From positions 88,324,651 through 88,388,650 of the forward strand of contig OY757026.1 of NCBI GenBank assembly GCA_963580285.1: 64,000 bases of DNA, given 5' to 3'. The DNA comes from Lucinisca nassula. Its lineage: Eukaryota > Mollusca > Bivalvia > Lucinida > Lucinidae. The translations under genes and the position numbers were made by a program. Of the stretch, positions 1 through 64,000 are shown piece after piece. The notes beneath the pieces were generated by a model. It ran no database searches, was not told the origin of the DNA, and saw only the letters and a program-made list of their open reading frames with translations. Position 1 is the first letter of the stretch. Each line of letters starts with the position of its first letter.

Positions 1-481
1 GACCTAGAACTGTAAGAGGAGTTGTGGTCACAAGGTAGCTACTCCCTATACACTTTAACATTAGTAGATCTCAAAAATTGTCTAAGTTAAAAAAGGTGAA
101 ACAAGTGAAAAAAATTATTTAAGGATGATGAACAAAGAATATGCACATCTTCAGACCTATATGAAAACACCTGTAAAGTTTCAAAAGGATTGACCTGGAA
201 CTGTAAGAGGAGTTGCGGTAACAAGGTAGCTACTCCCTATACATTTTAACATTAGTAGATCTCAAAAATTGTCTAAGTTAAAAAAGGTGAAATAAGTGAA
301 AAAAATTATTTAAGGATAATGAAAAAAAAATTTGCATATCTTCAGACCTATATGAAAACACCTGTAAAGTTTCAAAAGGATTGACCAAGAACTGTAAGAG
401 GAGTTGCGATAACAAGGTAGCTACTCCCTATACATTTTAACATTAGTAGATCTCAAAAATTGTCTAAGTTAAAAAAGGTGT

Positions 482-942
482 AGGTTGCACTACAGTAAAT
501 AATTGGTCTTTATGAAAGCTGCACTTGCTTTGGGGAGAGCTTTCAGTACAGAATTGAATATTCTGCTGCTTCTGATTGGATCTGGTGCTAAGCCATTATT
601 TTTCTGAGAAGTATTATTGTTTATTAGAAGAAATATTAGTAGGTATTTGCTATTGTAAAATGCAGTTGATTTAAATTGAACCATAAAATTGTGCTGACTG
701 GCCACTGGAAATGCCTGGATTTATTCGCTGCGGTATGGGTTTGTTGACGCTGGCTGCCAAAAAGGCCAAAATATGCCGCACAGCATACATATTTTTTAGC
801 TTCTTCTGGAAGGTAAATGGTCAGCCTGTCAAATTATATGCCTCATAATGGAAGCATTAGACTTGCTGAAATGTGGTAGAACATGGAATATGCCCCAATT
901 TACATTGTGAGTAAGGGGACTTTTTTTACTGTAGTGCCACCT
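482..942. repeat. 461-bp terminal direct repeat, left copy (MITE-like)
   Basis: Begins AGGTTGCACTACAGTAAA and ends in the inverse of AGGTGGCACTACAGTAAA, so it has its own inverted ends of about 18 bp. It differs from the copy at 1870-2330 at one position that I could find. Confidence 0.8.
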
Positions 943-1869
943 AAACCGAAAGTAGAAAAATCAGCTCCCCTCTAATGTTTTCATTCATTACATAATATTT
1001 TCACACATAATAGGTTCCCTCCAATTCTGTATCTTAAGGTGGATCTTCCTGGCATGTATTTTGTCACAGAAACTGTACAAATTGTAAGTTTAGTGCTAAT
1101 TTAGGACTAACTGGGTGTATTTTATAAGTTTTTGCTTCTGTTCCATGTTATTGGAGGGGGGGGGGGGTACTTAAAAGCCATGTAAATCAGTTGTCATTGG
1201 TCTGTTTGGAAAGCAGACCTGCAGTAAATGTCTAAACAGGAACACAAGAAAAAGAAAATACTCAATATTGAATATAACACTGAGGTTACTTGGCATTAGA
1301 CAAGGGTCTCAAGCAAATGCAAAATTTCAAAATTGTCTCTCCGAACAGCCCGCTGCAATATTGCAATGAGTTTTCTCAGCCGTTGTAAGTTCTTACTGGT
1401 TGGGTTCATGTTACAAGATTTGAATAGATATATTCAGACATTTCTCATGGCATTAAGGCATTTATAATCATTTTCATCAAAGTTTTGTCCCCAAAATATC
1501 CTCAAAATGCCAATTTTTACTGAAATTAGGGGGTATAGGTGTGAGAACAGCCAAAATTTCTAGCATGGCTGCTAATAGGACATGATTTAGTGCATTTTAG
1601 GATTAAAGTATTCCAAAGACATCTGAGAAGAAGCACTGATGCAAGCCGGTTCCTGGGTTCCATTCTGGAAAGAGGTAAACTTTGCGCTTTTTCACAAAAC
1701 ATGGTTTGTCCGGCTTTCATCGTAGAATCTGGAAGCGATAACTTTTTCGCAAAGTTTAAAGATTCATTGTCACTGAACATTAATTATGCATGACTATATT
1801 ATTAGATATGGTCTAAACTTGTGTTTGGCAATTCTTTTGGTGGATCATAGAGAAATTAGGGTTTGGTGT
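943..1869. other. 927-bp segment between the two 461-bp repeats
   Basis: Single-copy in the window with no credible coding frame. No primer-binding site follows the left repeat and no clear polypurine tract precedes the right one. It holds a poly-G run near 1157. Confidence 0.5.
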
Positions 1870-2330
1870 AGGTTGCACTACAGTAAATAATTGGTCTTTA
1901 TGAAAGCTGCACTTGCTTTGGGGAGAGCTTTCAGTACAGAATTGAATATTCTGCTGCTTCTGATTGGATCTGGTGCTAAGCCATTATTTTTCTGAGAAGT
2001 ATTATTGTTTATTAGAAGAAATATTAGTAGGTATTTGCTATTGTAAAATGCAGTTGATTTAAATTGAACCATAAAATTGTGCTGACTGGCCACTGGAAAT
2101 GCCTGGATTTATTCGCTGCGGTATGGGTTTGTTGACGCTGGCTGCCAAAAAGGCCAAAATATGCCGCACAGCATACATATTTTTTAGCTTCTTCTGGAAG
2201 GTAAATGGTCAGCCTGTCAAATTATATGCCTCATAATGGAAGCATTAGACTTGCTGAAATGTGGTAGCACATGGAATATGCCCCAATTTACATTGTGAGT
2301 AAGGGGACTTTTTTTACTGTAGTGCCACCT
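1870..2330. repeat. 461-bp terminal direct repeat, right copy
   Basis: Near-identical to 482-942. The pearl core sequence interrupted at 480 resumes directly after it at 2331. Confidence 0.8.
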
Positions 2331-2549
2331 GAAATAAGTGAAAAAAATTATTTAAGGATAATGAAAAAAGAATATGCATATCTTCAGACCTATATGAAAA
2401 CACCTGTAAAGTTTCAAAAGGATTGACCTAGAACTGTAAGAGGAGTTGCGGTAACAAGGTAGCTACTCCCTATACATTTTAACATTAGTAGATCTCAAAA
2501 ATAGTCTAAGTTAAAAAAGGTGAAGTAAGTGAAAAAAATTATTTAAGGA

Positions 2550-5339
2550 CTAGAATTTGTTTTTCTACAAAAACACAGATGTCTCCCCCGTTTTTGACCT
2601 CTAAGTATAACCTTGACATTGGAGGTATTGAGCCGGGTCTTGTGTGCAGCACATCATCTAATGAAGATAAACATTTCTGCAAAGTAACTTTAAAAATGTT
2701 CAAAAAATTTCAAAGGGCAATAACTCTTGAAAGGGGCATAATCCGGATGAGAAAAAAAATACGCGTCAGCTTATTTTCCATTAGGAATGCATATATGAAA
2801 TTTCAAAACCATAGCATACACAGTTCTAAAGTTATGTTATGCATCCCTTTTAGCATTCATTACAATGGGCACAAATTACCAAAATGACAAAGGGTCATAA
2901 CTCATAAAGTATTTTTCGGAATTTTGTCAAAAGTTAATCAGTTCATATACTCATCACCATCAATATACTCAACAACTTTCAAGGCTCTAGCCCCAATAGT
3001 GTTTGAGAAATTTTGCTGACAAGATGTTATTGAAAAAATTTCAAAGGGCAATAACTCTTGAAAGGGGCATAATCCGGACGAGAAAAAAAATATGCGTCAG
3101 CTAATTTTCCATGAGGAATCCATATATGAAATTTCAAAACCATAGCATACACGGTTCTAAAATTATGCTATGCATCACTTTTAGCATACATTACAATGGG
3201 CACAAATTACCAAAATGACAAAGGGCCATAACTCACAAAGTATTTTTCAGAATTTTGTCAAAAGTTAAACAGTTCATCTACTCATCACCACCAATATATT
3301 CACCAATTTTCAAGGCTCTAGCTCCAATAGTTTTTGAGATATCTTGCTGACAAGATTTTATTAAAAAAATTTCAAAGGGCAATAACTCTTGAAAGGGGCA
3401 TAATCCGGACGAGAAAAAAAATATGCGTCAGCTAATTTTCCATGAGAAATCCATATATGAAATTTCAAAACCCTAGCATACACGGTTCTAAAGTTATGCT
3501 ATGCATCACTTTTAGCATACATTACAATGGGCACAAATTACCAAAATGACAAAGGGCCGTAACTCACAAAGTATTTTTCGCAATTTTGTCAAAAGTTAAT
3601 CAGTTCATCTACTCATCACCACCAATATATTCATCAATTTTCAAGGCTCTAGCTCCAATACTTTTTGAGATATCTTGCTGACAAGATTTTATTAAAAAAA
3701 TTTCAAAGGGCAATAACTCTTGAAGGGGGCATAATCCGGACAAGAAAAAAATACGAGTCAGCTAATTTTCCATGAGGAATCCATATATGAAATTTCAAAA
3801 CCCTAGCATACACGGTTCTTTAGTTATGCTATGCATCAAAAGCATAACGGACAGACGAACGGACAAACGAACCAGAACCAATATGCCCCTCCAACTTTTT
3901 CAAAGTTGGAGGCATAAAAAGGCCCCTTTTTGTTCTTTGACCTCTTAGTACGACCTTGACATTTGAGGTACCAACTTGGGTCATGCACGCAACACATCGT
4001 CTTATGGTGGTTAACATTTCTGCCAAGTAATTTCAAAATCCATCTAAAAATAAGAAAGTTATTGACAGAACACAAAAAAGGCCCCTTTTTTGACCTTTAA
4101 CCTCTATGTATGACCTTGACCTTTCAGGTACCAAACTGGGTCATGCGTGCAACACATCATCTCATGGTGTTTAACATTTCTGCCAAGCAATTTCAAAATC
4201 CATCTAAAAATAAGAAAGTTATTGACCAAACACGAAAAAAAGGCCCCTTTTTTGACTTTTGACCTCTATGTATGACATTGACACTTGAGGTATCAAACTG
4301 AATCATGCATGCAACACATCGTCTCATGATAGTTAACATTTTTGCCAAGTAACTTCAAATTCTATCTAAAAATAAGCAAGTTATTGACAAAACCGGAAAA
4401 AAGGCCCCTTTTTTACCTTTGACCTCTAAGTATGACCTTCACATTTGAGGTACCAACCTAGGTCATGCACGTAACACATCGTCTTATATTGGTTAACATT
4501 TCTGCCAAGTGATTTCACAATCCATCTCAAAAAAAGAAAGTTATTGACAAAACACGAAAAAAAAGCCCCTTTTTTGACCTTTGACCTCTAAGTATGACCT
4601 TGACCTTCGAGGTACTGACCTTCCTGATGCACACCACACATCGTCTCATGGTTGTTAATATTTCTGCCAAGTAATTTTAAAATCCATCTCAAAATAAGAA
4701 AGTTATTGACAAAACACGAAAAAAAGGCCCCTTTTTTGACCTTTGACCTCTAAGTATGACCTTGACCTTCGAGGTACTGACCTGCCTGATGCACACCACA
4801 CATCGTCTCATGGTGGTTAATATTTCTGCCAAGTAATTTTAAAATTTATCTCAAAATAAGAAAGTTATTGACCAAATACGAAAAAAAGGCCCCTTTTTTG
4901 ACCTTTGACCTCTAAGTATGACCTTGACCTTAGAGGTACCGACCTGATTCATGCGCACCACACATCGTCTTATGGTTGTTAATATTTCTGCCAAGTAATT
5001 TTAAAACCCATCTGAAAATAAGAAAGTTATTGACAGGACACGATTTGCCCATACATATATACATACCAACAAACTTCCAAGGGAGATAATTCAAAAAGTA
5101 TAAATGCGAGAGTTATAGTTCTTGCGCACTGCATGTCGTCTAATGCTGATTTATATTTATACTAAGTTTCGTGACGATAGCTCCAACGGTTTTCAAGTTA
5201 TAGAGCGGACACGAATGTGTGACAGACAGACAGACGGACAGACGGACAGACAGACAGACGGACAGACGGACAGACAGACAGACGCCCGGGGGAAAAACAA
5301 TATGTCTCTCCGAAAAAAATTTTTTCGGGGGAGACATAA
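2550..5339 (+). mobile_element. Pearl/HINE-like element with about 163-bp cores
   Basis: Starts CTAGAA, then a hairpin (GTTTTT-CTAC-AAAAAC), then ATGTCTCCCCC; ends GGGGGAGACATAA, so 11 subterminal bases at the two ends are complementary. Cores contain GACCTTTGACCTCTAAGTATG. A GACAGACGGACAGACGG-type microsatellite lies at 5221-5284. Joining the outer sequence across it restores TTAAGGATAATGAAAAAA, present intact at 311-328, so the insertion was precise and left no duplication. Confidence 0.85.
2700..3919 (+). mobile_element. Nested pearl fragment with 331-bp cores
   Basis: Four core starts at 2711, 3042, 3373 and 3704. It ends in a microsatellite (CGGACAGACGAACGG) and a hairpin (CCTCCAACTTT and AAAGTTGGAGG). 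No CTAGA-type 5' end was found, so it is truncated or rearranged on the left. Confidence 0.7.
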
Positions 5340-5639
5340 TAATGAAAAAAGAATATGCACATCTTCAGACCTATATGAAAACACCTGTAAAGTTTCAAAA
5401 GGATTGACCTAGAACTGTAAGAGGAGTTGCGGTAACAAGGTACCCACTATCAAATATTACAGACAGACAGACAGACGGAATTCCGGACAAATTACAGACA
5501 GACAGACAGACAGACAGACGGAATTCCGGACAAGCCAAATCCAATATAGCCCCCACTTTTTCAAAGCGGGGCTATAATTAAACACCCAACTGAGGTCAGT
5601 CTCTTATCAAATTGCACTAGCTATATCCATATTATATGG

Positions 5640-6143
5640 AAGATTACTTTTTATCATATGAAGTCGCATCTGAGAATGTAACAACGTCATGTAATAAATT
5701 TGATAATCCACTGGCGGTTTAAAATAAATATGCTAATTAGTTGGATACACTCTGTAACTTTACATGTAGAACGTTTTTAACGATGTCGTGTTTCCTAATG
5801 GCATAATATTGACTTTTTTTTTAAAAAATCGCGAATAAAATGCATTTTAAATGTCATATTTTAGAATCTTGCATACTTGTCCATGTATTATTGAATTTAT
5901 TAAACTTGTTGAGGAAAAGGAATAAAATGCTTGGCGCAGCCTCGCATTTTATCCCTTTTCTTCAACTTGTTTTATAAATGCAATAATACATGAGCACTCA
6001 TGTAAGACCCTCTCAATCTGTCTATCATTAAACTCGTTGAGGAAAACGGATAAAATGCTCGTCAAAGGCCGAGCATTTTATTCCTTTGCCTCAACAAGTT
6101 TAATAAATTCAATAACACATGAGCACTCATGTAAGATCCTCTA
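5640..6143. mobile_element. Palindromic MITE family M1, two hairpins
   Basis: Two large imperfect palindromes, 5885-5990 and 6026-6118, share arms containing TTGAGGAAAAGG and AAAATGC. The left part (5640-5870) also recurs at 19500-19730 and, inverted, around 29385-29700. Confidence 0.7.
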
Positions 6144-6304
6144 TGTATCAATCAGTGCACTGAACACATTTTCACAGTCCTACTGGTGTTCAGGCCACTG
6201 AAGTACTGCTGTACTCTCAGAAACCTGTTGACATCCAGCAATGTCTCGTTTTCATTGGTTTTACATTGCTGACAATGTTTCCAGTTCATGCAAATGTAAC
6301 ATTC

Positions 6305-6548
6305 TGGGGCCAGTTGTTCAAAACTAACGTCGTCGTTAGTTAACATATCGTTAAAACTTTGATCATTTATTATGGCAAATATGTTAATATGTTTGCTGAA
6401 AAAATGTGAGCAGCTTTTGCTTTCGCAAAAGCTGCTCACATTTTTTCAGCAAAAATACCAAAATTTTTAATTTTAAACTTGCTAGAACAGTTAACAATAT
6501 GACCACTAACGAGCTCGTTAAGCAAACGATGCTTTGAACAACTGGCCC
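6305..6548. mobile_element. MITE with GGGGCCAGTTGTTCAAA ends and a perfect inner hairpin
   Basis: Inverted ends GGGGCCAGTTGTTCAAA and TTTGAACAACTGGCCCC. At its centre, 6395-6450 is a perfect 26-bp stem with a 4-base TTTC loop. Confidence 0.8.
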
Positions 6549-6928
6549 CTGAACTTGGATATATCCTTTTTGGATAACAGTACAGATCCAGATCACTAAG
6601 CCATTAGGATTAGATCAGGATCTACACTGTTTTCCATTCTGCTTCTGAATCCATGGTAAAAATTGAAATCGTAAAACACAAATAGCCCCTGGTCAGTTAA
6701 CCAAACCACAGATTTCCCGGGGCAGGCTTAGACCTTTTATACGTTTAACACAGAAACTGACAACTTGTGGCCCAAACTCACAACTTGAGGCTTACATTTT
6801 GTGGCTCCTCTGTCAAGTCGCTGTAAAACAAACTTTCTTGCCATTAAACTGCCAATTTACCTTCCCAAATGACAATTTTGAATACAGCTATCCCTGTAAT
6901 CCATAAAAGGCTGCACTAGGTGACTTAC
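6549..6928. other. TAF5 intron sequence, nothing recognised
   Basis: Unique-looking AT-rich sequence downstream of exon 5 in gene orientation. No coding segment or repeat family was identified. Confidence 0.5.
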
Positions 6929-7052
6929 TTGAAATTTTCCATGAGTTGGTTGCCTTTCATATGCTCTGGCTTGGTAACAGTGGATAATTTCATCAGATCT
7001 TCCGCGTAATAGTCTTCCTGATCCACTGAGAACTTGTGGAAAAACACTTTGG
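6929..7052 (-). CDS. TAF5: TAF5 exon 5
   Basis: Acceptor TTAATTTTTAG, then 2 bases + 40 codons + 2 bases, donor AA|GTAAGT. Reads (A)KVFFHKF, DQEDYYAEDL and KPEHMKGN, matching TAF5 AKSFFEKF, DQECYYQDDL and KKEHMKGN. It completes the phase-1 codon left by exon 4. The next exon was not found in 1-6928. Confidence 0.91.
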
Positions 7053-10000
7053 CTAAAAATTAAGATGAATTGTATATTTTTTTGATTTCATGGAACAAGT
7101 ACCAGGGCCTGGCAAATCCATTAGCCAGTAGCCCATGGCAAGTCCTGCATTAAGCTGGGCAAGCAGGGCTGGGATATTATTTAACCCATTCAGTACCGGA
7201 ATCCCCTAAACGGGTACCTTGACAAACAGTGCAGGCCCAGATAAGACGCCGCATTCTGCAGCATCTGATCAAGACCTCCACTGTTTGCAAAACGTGCAGC
7301 CATTTTCCAAACAAATTTTGAAGAAGACACAACCTGACACCCCTAAATTTTAAAAAGACTCCTGCTATATATAAGGAGAAAGATTCCATTTGGTACAAAA
7401 ATTGTTAAAATTTCACTCCTCCTACATGACCCAAGGGCATGACCCTGTTGATTTTCGTAAATTACATTGGGACTAGACAAAATCTTTACTCGTTCTCCAA
7501 ATTTTTTTTACTCGTCATGGCAAGCAGGCAAGTGGAATTTTCCAGCCCTGGCAAATGAATTCTTATTTGAGCCTGTGCATGACAAAACCTACAAAAAGAC
7601 ATGTGCATCCAGCAAAGAATCAGAGCAGCCTGTGCATCCATATAGCCGAACCAGAGACTTCTCTTGCTGCATGAAGTAGCAATGGGCCCTTAGAGCGCAC
7701 AGCGAAGACTCTGATCAGACTGTGGATGTGCATGCTGATCTGAGTCTTCACTGGGCACACAACTCATTGTAGGTTTTGGCATGTGCTGGCTAAATTCTTA
7801 TTTACACTCCAAACATAGGTTGTGGGTGCTTGTAGGAACTGCCTTAACGAGGCAGTTCTAAAGAGTACCCTCAATGCTCATAGGCAGTTCTAATGAGCAC
7901 CCTTAACCTACGTCTTGGAGGATAAATAAGAAAAATAATGTATACTCCTGTAAACCCCAGTTTTCTCAAAATGAAGCGGGGTTTAGCGAGGTGTTCATTA
8001 CAGGGAATTGTTAATGTGCTGGTCCAATTGTTCGAGGCTGTGTTCATAACATAAACTGTTCTAGCAAGTACACAAAACAGTGAGCTTCGTATGACTGAAG
8101 ATAACAATATAAACCAACAACATTGTTAAAACCCTTGTCCTGCTGAACCCAGATATGTCTTATCTTTCAAACAATGAAGATCCAGATCAGATGGCTTCTG
8201 AAGAAGCCATCTGATCAGGATCTTCATTGTTTGTCATTCAGTTTATGAATTTGTCGCAATAATTTGCATCAGGTAATCTGATTGGTTGATAATCGGTAGT
8301 GGGTGTGGCATATTTAAATATTCAGCAGGTCAAGGTTTAACTAAGAACAAGTGGATTCCGCCACATATGTTGACAAACAACATTGTTTGGATATCTTTTC
8401 GGTGTTTTATAATGAAAAGGTATGCTGTGTGTACTCATTAGAATCGCCTCATCGAGGCGATTCTAATGAGTACACACAGCATACATTTGCAAGATAAAGG
8501 ACAAAAATCTTCTAAATAATCCCACACTATTTCTTATGTCGAGAAATTTCCAAGGGACTCAAGAACGGGTTCGACTCAGTCATGGTAAACGTACCATCGG
8601 TGTTCGAGCCATCGAATTTCTACTGTATGTTGACAATCAACATTGTTACAAATAGCCCATGAAGTTTCTCCTGATCACTCTTCCCTATATTACTTGTCCC
8701 TATATTCTCACTAAATAGAATATATTAACATATTGTTGTTGTTGTTGTTTTTTTGTTTTATGTTGTTGTTTTTTTTTTTTTTTTTCATTAATATCCTCAT
8801 TGTGGCCCCCGCCCAGAAGGCTTGAAGAAATATATGGGCTGCATGATGCTTCCACGCAGAGCTGAAACCCACCCGCACACGAGTACTGGTAAACCGCTTA
8901 GAGGATCTAAGCCTACCCAGGCAAAGCAGTGCGAGTCAGCCCATCCATGCTTATAAGCCCTACTGGCTTCATTGGACGGCAGGGCTTGAGATGTCATTTC
9001 ATCTCAAAGTCCCACAAAATTGGAAGCAACGTCTCCAAAATGACCTTTACAGTGTTAAACCTCAAATCAAACAAACAAAAACTATCCTCTTTGTTTTTCA
9101 TTAATTTTTAGTTGTAGTCTTCAGCTTTAAAATTTTTCTGGCCAAAAGTTTCAGTGCATAATGAACATCTGTTTTTTTCTTTTGTTGAAATTTTAAGATT
9201 TGTACTCATTTTTCTCTTGTGTATCTATAGAAATGCAAGTCTGTCCCTGACAGTTATAATTTTCATCTTTGAAGTCATGAAAGATAACATTTTCTTGCAT
9301 ACCAGATAAGAATATCCAACATTAGCACAGGGTATAGAAATTCTTATCTCACCCTGTTTACCACAACCTGCTATGCACTATTTGCGACCCTCAGATGCCA
9401 GGCACAGTCGGTTCTGATCAGTCCAACCAGGGCTCGAGAAACTGAAGAATCCAAATCTGTCCAGCCAGATTTCGCCAAAAATTACGGAAATTGCCGATCG
9501 GTTTCGGTAATTTCCGTAAACGTCCTTGGTGGTTTGCTATTTCAAAATGTGTTATTAGCGTCACGAATGACATACCAGTGTTGCTCTTACACTTGTCAAC
9601 GGATATGAGCACCAGTATCTCGATTATAAACAGCAATTATTGCTCACATCGTTCAGATTACATCTACTTTCATTTTCCCCAATATCCGGGTCACTCAGAA
9701 CCTGAAGACCGCTAAAGGGAAACAACCGATGTGGGGCAGTCAAAGACCAGTTTGTGTTAATCTTTATCTAAGGGATGTAATTCATTTTATATAAGGGATG
9801 ATAATTATCTACCTTTGAACTACTGTGACGTCATTAACGTCATGACAACGGCGTAACGTCTTGATAACCTACTGTTTTTATGTCAGCCATTGTAAACATT
9901 CAACATGTAATTCCCTGAGTCTTTAGCATGATTTGACATTAACAAATGGTAGCAGAGCGAGAACAAGAATCTTTCAGCGTTGGATAGAATATGTAGAGAA

Positions 10001-13000
10001 TACAGAGGCAAGAATCGGCAAATTTTTGTTGAAAAACCATAAGCGACTGGAACTTGGGGGAAAAGGTGAAGTATAAATTGGCGAGTAATGGTGGAATTGA
10101 ATAAAAACAAATAAAAGATAGTACCAGGCAGAGTTAGAATCTTTGTAGACCAGGTGTGGAAAAAAAATTCCTGGAGAACAGAAGGATACAAAACTGGATT
10201 TTTATGAGAAATTGGTGGACACATTTTCAAAGAGGAGAAGTTTTAGCGGAGATATTAAGTGGCTTTAATCAAAATGACAACAAGGATAAACCCTCCATCA
10301 CTGGGCAAAGATAAGACTTATGAGCGTTTTAAACAAGAGGTTCTAGCATGGAGAGAAATTACAGATTTGTCAAAGACAAAACAGGGCATAGCAATAGCTT
10401 TGTCTCTACCAGAGGATGATGATTGTAAAATAAAGGATAAAGTATTTGATCAAATCTCACTGGAGGACCTTAAAAGGGAAGATGGGCTGGATAGACTTAT
10501 TAAATTTTTAGATAAACATTTGGGAAAGGATGATTTGGCTGACAGTTTAGAAAAGTTTGATGATTTTGATGATTTTGGAAGGAAAGAAGGGCAAAGCATT
10601 CAAGAATATATAGCTCTGTTTGATTTCAAATACAGAAAAATTGAGAAGAAAAATATGACACTTCCATCAGAAATTTTGGCCTTTAAATTACTGAAGAGAG
10701 CTAACATTACAAAAGAAGAAAAGCTGCTAGTTCTCACTGGGATGAATTTTGAGAATAAAACAAGTTTATATGAGGAAGCAAAAGCGTCACTGAAGAAATT
10801 TAAAGGCGATGAGAAAATTGGAAGTGAACATTTAGCTATAAAATTTGAGCCATCTTATGTAGCGGAAAATGCGGAGGCGCTTCTGACTGCTGGATATGTA
10901 AGAGCTAGACCCAGCAACCAAGGAAACAACAGAGGAAGAGACGTATTGGATAGGGAAGTATATAGAAATCAATACGCTAACTTTACCAGAAATACAAATG
11001 CTAAAAGAAAGAAAGTAAATCCAAAGGGACCAGATGGTCGACCTCTCATCTGTAACTGTTGTGGATCTTTTCGCCATTTGCTGGTTGACTGTCCAGACAG
11101 TTGGGAGAACATGGAGAAAGGTAGTGAAAAGGAAGATGAATATGATGTTCTGTTTGTAAGTAACAGACAAACTGATGTTACAGAGTGGAAAACATGCAAT
11201 TACGCTATTCTTGACAGTGCTTGCAGTCGCACAATATGCGGAAAGAAATGGTTGACATCTTACATGAACTGTATGAATAGAAAAGAAAGAGGAAAAATAC
11301 GTAAGATTGACAGTAATAGGGTTTTTAAATTTGGGAATAGCTTGAAATTTAAGTCAGAAGGGGAATACAGAATTCCAGCCATCATTGCTGGTAGGAGGGT
11401 GATGATAAGAACAGATGTTGTGGCTTCCGAGATTCCATTGCTACTTTCAAGATCTGCGATGAAAAATGCACAAATGAAATTGGACTTACAGGACGATAAG
11501 GCCACTATTTTTGGTCAAGATGTTGATCTGGAAATAACAGCTTCTGGACATTGCTGTATAAAGTTAGAATGTGAAAATAAGACAGAGGATGGAGATAAAG
11601 TATCAAAGATAAACAGTGTAAATAAGAGGTTTGGAAGATTGAAGATGGACAGACAGAAAAACCATCTTCACAGTGAAAGACTTAAAAGGGAAAGGAAAAA
11701 TCAGGTAATTAGACATGAAAAAATGGTGCCTGGATATGGTGAAAGATTAGAATATGAAAACTTAGGAACCAGTCAAAGTATGCAGAAAGATACAGTGACA
11801 ATAGGCAGCATCAGAAAGAGGATAAAGAGCAGTTATGATGATGTTGAAAAGGGTGTTGAGAAACAAAGTGAGTCTGTGAGGAAACCCATCAGGAGCGTAA
11901 AAGACAGTATATATAGCCATGGAAACAGTACTGTCAGTGATAGAAAAAGTGTCTGCAGGGAGTTCATCAGCAAAAGAGAACTTTCACTATTTTGCAGGGA
12001 AATGAATAGAAAAAGCAGCAAAACTGAAGTAAATACAACAAATAAGATGCAACAAGACGGATGGAGAAATGTCAACAGCAGAAACCAAATGCTTCAAAGG
12101 GACAAGGATAATATCCAGATAAAATAGGGGACAGGTTGTATGGGCTCGCACAAAAGGAAATAATTACTATCAGGCTCAAGGAACCAGATCACATAATGTT
12201 TATGACTTACAGTGATAAGCTTGTTCAAGTCAAATGGTAATTTATGATTTTCCAACAAGAAGAAACAGCACTTGAAATTGTAAAAATGCATGTATATTTT
12301 TGTCATTTGACCATGATCAAACTTAAAACTATTTTCAGAACATTTCCAATCTACCTGATATCCTACCAACAAAAGAAGAAAGTATAATTAATGTTAATCT
12401 TTATCTAAGGGATGTAATTCATTTTATATAAGGGATGATAATTATCTACCTTTGAACTACTGTGACGTCATTAACGTCATGACAACGGCGTAACGTCTTG
12501 ATAACCTACTGTTTTTATGTCAGCCATTGTAAACATTCAACATGTAATTCCCTGAGTCTTTAGCATGATTTGACATTAACAGTTTGATGGTCACTATATA
12601 AACCTTTAAAATATTTCTCTTATTTCATGCATTTTAGTTTGCCCAAATTGCTTTGTTTACAAATGGCGACCGATTTTGCAGCCACGTGGTCAGAAAATGA
12701 CCTCATACGGTTTCCGTTTACACAATACACATTAATGCAGTCAAGGACGTAACACACACACCTGTTTTATGTCATTGATTTTAATAGAGCGTATTTCTAA
12801 AAAAATCGCTTTGAAAGGTTTTAAAAATCTAAAAACATTTCTTTAATCTCGAACCAAAACATGACCGAACGAGAGTCATTGAAAATCTTACATGGCCGAA
12901 CGTTTTAAAAAATATAAATACATATTTCACGATTACACAAGCCTGAAACAAATCGCTTTGTCTTCAAATGATGAACGATATTGAAGCCACATGATCGGCA

Positions 13001-16000
13001 AATCACGTCATGCGTTTTCATTTTAATCCATTCAAGGGCGTAATACACACATGGTTTATGTTATTGGTTTCAAAGGAGCGCATTTCTTAAATACAAATAT
13101 CGTTTAGAATGGGTGAAATAAGGCATTTTCCCTCAAAGGCATAACACTCAATGTTCAGACATGACAGGTGTGTATTGAAAATTGCGGCCTGTGAAAAAAA
13201 AAGAACAAAAAAAAAACAATTTTATATTCAAATACCAGTTCTACAGTAAACCATAAATTAATGACTTGTGTAAACAAAATAGCGTATGTCCTGCATTGAT
13301 TGACCTAATTTTCTCACCTTGCCAGCTTGCCGATAATGCCTGAGGCCAGTGTTAACGGTTTAATAATTTCGCTGCAATAAGATCAAAGAACCCGACGTGG
13401 ACTTGTCCATTTTTCACCTAGTTAGATAATGAACTGGTCTAACACCTTGTGCTGTAGGCGTATTTTGTGTACATGCTTGGATTATCAGTGGCAAACGGTC
13501 AGCTTGTTACTACAACATAATGATTTAGCGAAAATTTTCGAACCGATTTTTTTTTAAATGTTACAGAATTGTGGACCGATTTTTTAATCTTCTTCTGAAG
13601 TCAAAATCGGTTTATGAAAGGCAAATTCGGTCCAGAACCGGAAAACCGACATTTTCTCGAGCCCTGAGCCCGACATTCCTTGGGTTGGAAACAGCTATAT
13701 TGAATCAATACTTGTAAAATATCCTTTTCTCACACTGGTGTGTTATCTAAATGGTACACCAACTTATCGTGTTGCTCATGACTATTTTATACAAGTTCTA
13801 AATACATATGGTCTGTTATCTAAATGGTACACCAACTTACCGTGTTGCTCATGACTATTTTATACAAGTTCTAAATACATATGGTCTGTTATCTAAATGG
13901 TACACCAACTTACCGTGTTGCTCAAGCCTATTTTACACAAGTTCTAAATACATATGGTCTGTTATCTAAATGGTACACCAACTTACCGTGTTGCTCATGA
14001 CTATTATACACAAGTTCTAAATACATAGGGATAAACACTGATTTCAGAATCATAGACAGCTCCACAAAATGGTACAACAACTTGACATGTTGCTTATGAC
14101 TATCATACACAAGTTCTAAATACATATCGATTAACACTGGATACAGAATCATAGACAGCTCCACTAAATGGTACATCTACTTGCCATGTTGCTTATGACT
14201 GTTATACACAAGTTCTAAATACATATGGGTAAACACTGGATACAGAATCCTAGACAGCTCCACTAAATAGTACACCAACTTACCATGTTGCTCATGACTA
14301 TTATACACAAGTTCTTAAAGGTGCATTATTGAGCTACCGGGTCTCAAATTTTTTTTCTGGTTTTTATCTTCAATGCATACTCCTTTGTCATGTGTACACT
14401 TTTGGAGCCAAATACAGCTTCAGAACCTTGTGAAAATGGTCGTTTTCATTCGTGTTTGCCCTTAGCTCTGAACATGTGTTCGGAATTTCTGTTCTAAAAA
14501 TAAATCTGCCACTTTACACATACATGGCGACAGTATCGTCTCTGAGTGTCGTTACTTATGGCATGATATTCAGCTTCATATTTTTTCCGATTCAGGCATG
14601 GCCTGAGCAAACAAGGCCAAAAAAGAATGTCGCATAAAGTCATATATGGGGATTCTATTTTTGTCACTAACTAAAAATAAATCTAACTAGTGTTCGAAAC
14701 CTAGTTAGGTAATCCCTCTCAAACTCGTTTACCGGTCATCATAATTATTCGCATTTTGGCATAAAATGCATTCATTTGTATTGTTTTAAAGAAAAATACT
14801 GGCTATATGTATTTTATTTTTGGAAGCATTTTTTTTCCAGATAGCTCAATAATGCACCTTTAATGCATATGGATAAACACTGGATACAGACCCATAGACA
14901 GCTCAACTAAATGGTACACCAACTTACCGTGTTGCTCATGACTATTATACACAAGTTCTTAATGCATATGGATAAACATTGGATACAGAATCATAGACAG
15001 CTCAACTAAATGGTACACCAACTTACCGTGTTGCTCATGACTATTATACACAAGTTCTTAATGCATATGGATAAACACTGGATACAGACCCATAGACAGC
15101 TCAACTAAATGGTACACCAACTTACCGTGTTGCTCATGACTATTATACATAAGTTCTAAATACATATGGATTAACACTTGATATAGAATCATAGACAGCT
15201 CCACTAAATGGTACATAAACTTACCTTGTTGCTCATGACTATTATACCGGCCCCCGCCTAAAGGGGCTTGAAGAAATATATGGGCTGCAGGATGCTTCCA
15301 CGCAGAGCTGAATCCGGCCCGCACACTAGTACTGGTAAACCGCTTAGAGGATCTAAGCCTGTCCAGGAACCGCGGTGCGAGGCGGACCGTCCATGCTAAT
15401 AAACCCTATTGGTTTCATTGGGCGACAGGGCTTGAGATGTCATTTCATCTCAATGTCGGGTAAAAGTCCCACAAAATTGGAAGCAACGTCTCCAAAATGA
15501 CCTTTACACTGTTGACGGGGACGTTAAACCTCAAATCAAATCAAACATGACTATTATACACAAGTTCTTAATGCATATGGATAAACACTGGATACAGAAT
15601 CATAGACAGCTCCACTAAATGGTACATTAACTTACCGTGTTGCTCATGACAATTATACACAAGTTCTAAATACATATGGATAAACACTGATTTCAGAATC
15701 ATAGACAGCTCCACAAAATGGTACAACAACTTGACATGTTGCTTATGACTATCATACACAAGTTCTAAATACATATCGATTAACACTGGATACAGAATCA
15801 TAGACAGCTCCACTAAATGGTACATCTACTTGCCATGTTGCTTATGACTGTTATACACAAGTTCTAAATACATATGGGTAAACACTGGATACAGAATCCT
15901 AGACAGCTCCACTAAATAGTACACCAACTTACCATGTTGCTCATGACTATTATACACAAGTTCTTAAAGGTGCATTATTGAGCTACCGGGTCTCAAATTT

Positions 16001-19000
16001 TTTTTCTGGTTTTTATCTTCAATGCATACTCCTTTGTCATGTGTACACTTTTGGAGCCAAATACAGCTTCAGAACCTTGTGAAAATGGTCGTTTTCATTC
16101 GTGTTTGCCCTTAGCTCTGAACATGTGTTCGGAATTTCTGTTCTAAAAATAAATCTGCCACTTTACACATACATGGCGACAGTATCGTCTCTGAGTGTCG
16201 TTACTTATGGCATGATATTCAGCTTCATATTTTTTCCGATTCAGGCATGGCCTGAGCAAACAAGGCCAAAAAAGAATGTCGCATAAAGTCATATATGGGG
16301 ATTCTATTTTTGTCACTAACTAAAAATAAATCTAACTAGTGTTCGAAACCTAGTTAGGTAATCCCTCTCAAACCCGTTTACCGGTCATCATAATTGTTCG
16401 CATTTTGGCATAAAATGCATTCATTTGTATTGTTTTAAAGAAAAATAAATACTGGCTATATGTATTTTATTTTTGGAAGCATTTTTTTTCCAGATAGCTC
16501 AATAATGCACCTTTAATGCATATGGATAAACACTGGATACAGACCCATAGACAGCTCAACTAAATGGTACACCAACTTACCGTGTTGCTCATGACTATTA
16601 TACACAAGTTCTTAATGCATATGGATAAACATTGGATACAGAATCATAGACAGCTCAACTAAATGGTACACCAACTTACCGTGTTGCTCATGACTATTAT
16701 ACACAAGTTCTTAATGCATATGGATAAACACTGGATACAGACCCATAGACAGCTCAACTAAATGGTACACCAACTTACCGTGTTGCTCATGACTATTATA
16801 CATAAGTTCTAAATACATATGGATTAACACTTGATATAGAATCATAGACAGCTCCACTAAATGGTACATAAACTTACCTTGTTGCTCATGACTATTATAC
16901 CGGCCCCCGCCTAAAGGGGCTTGAAGAAATATATGGGCTGCAGGATGCTTCCACGCAGAGCTGAATCCGGCCCGCACACTAGTACTGGTAAACCGCTTAG
17001 AGGATCTAAGCCTGTCCAGGAACCGCGGTGCGAGGCGGACCGTCCATGCTAATAAACCCTATTGGTTTCATTGGGCGACAGGGCTTGAGATGTCATTTCA
17101 TCTCAATGTCGGGTAAAAGTCCCACAAAATTGGAAGCAACGTCTCCAAAATGACCTTTACACTGTTGACGGGGACGTTAAACCTCAAATCAAACAAATCA
17201 AATCAAACATGACTATTATACACAAGTTCTTAATGCATATGGATAAACACTGGATACAGAATCATAGACAGCTCCACTAAATGGTACATTAACTTACCGT
17301 GTTGCTCATGACTATTATACACAAGTTCTAAATACATATGGATAAACACTGATTTCAGAATCATAGACAGCTCCACAAAATGGTACAACAACTTGACATG
17401 TTGCTTATGACTATCATACACAAGTTCTAAATACATATCGATTAACACTGGATACAGAATCATAGACAGCTCCACTAAATGGTACATCTACTTGCCATGT
17501 TGCTTATGACTGTTATACACAAGTTCTAAATACATATGGGTAAACACTGGATACAGAATCCTAGACAGCTCCACTAAATAGTACACCAACTTACCATGTT
17601 GCTCATGACTATTATACACAAGTTCTTAAAGGTGCATTATTGAGCTACCGGGTCTCAAATTTTTTTTCTGGTTTTTATCTTCAATGCATACTCCTTTGTC
17701 ATGTGTACACTTTTGGAGCCAAATACAGCTTCAGAACCTTGTGAAAATGGTCGTTTTCATTCGTGTTTGCCCTTAGCTCTGAACATGTGTTCGGAATTTC
17801 TGTTCTAAAAATAAATCTGCCACTTTACACATACATGGCGACAGTATCGTCTCTGAGTGTCGTTACTTATGGCATGATATTCAGCTTCATATTTTTTCCG
17901 ATTCAGGCATGGCCTGAGCAAACAAGGCCAAAAAAGAATGTCGCATAAAGTCATATATGGGGATTCTATTTTTGTCACTAACTAAAAATAAATCTAACTA
18001 GTGTTCGAAACCTAGTTAGGTAATCCCTCTCAAACTCGTTTACCGGTCATCATAATTGTTCGCATTTTGGCATAAAATGCATTCATTTGTATTGTTTTAA
18101 AGAAAAATACTGGCTATATGTATTTTATTTTTGGAAGCATTTTTTTTCCAGATAGCTCAATAATGCACCTTTAATGTATATGGATAAACACTGGATACAG
18201 ACCCATAGACAGCTCAACTAAATGGTACACCAACTTACCGTGTTGCTCATGACTATTATACACAAGTTCTTAATGCATATGGATAAACATTGGATACAGA
18301 ATCATAGACAGCTCAACTAAATGGTACACCAACTTACCGTGTTGCTCATGACTATTATACACAAGTTCTTAATGCATATGGATAAACACTGGATACAGAC
18401 CCATAGACAGCTCAACTAAATGGTACACCAACTTACCGTGTTGCTCATGACTATTATACATAAGTTCTAAATACATATGGATTAACACTTGATATAGAAT
18501 CATAGACAGCTCCACTAAATGGTACATAAACTTACCTTGTTGCTCATGACTATTATACCGGCCCCCGCCTAAAGGGGCTTAAAGAAATATATGGGCTGCA
18601 GGATGCTTCCACGCAGAGCTGAATCCGGCCCGCACACTAGTACTGGTAAACCGCTTAGAGGATCTAAGCCTGTCCAGGAACCGCGGTGCGAGGCCGACCG
18701 TCCATGCTAATAAACCCTATTGGTTTCATTGGGCGACAGGGCTTGAGATGTCATTTCATCTCAATGTCAGGTAAAAGTCCCACAAAATTGGAAGCAACGT
18801 CTCCAAAATGACCTTTACACTGTTGACGGGGACGTTAAACCTCAAATCAAACAAATCAAATCAAACATGACTATTATACACAAGTTCTAAATGCATATGG
18901 ATAAACACTGGATACAGAATCATAGACAGCTCCACTAAATGGTACATTAACTTACCGTGTTGCTCATGACTATTATACACAAGTTCTAAATACATATGGA

Positions 19001-22000
19001 TAAACACTGGATACAGAATCATAGACAGCTCCACCTGCAAAATATATGACCAACAGTATAACAGTCAACCCTCTCTATAATGACATTTGATATAGCGATA
19101 AAACGTGTTATAAAAACAATTTAAATGGAACAATCCCTTGATCCAGGTGAGATGCAAACTAAGAAAAATTATATGAAATTATCCAATAAACATATGTCCT
19201 GGGTATTTGATAGAATCACTGAGGCAATTCTTACCAAAATCCACATCACATGCTTCTTGTAGTACCATAATGATCATAAGTACTTGGACAGACATGCCTA
19301 AGCAAACAGTGCAACTCATCCACACCCATGTAAGATCTTTTTCTAGCATACATTTCTCTTCTTAGCATGGATTTTTAATAAGGCTGTTAATCTGACTGCT
19401 GATGTCTGGCATATCATGCATGACAATGCTGTAACGGGTAGCGACACCTGGATACATGAGTGACATCAACCTTTATGACATGATATCAGGTCAAACCAGT
19501 GCATATCAACTTTTATCATATGATGTTGCGTCTGAGAATGTAATAACGTCATGTAATAAATTCGATAATCCACTAGTGGATTAAATATGCAAATTAGTTA
19601 GATAAGCCCCGTAACTTTATATGTAGGACGTCCTTAACGACGTCGCATTAACTTATGGCGGAATATTGACATTTTTGTTAACAAATCGTGAACAAAATGC
19701 GTTTTAAATGTCATATGATAAATAGAATCTTACATTCCTGTTCATGTATTATTGAATTTATTAAACTCGTTGAGGAAAAGGGATGAAATGCTCGATAAGG
19801 CCTCACATTTTATCCCTTTTTCTCAACTCGTTTTAATAAATTCAATAATACATGAACACGAATGTAAGATCCTCTATACCAACAATTTATTAAACTCGTT
19901 GAGGAAAAGGAATAAAATGCGAGGCTTTGCCTCGCATTTTATCCCTTTTCCTCAACGAGTAATAATACATGAGCACTCAAGGAAGATCCTCTATATCAAG
20001 CATAGGAGGTTTCTAGATTTTTATCCCATCCGTGGGTAGGATAACCTCAGTAGGAAAAGGATAACCTCAGTAGGATAAGTGTGTGTGTGTGAATTTGGGT
20101 TAAACGTCGCTTTCAACAATTTTTCAGTCATATCACGACAGTGTCTGGTTGCAACAGGGAGCTCAATGCTCACTTTTATAGTGCTGCCTCACTGAAGTAT
20201 CATGTCCCAGACACATTACATGATACCACACCCAGTCACATTATCCTGACACTGGGTCGACCAGTCCTAGCTCTACCCCGTAAATCTGAGTGCCAAGCGA
20301 GGAGCAGCTAGTACCATTATTAACAACTTTGGTATGTCGCGACCCAGGATCGAACCCGTGACCTCCCGTTCCCCGGAGCGGACACTCTACCAACTGAGCT
20401 ATCGGGGCCAGTCAGTAGGATAAGGATAACCTCAGTAGGATAAGGATAACCTCAGTAGGATAAGAGTTTCTATCCCAGGGTAAAATCCAGGATTTCCTGA
20501 TCTAGTTTGTAAGAAAAAATATTTGTATGTGTACCTTGTGCACATCCAGACAAGATTCAATGAACATCTTGAAGTCTGTGTAATTATCATCGTACAATGT
20601 GGGGTCATCTTCACTGAAAGAGAAACAAGACAAAATAATTCAGAATCCTCCAGTCAAAGACTTGCTAGCTTAACCCATACTGTACTGGAAACACTCAAGA
20701 CGGGTAATTGGCAAGCAGTGCAGGCCCAGATCAGATGCCGCAGAAAGTGGCGTCCGATCAGGGCCTACACTGTTGCAAACAGTTCAGCCATTTTCCAAAC
20801 AAATTTTGGATAAAGAAAAAAACACAACCTGACACGTCCAAATTTTGCAATGGACTTGTTGTGCTGCTAAGGAGGAAGATTCCATTTGGTACAAAATGGG
20901 AAAAGGAACTTGTGGTCAAAATATTTTTTTTGTGTGAATTATGCAGCATATATGCTTTTTTATGTGTTGCAAGTATGCATACATTTGTATGTTTTACATC
21001 GTCACACTCCATGCAAGACACTTTTGTACTTGAAGCAGTACAAGTCTGAGCAAAGTTCAAAGATTGGAAGTAAATAGAGGATCTTACATGAGTGGTCATT
21101 TTATATGAAATTTATGAAACGAGCCTTTGGCGAGTTTCATAAATTTCATATGAAATGGCCATGAGTGTAAGATTCTGTTTATCATATGACCATTTTAAAT
21201 TGGATTTTATCGCCTTTAAATTTGGCATCTTTTTCCACAACAAGAATTCCGCAGAAGGCGGTGTCGCACCTGCTGGGGGCGAAAGTCATAGAAGCCACAA
21301 TCAGAATGTTGTTATTAACTAGAGAAAGTTACCAGTGGGTCACGTATACCCCCGGCCAGCGTCACCCTCTGATATATCTTTCGAGCTTGTATGTAATATG
21401 AATGAAGTCAAGAAGCTATAAGAATCTATAAATGTGCTTGTAAAAGCTAAACCAAACATAAAATTTCTAAATGGACCAAGGGAGTGAGGGCATCAAATAG
21501 AACATACAGGCATCTATCAACTTTGACATAAAACTTTAACCAAATGTAAAATTTCTAAGTCCGTGACCTTGAGGTCAAGGTCACCGTGGGTGGGGGAAGG
21601 GACATGTATCATGAATCATTTATCAAACATGAAGAGAATCTAACATGTGGTTACAGAGATATCAGCCATGAAAAAGGTTTAACACAAAACTTTGACATAC
21701 AAGTAGATGAACAGACAGACAGACAGCCTACCGAGGGGCTTGACCCAGGGGCTTAGATATTCCATATGAAAGGTAATGCTATAGAGATATCCTTTACCAA
21801 ACATGAAGAGAATCTAACATGTGGTTACAGAGATATCAGCAATGAAAAAGGTTTAACACAAAACTTTGACGAAAAATTAGATGAACAGACAGACAGACAG
21901 CCCACCCACGGGCTTGACCCAGGTGCTTAGATATTCCATATGAAAGGTAATGCTATAGAGATATCCTTTACCAAACATGAAGAGAATGTAACATGTGGTT

Positions 22001-25000
22001 ACAGAGATATCAGCAATGAAAAAGGTTTAACACTAAACTTTGACGAAAAATTAGATGAACAGACAGACAGACAGCCCACCCAGGGGCTTGACCCTGGGAC
22101 TTAGATATTCCATATGAAAGGTAATGCTATAGAGATATCCTTTACCAAACATGAAGAGAATCTAATTTGTGGTTACAGAGATATCAGCAATGAAAAAGGT
22201 TTAACACTAAACTTTGACGAAAAATTAGATGAACAGACAGACAGACAGCCCACCCACGGGCTTGACCCAGGGGCTTAGATATTCCATATGAAAGGTAATG
22301 CTATAGAGATATCCTTTACCAAACATGAAGAGAATCTAACATGTGGTTACAGAGATATCAGCAATGAAAAAGGTTTAACACAAAACTTTGACGTAAAAGT
22401 AGATGAACAGACAGACGGACAGACAGACAACCCACCCAGGGGCTTGACCCAGAGGCATAGATATTCCATATGAAAGGTAATGCTATAGAGATATCCTGTA
22501 CCAAATATGAAGAGAATCCAACCTGTGGTTACAGAGATATGAGCAATCAAAAAGGTTTAACGCAAAACTTTGACATAAAGGTTGACGAACGACCGAACGA
22601 ACGTACGAACGAACGAACAAACGAACGAACCAACGAACGGACGAACGGACGGAAAGACGAAAACTATATACCCCCTGACATACTTCGTATGCCGGGGCTA
22701 TAATTAAGTAAATTTCATAGCAGTTGATAGTTGATGTAAAATGTGTCAAAGTCACTGGACCAAAAAATATAGGCCATGGTCACCAGGTCAAGGTACATGC
22801 CAAATCAGTACATTGAGGAGAAGTACTATGCAAAGTTTGGTGGCTGTAGGCCATTTATTTTAGGACATATTGAACATTGACGTTTGTTTGTTTGTTTGAT
22901 TTGAGGTTTAACGTCCCCGTCAACACTGTAAAGGTCATTTTGGAGACGTTGCTTCCAATTTTGTGGGACTTTTACCCGACATTGAGATGAAATGACTTCT
23001 CAAGCCCTGTCGCCCAATGAAACTAATAGGGTTTATTAGCATGGACGGTCCGCCTCGCTGTTCCTGGACAGGCTTAGATCCTCTAAACGGTTTACCAGTA
23101 CTAGTGTGCGGGCCAGATTCAGCTCTGCGTGGAAGCATCATGCAGCCCATATATTTCTTCAAGGAACATTGACGTAAAAGTCGCTGGAGTGCATAATATA
23201 GGTTAAGGTCACTAGGTCAAGGTACCCACAGAGTAAGTAAATGTAGGAGAAGCACTATGCAAGGTTTGGTGGTTGTAGGCCTTATAAGAAGATATGGAAT
23301 GTCGACCTAAAATGTGTTAAAGTCAATGGAGTGCAAAAAATAGGTCCAGGTCACCAAGCCAAGGTACCTGCATAGTCAGTACATCTAGGAGAACCACTAC
23401 GCAAGATTTGGTGGTTGCAGGCCTTTTATTTGAGAAGATCTGGAAAATTGACGCAAATTGTATCAAAGTCAATGGAGCGTAAACTAGAGAAAGTGACCAG
23501 TGGGTCACGTATACCCCCGGCCAGCGTCACCCTCTGATATATCTTTCGAGCTTGTATGTGATATGAATGCAGTCAAGAAGCTATAAGAATCTATAAATGT
23601 GCTTGTAAAAGCTAAACCAAACATAAAATTTCTAAATGGACCAAGGGAGTGAGGGCATCAAATAGAACATACAGGCATCTATAAACTTTGACATAAAACT
23701 TTAAGCAAATGCAAAAATTTCTAAGTCCGTGACCTTGAGGTCAAGGTTACCATGGGTGGGCGAAGGGACATGCATCAAGAAATCATTTATCAAAAAGGAA
23801 GAGAATCTAAAATGTGGTTACAGGGATATCAGCCATGAAAAAGGTTTAACACAAAACTTTGACGTAAAAGGAGATGAACAGACAGACAGACAGCCCTACC
23901 AGGGGCTTGACCCAGAGGCTTAGATATTCCATAGGAAAGGTAATGCTATAGAGATATCCTTTACCAAACATGAAGAGAATCTAACATGAGGTTACAGAGA
24001 TATCAGCAATGAAAAAGGTTTAACACAAAACTTTGACGTAAAATTAGATGGACAGACAGACAGACAGCCCATCCAGGGGCTTGACCCAGGGACTTAGATA
24101 TTCCATATGAAAGGTAATGCTATAGAGATATCCTGTAACAAACATGAAGAGAATCTAATATGTGGTTACAGAGATATCAGCAATGAAAAAGGTTTAACAC
24201 AAAACTTTGACGTAAAAGTAGATGAACAGACAGACGGACAGACAGACAACCCACCCAGGGGCTTGACCAAGGTGCTTAGATATTCCATATGAAAGGTAAT
24301 GCTATAGAGATATCCTGTACCAAATATGAAGAGAATCCAACCTGTGGTTACAGAGATATGAGCAATGAAAAAGGTTTAACGCAAAACTTTGACGTAAAGG
24401 TTGACGAACGACCGAACGAACGTACGAACGAACAAACGAACATATGAACGAACCAACGAACGGACGAACAGACGGAAAGACGAAAACTATATACCCCCTG
24501 ACATACTTCGTATGCCGGGGGTATAACTAGAGAAAGTGCCCAGTGGGGCACGTATACCCCCGACCAGTGCCATCCCCTTTTAGTGGAAATGAAAATTTGT
24601 TTGTAGCATTGAACCTTTCCATATAAACTTTCCATTTAGTCCACTGAGAATAACTATTGCATTTCAACAAATATAGAATAATTTATCATATCCAAAGATG
24701 AGACTGCTTGTCTTTGCTGAATAATAAAAAATCAAAGTTTGTTGCAATTTGGAACAATTTCAACTGGAAACAACAAACATAGAATAGGCTGTCATAGAAC
24801 ATTTGCTGAATTAAAGTAGCTGTATAATGACATAATAAAGCAATGCATTTTTTATTATTACTTGCATTTATTATTGTCTGCATTTCAAGAGAAAATATTA
24901 TGCAAAATTTAACAGTTCTGGTCACTGTTGTTTCTAAGATCACAAGGACCAATATACATGTATAAACTGACAAATATGACAAGGGTCACAGCATAAAGAA

Positions 25001-28000
25001 ACAACAAACTAACTAATAATGAACAGATGGAAAGACAAAAACTATAACCTTTGATATACTTTGTATGCAAGGAGTATAATGAAAACACTTATCAAATCCT
25101 GTACCATATACTATTATGCGATGTATATATGTGAATTTATTGTAATAAATATTGTTTAAACCAAAACAGTTAACACAAAACTTGGACGTGATCAAAATGT
25201 GTAAGTCCTTATTATTGACCCATAGCCCCACCCGGGGGCTTGACACAGGAGCTTAGATATTCCATATGAAAGTTAATACTATAGCTATATTCTGTACCAA
25301 ATATGAAGAGAATCTAACATGAGGTTACAGAGATATAAGCAATCAAAAAGGTTTAACACAAAACTTCGACTTAAAAGTTGACAAACTGACAGACAGCCCA
25401 CCCAGGGGCTTGACCCAGGGGCTTAGATATTCCATATGAAAGGTTATGCTATAGAGATATCCTTTACCAAATATGAAAAGAATCTAACATGTAGTTACAG
25501 AGATATGAGCAATCAAAAACATTGACGTAAATATTGATGAACGGACTGACGGGTGAACAGCCCACCCAGGGGCTTGACCCGCGAGCTTAGATATTCCAAA
25601 TGAAAGGTATTGCTATAGAGATATCCTGTACCAAATATGAAGAGAATCAAACATGTGGTGACAGAGATATGAGCAATCAAAAAGGTTTAACACAAAACTT
25701 TGACGTAAAAGTTGACAAACGGACAGACAGCCCACCCAGGGGCTTGACCCAGGGGCTTAGATACTCCATATGAAAGGTAATGCTATAGAGATATCCTGTT
25801 CCAAATATGAGGAGAATGCAACATGTGGTGACAGAGTTATTAGCAATCAAAAAGGTTTAACACAAAACTTTGACGTAAAAGTTGACAAACGGACAGACAG
25901 CCCACCCAGGGGCTTGACCCAGGGGCTTGGATATTCCATATGAAAGGAAATGCTATAGAGATATCCTTTACCAAATATGAAGAGAATCTAACATGCAGTT
26001 ACAGAGATATGAGCAATCAAAAAGGTTTAACACAAAACTTTGACGTAAAAGTAGATGAACAGACAGACGGACAGACAGACAGCCCACACAGGGGCTTGAC
26101 CCTGGGGCTTAGTTATTCCATATGAAAGGTAATGCTATAGAGATATCCTTTACCAAATATGAAGAGAATTTAACATGTGGTTACAGAGATATGAGCTATC
26201 AAAAAGGTTTAACGCAAAACTTTGACGTAAAGGTTGACGAACGGCGGGACGGACGGAAGAACGAACGAACGAACTAACGAACGGACGGAAAGACGAAAAC
26301 TATATACCCCCTGACATACTTCGTATGTCGGGGGTATAAATATAGGTCAAGGTCACCAGGTCAAGGTACCTGCAGAATCAGTACATCCAGGAGCAGCATT
26401 ATGCAAGATTTGATGGTTGTAGGCCTTTTATTTGCAGAGATCTGGAACTTCGACATAAAAATTTGTCAGTCGCTGGAGCGTAAAATATAGGTCAAGGTCA
26501 CCGGGTCAAGGTACCTGCAGAGTCAGTACATCCAGGAGAAGCACTATGCAAGATTAGATGGTTGTGGGCCTTTTATTTGAGATCTTGAACTTTGACGTAA
26601 AATGTGTCAAAGTCAGTGGAGAGTAAAATATAGGTCAAGGTCACCATGTCAAGGTATCTTCAGAGTCAATACATCTAGGAGAAACACTATCCAAGATTTT
26701 ATTGTTGTAGGCATTTTATTTGAGAAGATCTGGAACATTGACATAATTTGTGTCAAACTCCCTACTGGAGCGCAAAATATAGGTCAAAGTCACCAGGTCA
26801 AGGTGCTTACAAAGTGAGAATGTCTATGAGATGTTTCATGTAAGGTTTGATGGTAGCTGAGGTTTGTAAAATAAAAACTTTGACGTAAATGTCGAACTTC
26901 GAAGTAAATGTTAACAGACAGATGGATGCATGGATGCACGGATGAACGGACGGAAAATCGGACGCCTATGTCGCAACCTGCTATAAGCAGGTGCGACAAA
27001 AATGCATGGTTGACATGGACATCATTATGACATTTCTTAATCCTGCCATATTGTTATTACACGTGTGGTCATACAATTTTTATTACACCACGTTATCCAC
27101 TGCTTATCAACGTCATATGATAATACAGACTCTTGTTATAGTGTAAAAAAAAAAAAATCTCCAGGCATTTGATTGGACAGTGCAAGGGTAGTTTTGTTTG
27201 TTTATTTTCCATATACCCCAGGCCTGTGAGCAAAAATATATTACCCTCACACGCTTGCCTTTGCTGAATTGCGATGTCCGCCATCTTGGATTTACTGCAG
27301 CTGATAAGAAATACAAGCAAAATAATTTCATGCACCATCAATAAATAGAATTATAAAACTTTTTGGTTGTTTTACATACATTAGGTACCGTATTTAAATG
27401 TTTTCCGTTATAAAGCTCATTCTTATATGACATCTAAGCATTCTCCCATTGAGCTCCGTGACCAACATAGTGCATGCAGAAGGGTGTGTTTGAAGTCACA
27501 TATAAACATGTACTTCTGATGGCGTCCACTACAAAAGCATCCCATGGAAAACTTTGCAGCAACGTACAAAATATCATCAAAAAAGCGTTCAAGTATAACA
27601 AATTCGCTATTTTGATTCTAGGATCACATTCCCTATCTGAATGCGATATTAATGGCTCGGGCAAATATCGCTCTCAGGCGGGCAATGTTATCCCATGTTC
27701 CCCATCAACAATCAAAATAACTTAAATTGTTTACTGAGACAATCCCTTTCTTACAACCACCAGCCTTTTGATTCCCCACCAATCTGGGCTTGGAGAAAAA
27801 GACTGGGCTGCATGGTGCTTCCACGCAGAGCCGAAAACAACCAAACTTGAGAACCGACCGCTTAGGTCTAAGCCGGCCCAGGAAAAGTGGTGCGAGGCCT
27901 ACCACTCCTTAAAGGTGCATTATTGAGCTACCGGGTCTCAAATTTTTTTTTCTGGTTTTTATCTTCAATTCATACTCCTTGGTCATGTTTACACTTTTGG

Positions 28001-31000
28001 AGCCAAATACAGCTTCAGAACTTGGTGAAAATGGTCGTTTTCATTCGTGTTTACCCTTCGCTCTGAACATGTGTTCGGAATTTCTGTTCTAAAAATAAAT
28101 CTGTCACCTTACACATACATGGCGACAGTATCGTCTCTGAGTGTCGTTACTTATGGCATGGTATTCAGCGTCATATTTTTTTCCGATTCAGGCATGGCCT
28201 AAGCAAACAAGGCCAAAATGAACGTCGCATAACATCATATATGGGGATTCTATTTTTGTCATGAACTAAAAATAGATCTAACTAGTGTTCGAAACCTAGT
28301 TAGGGAATCCCTCTCAAACTCGTTTACCTGTCATCATAATTGTTTGTATTTTTGCATAAAATGCATTCATTTGTATTGTTTTAAAGAAAAATACCGGCTA
28401 TATGTATTTTATTTTTGGAAGCATTTTTTACCGATAGCTCAATAATGCACCTTTAAACTCTACCGGTTTCTTTGAGCAGTAGATTTCATCTCTATGTTGG
28501 GTAAAAGTCCCACAAAAGCAGAAGCAATGTCTCCAAAATTGCCTACTAGTGTTTTTCCTTTATTTTTTGATTTGGGTTTAAGGCCCTTTCAAGATTATTT
28601 CACTCATATCTAGCTGATCCTTAATCAGAGGTGTGTGAAAACTAGAGTACCCAGAGAAAAACCACCTGACCATCAGTTGTCACATATGATCCGAGCCAGG
28701 CTCAAACCCAGTGTTGAGAGACCTAATGATTAAGAGTCGGCGCTCTTATCCACTAGGCCACAGAGGCCTATCAAACTACTAGTGTTGATAGGGCCATAAA
28801 ACCACAACATAAACAAACACACCAGGGCCCCCGCCCATCGGGGCTTGAAGAAATATATGGGCTGCATGATGCGTCCACCCAGAGGTGAAACCGACCGCAA
28901 ATGAGTACTGGTAAACTGCTTAGAGGATCTAAGCCTGCCCAGGAAAAGTGGTGCGAGGCCCACCACTCCTTGAACTCTAGTGGTTTCTTTGAGCAGTAGA
29001 TTTCATCTCTGTGTTGGGTAAAAGCCCCACAAAAGCAGAAGCAATGTCTCCAAAATGACCTAAAGAGTTGATGGGACATAAAACCTCGACATAAACAAAC
29101 ACACCAACCTTTTGTAAGCTGCGAGAGCATGAGAAACCTCTGACTCTGAAGGTGTAGTTGTCTCCTGTTTGACATCAGCATCACTTATACCAGATTCTCT
29201 CTTAAGTAGTTCCTCTGTACCCTAGAAACAGAATAATTTACAGATAATATGATCCTTAGAGGATCTTACATGAGTGTTCATGTATTACTGAATATATTAA
29301 ACTTGTTGAGGAAAAGGGATAAAATGCTCGGCAAAGCCACGCATTTTATCCCTTTTCCTCAACTTGTTTAATAAATTCAAATATTCCACCATTAGTAAAA
29401 GCAACGTCGTTAATGACGTCGTACATGTAACATTACGAGGCGTATCTAACTAATTTGCAGATTTAATCCACTAGTGGATTATCAGAAGCCTCCGTGGTGC
29501 AGTGGTTTCGCTACTTGCCTTGTAAACCAGGGGTCGCAAGATCGATCCCGGGCTTCTCCAGACTTTCGGATGAGTCTTTAAACCGAGGTCCTGTCCTTGT
29601 ATGACCTTAGCTGTTGGTGGGACATAAAACTCAAACACTCACTGGTGGATTATCAAATTTACAACATGGCGTTATTACATTCTAAGACGCGACGTCACGA
29701 TCCCGGGCTTCTCCAGACTTTTTGATGAGTCGGACTAAACAAAATTAGTGTATACCGCAACAGAGGTAAGGGCGAGGATTATGGCCATGTAAAATGGATT
29801 TAAGCCCCCCAGTGGAATTTCCAAGGCGGTTCTTCTGTGGCGGTATATTTATGTTGTTGTTTGTTACTACTTACTGCGGACATATACATTGATTACGGTA
29901 AAAACATTAACCGTGGACAGAGTTCTCGGAAACGCCGAATGCGGTGTATTTTTACACCTGTTTTTGCTTTTGAATGCATAAAATTTCCTGCCGTGGATTC
30001 TTAATTCCACGATGGAAGGCATATTTGATATCTTATCATTTCAGATTTACCTACTGCAGAAAAAAATGGCAGTACCCATGAATAAAAAACATGTCGAAAC
30101 TAGAAATGTGTCCAGATGACACAGATGCCCCCGCCAAGGGCCCCGCCTCACCCCGAAATAGCCAAATTGACCTTGACCTTGAAAGTCGAATTAGCTCAAG
30201 ATATTGTCAACAGGAACATTTGTGAGAAGTTATATTGAAATTGGTGAAAAAATGTAGTCGCTAGAGCCATGGCAATGATTTTCTAAAAATAGCCACAGTG
30301 ACCTTGACCTAGAAAGTCGAAATCGCTCGAGATAATGTCATAAGGAACATTTGTGTGAAGTTATATTGAAATCGGTGATGAAATGTAGGCGCTATAGCGA
30401 TGACAAAGTTTTTCTAAAAATAGCCACAGTGACCTTGACCTTGAAAGTGGAACTCGTAAAAGATATTGTCATAAGGAACATTTGTGTGAAGTAATATTGA
30501 AATTGGGGAAAAAATGTAAGCGCTAGAGCAATGACAAAGTTTTTCTAAAAATAGCAACAGTGACCTTGACAGTCAAACTCGTTCGAGGTATTGTCATAAG
30601 GAACATTTGTGTGAAGTTATTTTGAAATCAGTGAAGAAATGCAGGCAAAGTTTTTCTAAAAATAGCCAGTGACCTTGACCTTGAAAGTGGAACTCGCTAG
30701 AGATATTGTCATAAGGATCATTTGTGTGAAGTTATATTGAAATTAGTCAAGAAATGTAAGCGCTAGAGCGATGACAAAGTTTTTCTAAAAATAGCCATAG
30801 TGACCTTGACCTTGAAAGTCAAAATAGGTCGAGATATTGTCATAAGGAACATTTGTGTGAAGTAATATTGAAATTGGTGAAGAAATGTAGGCGCTAGAGC
30901 GATGACAAAGTTTTTCTTAAAATAGCCACAGTGACCTTGACCTTCAGGTGATGACCTTGAAAGTCGACCTCGCTCAAGATATTGTCATAAGGAACATTTG

Positions 31001-34000
31001 TGTTAAGTTATATTGAAATCAGTGAAGAAATGTAGGCGCTAAAGCAATGACAAAGTTTTTCTAAAAATAGCCACTATGACCTTGACCTTGAGGCCATGAC
31101 CTTAAAGGTCGAACTTGCATGAGATATTTTTATAAGGAACATTTGTGTGAAGTTATATTGAAATTGGTGGTACAAATACCTTAACCAAAGTCTTAAACAT
31201 TAAAAATTTTCTAATTCTGTGACCTTGACCTTGAGGTCATGGGTATGGGTGGGGGTATTGCTGAATAAACCATTTGACCTATATGTATCATCATAGTAAA
31301 TATAAACCAAATTTATTGTATGGTTATGAAAATATGAGCTGAAGTTCTACCTGGTACAAATACCTTAACCTGGGTCTTAAACATTAAAAATTTCAAAGTC
31401 CACGACCTTGACCTTCAGATCATGGTTATGGGCGGGGGTATTGCTGAATAAAACTTTGGTACAAATACCTTAACTTGGGTCTTAAACATTAGAAATTTCT
31501 AAGTTCGTGACCCTGACCTTGAGGTCATGGGTATGGATGGGGGTATTGCTGAATAAAACTTTGGACCTATATCTATCATCATACTAAATATAAACCAAAT
31601 CTGTTTTATGGTTTGGAAAACATGAGCTCAAGTTCTACCTTGTACAAAAACCTTAACCTGAGTCTAACAGGATTACGTACGTACATACACACTTTCGTAC
31701 AGAAGGACGTACATTCGGACACCCGTACGCACGTACCCACGGACGCACGTATGGAAAACCGAAAAACTCTATGCCCCGGCATCATCCGATGCGGGGGCAT
31801 CAAAATTTTCTGGTTTTTACACCGGGTAGGCTTTTTCAAAGACAGCTTTCTTTCTATATATACTGCAACGCCCCCACACAAGGATGACATGCAGGTGTAT
31901 ATTATATACATCCCCAGGTTTGCATGCTTAAGCAGGAGCTTGGTAGTACTAAGGGCCTATGAACTTCAGCCTTTAGCTGAAGAGAGAGATATAGTAGATA
32001 AACATATTTGTCATTCAGCCACCAAGTTTGCTGTGTGTGTTACCGAAGGCCAAGACAAGCTTCCTACGCTATACTGGTTACCAAAACTTCATAAAAGACC
32101 TTACAAAGCACGGTTTATTGCAAATTCTAGCTCTTGCACTACCACTGAACTTTCTAAATTATTAACTTCCTGTCTTACTGCTATTAAAACGCATGTGATT
32201 AAATATTGTGATAAAGTCTTTGAAAGATCAGGAAGAAATCTGTTTTGGTCTATAAAAATTCGAATGAGCACCTCTTGTGGCTGATCTGTTCTTGTATTGT
32301 TATGAAAGAGACTTCATTTTGTCGCTTTCCATTGATAACCAATCTGAAATTATTGAAGCTTTTAGCTCTACTTCTAGATATTTAGATGATTTATTAAATA
32401 TTGATAATACCTATTTTGATGGTTTGATCAGTCAGATTTACCCCCTAGAACTTCAGTTAAATAAAGCAAATTCTTCTGATACCGAAGCCCCGTTTTTGGA
32501 TTTACATCTATCTATTGTAGATGGATTTGTTTCGTGCAAAATTTATGATAAACGCGATGACTTTGATTTTGAGATTGTAAATTTTCCTTTTTTGGATGTG
32601 TAATATCCAGTTATCAGCCTATCATTTGATAGATCTAGTAATAGATCTTATTGTGATGTCAATAACGTTACGTCGCTTATGACGTTAGTTACTGTTCCAT
32701 AGTTACATTGTTATCATCTGAAGAACACATCTATCACACAACTGAGAGTCTTTCAATTAATGATATCACCCGAAACGGGCATTGGCCCGTTTCGGATGTT
32801 ACATTGGCGACGAGGAAAAAATGGAAAAGGGGATAGAAGGACAGAAGAATATGGTCTAAAGCAGAGAAAGGGAGAATGAAGATTAAAATATTAATGACAT
32901 ATTGTCAAGCAGCCTGGGAAAACCACAATAGAAGATGCCAGAGAGGCAAGAGAGGCAACAGAAAATGCCAAGAGAGGCAATAAAAGATGCCAAGCGGTAA
33001 CATAAGATGTCAAAAGGCAACTAAAGATACCAAGAGGGGCAATAGAAGATGCCAAGAGGCAACTGAAGATGCCAAGAGAGGCAATAGAAGATGCCAAGAG
33101 AGGCAATAGAAGATGCCAAGAGGCAACTGAAGATGCCAAGGGAGGCAAATGAAGATGCCAAGAGGCAAGAGAGGCAACAGAAAATGCCAAGAGAGGCAAC
33201 AGAAGATACCAAGAGGCAACTGAAGATGCCAATAGAGGCAATAGAAGATGCCAAGAGGCAACTGAAGATGCCAAGAGAGGCAAATGAAGATGCCAAGAGG
33301 CAACTGAAGATGCCAAGAGAGGCAAAAGAATGCCAAGAGGCAATAGAAGATGTGAAGAGGCAATAGAAGATGCCAAAAAGAGGCAATAGAGGATGCCAAA
33401 AAGAGGCAATAGAAGATGCCAAAACGAGACAATAGAAGATGTCAAGAGAGGCAATAGAAGATGCCAAAAGAGACAATTGAACATGACAATAGATGCAATA
33501 GGAGATGCCAAGAGAGGCAAAGAGGCAACAGATGCTGCTGCAGACCTTCGACGACGTTCTAGCAATACCGGGAAAATAAAATGCGATAAAGAAATGGGAT
33601 CAGAGACATAAGTGACAAGTTAATGAACATTTACTGTTAGGCTTATCTTCGACCGCATTATTGTTTCATATTTCAAAGTAACTCAAATAGGAACGAATTG
33701 TAATACCGACTCCTTGATATCCTTATTCAACAGTTGTTAAGATTCGTAGAAATAAACTGTCTTTTAAAAGAAAAGGAGAGATGTAATATCCAGTTATCAG
33801 CCTATCATTTGATAGATCTAGTAATAGATCTAATTGTGATGCCAATAACGTTACGTCGCTTATGACGTTAGTTACTGTTCCATAGTTACATTGTTATCAT
33901 CTGAAGAACACATCTATCACACAACTGAGAGTCTTTTAATTAATGATATCACCCGAAACGGGCATTGGCCCGTTTCGGATGTTACAGGATGGTGATGTTC

Positions 34001-37000
34001 CTCGTGCGCCATCCTATGGCATTTATATTTCGCAATTAATTCGATTTGCTAGAGTGTGTAGTAATGTAACTGACTTCAACACTCGTAATTAATTATTAAC
34101 GGCTAAACTCCTTAATCAGGGTTATCGGTACCATAAACTACGCAAAGCCTTTTCAAAATTTTATAGACACCATTCTGATTTAATTTCAAAATTCAATATT
34201 GGACTTAAATCTCTTCTGCAACAAGGTCTATCGGAACCCGAATTTTATGGTGACTTAGTATATAAATTCAGAAAAATATATAACCGCAATGACTTCAGCA
34301 CCCAATTTCGTAAAATCATTCTTCGATATAAAAAGATTGGGTACAACATGGATATTATACGACAGACTGCATGCATGGTAGTTAACCCAATCACGGTTGG
34401 CAACTTTGCTTCCCTCTTTAATTGCACGCCGGTGGGTCAGGCCTCAGATTCTATGACGGCTCCAACGTAAAGGCTTATCGAAAATTAGAGAGATAATGTT
34501 GGTTGGTGCCTGATGCTCTGTCTCTGGTCGGGCTCATCGGAGTCTAACTGTTGGTTTTCTTTTGCTCCAGCATTTCAGTGGTTTCTTGCTGTCGAGTCCT
34601 CACCGTTGTCTCACCTCTGTGGTTCTTTGATTTTTGTGTTCACGGAGATGTTGCACTGATGAGTTAGGAGGCCTTCATGCGGACTGAACAAATTATTTGT
34701 CTAAATCGCGACGGAAGTAAGGGCGAGGATTGTGGCCATGTAAAATCGATTTAAGCCCCCAAGTGGAAATCTTTCCACTGACCGTTCTGAGGCGGTTCTT
34801 CTGTGGCGATTTATTTATGTTGTTGTTTGTTACTTACTGTGTGTATCACATGTGTCTTTTTATTTTGGATGGTCATATGGCCATTTTGTGGGAAAGTAAC
34901 TTTCATTATGGCCTTCCTTTTTTTAGGTTTCCATTAAGGTCTGGTCGCTTAATGTTTGTGTTCCTTTCTCTTTTGTGTCTTTGATGGGTGGAGTAAGTTA
35001 ATTGTATCGATTCCTGATCTTTGTTTTACTTCTACTTTGCAGGATGTCCGAGTCGCTAGTCTTTGATGTGAACTATTGATCTGCAGCTGTTTATCTATCT
35101 ATTATTAGTGGTTCTGCCACACACCCTCATGAGGATTATGGGCAATTTTAAAAAGTTTGGAAAGTGGTTTCATTTCCTTCCTGAAAAAGTGAAAATTACA
35201 GAATTGCATTAATTTTCAAAGGCACAGGGATGTTGCTAGCAAGAAAGCATATATTTGCTGTAATAACCAAGAGTACCTCCAAACTCTTCTTCTTCTGCGA
35301 CAGGCATTTCAAAAAGAAATCAGAATCATACTTTGGGAAAAAATAACATACAAAGCTGCAGACATATTAAGTTTCCTGAAAATTGCGGAAGACTCCCGAA
35401 AAAATAGCTATTCTCCCCCTCACGAAATTCAGGAAAAAACTCCTGAAAAAAAATATGAAAATTCTGTTTTTATTTTTAAAGCCACGCTTGTATTTTCGTG
35501 AAATCCAGCTGAAAATTCTGAGTTAATCTGTGAGTAAATAGGTAAACTGATAATGGTAAATGCACTCTCCCATATTATCAGGGATTAAAAGACATCAGAG
35601 ACACCAAATGGAATCATCCACCTATCCACTACTGCACAAACTACAATTGAAATCCTGTTAAGTAGTCCTATTAAAACATACCATTGAAATCCATCAATAA
35701 TGGATCTGTTAATGGGCAATTTTAACAGGGACAGACACCAAAAATGTTAAAAGTAGAAGTAAAACAAAGATCAGGAATCGATACAATTAACTTACTCCAC
35801 CCATCAAAGACACCAAAGGGAAAGAAACACAAACATTAAGCGGCCAGACCATAATGGAAACCTAAACAAAGGAAGGCCATAAGGACAGTTACTTTCCCAC
35901 AAAATGGCCATATTGCCATCCAAAATAAAAAGACACAAGTGATACACACAGTAAGTAACAAACAACACCATAAATAAACCGCCACAGAAGAACCGCCTTG
36001 CAATGGGCAGTGGAATGATTTCCACCGGGGGCTTAAATCGATTTTACGTGGCCACAATCCTCGCCCTTACTTCCGTCGCGATTTAGACAAATAATTTGTT
36101 CAGTCCGCATGAAGGCCTCCTAACTCATCAGTGCAACATCTCCGTGAACACAAAAAATCAAAGAACCACAGAGGTGAGACAACGGTGAGGACTCGACAGC
36201 AAAAAACCACTGAAATGCTGGAGCAAAAGAAAACCAACAGTTAGACTCCGATGGGCCCAACCAGAGACAGAGCATCAGGCACCAACCAACATTACCTTGA
36301 ATTAGATCTCTCTAATTCTCAATAAGCCTTTACGTTGGAGCCGACATAGAATCTGAGGCCTGACCCACCGGCGTGCAATTAAAGAGGGAAGCAAAGTTGC
36401 CAACCGTGATTGGGTTAACTCTATGCATGCAGTCTGTCATATAACATCCATGTTGTACCCAATCTTTTTATATCGAAGAATGATTTTATGAAATTGGATG
36501 CTGAAGTCATTGCGGTTATATATTTTTCAGAATTTATACACTAAGTCACCATAAAATTCGGGTTCCGATTGACCTTGTTGCAGAAGAGATTTAAGTCCAA
36601 TATTGAATTTTGAAATTAAATCAGAATGGAGTCTATAAATTTTTGAAAAGGCTTTGCGTAGTTTATGGTACCGATAACCCTGATTAAGGAGTTTAGCCGT
36701 TAATAATTTATTACGAGTGTTGAAGTCAGTTACATGACTACACACTCTAGCAAATCGAATTAATTGCGAAATATAAACGCCATAGGATGGCGCACGAGGA
36801 ACATCACCATCCAAAAAAGGAAAATTTACAATCTCAAAATCAAAGTCATCGCGTTTATCATAAATTTGCACGAAACAAATCCATCTACAATAGATAGATG
36901 TAAATCCAAAAACGGGGCCTCGATATCAGAAGAATTTGCTTTATTTAACTGAAGTTCTTGGGGGTAAATCTGACTGATCAAACCATCGAAATAGGTATTA

Positions 37001-40000
37001 TCAATATTTAATAAAATCTGATTATGATTATCATAATACCATTAAACTAGAAATGGTGTTTGTAAAACACAATGCCCCCAACCTTTGCTTGTCCTTAGAT
37101 GGCAAAATATTCAACAAATATTGTTAAAGACTCAAAAACATACAACAAGAATTCCCCCGAAGGCTATGTCGCGCCTGTGGAGGCGCAAAGTCACCAAACC
37201 ATGAAATCTAGGTCAAGGTCAAACATGGATGCCTGCATAAAAATTTCACTCCTAGTTCCAAGCATGTACCAAGTATCATCAATGAAACTCTTAACGAGAA
37301 TTCTATGTTTTTTAATTAAAGGGGAAATAATTCAAGAAGGGGAGATAATTTGGACAAGAAAAAAAATACGGGTCAACTATTTTTTCATGAGGAACTCATA
37401 TATGAAATTTCAAAACACTAGCATACACGGTTCTGAAGATATGCTATGAACCAGAAAGCAACACAATTGAGTAGCAAAAAATTACAAAGGGCCATAACTC
37501 TAACAAAATTTTATCGAATTGGTTGAAAATTTAATCAGGTAGTCTCCTCCTTAGTCCCAATCACTATACCAAATATCAAGGCTGTAGCTCAAATACTTTT
37601 TGAGATATCTTGCTAACGAGAATTCTATGTTATTTAATTAAAGGGGAAATAATTCAAGAAGGGGAGATAATTTGGACAAGAAAAAAAATACGGGTCAACT
37701 ATTTTTTCATGAGGAACCCATATATGAAATTTCAAAACACTAGCATACACGGTTCTAAAGATATGCTATGCACCAGAAAGCAACACAATTGAGTGGCAAA
37801 AAATTACAAAGGGCCATAACTCTAACAAAATTTTATAGAATTGGTTGAAAATTTAATCAGGTAATCTCCTCCTTAGTCCCAATCACTATACCAAATATCA
37901 AGGCTGTAGCTCAAATACTTTTTGAGATATCTTGCTAACGAGAATTCTATGTTATTTAATTAAAGGGGAAATAATTCAAGAAGGGGAGATAATTTGGACA
38001 AGAAAAAAAATACGGGTCAACTATTTTTTCATGAGGAACCCATATATGAAATTTCAAAACACTAGCATACACGGTTCTAAAGATATGCTATGCACAAGAA
38101 AGCGTGACGTACGAACGGACTAACGGACGAACGGACGAACGGACGGACAAGCCAGAAGCAATATGCCCCCCAACTTTTTTAAAGTTGGGGGCATAATAAA
38201 CCCATTAAATATTAATGGCAATTATTTAGACATTAAAACTATTCAAACAAAAACTAGATCTGCATGGTATACCATCGCAAATACCCGCTTTTTCTTTTAA
38301 TAACACTAATTACTATGTATTAGCTAGCCAAAACTACATGTAAGTTAAAAAAGTTGCAAAGAACATTCTAAGTGATAAGCAAAGTTTCAGAAGTGTAACT
38401 CTTATAGTTTAGAAGATATGGCAAAGTCATACTTTTTGACCTTTGACCTTGGGGTTATGTTGAGGTCCACCTAAAGTATCCCAATTTATTCTATATTCCA
38501 ACAGCCATCCAATAACCAAGTTTCAGAAGTGTAACTCCAATAGTTTAGAAGATATGGCAAAGTCATACTTTTTTACCTTTGACCTTGGGGTCGAGGTCAC
38601 ACCAAAAGTAGCCTAACATTCTATATTCCAAGGACCATCCAATAAGCAAAGTTTCAGAAGTGAAACTCCAATAGTTTAGGACATATGGCAAATCATAATT
38701 TAGGAGATATGGCAAATGATAATTTTTGACCTTTGACCTTGGGGTCATGTTGAGGTCAAGGTCACACCAAAAGTATCCAAATTTATTCTATATACCAAGG
38801 GCCATCCAATAACCAAAGTTTCAGAAGTGTAACTCTAATAGTTTAGAAGATATGGCAAAATCATACTTTTTGACCTTCGATCTTGGGGTCAAGGTCACAC
38901 CAGAAGTAACCTGACATATTCTATATTCCAAGGACCATCCAATAAGCAAAGTTTCCGAAGTTAAGGAGATATGGCAAATCATAATTTTTGACCTTTGACC
39001 TTGGGGTCATGTTGTGGTCAAGGTCACAAAAAAGTTGCCCACTGCCATCTACATTCCATGTACTATCCACATGCAAAAATTCAAAAGTGTAACTTCAGTG
39101 GTTGCAGAGGAGATCCAATCACAAGAAACATGACAAACGGACAGACAGACTGATGGACGGACAGACGGACACCAGAGTGTGGTACGAAAACAATATACCC
39201 GAATTTTCTTTGAAAAAGCGGGTATAACAATGGTCCTATAGTATCATTTGGAAAAAAATAATGCCCATTAAATCATCAATTCCAAATTAGTTTTAATGCC
39301 CACTGAGTTTTGAGTTTTTTAATGACCATGAAATACAGCCATTAATAGGACCATTATTAGATGATTTTATGGCCATTAATTGTTTTGGCCATTACTCCAG
39401 AAATTTAACAAAATGTAATAACCATTAAAATGTGAAGGTAGTCATTAATTAATGGCCATTAAATAATGCATACATTATTTAATGTCGATACTCCCAATGG
39501 CCATTATTTAGATAAGAGAAAATTACTATTCCTTAAATGAGGAGAGGATTAATGGGCATTAAAAATGGTGAAAAATGTAAAACAGCCACCCAAAAATGTT
39601 ATATACATTATTTTAAATAATGGAAAATCAATCAAATAAACCAAAGAAAACAGTCGTTTCTTAGCAGGTTTGCAATCGAAAATGAAAGTAATCATATTCA
39701 GGGCTTCCGTTAGGCGGACGTGCGGCGTATATTACGTCCTGAAATCGCTTCCGGACGCCCAAATTAAACATCAAAGGCATCCCGCGGACTCCCGAAAATT
39801 TCTCTGTACACCCAGAAATCTTTACCGAGATGTATAAAGCCGCCCACTTTTAGCAGTTTGTAAAAAGTTTGCTCTGCCTTCTTACGAAGACTGTTCAAAT
39901 ATGAATGCAAGTAGAACGTTTTCTCATGCACTAATGCGAAAATCACCTGGAAATAAATATCACAGCGTAGAAAAACATTTTACCTATACATAATTACATT

Positions 40001-43000
40001 GATACCAAACCTGTTAAAATCTGTCCACTTTAGCCATGTATATCGTTCGATAAACACTGTCTACTCTTGTATACTAATACAAAACATGGTTGGAAGAAGG
40101 TCAGAGTACGCCGTTGAAATACGGTCCTATATTAAGAATCGTTGTATTCTTGGTATATGGTGCAAAGACATTTTTGATGAAATATGTTCGCTTTTTGGGC
40201 ATAATGAAATGTCTTTTCTGACAGTTTTTCGTTGGTGTAAGAAATTCAGCTGTGGGCTAGGCTCAACAGAAGATGCACCACATGATCGTCGGCCGAAAAG
40301 AGCAACATCTGCCAAGATGGTTGCTAGAGTGAAAGAAATAGTTGCTACCGATGCAGGATACACCACTCGGCAAATAGCTAGTATGGTTGGCATCTCATTA
40401 GGAGCAGCTCATACAATTCTGAAACGGGATTTGAAAATCAGAAAGATCTGTGCTAGATGGATTCCCCATCTGTTGACAGATGAGCAGAAAAAGACACGCG
40501 TTCAGATCGCCAAGACGTTGCTTAAAAAGTTTCCAAATTACAATGCACGGTCTTTCGCTAATGTCGTCACAGGTGACGAGACATGGGTTCACTTGTTTGA
40601 GCCAAAACGAAAGAATCAGAACAAAATATGGGCAACAAAGTATTGCAAAGCGGACCATGAGCGTCAAGAAGGTAATGTATGCCATATTCTTTTCAAATCA
40701 GGGCCCTGCTATTCAGGTTGCTGTGCCTAAAGGCAAATCTGTAAATGCGAAGTTTTACAAGAATAAAGTTCTTCGAAAATTGAAGAAATATTTCAAAGAA
40801 CGAAGACCCGCAACTGGTTTGTCCAATGTCAGATTGCTACATGACAATGCGTCATCGCACAAGGCGTTCATTGTGCAAGACTATCTGAAGCAGGAAAAGG
40901 TTGTTGAACTCCCTCACCCCCCGTATTCCCCTGACCTTGCCCCGTGTGACTTTTTTTGTTCCCGCGACTGAAAAAATACCTTTCTGGTCAAAAATTTGTA
41001 CAGCGCAAACACCTAGGTTCAGCAATATTTCAGTGCCTTCATAGTATACCTCGAAAAGACTACCAAAATGCATTCAATGATTGGATCAGAAGACTGAAAG
41101 TTTGTATAGCTGTTAAAGGGGAATACTTTGAGGGAACAAAATAAATTTTTCATCGAAATCTATCACGGAATCATTTTTATGTGTTTAGTTGCATTCATAT
41201 TTGAACAGTCCTCGTAGCTGAAACCGCTTTCTGTGTTTATTGAGTACTAAGGACGTCCCATTTTCTGCCTGTGCGGTATTATATTGACAGTCAGAATCAC
41301 GTGCGTCGGCACACCTTTGATCGTCATCGGTGTGTGAAAAACGTGTCAAGGTGATTACTTGGTGTTTGCATATAATTAAACGGATTAGTTGTTGAGGATA
41401 AACTAATTATCTCATATACGATAAGTGTTTTTTTTAATCCTGTAAACTTGTTACTGTTTAAATTACAGTGGGTCGTAATTTAGGTGTTTGGTAGTGAGAT
41501 TATCATTAGCGATGCAAAGTGTGACAATATTTTCGAATATACGCATTTTTTTCTTGAGTAAATAGCAGGTGTTCACTAGGTGAAATGACGAAAATAATTT
41601 ATAAAATCCCAAAATGTCGCCGCGATCGCTGTTTGATTTTGGCGCCTCGAAAATACCTAAAACCGGCGAATGTGACCATGTCGGTTCGTCAGGGTCCGAG
41701 CTGCAGTCTGATCTGTCTGTTAGCCAAAAAGCAACAAAAAATACCGCTGACTCGTCTAAGTCTTCTCCAATTGACCAAAGTTGCACGTGTTTCTGCTGTT
41801 TGTCTGAAGCAGTTCTGAGTGTTTAGAGTACAATGAAGCCTCGCAAAGTTTGGCAAAAATCTTTTACAAAAGAATTGTTCTTTATTTCTTTTTAATCCAT
41901 ATATGACAATGGGTGTCAGGTTTGTTTTATCTTTGTTCTACAGTGTAGACAGATCAGACGCTATGTTCTGTGGCATCTGATCTGGGTCTACACGGTTTGC
42001 TAATGACCCGAAAATGGGCCACTAGGCATATATGGGGATGGGTAATGCGATTGTTTTCTTTACTTTTTATTTATTTCTTTTTGGTGTGTGTGGGGGGGGT
42101 GGGGGGGTTTACTTGGAAAATTTATGCAGGCCAAGCAAAAATATTTTTCTTTTTTGTATGCACTCCTCTGCACTGTACTGACCGCATGTATGTCACATAG
42201 TTATGAGTAGTTTTAACTTCCTCACAGGGCTTTGCTGGATTGTTTTGTATTTAACGGCCCAGTCAACACTATTCAAGTCATTTTTGAGCCGGTCAGTTTA
42301 CCTATCCACACTTTACTAGCCATCTAAAAGAATATACAGGTTATTAAAAATGCAAACAGGAGATTCATAGATTAAATAATAATAATTTATATATATTTCT
42401 TCATCAAAACAATTTTACGATCTGCAAACACCTTGCTTCAACATTGGGACTTCCTGAATTTTCCAGTGGGACTTCCAGATTTCAAGGGTAGGAAGTCTGG
42501 GACTTCCAGAATTTGGGAGTTAATGGAAGCCCTGCATACTGGTAAAGTTCCTTCATTCTTTTATTAAGTTTCCCTTTTCTGTAAAATTGGAGGTTCCATG
42601 CTGATATAATCATGGGAATACGTTAGGAACAACTATTCTATCGCTTTCAGCCAGACTGCAAGTACACCTGTGGACACAAATCCATTCAAACTTTGAAGAG
42701 CTTCATTTCATTTTGATCTGATGTTTCATTCCATATTTCCTTACATCCTGTCAGTCAACTAAAAGACAGGAATAAATTCAAAACACGAAGTGTTGTACAT
42801 TTCATTGTAGACCCTGCACTGTCCAATCAGAATACATCTCAAATGTCAATCAGATCTAAAAATGGAAAAAAAGTGCTTGCCACAATAAGACCAATCAATG
42901 TATATTTCTTGAGCCAGTTTTAGACTACTTTGATGAATGACATTTGCTTGTCAAACTAACTTGATGCAAAGAGATTCATTGAAAGGTACTTCATTGGAGT

Positions 43001-46000
43001 TTGAACGCTTTTGTGTCCACAGGTGTAAGTATTTACCAGCGAGTGAGCATGGTCATATGTTTTCGTGACCACACATCTCTCCAAGTAAGAAAGTAATTTT
43101 TATTGTTGGGTTCAAAAGTTTTCCAACACTTAGAATATCTATCTATCTATAACTTGTATGACTTGGTGTCAGCTTGAAGGCATCTTCGTAAGGAAATGAT
43201 TTTGAAAATATTTATTAGCTATCCATGAACAGGAGTTAGTCTAAAGAATAAACAAAAAAGTGTTCAAAAAGCCATAAGAATGCACCAGTTTCTAACCTTT
43301 CCTAAAAATATTTTCGGGAGAGCATGACCCCGGACCCCACCCCCTTGCAAGGCTTTGCGCTTTTGCCGCTCGCCAATCCTTCTCGCACGCCCTGTCTCCC
43401 TCATTTTTATTTTCATAACTTAACATGTATGAAGCTGTTGCCTACATTTTTCTTTTGCACATGTACTGAGGAACCTTAACAGTACTCAAAAATTAATTTA
43501 CATTATTTTTTGCAGTTTTCCCTATGCCTGTTGCTTAAAATAATATAAAATGCCATTGCATGTATTTTTAGTCAGATTGGTTTTTTACATTGCTCACATT
43601 TACATTTGCCTTGGAAAAATGGAAGCGTGTGTTGGCATGAGAAAATTTTGCCTATGTACAGATCTGACAGACTTGCACTAGTTTAATAAGTTATGAGGCC
43701 TTCATGCAGACTGAACAAATTATTTGTCTAAATCGCGACCTAAGGGCGAGTATTGTGGCCACGTTTTTATTTGTTTGATTTGAGGTTTCTTTCTTTCTCT
43801 CTTTTGGCCCCCGCCCATCGGGGCTTGAAGAAATAGATTGGGCTGCATGATGCTTCCACGCAGAGCTGAAACCTGAATACTGGCAAACTGCTTAGAGATT
43901 CTAAGCCTGCCCAAAAATGCTGCGAGTTGGACAATCTATGCATATAAACTCTATTGGTTTCATTGGTAGGCAGGGCTTGAGATGTCATTTCATCTCAATG
44001 TCAGGTAAAAGTCCCCCAAAATTGCAAGCAACGTCTCCAAAATGACCTACACAGTGTTGACGGGGATGATAAACCTCAAACCAAACAAAACTTTCTCTCT
44101 CTTTCTTTCTACTTATACTGCGATCAGTCACATTTGACCATTACTCACAGGTGTACATGTATATTAGTTATTACATACACTCCAGGTTGCAGGGTTGAAA
44201 GCCTACAAAGTAATCATGTAATTACAGGAGGGGTCTTTAACCTGCAAAGGAGATTACTCTTCCCGCACAGGGGGCCTCCAGTTAACATCCCGATCCGAAG
44301 GAGGGTGCACTTTTGGCATTCATCCCTTCAAATGATGCCAATTTCATCCCTGCAAATGATGCCAATGGAGTGTGTTCGGACACCGAAATAATCACCGGCT
44401 CTGGGGATCAAACCGGGGGCCTCTAGCATCAGAGGCAAGTGCACTAACCACTGAGCTATCATGCTCAGGTTATTAACCTAATGTCCCCGTCAATACTGTA
44501 TAGGTCATTTTGGAGACATTGCCTCCAATTTTGTGGGACTTTTACCTGACACCGAGATGAAATGACATCTCAAGCCCTGTCGCCAAATTAAACCGATAGT
44601 GTTATAAACATGGACTTCTGACTTGCATCGCCTCTAAGCGGCTAACCATTACTTGTGTGTGGTCGGTTTCAGATTTGCACAGAAGCATCATGCATCCCAT
44701 CTATTTCTTCAAGCCCCGATGGCAGGGGGCCCTGTGGCCACGTAAAATTGATTTAATCCCCCAGTGGAATTCGTTACACTGACCGTTCCAAGGCGGTTCT
44801 TCTGTCGCATTTTATTTTTGTTACGGTTTGTCTTTGAGTGTTTGTATCTATTTTCAAATCAAACTAGAAAAAGTGTCCATAGGACACGGATGCCCCCGCC
44901 AAATGCCATTCATAAAAAATATTACAAATGTACTTCAAACCAATCATAAACTAGAAATGGTGTTTGTAAAACACAATGCCCCCAACCTTTGCTTGTCCTT
45001 AGATGGCAAAATATTCAACAAATATTGTTAAAGACTCAAAAACATACAACAAAATTCCCCCGAAGGCTATGTCGCGCCTGTGGAGGCGCAAAGTCACCAA
45101 ACCATGAAATCTAGGTCAAGGTCAAACATGGATGCCTGCATAAAAATTTCACTCCTAGTTCCAAGCATGTACCAAGTATCATCAATGAAACTCTTAACGA
45201 GAATTCTATGTTTTTTAATTAAAGGGGAAATAATTCAAGAAGGGGAGATAATTTGGACAAGAAAAAAAATACGGGTCAACTATTTTTTCATGAGGAACCC
45301 ATATATGAAATTTCAAAACACTAGCATACACGGTTCTAAAGATATGCTATGCACCAGAAAGCAACACAATTGAGTGGCAAAAAATTACAAAGGGCCATAA
45401 CTCTAACAAAATTTTATAGAATTGGTTGAAAATTTAATCAGGTAATCTCCTCCTTAGTCCCAATCACTATACCAAATATCAAGGCTGTAGCTCAAATACT
45501 TTTTGAGATATCTTGCTAACGAGAATTCTATGTTATTTAATTAAAGGGGAAATAATTCAAGAAGGGGAGATAATTTGGACAAGAAAAAAAATACGGGTCA
45601 ACTATTTTTTCATGAGGAACCCATATATGAAATTTCAAAACACTAGCATACACGGTTCTAAAGATATGCTATGCACAAGAAAGCGTGACGTACGAACGGA
45701 CTAACGGACGAACGGACGAACGGACGGACAAGCCAGAAGCAATATGCCCCCCAACTTTTTTAAAGTTGGGGGCATAAATATATGCATCAAGGGCAGATTA
45801 TTCAAAAACCAAAAATGCAAGAGTTGTCTTCCTTGTTCATGACACATCGTCTCAGTGTGATGAATGCACCTGTGAAGTTTCATGAATATATTCCATATGG
45901 TTTAGGAGTTATGGCCCGGACACGGTTTACTATATGGTACTAAGTCTAGGGCAGATAATTCAAAAACCAAAAATGCAAGAGTTGTCTTCCTTGTTCATGA

Positions 46001-49000
46001 CACATCGTCTTAGTGTGATGAATGCACCTGTGAAGTTTCATGAATATATGCCATAAGGTTTAGGAGTTATGTAATATCTATACTATGAGTTATTACGCAG
46101 ACACTACTTGTGAAAGATTATACTTGTGAGTTATCTCGGCCGGTTTCTGGTCAACTCGTACCTAAGTCAACTCGTACCTTAGTCAACTCGTACCCGAATT
46201 TGGTCAACACGTACCTTAGTCAACTCGTACCTAAGTCAACTCGTACCTTAGTAAAAATAAAATTTGTTTTGGGGTAAGTTTGGCTTAAGTACACATATAT
46301 ACAGGTCAACTTTATGGTCTATGCAGACTCCTGATCCTTTTCCCGACGATGAAGACGATACATAGTGTGCATGACGCCATTACGCATGTGCGCCAAAATG
46401 GCGCCTTTCATGTGTATGACCCCCATATCCCTTTAGCGAGACATAATTTATGGGTGCTCGTTAGAACTATCCCTGTGGGGCAGCTCTAACGAGTGCCAAC
46501 AATGTATGCTTCAGAGGGATGTGATTGGTACATAACACCATGCTCAACATAAGACGAACTTAATATGTAAATATGTAAATGAAAATAACGAGAAAAATAT
46601 AATTGTAGAACTTACATTTCATGCTCAGTTGCAAATAAAATGTAGTTATACAATTATAATTTGTTCTCATATATGCTCAAAACATAAATGTTGGCTAACA
46701 TAAATGTTGCATATTCCTTATTACTGTTACTTTACGATAACACACCCGTGCAATATAGTGCGTTTTTCACATCTCCAAAATGGCAATTTTTCTTACGAAA
46801 ATCCGTGATTTTTTTGTGTTTCTTTCTTATTTATACTTCAAACATAGGCTGTGATCTTTAGTTGGAACGACTCTAATGAGTACCCTCAACCTATGTATTG
46901 GAGCATAAATAAAGAAAGATAATGTATACCCCCGTAAACCCGAGTTTCTCTATATAAAGTGAGGTTTAGGGGTGTGCCCATTGCACGGACAAAACCGGTT
47001 ACATGTCGGCGAGTATAAACACAGCGGGATGTACAGGTAGCACAATAAAAATAAATTCAGTTATTTATATAATTTTATTGCTTAAATTATAAACATTTGT
47101 TATACCGTTTAACTATCAAACTCTTAAATAAAAACAATCATCACGAATGCAAGCCTATATGAATTTGTCCCTCTTAAAACCCACTTTTATATATAAATAG
47201 TAAAACTGGGATTTAGTTTTAAGTTTTGTCAGAACAAAAACAGCCGCTCGCCGGCAAAATTAAAGCAATTAAAAACAGTCTTTAATGAAGGACGATTAGA
47301 TTAAACTAGTACCGATAATCGTTTTTTACACCCACATTAATCGGTACACGATTAACTACAGTGTTAATTAAATTAACCCAAATGGAATCTTCCATCTTAT
47401 ATATTTCGAAATTTAGGGGTGTCAGGTTGTGTTTTCTTCAAAGTTTATTCGGGAAGTGGCAGTGTTTGTCAAGGTACCCCTTTGTGGGTTTCAAGGATGG
47501 AATGGGTTTAAAGTGAATAATACTAATAAAATAATAATAATAATGATAATAAAAATAATAATAACTAGAGCAGGTTGATGGCGCGCGATCGCAAATCCCC
47601 GCGCTGTGAAAACCATGTTACAATAAAAGGACCCAAAGTACTTCTTTCTGGCCTCCGGTGAACTCAAGACATGTCTCGGGGCAAGTTATAACCCATTTCA
47701 ACTATTGTTCGGCAAAAAACTAGAGTACCCCACCTACCCTTGGGGTACGAGTTGACCAAAATAGGAGGTTTTAGGAATTCCGTTTATGACGTCATTCTTG
47801 CGCATGCGCAAAGCACTGGCCGTCAATTGAAACGGCCATCGCTATTCAAATGTATTGGTGGAACTTAAAATGCTAACAATATTCAGACATTTTGAGAGAA
47901 AATATACCCGTTTACATTGAAATAATGTCTCGAGAAGGAAAGAATGATATTTTGCTTTTATTACCAAAATTCATTTATCCCAAATCTGTTTTTAATTGAC
48001 AAAAATCTCTTCGTGAATGACCCATGTCAACGGCTTGAGATACCGTTATTGACGAAAGCTTACTTACAAAATAAGTTTTTTTACGTAACTTTTCATTTTA
48101 TTCACTATCCAAGTATAGCTATCACATACCAACAGAACTTAGATCTATCTATCTATCGAGCGATCAATCGATCTGTCGACATGTGCAATTTTAATAAATT
48201 GAAGATTCCTGTGGACAGGCTACGTTTGTTTTGGTTTAAACAATATTTTATTTCTAACAAACATCATGTACAATTAAATAGATTGGAACTGACAAATACG
48301 ATTTGACATTAAGTCTGAGGCTTATAAATAGCATCACCTAAAACAAACTGATTTACGTTACATTTGAGTGATATGAACAAACAACCAGACAGACAGACCG
48401 ACAGGCAAACAAATTGACTGACTAACAAACAAATGGACGGACAGTTAGACAGACACATGAACATACTGGCAGTCGAAATAAACTTATGGGTAGACTGAAG
48501 GTGGCGGGTCGAGTCAACGTTGGTTCGACGTCATGCCGTCGACACCCACTCCAACTCACCTCAATGTCACATGACCGTTGGGATGAGAGAGAGAGGTTTG
48601 ACTGACAAACTGACAGTAGACAGACAGACTGACTGAATGACTGACTGACTAACAAATGAATGGACGGAAAGTTAGACAGACAAATAAACATACTGACAGT
48701 CGAAAAAAAAAAAATGAGTGGACTGACAGACGGGCGTCGAGTCAACGTTGGCTCGACGTCATGCCTTCGACAACCACTCCAACTCACTTCAATGTCACGT
48801 GACCGTTGAGATGAGAGAGAGGTTTGACTGATCCCTGTATCAAAGAAGCCCTTAACCCTTTTTGTACCAAATGGAATCTTCCTCCTTATATATAGCAGGA
48901 GTCCATTTCAAAATTTAGGGATGTCAGGTTGTGTTTTCTTCAAAATTTATTTGGGAAATGGCCGAACATTTTGCAAACAGTGTAGGCCGTGATCAGACGC

Positions 49001-52000
49001 CGCGTTCTGTGGCGTCTGATCTGGGCCTGCACTGTTTGCCACTTACCCCTTTTTGGGTTTCCGGTACCAAATGGGTTAATGTAGGCCATGGGCAGGTTGA
49101 AACAATCTGCAGATCTACCAGATTTTTTTCCGTAAAACCTTGCCCTTGCGAAGGAGTGTTTCGTTCTCATCCACTGAAAGGGTGTTCTACGTTTGTTTTG
49201 AACTTAATGTTCCAATCCCACTGAGTCTTGATGTGTCCAAGCACTGGGCAAATGACATTTTATTAAGCAACGCCGTATTATCGACAACGCAACATTCTGA
49301 CGTTTCATCGACCTTGGGCATCGCTTTGAAGTTGGTTTGATGTAGACACGACATTGTTGACACGCTACATGTCGGTAGATGTGGCGTTATTTAACGGCAA
49401 ATTGTATTTTACATTTGCCTGCGTTCGCTAATTGTTGGTGCGCTGAGAAAGAGAGAGGGGGGACCCTGTTAGGCCGTATGTACAATATATCGTTTTCGTA
49501 ATGCGAAATTTTACATCTGGCAGCATATCGGTGATTCTCCCATTATCTTACATTAGAATTCGCCAAAAGTTTAAAAGAATTCCACTGTTTTACGCTGTAA
49601 TTAACACTTTATCTGTCCCACTGCTTTTGAAGCAATACGACAGATGACGGCCAGGGCTTTTCCCGTTCTATTTTTAGAACCGGAAGTACGTCACGATAAA
49701 AGCTCCTATAGGTACGAGTTGACCAAAGAACGGGTACGAGTTGACCAAAAACAGGTACGAGTTGACTCAGGTACGAGTTGACTTAGGTACGAGTTGACCA
49801 GTTACCTCTCGGCCAGTAGAAGGCTTTGAAATGAAATGAAATGGCCCGGACACGACATACCATTTGACTATATATGGATGTAAGTCAAGGGCAGATAATT
49901 CAAAAACTAAACAAGCAGGAGTTGTCTTCCTTGTTCATGACACATCGTCCAAGTATGATGGATGCACCTTTGAAGTTTCATGATTATAACCCATACGGTT
50001 TAGGAGTTATGGCCCGGATACGATTTACTATATGGTACCAAGTCAAGGGCAGATAATTCAAAATCCAAAAATGCAAGAGTTGTCTTCCTTGTTCATGACA
50101 CATCGTCTCAGTGTGATGAATGCACCTGTGAAGGGGTACGTTTACTAACCGGAATGGACCCAATAACCGGAACGGACCTGGAATAACCGGAACGGACCTT
50201 TAAAATCATTATTTTGCCCAATTATCTAATGTATATACTGATTTATGAGGTAGTAGGGAAATTAAGAGTGACAGGAGGCAATTTTGGATGAAAGATTCTG
50301 CATTATACTCACTCAAAGGCCTTTAAAAATTTAGCCTTAAAATATTTGTGCAATACTGAAATTCTTACTCATCATTAGGTAAACGAAAATGATATGAAGC
50401 GTGTACCGTTTCTCGATGTTGAGAAGCCCGGCTGGGTAGGGACGGTCATATCTTATTCGCTTAGTAAAAGCTCATAGAATTTCAATCAGTAATCAAATAC
50501 TCATTAGTGCTATACTGAAATTCTTATTTATCCTTAATTTTAAAGATAGATCTCTCCAGAAAGTGCCAAACATTACATTACCGTCAGTCCTCTAATACCA
50601 TTGTTTCCTGTCTGTGTTGCGCTTTTGATGTGCTACTATGTTAAATGTGCTATATTTATAATATCGTTTGTTTCATAGCCATTTGCTCAAACCAATAATC
50701 TTTCACCGAGTCTCACTTAGCATTTTCAGCTAGCTTAGTGTGTAATAGCTTACCCAGCAATATAAGAGTGCCATACAGTGTATGTTTGAGTTTTGCGTTC
50801 CACTAACAATTAATAGTTGAGGTCATATGGAGAAGGGACTTTATTCTTACACAATACCATAAATTGTGGGTAATCGTTAGATTTGTTTGATTTGAGGTAT
50901 AACGTCCCTGTCAACACTGTATAGGTCATTTTGGAGACGTCGGTTACAATTTTGTGGGACGTTTACCCGACATTGAGATGAAATGACATCTCAAGCCCTG
51001 TCGCCCAATGAAACCATAGGGTTTATAAGCCCATATATTTCTTAAAGCCCCGATGGGCTCGTTAGAACCACCATTGTGGGGATCGGTTCTAACAAGCACC
51101 CACAATCTGTTTGGTTTATGGGACGAGTAGCTTTGCAAATACACCACACAGGCTTCTTAATTAAATGTAAATATGTTCTTATTAAAAACCTGTAGATTAC
51201 ACTCTTTATGACTTCTCAAGACTTTAGCTGTTGGTGAGACATAAAGCTAAAACACTGGTTCAGTCATTACACTTTAGATTGAGAAAAGTGTGGTTCACAG
51301 CACTTGGTATACATTATTTCTGTGTTCTTGAAAAAAAAATACAGATTGTGGGCACTCGTTAGAATCTCCAATGTGTGTGTGGGGGGGGCGGTTCTAACGA
51401 GCATCCACAGTCTGCTTGGATTATGAGACGAGTAGCCTTGCCAATACACCAGAGAGGCTTCTTAATGTAAATATGTTTTTATGTTCTTATTATAAACCTG
51501 TAAATTACACTTTATATGAGTTCTCAAGAGTTTCAGAGGAGTAGTTAAACCGAGGTCCCGTCTCCATGTGACCTTAGCTGTTGGTGAGACGGAAAGCTGA
51601 AACACTCATTAGCTCATTACACTTTAGAATGAGAACCATGTGTGGTTCACAGTGATATGCATTTCTGTATTCTTGAAAAAAAAATAGATTGTGGGCACTC
51701 GTTAGAATCGCCAATGTGGGGGCGGTTCTAAAGAGCATCTAGAATCGGTTTGATTTATGAGACGAGTAGCGTTACCAATACAACACAGAGTCTTTTAAAA
51801 AAATGTAAATATGTTTGTATGTTCTTAGTAAAACCATTAAATTATATCAGTAAAAGTGGCAATGTAGAATTGTGACAACTGTGCAAACCAATTATAAACA
51901 TAGATTACTATATATTTCGTTTTTGGTCATTTGCCTTCCATACAAATACCCACCCAGCAGGCACATGACTTAATTGTGACGTCACATCAACGTCGGCCCA

Positions 52001-55000
52001 ACGTCGTGACCTTTGCAACGTCACATCAACGTCGGTGCAACGTCATGACGTTGCATCAACGTTGATTTGACGTTGCCAGAGCGACGTGGGTCTGCTGGGC
52101 ATGATACGAATACCTTGGATCCAAGAAATACTTGAATATGTGAACACTGTAAATTCCACTTGATATAGAGAAAAGTAGGGTTTACAATGGTATATATTAA
52201 TGTCTGAATTCTGGCAGAAAAAAAACATAGATTGTGGATACTTGTTAGAACCGCATCTGTTGAGACAGTTCTAACGAACAGCCACTATCTGTTTGGTGCA
52301 AAAATTGGAGAAAAAGAAATCAATTATTTGCCTGAAAAAAAATTAGTTATGGGCCAATAAGAGGTACCATTATATCACACAGATATTTTAAAGAAAATTC
52401 CGTCAATAGCGTTGCAGTCCAACACCTTCAGTGATGCTGGACAGTGGTACTGCAGGACATATTTTTTCTGTCTAGTCCCCAAACAATGAAAGAATCTTTT
52501 TCTTGCATACACTCTCCGGGATTCTGGTAGTAAAGTCATTTAGATTGTAGGCATGTATGAGTACTCAATTTTTATCTGGTCAGGATCACCGGGCTAGGCC
52601 AAGACCATTCCAGGGTAAAATCCAGTATTTCCTAAAGCGGCTAGCATACTTCTAAAACTCAACCTACACTACATATCAGAATACATATTACCAAAGACAT
52701 ATAATTCTCTAACTTATGACTAAAATAAAGGTTCGTTCCGGTTATTCCAGGTCCGTTCCGGTTATTGGGTCCATTCCGGTTAGTAAACGTACCGCCTGTG
52801 AAGTTTCATGAATATATTCCATACGGTTTAGGAGTTATGGGCCGGACACTATGTCGGGATGGACGAACGAACGGACAGGGGTAAAACTTAATGCCCTTCC
52901 GCTATTCTTCGAATAGGCGGGGGCATAATTAACCGTATGTTGTGTCGTGAGCTTTCCAGAAACGCCGACCGGGAGGTGATGGGTTTTACCCACTTGGCTA
53001 AACAATGGTACCTGGGAAGCGAGAAAAGCATGCAGAAGAGACCACGCTTCTCAGTCTAGCTGAGCCACTCTAACCAACCAGACCAGTGCCTCTGCCAGGG
53101 AGATTATCAACCATTTACCCAGGTAAAACTTCTTCCTTGTCCCGTCCCCAGTCCTGGTCCCACATACGGGCTATTAAAAATACATTATTTGGCGACGAGC
53201 GATAAAACGGAAGGGGGGAATTCTCCGGTCATTTCGTTTGAGGTGTATTACTACTTCACGAGTTATCCTCGGATTCGTGAGGGACGGTGAACATGATACG
53301 CGGTCCACTTCGTTATTTTTTTAACGTTGGGGATTGTGAAGGGTTCAGATTTACTTCAAGTTTTCGGACGTGGAGGACGGTGAACATGATACGCGGTTCC
53401 TTTTGTTTACAGAGGGAACTGTGAAGGGTTCAACTCTTGATAGCCTGACAGGTTGAAATTGTAGGCAGGTGAAGTTCTGAGGCATTTAGCTTCTTGGTTT
53501 GGCCTGTTTATTTTTTCAACAACGTGGAGCCAGTCAGTTTTGGGGACAACCGGTGAGTTTGGCATTTAGCTGAATGAACCAATTCTTAAGGCAGTCTTAA
53601 ATTAATTTAAAATTAGCTAATTGGATTGATTTTGGCTTGTCTTCTGCCAGTTTTTCTTGGGGTAATTTTCAGTTTGGAAAAATTCTAAATTGTCCCTTGC
53701 CAGTTGGGGTTTAGTTTTGCCTGGTTGGGTGGCTGATTTGCTCCGTGGAATGGCAGAGGAATACCTGGTTGTCAAGAAAGAAGAAAAGGTAATCTCTGTG
53801 TTTTCTAAACCAAGATTTACATGTACTTTTCTTCGATTGTTCGCTGTATTTTATACGCGACCATTATTATTAAAGAAATCCCTAACCTGTATCATTGTGG
53901 TATTAATTCAAGAAACCTACGTAAAATCTTTGGCGTATTCTATACACAAAGTACTTTCTTGAATAAAATTGGTGACAAATAACTGTCTGCATTTTTGAAG
54001 AAAGGGTTGGTTGGTTGGTTGCAGACGAGAAAGGGTTGTTTTCTTGAGTTTTCTAAACCGAAAATAGTCCTTTTTCTTCTATTTTGTTGTATTGAAAAGT
54101 ATCGGCAAACAGCCATATATTGAAAAAGCATAGTTCTTACATTTTAGGAGTATTCTATACCCAAAATAGTTAAAAAGAACTGCTTATTACTTAAAAGAAG
54201 CCAGCCATCCATTAAAAAGCATTGTTCTAACGTTTTAGAAGTACGGTGCGGTCCGGTAACATTGCGCATATAAAGTTTATATAGCTATGTGTGACTTTGT
54301 TCAAGCCACCACTCAATTTTCAGTCAACAACATTGCAGCATTTCCCTATCGACCAGCTGCAATGAAAATTGGCCTCTGAAGTTATTAATATACAGGACAA
54401 AGAATACTATGAAAAGGGATGCCCCCTTGAAATTGAACTACCAATTTTGTCGCCTAACATTGCGCACAATATGTTTGTTGAACAGTTTGAACATGAGGGT
54501 TGACTCATAAGTTGTTGATTCGTTCTTCTGCAATGTTGTCAGAAGCAGTAAGTTTAGAATCAAGGGAATAGCGACTTTGGCTAGTTTTAAACTCAGTCTT
54601 GACTTTTAAGAGTTCGTATTTTGAGAAAAATTGGGGGGTTCCGCGAGGCTATTTCATCTGCACGTGCAGGACATCTTTTTCGGGTTAAAGTTAAACTTAA
54701 TGCCGATGCACTGAATATAGTGGAATTGATAATTAGGGATACAGTTTGTGAAAATGCGAATGCAGGGTGCGCAAAATAAACGGCCATGCAAAGTTACCGG
54801 ACTCGACTAATATATTCTCAAAATTATTAGTAAATAACTGCTTATCACTTAAAAGACAGACTTTTCTAGGGTTTTTGCGGTATTCTATACGCGAAAATTA
54901 TTGAAAAGTGTCTTGCCTGTCGAAAAGCCAGAAAAAAAGGTTGAATGTTTTGGGAAAGAATCTCTGGAGTATTCTATACACAAAGGTTATTTTTGAAATA

Positions 55001-58000
55001 TTTATACACTTTACACAAGTTTGTATTTGTCACTCCTTGCACGAGTAAAAGATAGCAAATGTTGAGGCTAAGATTATTGACCAGACAGATGGCTGGATGG
55101 AGCATTAGTCGTCTTCTAGATACACAGGCGCCGGACGACACCATCAGTCAAAGGATGAAGAAATGCTTTCACGTGAACAGAATTGATAGAAGAATGTAGT
55201 GGGCATGGCGTTGATTTCTAATCCCCATGACCAAGAACAGTAGTAGAGCAGTCATGCAGTTGATTTCTAATCCTCATGGCTAGGAAGAGTAGAGCTAATT
55301 GGGTTGATTTCTAATCCCCATTGCCAAGAACAGTAGAGCAGTCATGGAGTTGATTTCTAATCCTCATGGCTAGGAAGGAACAGAAGAGGACATGCATTGG
55401 ATTTCAGAAAGAGTTTAAGAATTAACAGAAAGTGACTGATCAGCCAGATGGTTCACCTTAGTGCTTGGAGTCTTCTAGACACATGCGCTTTGGTTGACAT
55501 CATCAGACAAGAATGAAAAAATAGTTTCACGTGAAAAAATAGTCTTTGGTCTCTCCGAAAGCAGATATGAAAATGGAGTTAAGAAAAAAGATAGGCCTCA
55601 TGCCAGTGAATATGATTCCTACAGCCGTAAAAGACATTCATGGTCAAGATCACATGGTAGGAAGTTCGAAGAGTCAAGAAGGCAAACCAGACCAAGGTTA
55701 AACTTCAGGGGTTAAAGGTCAGGAATGACCAAAAGAGGGCAGATTAAGCCAAGACTGGAGACACCTTCTAGAAGGCATGGAAGGTCGGGCTCGCCTTCAA
55801 GGAGACAGAAATTGTCAAGGTCACCTAGGCGGGAAGGTCAAGTTCACCATCAGGAAGACAGGAATTGTCAAGGTCACTTTCTAGAAGGCATGAAAGGTCA
55901 AAAACGCCTTCAAGATGACATGATATGAGGAAATCACCTTCAAGGTCATGATGTCAAGGTCACCTTCAGGAGGGTAAGGAAGGTCAGTCACCTTCAAGAG
56001 GACGTGAAGCATCAAGATCCCCTTCAAGAAGGCATGGAATGTCAAGGACATCTAGAAGGCATAACATGTCAAGGACACATAGAGACATGACAGGTTGACT
56101 CTTCAAGAAGGCATGGCAGGCCAAGGTCACCATCAAGAAAGTATGACAGGTCAAGGTCACCAAGAAAGCATGAGAAGCCAAGGTCATGCTCTAGATATGC
56201 GAGGACAGGGTCGCAAACAAGATCATACGCTCGACACCGGATGTCAAGGTCACCAAGGACATGCACATATTCAAGGTCGAGTGTGTCAAGACACTGATGC
56301 TACTTCTAGGTCAAGGTCACCATGGCATACCGCTACTGATTTGAGAAACAGCAAGTGATAACATATCACATCCTGAGGAGTCTTCTAGACACTCAAGGAG
56401 AGAGAGGCGTGGTGATCCGAAAACAGCTTTCAAAGAGCGTGGATTTGACGGAAATGTGTGCTGGATGTTTTTTAAACAGACATAAGTTTGAAAGCTGCAG
56501 GTCGGTTTTAAAATGGTACGACAGGGAATGTTGTAATTGCCTAAATGGGTCATTAGAGGGCAAAGCTTTGGATTTCTTCGCAATCACTGTGCACACGACT
56601 GGGAAGAGATTTGAGGATAGATTGGAAAACAGCAAGAATGAAATTCCAGCAATCATTTCAAGACAGGAAAGATCTTTGGAAGACAAGCTGACCAAGTTCT
56701 GACCCTTGCCACTGCCACATTTAGAGACCTGCCTGAAAAGCATCGGATTTGGGAAGCTATTTCAAAATACTGCTAGGGATATGCTGATAGACAGCCAAGC
56801 ATGTTTCAGTATGAAGGCTGTTCTTAATAGAGTACAACACCAGTGCAAATCCCAAGCTGTGGAAGGAAAGAGACATTCAAATGGGGAAAGAAAAGGTGTT
56901 TTCCATTAACAGTCAGCTCACTAACAGAATCCCGGGTACAACGACTGACTGCTAATGGGATTGATGGACAAGATCTGAATGACAGAAGAATGAAACATCA
57001 AATGGAATGATCCACGTTGGTATTTACAGATCATCGGTGGAAGAACCAGTTGTCTGTCTTCTACACTAAATTTTGAAATGGCTTGATGAAAACAGTTTCT
57101 TAAGTAGGCTTCTAGCCACTAGGAAAAGCTTTCACTTAAGTGCAAGGCAAGGAAATAGCAAGTAATTTGACAAATGCAAGCTATGACAGGCAAAACTAGT
57201 CAAAATAATGATGGCAAATAAGGCTTTTAAAACAACAAAGAAAATTTGTCCAAACCTAATGATACAGGTCCCTTTATTTTGATATGTGAATGCTTCCAAA
57301 CGTTAGCAAGTTTAAAATGGAGTAGAAAAAGTATAGGCTTTTAAATAGCAGTTTCTTTTTGCCTCCATTTTAAAGAAAGATGTAATTGAACGAATTGAAG
57401 ACTTTAGCTGGAGTTGAAAGAGTATAGGCTTGTAAATAGCAGTTTCTCTTTGCCTCCATACGAAAGACGCGCTTGAATGAACAAAATAGATTTTTGCTGG
57501 GGTAGGAAGAGTATAGGCTTATAATAGCAGTTTCTCTTTGCCTCCATGGAAAACACATTTGAGTGAACAGGAATGAGATTTTAGCAGAGTTCTCCCTAAG
57601 GTTTTGAAAATTGGAGTAAAAATGCAGTCCTCCAGAAAAAGTTGGAGTTTTACCATACTTTTCAAAAAGTTGGTGGGAGTCAGAAATAGTTGGAGTAAAT
57701 TACTCCTAATTTGGAATTAACTAGAACTCTGTAAATTAGCCACAGTATTGTTTACCAGTTATCTTGGGTACTATCTTCTAGGCAAGATTTTGAAAAGGCT
57801 CATTTAAGTTTAACATGGTTTTTATTGTTCAGGGAGCTTCAAGGGTCAGCTAGCTCAATGGGTTGAGGGATTATCCCAATAAAGCTTAATATTAAAATAC
57901 AGACAGTTAAGGAATTCAGATCCTCTGATGCCATGTGCAGCATACCGCACATGAGTACTAGTAATATACTTAGGGGGTCCGGGCCTGCCCGGACGGGGTA

Positions 58001-59350
58001 GTGCAAGTCTGACTGTCCATGCATATAGGCTATGCTGGTTTCCTTGGGCGGCAGGAATTGAGATGTCATTTCATCTCTGGTAAGGATCGCGCAGGGTTAG
58101 GGGCGGTGTTGATTGGGACGTTGGGTCTCGGGGTCAGGTAAACAGAAAATGTATCTATCTGACACACAAGCTGTAGTTTTGCCCTGCAGTGGTTGTCATT
58201 ACTGCACCAGGCCAGATGTTTAATGGGTCAGGTTCACGGTAAATGTGGGTGGCTCCATTCAGGTACAATTAGCTGGGCAGGGAGGAAAAATAATGGGATA
58301 TGCCATAAGGAGACAACCACAGAGATGAAAGACAAATTGTTACTAGAAGATGCACACGGATAAAGAATTACCCGGTAACCATTAGGTTTACTGATTACTT
58401 AAGTTCACTGGTTAACAAACTGTGCTGATGTTTTGGAAGTATCCACTAAGAATGAAGGAAAGATTGATTTTCTAGATCGCACAAATCCAGAAATGTGTCT
58501 TCTAGACGGCAGTCTATCCGCCGATTTCTGTAATAGTCCACTAAATGACATTGAGCTTCTAGTTCTGTCACGATTTCTGGACTTCTAGTTCGAAATCTGT
58601 TGGACTTAACGAGATGGCCAGACAGCAAATTGAGTGTGTCTTCTTTGTCCGCTCAAGCTGTCAAATAACAAGCTAGACTCAACACAGCAGCTTGCAAGTG
58701 AGGCTTCTTCGTCTCCTTCAAGCCAGACAATAGACTGAGACTTCTAGTCTCGTCCAAGCCCGAAGTGACAGTGGGACATCAGTCCCACTCAAGGATGAAC
58801 CTGGCAGCTGGTGACAAGGCCTTCAAGATAAAGTGGGGAGGAGTGTTGTGTCGTGAGCTTTCCAGAAACGCCGACCGGGAGGTGATGGGTTTTACCCACT
58901 TGGCTAAACAATGGTACCTGGGAAGCGAGAAAAGCATGCAGAAGAGATCACGCTTCTCAGTCTAGCTGAGCCACTCTAACCAACCAGACCAGTGCCTCTG
59001 CCAGGGAGATTATCAACCATTTACCCAGGTAAAACTTCTTCCTTGTCCCGTCCCCAGTCCTGGTCCCACATACGGGCTATTAAAAATACATTACGTTGTT
59101 GTTGTATTTCGTATTTCAGAATACCACGAAAATGTATATACCACGATTACATATGTCGGACCGATACTGTAACATTAATGAGAAAATTGTATCTACTTTC
59201 ATCAGAAATTACCTTCAAGTTATTCTTTTTAAGAAACTGGAGGACAGCTAATAAAGTTTGCTTGTCAGAGACATCTGTTTTATTGTCTTCTTGCAGAGAA
59301 TGACTCGGGTTTATGTTTTGATTGGGGACAGAAGTGAAATTCGCCGCCAT
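6929..59350 (-). CDS. TAF5: TAF5 (TFIID subunit 5), first five coding exons, 3' part outside window
   Basis: Host gene on the minus strand, built from exons 59213-59350, 29109-29221, 20535-20613, 18956-19034 and 6929-7052. The conceptual protein (about 177 residues here) has the LisH segment DKQTLLAVLQFL, the stretch DDPTLYDDNY, then ELSMILYP and HMYLELVYN, then AKVFFHKF and KPEHMKGN. These line up in order with TAF5 of other animals. Exon phases are 0, 2, 0, 1 and 2 at the successive donors, and each next exon begins with exactly the bases needed. In TFIID, TAF5 is a scaffold that also binds histone-fold TAFs; the WD40 part of the family lies C-terminal and must be encoded below position 1. 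Introns are about 30.0, 8.5, 1.5 and 11.9 kb and almost wholly transposon sequence. Identity rests on reading the protein by eye; the combined phase and order agreement makes it strong. Confidence 0.93.
7181..7408. mobile_element. MITE family M2
   Basis: Imperfect inverted ends (TTAACCCATTCAGTACC and the inverse of TTAACAATTTTTGTACC) and a central hairpin containing CAGATAAGACGCCGC. Further copies are at 20670-20902 and 48852-49080. Confidence 0.65.
7575..7790. mobile_element. Small inverted-repeat element
   Basis: Ends GTGCATGACAAAACCTACAA and TTGTAGGTTTTGGCATGTGC are inverted relative to each other with two mismatches. It contains a second palindrome (GAAGACTCTGATCAGACTG with CTGATCTGAGTCTTC). 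Confidence 0.65.
7801..7935. mobile_element. Hairpin MITE family M3
   Basis: Ends TTCTTATTTACACTCCAAACATAGG and its approximate inverse surround a stem of GTGCTTGTAGGAACTGCC and GGCAGTTCTAATGAGCAC. Related hairpins are at 46808-46927, 60098-60197, 51345-51410, 51680-51740 and 52230-52285. Confidence 0.6.
8168..8233. repeat. Long near-perfect hairpin
   Basis: Arms of about 32 bp, one mismatch, 2-base loop; the arm begins CAAACAATGAAGATCCAGAT. Confidence 0.85.
8420..8484. repeat. Perfect 31-bp-arm hairpin
   Basis: Arms of 31 bp without mismatch around a 3-base loop; the left arm begins GTATGCTGTGTGTACTCATT. The sequence is akin to the M3 stems (CTCATTAGAATCGCC). Confidence 0.9.
8804..9078 (+). 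mobile_element. SINE family S copy
   Basis: Begins GGCCCCCGCCC and ends TTAAACCTCAAATCAAACAAAC. A T-rich stretch of low complexity precedes it (8735-8786). Confidence 0.75.
9079..9427. other. Intron sequence, nothing recognised
   Basis: AT-rich, no repeat family or coding segment identified. Confidence 0.4.
9755..9944 (+). repeat. Left LTR
   Basis: 190 bp. Carries a consensus CRE, TGACGTCA (9826-9833), followed by a second half-site in AACGTCATGAC, so CREB/ATF-type control is possible. Confidence 0.9.
10274..12127 (+). CDS. Gag and retropepsin-like polyprotein of the LTR element
   Basis: 617 residues from the first ATG after an in-frame stop at 10256. Residues 1-190 are a helical, charged gag-like region. 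A CX2CX4HX4C zinc knuckle (C260, C263, H268, C273) would bind RNA. A possible aspartic-protease core follows, with ILDSACSRTICG (D314) in place of the usual D-S/T-G, and a later hydrophobic LLLSRSAM segment. The last 180 residues are Lys/Arg/Ser-rich with no recognised domain. The frame is intact. Whether the DSA triad is an active protease or a gag extension cannot be told from sequence alone. Confidence 0.85.
   Translation: MTTRINPPSLGKDKTYERFKQEVLAWREITDLSKTKQGIAIALSLPEDDDCKIKDKVFDQISLEDLKREDGLDRLIKFLDKHLGKDDLADSLEKFDDFDDFGRKEGQSIQEYIALFDFKYRKIEKKNMTLPSEILAFKLLKRANITKEEKLLVLTGMNFENKTSLYEEAKASLKKFKGDEKIGSEHLAIKFEPSYVAENAEALLTAGYVRARPSNQGNNRGRDVLDREVYRNQYANFTRNTNAKRKKVNPKGPDGRPLICNCCGSFRHLLVDCPDSWENMEKGSEKEDEYDVLFVSNRQTDVTEWKTCNYAILDSACSRTICGKKWLTSYMNCMNRKERGKIRKIDSNRVFKFGNSLKFKSEGEYRIPAIIAGRRVMIRTDVVASEIPLLLSRSAMKNAQMKLDLQDDKATIFGQDVDLEITASGHCCIKLECENKTEDGDKVSKINSVNKRFGRLKMDRQKNHLHSERLKRERKNQVIRHEKMVPGYGERLEYENLGTSQSMQKDTVTIGSIRKRIKSSYDDVEKGVEKQSESVRKPIRSVKDSIYSHGNSTVSDRKSVCREFISKRELSLFCREMNRKSSKTEVNTTNKMQQDGWRNVNSRNQMLQRDKDNIQIK
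12392..12581 (+). repeat. Right LTR
   Basis: 190 bp, same sequence as the left LTR by eye, followed by GTTTG. Confidence 0.9.
14318..14860. mobile_element. TA-target MITE in HOR unit 1
   Basis: Terminal inverted repeats of 19 bp (AAGGTGCATTATTGAGCTA at the left end) flanked by TA. Removing the element and one TA restores the satellite sequence GTTCTTAATGCATATGG. The TA duplication suggests a Tc1/mariner-type origin. The 61-codon open frame inside is not a gene. Confidence 0.85.
15247..15545 (+). mobile_element. SINE-like element (family S) in HOR unit 1
   Basis: Begins CCGGCCCCCGCC and ends GACGTTAAACCTC plus a CAAAT-rich tail. It is flanked by a 13-bp direct repeat CATGACTATTATA (15234-15246 and 15546-15558), the mark of retrotransposition. 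I see no convincing tRNA head, so the promoter class is unassigned. Confidence 0.8.
15967..16513. mobile_element. Same MITE, HOR unit 2
   Basis: Copy of the 543-bp TA-target MITE carried by segmental duplication. It differs by a 4-bp insertion (AATA) near 16448. Confidence 0.85.
16900..17207 (+). mobile_element. SINE family S, HOR unit 2
   Basis: Duplicated copy with the same target duplication and a slightly longer CAAAT tail. Confidence 0.8.
17629..18171. mobile_element. Same MITE, HOR unit 3
   Basis: Third copy, 543 bp, with the same junctions as the other two. Confidence 0.85.
18558..18865 (+). mobile_element. SINE family S, HOR unit 3
   Basis: Duplicated copy. It interrupts the exon copy next to true exon 4 and, on the minus strand, supplies a stop codon to any read-through of exon 4. 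Confidence 0.8.
18956..19034 (-). CDS. TAF5: TAF5 exon 4 (founder of the satellite)
   Basis: The only copy preceded by an independent acceptor (TATTTTGCAG|GTGGAG). Its 79 bp encode 26 residues, VELSMILYP through HMYLELVYN to HEQH, plus one base, donor CACG|GTAAGT. This matches the TAF5 segment ELSQLFYP...HMYLELVYN. It begins in phase 0, which exon 3 requires, whereas the downstream copies begin one base shorter. It lies at the upstream (gene-orientation) edge of the 99-bp array. Confidence 0.9.
19035..19500. other. TAF5 intron 3, unique part
   Basis: Sequence between exon 4 and an M1-type element. No coding potential seen; it provides the exon 4 acceptor. Confidence 0.5.
19501..19993. mobile_element. 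Palindromic MITE family M1, two hairpins
   Basis: Palindromes at 19747-19845 and 19890-19975 with TTGAGGAAAAGG/CCTTTTCCTCAA arms. The left part matches 5640-5870. Confidence 0.7.
20041..20463. repeat. 20-bp minisatellite split by a SINE
   Basis: Units GGATAACCTCAGTAGGATAA at 20041-20079 and 20412-20463. Confidence 0.8.
20080..20411 (-). mobile_element. tRNA-derived SINE
   Basis: On the minus strand the head (about 20340-20411) carries a type-2 Pol III promoter: box A TAGCTCAGTTGGTAGAG and box B GGTTCGATCCT. The tail end is a TG/CA run. TCAGTAGGATAAG flanks both sides as a target duplication. The tRNA-like head is not an independent tRNA gene. Confidence 0.85.
20535..20613 (-). CDS. TAF5: TAF5 exon 3
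   Basis: Acceptor TCTCTTTCAG, then T + 26 codons including DDPTLYDDNY, FKMFIES and LDVHK, donor AAG|GTACAC. It matches the start of the TAF5 NTD2 domain (family pattern GDPTMYEEYY, FIE, LDCHR). The first base completes the serine codon left open by exon 2. Confidence 0.9.
20670..20902. mobile_element. MITE family M2 beside TAF5 exon 3
   Basis: Starts TTAACCCATACTGTACTGG; central palindrome CAGATCAGATGCCGC with GCGTCCGATCAGGG; lies 57 bp upstream of exon 3 in gene orientation. Confidence 0.65.
21075..21176. mobile_element. M1-like hairpin
   Basis: Ends GAGGATCTTACATGAGTG and the inverse of GAATCTTACACTCATGG; the stem contains CATAAATTTCATATGAAAT. Confidence 0.65.
21319..22702 (+). mobile_element. 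Pearl element A, 174-bp cores
   Basis: Starts CTAGAGAAAG with hairpin GTTACC-AGT-GGGTCAC, then GTATACCCCCGGCC; ends GCCGGGGCTATAA. Cores start at about 21756, 21930, 22104 and 22278, with a further core start at 22460. The microsatellite is of GAACGAACGGACG type. Confidence 0.8.
22883..23163 (-). mobile_element. SINE family S copy inside element D
   Basis: Flanked by an 11-bp duplication GAACATTGACG (22872-22882 and 23164-23174). The tail reads GTTTGTTTGTTTG on the plus strand. Confidence 0.85.
23484..24526 (+). mobile_element. Pearl element B
   Basis: Starts CTAGAGAAAGTGACC with perfect hairpin GTGACC-AGTG-GGTCAC, then GTATACCCCCGG; ends TGCCGGGGGTATAA, the complement. Cores match element A. 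Confidence 0.85.
24527..26339 (+). mobile_element. Pearl element C, directly abutting B
   Basis: Starts at the base after B ends: CTAGAGAAAGTGCCC with hairpin GTGCCC-AGTG-GGGCAC, then TATACCCCCGAC; ends GTCGGGGGTATAA. A degenerate inner 3' end lies at about 25029-25079, so C may be a composite. Joining host D across B+C restores GAGCGTAAAATATAGG, seen intact near 26475. Confidence 0.8.
27000..27741. other. TAF5 intron 2 sequence, nothing recognised
   Basis: Low-repeat AT-rich stretch with no exon-like segment found on either strand. Confidence 0.4.
27742..28560 (+). mobile_element. Degenerate SINE family S, split by a MITE
   Basis: Recognisable TGGGCTGCATGGTGCTTCCA and, after the MITE (27912-28453), GGGTAAAAGTCCCACAAAAG. 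Confidence 0.6.
27912..28453. mobile_element. Independent copy of the TA-target MITE
   Basis: Same family as the MITE inside the TAF5 array, here inserted at a TA in a degenerate SINE (27742-27911 and 28454-28560). It is more diverged than the three array copies are from each other, consistent with a separate insertion. Confidence 0.8.
28561..28815 (-). mobile_element. tRNA-derived SINE
   Basis: Minus-strand head with box A TGGCCTAGTGGATAAGAG and box B GGGTTTGAGCCT (28680-28770). Confidence 0.75.
28826..29106 (+). mobile_element. SINE family S ending at the exon 2 splice site
   Basis: Begins GGCCCCCGCCCATCGGGGC; its tail ACATAAACAAACACACCA runs to within a few bases of the TAF5 exon 2 donor (29107-29108). 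Confidence 0.8.
29109..29221 (-). CDS. TAF5: TAF5 exon 2
   Basis: Acceptor TGTTTCTAG, then 37 codons beginning GTEELLKRESG and ending HALAAYK plus two bases, donor AG|GTTGGTG. It completes the LisH helix (family pattern EEALRREAG) and reaches the linker before the NTD2 domain (family pattern LSAYN). An acidic, Ser/Thr-rich linker of about 20 residues lies between. Two stacked SINEs end within a few bases of its 5' splice site. Confidence 0.9.
29256..29700. mobile_element. M1-type MITE interrupted by a SINE
   Basis: Palindrome with CTTGTTGAGGAAAAGGG and CCCTTTTCCTCAACTTG (29300-29370), then the extended arm seen at 5640 and 19500, in inverse orientation. Confidence 0.65.
29485..29644 (+). mobile_element. 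tRNA-derived SINE with clear target duplication
   Basis: Head GCCTCCGTGGTGCAGTGGTT (box A) and AGATCGATCCC (box B); tail TGGGACATAAAACTC. Flanked by GTGGATTATCA (29474-29484 and 29645-29655). A second fragment of the same family is at about 29698-29740. Confidence 0.88.
29750..29880 (+). mobile_element. Fragment of Penelope-like 3' region
   Basis: Matches 34715-34850 (GTAAGGGCGAGGATT, GGCGGTTCTTCTGTGGCG). Confidence 0.65.
30100..31803 (+). mobile_element. Pearl/HINE-like element
   Basis: Starts CTAGAAATGTGTCC with hairpin GTGTC-CAGAT-GACAC, then GATGCCCCCGCC; ends GATGCGGGGGCATCAA, the complement. About eight cores with AAATAGCCACAGTGACCTTG, then a GTACGTAC-rich microsatellite (31670-31750). 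Confidence 0.8.
32599..33986 (+). mobile_element. Miniature LTR element (TRIM-like) with internal minisatellite
   Basis: 205-bp LTRs (32599-32803 and 33782-33986), TG to CA, and the 5-bp duplication GGATG on both sides. The left LTR is followed by a primer site TTGGCGACGAGG; the right is preceded by AAAAGAAAAGGAGAGA. The LTR ends in a hairpin (CCGAAACGGGC and GCCCGTTTCGG). The 978-bp interior is mostly a minisatellite and has no retroviral-type domain. Confidence 0.92.
32930..33530 (+). repeat. Minisatellite of about 20-24 bp
   Basis: Units like GAGGCAATAGAAGATGCCAA. Long open frames on both strands are by-products of the repeat. Confidence 0.85.
34468..35038 (+). mobile_element. Penelope-like 3' flank, left arm of the inverted pair
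   Basis: Non-coding region matching the inverse of 35745-36330, ending at CTTTGTTTTACTTCTACTTT. Confidence 0.7.
35039..35744. other. Spacer between inverted retroelement arms
   Basis: About 700 bp of AT-rich sequence; no family or exon recognised. Confidence 0.45.
35745..37018 (-). pseudogene. Inverted Penelope-like copy
   Basis: Minus-strand frame with PSYGVYISQLIRFARV and EPEFYGDLVYKF; the non-coding 3' region is at 35745-36330. It is truncated at its 5' end at about 37018, next to a pearl element. It lies tail-to-tail with 31915-35038. Confidence 0.7.
37047..38196 (+). mobile_element. Pearl element E, three 322-bp cores
   Basis: Starts CTAGAAATGGTG with hairpin GTGTTT-GTA-AAACAC, then ATGCCCCCAAC; ends GTTGGGGGCATAA. 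Cores start at 37296, 37618 and 37940; ACGGACGAACGG microsatellite. A second 5'-end-like motif of element D type (CAAGAATTCCCCCG...TGTCGCGCCTG) lies at 37145-37180. Confidence 0.85.
38254..39227 (+). mobile_element. Pearl element G
   Basis: Starts CTAGATCTGC with hairpin ATGGT-AT-ACCAT, then ATACCCGCTTTTTC; ends GAAAAAGCGGGTATAA. Cores with TTTGACCTTTGACCTTGGGG. Confidence 0.8.
39228..39698. repeat. AATGGCCATTAA-rich palindromic stretch
   Basis: Inverse pairs such as AATGGTCCTAT (39229) and ATAGGACCATT (39347), and many CCATTAAT-like words. Probably a degenerate MITE. Confidence 0.5.
39885..41214 (+). mobile_element. mariner element, inactive
   Basis: Inverted ends CGAAGACTGTTCAAATATGA and its near-complement at 41187-41214, flanked by TA at 39883 and 41215. 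Length 1330 bp, usual for mariner. Confidence 0.92.
40086..41144 (+). pseudogene. mariner transposase (D,D34D), two frameshifts
   Basis: Helix-turn-helix region with TTRQIASMVGISLGAAHTIL, then VTGDETWVH (first Asp), LLHDNASSHKA (second Asp) and YSPDLAPCDFF (third Asp), with 34 residues between the last two. The C-terminus reads WIRRLKVCIAVKGEYFEG. The frame changes near 40637 and again at the T-run near 40955, so no single product is made. Confidence 0.92.
42665..43025. mobile_element. TA-target MITE with CACCTGTGGACACAAA ends
   Basis: Inverted ends of at least 16 bp, TA on both sides, 361 bp, no coding sequence. Confidence 0.75.
43026..43685. other. TAF5 intron 1 sequence, nothing recognised
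   Basis: No repeat family or exon identified. Confidence 0.4.
43686..44840 (+). mobile_element. Penelope-like 3' fragment interrupted by SINEs
   Basis: 43690-43765 and 44735-44835 match consecutive parts of 34671-34830. Between them lie SINE family S copies (+, 43806-44093 and -, 44478-44730) and a tRNA-derived SINE. Confidence 0.65.
44140..44470 (-). mobile_element. tRNA-derived SINE
   Basis: Minus-strand head with box A TAGCTCAGTGGTTAGTGC and box B GGTTTGATCCC (44390-44465). Confidence 0.7.
44951..45777 (+). mobile_element. Pearl element E', two 322-bp cores
   Basis: Same as element E at 37047 except for two cores (45199 and 45521) instead of three. Confidence 0.85.
46142..49806. mobile_element. 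MULE-like element F1 with subrepeat TIRs
   Basis: Ends GGTTTCTGGTCAACTCGTACC and the inverse of GGTAACTGGTCAACTCGTACC. Each terminus is a string of five to seven units of AGTCAACTCGTACC. Flanked by the 8-bp repeat TCTCGGCC (46134-46141 and 49807-49814). Inside are M3 hairpins, M2 copies (47366-47514 and 48852-49080), another subrepeat at 47739 and a 236-bp tandem duplication (48410-48830). No transposase. Confidence 0.75.
48852..49080. mobile_element. MITE family M2
   Basis: TTAACCC...TGTACC ends and a stem of GATCAGACGCCGC with GCGTCTGATC. Confidence 0.7.
50134..52794. mobile_element. MULE-like element F2 with subrepeat TIRs
   Basis: Inverted ends of about 67 bp, GGTACGTTTACTAACCGG then repeated ATAACCGGAACGGACC. 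Exact 9-bp duplication CCTGTGAAG (50125-50133 and 52795-52803), as for Mutator-like elements. It contains a truncated SINE S (50887-51056), M3 hairpins and a MITE with CCCAGCAGGCA/CTGCTGGG ends (51953-52099). No transposase. Confidence 0.85.
53188..55493 (+). other. Non-coding 5' interior of the LTR element
   Basis: No protein domain; related 60-70-bp segments (TTGATTTCTAATCCCCAT) recur at 55210-55370. Confidence 0.5.
55494..56910 (+). pseudogene. Gag remnant of the decayed LTR element
   Basis: Broken frames: an Arg/Ser-rich stretch (55550-55715), a minisatellite (55740-56300) and a later gag-like piece with WYDREC, LEGKALDFF (56355-56702) ending at a stop. Resemblance to gypsy-type gag is weak. 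Confidence 0.45.
55740..56300 (+). repeat. Degenerate minisatellite with AAGGTCACC and AGAAGGCATG words
   Basis: Irregular units of about 20-40 bp. Confidence 0.65.
56911..58843 (+). other. Non-coding 3' interior of the LTR element
   Basis: Contains a threefold repeat with AGCAGTTTCTCTTTGCCTCC (57340-57560) and a degenerate SINE-like stretch (57840-58130). No pol domains. Confidence 0.5.
59213..59350 (-). CDS. TAF5: TAF5 exon 1 (start codon and LisH start)
   Basis: Reads MAANFTSVPNQN and ends KKNNLK at donor AAG|GTAATT. The chosen ATG (59348-59350) has A at -3 and G at +4 and gives an M-A-A start like mammalian TAF5. Two further in-frame ATGs lie just upstream at 59353 and 59383, so the protein could be 1 or 11 residues longer. 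A four-codon upstream ORF (ATG GTC TGG TAG, from 59395) with a strong ACCATGG context ends directly against the ATG at 59383. The terminus of a MULE-like element begins at 59402, so the promoter or any 5' leader must lie in or beyond transposon sequence. Confidence 0.88.
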
Positions 59351-59401
59351 CATGATGAAGACTGGTTGAGGGAGTTCGATCATCTACCAGACCATGGTAG
59401 C
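59351..59401 (-). promoter_or_regulatory. TAF5: TAF5 5' leader with a minimal upstream ORF
   Basis: Minus strand: ACCATGGTCTGGTAGATG. The ATG at 59395 is in strong context and reads M-V-W-stop, immediately followed by an ATG in frame with TAF5. It may tune translation if the transcript starts upstream. Confidence 0.5.
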
Positions 59402-60480
59402 GGTTTCTGGTCAACTCGTACCTAAGTCAACTCGTACCTTAGTCAACTCGTACCCGAATTTGGTCAACTCGTACTTTAGTCAACTCGTACCTAAGTCAAC
59501 TCGTACCTTAGTAAAAATAAAATTTGTTTTGGGGTAAGTTTGGCTTAAGTACACATATATACAGGACAAATTTATGGTCTATGCAGACTCCTGATCCTTT
59601 TCCCGACGATGAAGACGATACATAGTGTGTGCATGACGCCATTACGCACGTGCGCCAAAATGGCGCCTTTCATGTGTATGACCCCCATATCCCTTTAGCC
59701 AGACATAATTTATGGGTGCTCGTTAGAACTATCCCTGTGGGGCAGCTCTAACGAGTGCCAACAATCTATGCTCCAGAGGGATGTGATTGGTACATAACAC
59801 CATGCTCAACATAAGACGAACTTCATATGTAAATATGTAAATGAAAATAACGAGAAAAATATAATTGCAGAACTTACATTTCATGCTCAGTTGCAAATAA
59901 AATGTAGTTATACAATTATAATTTGTTCTCATATATGCTCAAAATATAAATGTTGGCTAACATAAATGTTGCATATTCCTTATTACTGTTACTTTACGAT
60001 GGGCGTTTACGATAACACACCCGTGCAATATGGTGCGTTTTTCACATCTCCAAAATGGCAATTTTTCTTACGAAAATCCGGGTTTTTTTATATATTTTTT
60101 CTAATTTATACTTCAAACATAGGCTGTGATCTTTAGTTGGAACGACTCTAACGAGTACCCTCAACCTATGTATTGGAGCATAAATAAAGAAAGAAAATGT
60201 ATACCCCCGTAAACCCGAGTTTCTCTATATAAAGTGAGGTTTAGGGGTGTGCCCCTTGCACGGACAAAACCGATTACATGTCGGCGAGTATAAACACAGC
60301 GGGATGTACAGGTAGCACAATAAAAATAAATTCAGTTATTTATATAATTGTATTGCTTAAATTATAAACATTTGTTATACCGTTTAACTAACAAACTGTT
60401 AAATAAAAACTATTATAACGAATGCAAGCCTATATGAATTTGTCCTTCTTAAAACCTACTTTTATATATATCAATAGGCT
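59402..60480. mobile_element. Second F1 MULE-like copy, cut by element F3
   Basis: Matches 46142-47195 closely, starting GGTTTCTGGTCAACTCGTACC; diverges at about 60470 where F3 begins. The other end is outside the window. Confidence 0.8.
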
Positions 60481-60856
60481 GGTTACTAAAACACGGAATG
60501 ACGGAACGGAACGGAACAAAAACGGAACACACGGAATGGTAAGAAACGGAACAAAAACGGAACACACGGAATGGTAAGAAACGGAACAAAAACGGAACAC
60601 ACGGAATGGTAAGAAACGGAACAAAAACGGAACACACGGAACATATAGATTGTTAGAAACGGAACATATGTTTACGTGACGTTATTGAAATACACTACAC
60701 TAAATTGCAAGGCGTCACAATACGGGACGCACGAACAAGACGTAACATCGTTGCTAAGCACTAATTCACGACGTTAACGACGTTAACGTTTATACAGTAC
60801 AATTTTTCACATAATGTAGTAAAAAGGCAAAATATATCGTCTTGAAAGTATCAACA

Positions 60857-63818
60857 ATGGCACAGGCAGTGCTAGATCCAAAGAATGGAAAGTATATAAG
60901 GGGAGCTTCACTAAGGACAACAGAAATCTTGTCATTATTCAAGGCTAAAGAGGTTGTTACGAACATACAATTCCGACCATCAGGAGGAGACCTATACATA
61001 TTCAGTGGTGAAGATCAATCAAAGATTGAAGATTGGAAATCAGACGGACATTCGTAAGTAATCATACATGTATCTTTACAACCATTCCCTCAACGTTCCG
61101 TAATGATGTTCCGGTTATTATTCTTCAAAGTTCAATGTCTTATCTAAATGACTATGCCTGTGGAATCTGATTTTATTATGGTATAACGTTATAGATATTT
61201 AAATGCAGTATCATAATGTACCGTAATAGTGTTCCAGTTATTATTGTTTCAATGGCTCATCTAACTGGTGGATCTAAATACTTTTTCAGGTGGACAAACC
61301 AAGGAAACAGAAAGCCGCTGCCAAAATCGGATCCAAAATATCTGAAGTCTTATTATTACATAAAATGTAACAACCGCCCAAATAAAGGATTTCGAAAGGA
61401 AGTTTACTTTCCAATTCACGGCAATGGAAACATTATTATTCACTATCTCGGTGACGAATCTCTGTCAGAAATGTTGCCTCATGGGAATGCAAAAACTTCC
61501 GAACCTTTCTTCCGTACTAAACCATCGGTGATGCAAACTATACAGAAGAAAATAGAGATCGAAAAGCCACATAAAGTGTATAAAAACTTTATTTGCGAAA
61601 ACGTTGTAGGACATGATGCAACTTCAAAACCAAGAAACATCAAACAGTTGCACAATGCAAAAGCAGGAAAACAAGAAGAAATTCGTCTTACAAGAGATGC
61701 AATATACAATACGCATGAACTAGCGTACGAGGGTGGATTCATTCACTTCTTGGCCACCTATCCAGACCTCTGCTGTGTTGCTGGTGATACAGAAATGATT
61801 GAAGAACTCAATGACACTCTGAAATTGAAAAATAATGACATCTTACTGAGCTATGACACAACATTCAATCTTGGGGATTTTTATGTATCGCCACTGGTTT
61901 TCAAACATATTTTATTTGAAAACAATCCTTTGGTAGCTGGCCTCTTTCTTGTTCATGAACGAAAACTAACTGAGACTCATGACCACTTTTTTAAGATATT
62001 GTCCTCCTTGGTAAAAAATTTGAGAGGAATACCAATAGTGACTGATATGGAGACAGCAATCGTGAAAGCCATCAGAAACCAAACGTCTTTGAAGCAAATT
62101 GGGTGCTGGCGTCACCTTCGCCAAGATGTACAAAAATGGTTGACTGATAATTTACCAAAAGTAGATAGATCTAGTTATGTGAATGATCTCTACGATATCT
62201 TACGAACGGTGACGGAACGAGAATGTGCTGAAATGATAAAGCAGAAGGAAAAGCAGTGGGATGATGACTATACAAGATATTTCCAGAAAGCAGTGGAACC
62301 AAAGCTTGGCTATTTCTGTGCCTGGTCAATTGCTGACACTTGCAAGTTCGATCCAAACAATGGCATAACAACAAACCAGTCGGAAGGTTTTAACTATCTA
62401 TTAAAGGATTTCCAAAGCTGGAAGGAAGTGCCATTGGATTCACTCCTCATGTCTCTCAAGCTAATCCAGGGTTTTTATTTAGAAGAAATACGGAGAGGAA
62501 AGGCAGGGATGGGGACCTTTAGATTGAAACCAAAATATACCAGGTATGTGTAGATTTTATACATAAAGCACTGCTTACAATGATGCTATGTTCCGTTTGT
62601 TCCGTATTTGCTTTACTATTCCGTCTGTTCCGTCTTTTTCACCATTAAAAATGGTGCTATTGTTCTGTCTGTTCCGTATTTGCTTGTCTGTTCCGTATTT
62701 GCTTCACTGTTCCGTCTTTTTCACCATGAAAACGGAACAGTAAAGCAAAAACGGAACAATAGCACCATTTTTCACCATTAGAAATGGTGCTATTGTTCCG
62801 TCTGTTCCGTATTTGCTTGTCTGTTCCGTATTTGCTTCACTGTTCCGGCTTTTTCACCATTAAAAATGGTGCTATTGTTCCGTCTGTTCCGTATTTGCTT
62901 GTCTGTTCCGTCTGTTCCGTATTTGCTTCATTGTTCCGTCTTTTTCACCATGAAAACGGAACAGTAAAGCAAAAACGGAACAATAGCACCATTTTTCACC
63001 ATTAAAAATGGTGCTATTGTTCCGTCTGTTCCGTATTTGCTTGTCTGTTCCGTATTTGCTTTACTGTTCCGGCTTTTTCACCATTAAAAATGGTGCTATT
63101 GTTCCGTCTGTTCCGTATTTGCTTGTCTGTTCCGTCTGTTCCGTATTTGCTTCACTGTTCCGTCTTTTTCACCATGAAAACGGAACAGTAAAGCAAAAAC
63201 GGAACAATAGCACCATTTTTCACCATTTTCATATTACCGTTCCGTCTTTTTCATGTATACAGATTTGCTACAAATATAACAGAGTTTGAATCCAGAAAGT
63301 TAATGTGCCATCCAAAAGACATTGTCTCTTCTCTACGTGACCGGGTCCTGAAGGAGATTGATGGAGATGACGACCTCCCCCATATGGAACAGATGGTCGT
63401 TGCAAGCCTAGTAAAGATCGACCAAAACGTGCTTAAGGCGAAATTTAGCAATTGCTTCATGCAACCAAATGGCCATGACTGTGGCTTATATGCAGTGGCA
63501 AATGCCACTGCCCTAGCATTTGGAAAGGATCCTGCAAAAGAGCAGTACATCCAAAATAAAATGAGGGACCATTTAATGAAATGCCTTGAAGACAAATGTA
63601 TGAAGCTCTTCTCCACAGTGAAAGCAACAAGCAAAAGAAGGAAGGCAGTCAAAAAGACAACTGAAATCAAGCTGTTTTGTGTTTGTAAAATGCCAGACAC
63701 TCGAACAAATTATTTCCTCTGTGACCAGTGCTCTGCTGAATACCATCCAGAATGTTTGGGATTAGATGTGTCTCAATATAAAGACCGACCATTTATCTGT
63801 CCGAACTGTTTGCAGTAG
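60857..63818 (+). CDS. MULE transposase with CG-1-like, partial Ulp1 and PHD regions (3 exons)
   Basis: Exons 60857-61053, 61290-62543 and 63263-63818 join in frame (donors TC|GTAAGT and AG|GTATGT; acceptors TTTTTCAG and TATACAG) to give 668 residues. Residues about 30-105 (GGDLYIF, DGHSW, IIIHYLGDE) resemble the CG-1 DNA-binding domain of CAMTA factors. The MULE core has D255 (SYDTTF), D318 (VTDMETA), CWRH (C338, H341) and E431 (NQSEGF). Exon 3 has QPNGHDCGLYAVANA (Q551, C557) of C48/Ulp1 proteases, but I find no catalytic His/Asp part before it. A C4HC3 PHD finger closes the protein (C623 to C666). Intact frames suggest recent activity. Confidence 0.85.
62544..63262 (+). repeat. Intron 2 array of TTCCGT/ACGGAA inverted units
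   Basis: Tandem units of about 224 bp, each with GGTGCTATTGTTCCGTCTG and its inverse CGGAACAATAGCACC, repeating the CGGAAC word of the element's termini. Confidence 0.8.
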
Positions 63819-64000
63819 AACCATTTAAATAAAGCTCAGTGTGTCTAATGACATGTTCCGTTATAGCTCATTGTTCCGTACTTTAGTAGATTTTCAGTCA
63901 CAGTTGTTCCGTTTTTTTAGTCATTTTCCTTTAAAAACTGTTCCGTGATTTAGTAAATTCTAACTCTAAAGTGTTCCGCAATTTAGTATTTTTAAACTTA

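Follow-up and report, generated by a model that had tools for sequence, protein, structure and literature searches.

Does a tandem array built from copies of an exon supply its gene with additional coding exons, or is it a satellite carried within an intron? The question is raised by the TAF5 locus of the bivalve Lucinisca nassula, where an earlier note on this DNA had described an array of in-phase, spliceable cassette exons. We analyzed the 64-kb stretch that contains the locus (hereafter, the window), and our results indicate that the array is very probably an exon-seeded intronic satellite that is removed with intron 4, rather than a set of extra coding exons.

TAF5 exons and the array in intron 4

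The earlier note had named the gene correctly. The peptide encoded jointly by exons 4 and 5 has TFIID subunit 5 as its best PDB match (E 1.3e-23, 66 residues ungapped) and matches the Pfam family TFIID_NTD2 (PF04494) with 81.2 bits against a cut-off of 22 (E 1.1e-22). With NTD2 sequence running across both exons, the gene is identified as TAF5 (TFIID subunit 5), and in the PDB comparison human TAF5 aligns without a gap over the exon 4/5 joint. The following exons were placed in the window:

20535..20613, minus strand: TAF5 exon 3, 79 nt, ending in ...VHK and followed by GT
18956..19034, minus strand: true TAF5 exon 4, founding monomer of the array, 79 nt, GTG GAG ... CAC G
6929..7052, minus strand: TAF5 exon 5, 124 nt, beginning CC AAA GTG, with acceptor ATTTTTAG

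AG and GT borders are found on exons 3, 4, and 5, with acceptor TTTTGCAG and donor GTAAGTTAAT flanking true exon 4, and the joint translation is unbroken. Intron 4 spans positions 7053–18955, a length of 11.9 kb. In a tblastn search of the 64-kb window with an approximate TAF5 query, no match apart from exons 3–5 and the array was better than E 0.5. The remaining TAF5 exons are therefore probably not in the window, or show little conservation. In prokaryote genome contigs, a search for TAF5 gave 50 pattern matches, none of which was confirmed.

Behind exon 4, on the minus strand, the array repeats the exon and its 5′ splice site 27 times, in agreement with the earlier estimate of about 27 copies. 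Specifically, 24 copies (c01–c24) are exactly 99 bp long, six of them split by insertions, and three are truncated to 73 bp (219 bp in total), a count reached after excising the six insertions. The 99-bp unit consists of a 79-nt exon copy and 20 nt of copied intron; the 78 + 21 bp unit described previously is the same unit, shifted by one base to start after the AG.

13967..18935, minus strand: 24 copies, c01–c24, 99 bp each, in an 8-monomer higher-order arrangement broken up by six insertions
13748..13966, minus strand: three truncated copies, 73 bp each (44 nt of exon and 29 nt of flank), at a second duplication junction

A profile of the 99-bp unit detected 34 pieces in the 64-kb window, all on the minus strand and all from 13749 to 19034, with nhmmer E-values down to 1.2e-23 for whole copies and as weak as 2.9e-6 for pieces cut by insertions. 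The window thus holds a single array of this unit, whose structure is genuine and neat. Fifteen other tandem arrays with a period of at least 90 bp cover 9622 bp, or 15% of the window (total from merged overlapping rows). Array birth is therefore common here, and in a genome like this one it is no great surprise that an array has captured an exon.

Higher-order structure, insertions, and junctions

The monomers are arranged head to tail in an 8-monomer higher-order repeat (HOR). Monomers at lag 8 show 0.59 differences on average, whereas at every other lag between 1 and 12 the average is 8.5–10.7, a periodicity that none of 10000 shuffles of the copy order equalled. HOR copies are far more similar to each other than adjacent monomers are, as in HOR satellites. 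Three units were delineated, with true exon 4 as the first monomer of the first unit and c24 as the start of a fourth:

17377..19034, minus strand: HOR unit 1 (exon 4, c01–c07), 1658 bp
15715..17376, minus strand: HOR unit 2 (c08–c15), 1662 bp
14066..15714, minus strand: HOR unit 3 (c16–c23), 1649 bp

Pairwise, the units differ by 9, 10, and 3 mismatches (99.46, 99.39, and 99.82% identity), and by indels of 9 and 4 bp. All three units carry the same SINE-like and the same MITE-like insertion at equal HOR positions, with equal duplications:

18558..18865, no strand assigned: SINE-like insertion in c01, 308 bp, 13-bp target-site duplication TATAATAGTCATG
16900..17207, no strand assigned: SINE-like insertion in c09, 308 bp, duplication TATAATAGTCATG
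15247..15545, no strand assigned: SINE-like insertion in c17, 299 bp, duplication TATAATAGTCATG
17630..18170, no strand assigned: MITE-like insertion in c05, 541 bp, terminal inverted repeats, TTAA duplication
15968..16512, no strand assigned: MITE-like insertion in c13, 545 bp, TTAA duplication
14319..14859, no strand assigned: MITE-like insertion in c21, 541 bp, TTAA duplication

The two labels are based on duplications, lengths, and dispersed relatives, which in the window amount to nine further BLAST rows for the SINE-like sequence, some of them short, and one further match for the MITE-like element (27911–28455, 94% identity). Because each unit carries both insertions, both are probably older than the amplification to three units. 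The earlier description was right that the array is real but overlooked the HOR and the six insertions. We found no support for the array being part of a mobile element: the sequence of the monomer and its junctions corresponds to that of exon 4 with its flank, and all six insertions are internal and bear their own duplications.

The 99-bp copies are preceded by CATTTA, with the exception of c08, c16, and c24 (CATTTT) and of c06, c14, and c22 (TATTTA). The junction CATTTA/GTGGAG places an A before the first G of the exon, so the acceptor AG of the copies is a by-product of the duplication. In the 73-bp copies, CATTTAGATAACAGA is joined to CCATATG within the exon. The presence of two different junctions within the same exon points to two duplication events, and both junctions probably arose by microhomology. 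The last copy is followed by CATTTAGATAACACACC, presumably native intron, and the GATAACA of the distal 73-bp copies is also found after the last copy.

Two further patterns bear on how the array turns over. Changes at positions 22, 24, and 25 of the monomer are restricted to c08, c16, and c24, and an A at position 87 is restricted to exon 4, c08, and c16, which have AA at positions 87–88 in common. Judged by these sites, c08 and c16 look like exon-4/array recombinants, with a c24-like front and an exon-4-like rear. Both this pattern and an extra HOR unit would result from one unequal crossing-over between exon 4 and a c24-type copy, if the break fell between position 26 and position 86. Alternatively, the distal copies, which have GG, could have converted c24 and so produced the AA/GG pattern. 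Should the recombinant reading hold, a selected exon is involved in turning over the satellite derived from it.

No indels separate the 24 monomers, despite 39 substitutions by parsimony on one tree. The chance of this outcome is 0.008, 0.02, or 0.14 at substitution-to-indel ratios of 8, 10, or 20 to 1, so that the degree to which the absence of indels, the sole pattern that neutrality explains poorly, speaks against neutrality depends on the assumed ratio. Turnover by exchange that removes out-of-register monomers may be its source.

Constraint and splicing capacity of the copies

Relative to a consensus built from exon 4 and the eight monomer types, the copies show 33 distinct changes, of which 24 fall within the first 78 nt and nine within the remaining 21. 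In the exon part, 4/24 changes are synonymous versus 5.1 expected without selection (kappa 1.5; P of four or more, 0.79). Purifying selection on the copies was not detected in these few changes, among which weak selection could escape notice. Exon and spacer parts show no difference in the density of changes (24 at 78 sites, nine at 21; P 0.37). Exon 4 is identical to the consensus over its whole exon part, a comparison with mild circularity, as exon 4 casts one of the nine votes. A TAA lies in the splice frame in 11/24 copies; c01 lacks the stop that is present in c09 and c17.

The symmetric 1-1 phase and the 26 residues per copy claimed in the earlier note were confirmed: exon 4, c02, and exon 5 join in frame. 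Its claim that the copies have an acceptor and the same donor as exon 4 holds for most of them, with the acceptor AG kept in 21/24 and missing in three, and a GT donor in 18/24, the other six having GC (three) or TC (three) instead. Six uninterrupted copies have AG and GT but contain a TAA stop (c03, c04, c11, c12, c19, and c20). The remaining classes comprise three copies each with a GC donor, with TC at the donor, without the acceptor AG, split by the SINE-like element, and split by the MITE-like element. Three copies of identical sequence, c02, c10, and c18, retain AG, GT, and an open frame without an insertion, and form a counterpoint to the satellite reading.

18417..18515, minus strand: c02, first of the three intact copies, with AG, GT, and open frame, no insertion

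Frame and splice sites, which a functional cassette or mutually exclusive exon keeps, are hence retained in 3/24 copies. Reading through the array was said to add 33 residues per unit, which is correct for the unit alone; the real sequence reaches a stop at 18861–18863 in the first SINE-like insertion, after 57 residues of a reading that begins with exon 4, and a read-through coding array is ruled out.

The array is rich in decoy splice sites, as had been noted. GTAAGT motifs number 21 between the true donor, itself counted, and the array end versus two in 6.7 kb of intron 4 outside, a density ~13 times higher in the array than in the examined rest of the intron. Weak polypyrimidine tracts, which the earlier note had invoked to argue for mostly silent copies, do not separate copies from founder. 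Among the 14 upstream positions, the copies have 7–9 pyrimidines, true exon 4 has 8, exon 5 has 11, and exon 3 has 13. The c02-type acceptor reaches 9/14 versus 8/14 for true exon 4, and in the part of intron 4 outside the array the mean over 312 AGs is 7.3/14, with 30% reaching 9. This count is a crude measure of little power, which can show the copies neither usable nor weaker than the founder. The suggestion that the copies are mostly silent was the better half of that inference, though not for the polypyrimidine reason.

Rfam returned no structured RNA at gathering score in 13700–19100, and a DNA hairpin as trigger was rejected: for c03, the single monomer that was folded, most shuffled sequences gave a more stable structure (z 1.14, 179/200 at least as good).

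How, then, should the array be explained? One alternative holds that splicing occasionally includes a copy between exon 4 and exon 5, adding 26 residues to TAF5. Phase compatibility, the open exon 4–c02–exon 5 reading, and the AG, GT, and frame of c02, c10, and c18 speak for it. Only 3/24 copies qualify, however, and the extra unit would land in NTD2, a helical domain, at a joint where human TAF5 has no gap. The earlier note had itself held that neutral substitutions and frequent stops, together with full-length transcripts joining exon 4 to exon 5 alone, would count against its proposal. The first two of these were found, in the shares of synonymous changes (4/24 versus 5.1 expected), TAA-bearing copies (11/24), and intact copies (3/24), which leave the spliceable cassette exons mostly unsupported; we regard this explanation as the least probable of all. 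The array might instead act as a reservoir of poison exons and decoys, in which stop-bearing copies or array donors lead to decay of TAF5 mRNA and array length tunes TAF5 output. This possibility, which we judge very unlikely, would draw on the six AG + GT copies that contain TAA, on the stop at 18861–18863 that exon 4 would hit if extended to a donor past 18861, and on the ~13-fold density of GTAAGT. Also in its favor, PMC3948165 reports that an intronic VNTR changes TERT splicing. Yet selection on the copies is not seen, with GT lost in 6/24 and the acceptor in 3/24, and the TERT repeats work through RNA pairing, whereas same-sense exon copies would not be expected to pair with their own exon.

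A related and highly improbable scenario makes the exon a master monomer that, being itself under selection, reseeds and lengthens the array through unequal exchange, while the six poison copies and about 20 decoy donors lower TAF5 output according to a copy number that may vary between individuals. Finally, the HOR units could be over- or under-counted through an assembly artefact or mixed haplotypes. Array length and HOR structure come from one assembly, and units 99.4–99.8% identical are the type of repeat that assemblers miscount. The units nevertheless have specific differences (9- and 4-bp indels, the recombinant-like c08 and c16, and a c01 without the stop of c09 and c17), and monomer divergence within a unit is not expected from assembly error, making an artefact extremely unlikely.

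Origin of the array and comparison with known systems

In the exon-seeded satellite that we favor, a tandem duplication, probably at microhomology, would have copied exon 4 and 20 nt of downstream intron. The 99-bp unit would then have expanded, its monomers diverging to about 9–11%, and one SINE-like and one MITE-like element would have inserted into the array. Subsequently, unequal exchange, probably with true exon 4 pairing with a distal copy, may have amplified an 8-monomer block to three units. The copies would evolve without visible protein-level constraint and would normally be excised within the 11.9-kb intron 4. From their sequence, most copies look like decaying, unusable DNA, and the case for the array as a source of TAF5 variants appears weakly supported; c02-type or stop-bearing 'poison' copies may be included, but rarely.

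This locus offers a satellite whose seed is still identifiable, with a constrained exon, a 99-bp tandem phase, insertions that serve as time marks, and HOR amplification within 5.3 kb. It illustrates that a tandem duplication junction can by chance create a phase-compatible false exon, and raises the question of how a core gene is spliced despite some 20 decoy donors of the GTAAGT type.

An 85-residue open reading frame of the array, searched against about 5.8 billion proteins, found one relative (P0001, 74 residues, E 1.1e-5); none of the other proteins among 46 candidates passed the E 0.001 threshold. The relative reads Q-VELSVILYPVFIHMYLELVYNGHEQH-GKF followed by unrelated sequence and thus represents one exon 4 whose borders are the same. 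The next 54 bases contain no exon 4 copy, which in the TAF5 array would start after about 20. This protein is probably from another organism and, as one sequence, fits a lineage-specific array.

Among the matches listed from the open-access literature, none describes an exon-derived HOR in TAF5 in its title or the start of its abstract. One study, by its title, concerns a tandem array in a gene that repeats a 5′ splice site; its unit reportedly covers just the donor region, about 12 nt, and the extra donors are reportedly used. The TAF5 array is likewise a gene-borne tandem repeat of a 5′ splice site but differs in that its unit is a whole exon with donor, a fortuitous acceptor, and HOR order.

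Closer in architecture are the NBPF/Olduvai 3mer HORs, which, according to PMC9584774, diverge by about 1–1.6% between HOR copies and about 17–19% between monomers. Both systems are tandem exon-plus-intron units within a gene, organized as HORs with small versus large divergence. In NBPF, each unit has two exons and introns and encodes protein domains, whereas the TAF5 array has spacers of 20–21 bp, stops in 11/24 copies, and 3/24 intact. Mutually exclusive exons share an origin by tandem exon duplication but, as described in PMC6071210, remain usable, unlike most TAF5 copies. The Helentron arrays of C. gigas (Cg_HINE) are, according to PMC7492417, similarly short, dispersed, satellite-like arrays in an animal genome replete with them. 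Those arrays are the central repeats of mobile elements, whereas the TAF5 array arose in situ from a host exon, and its founder is still adjacent.

Monomers and insertions of the exon 4 array

The 24 consecutive 99-bp monomers of the TAF5 exon 4 array (13967–18935), each comprising an exon 4 copy and 20 nt of copied intron, have accumulated 39 substitutions by parsimony versus no indels. Both elements inserted in the array have dispersed relatives in the window; the five SINE-like coordinates below represent five of nine dispersed matches and fall within 76–95% identity.

Dispersed relatives of the array insertions
27911–28455, MITE-like, 94% identity
8804–9077, SINE-like
22889–23163, SINE-like
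28826–29101, SINE-like
43806–44091, SINE-like
44479–44731, SINE-like

Other repeats in the window

Units of 170–174 bp form three adjacent arrays at 21615–26244, with translated frames that are alike, and a 22-bp period is repeated in tandem 26.5 times at 32947–33520 (consensus CAAGAGAGGCAATAGAAGATGC). Open frames are identical or near-identical between 490–960 and 1878–2351, apparently another local duplication.

An open frame in TAF5 intron 4

Intron 4 also harbors an open frame of 622 residues (10259–12127, plus strand). A Pfam search of this frame returned no matches at E 0.001. It contains the zinc-knuckle-like stretch CNCCGSFRHLLVDCP, and the frame looks like a retroelement gag-type gene.
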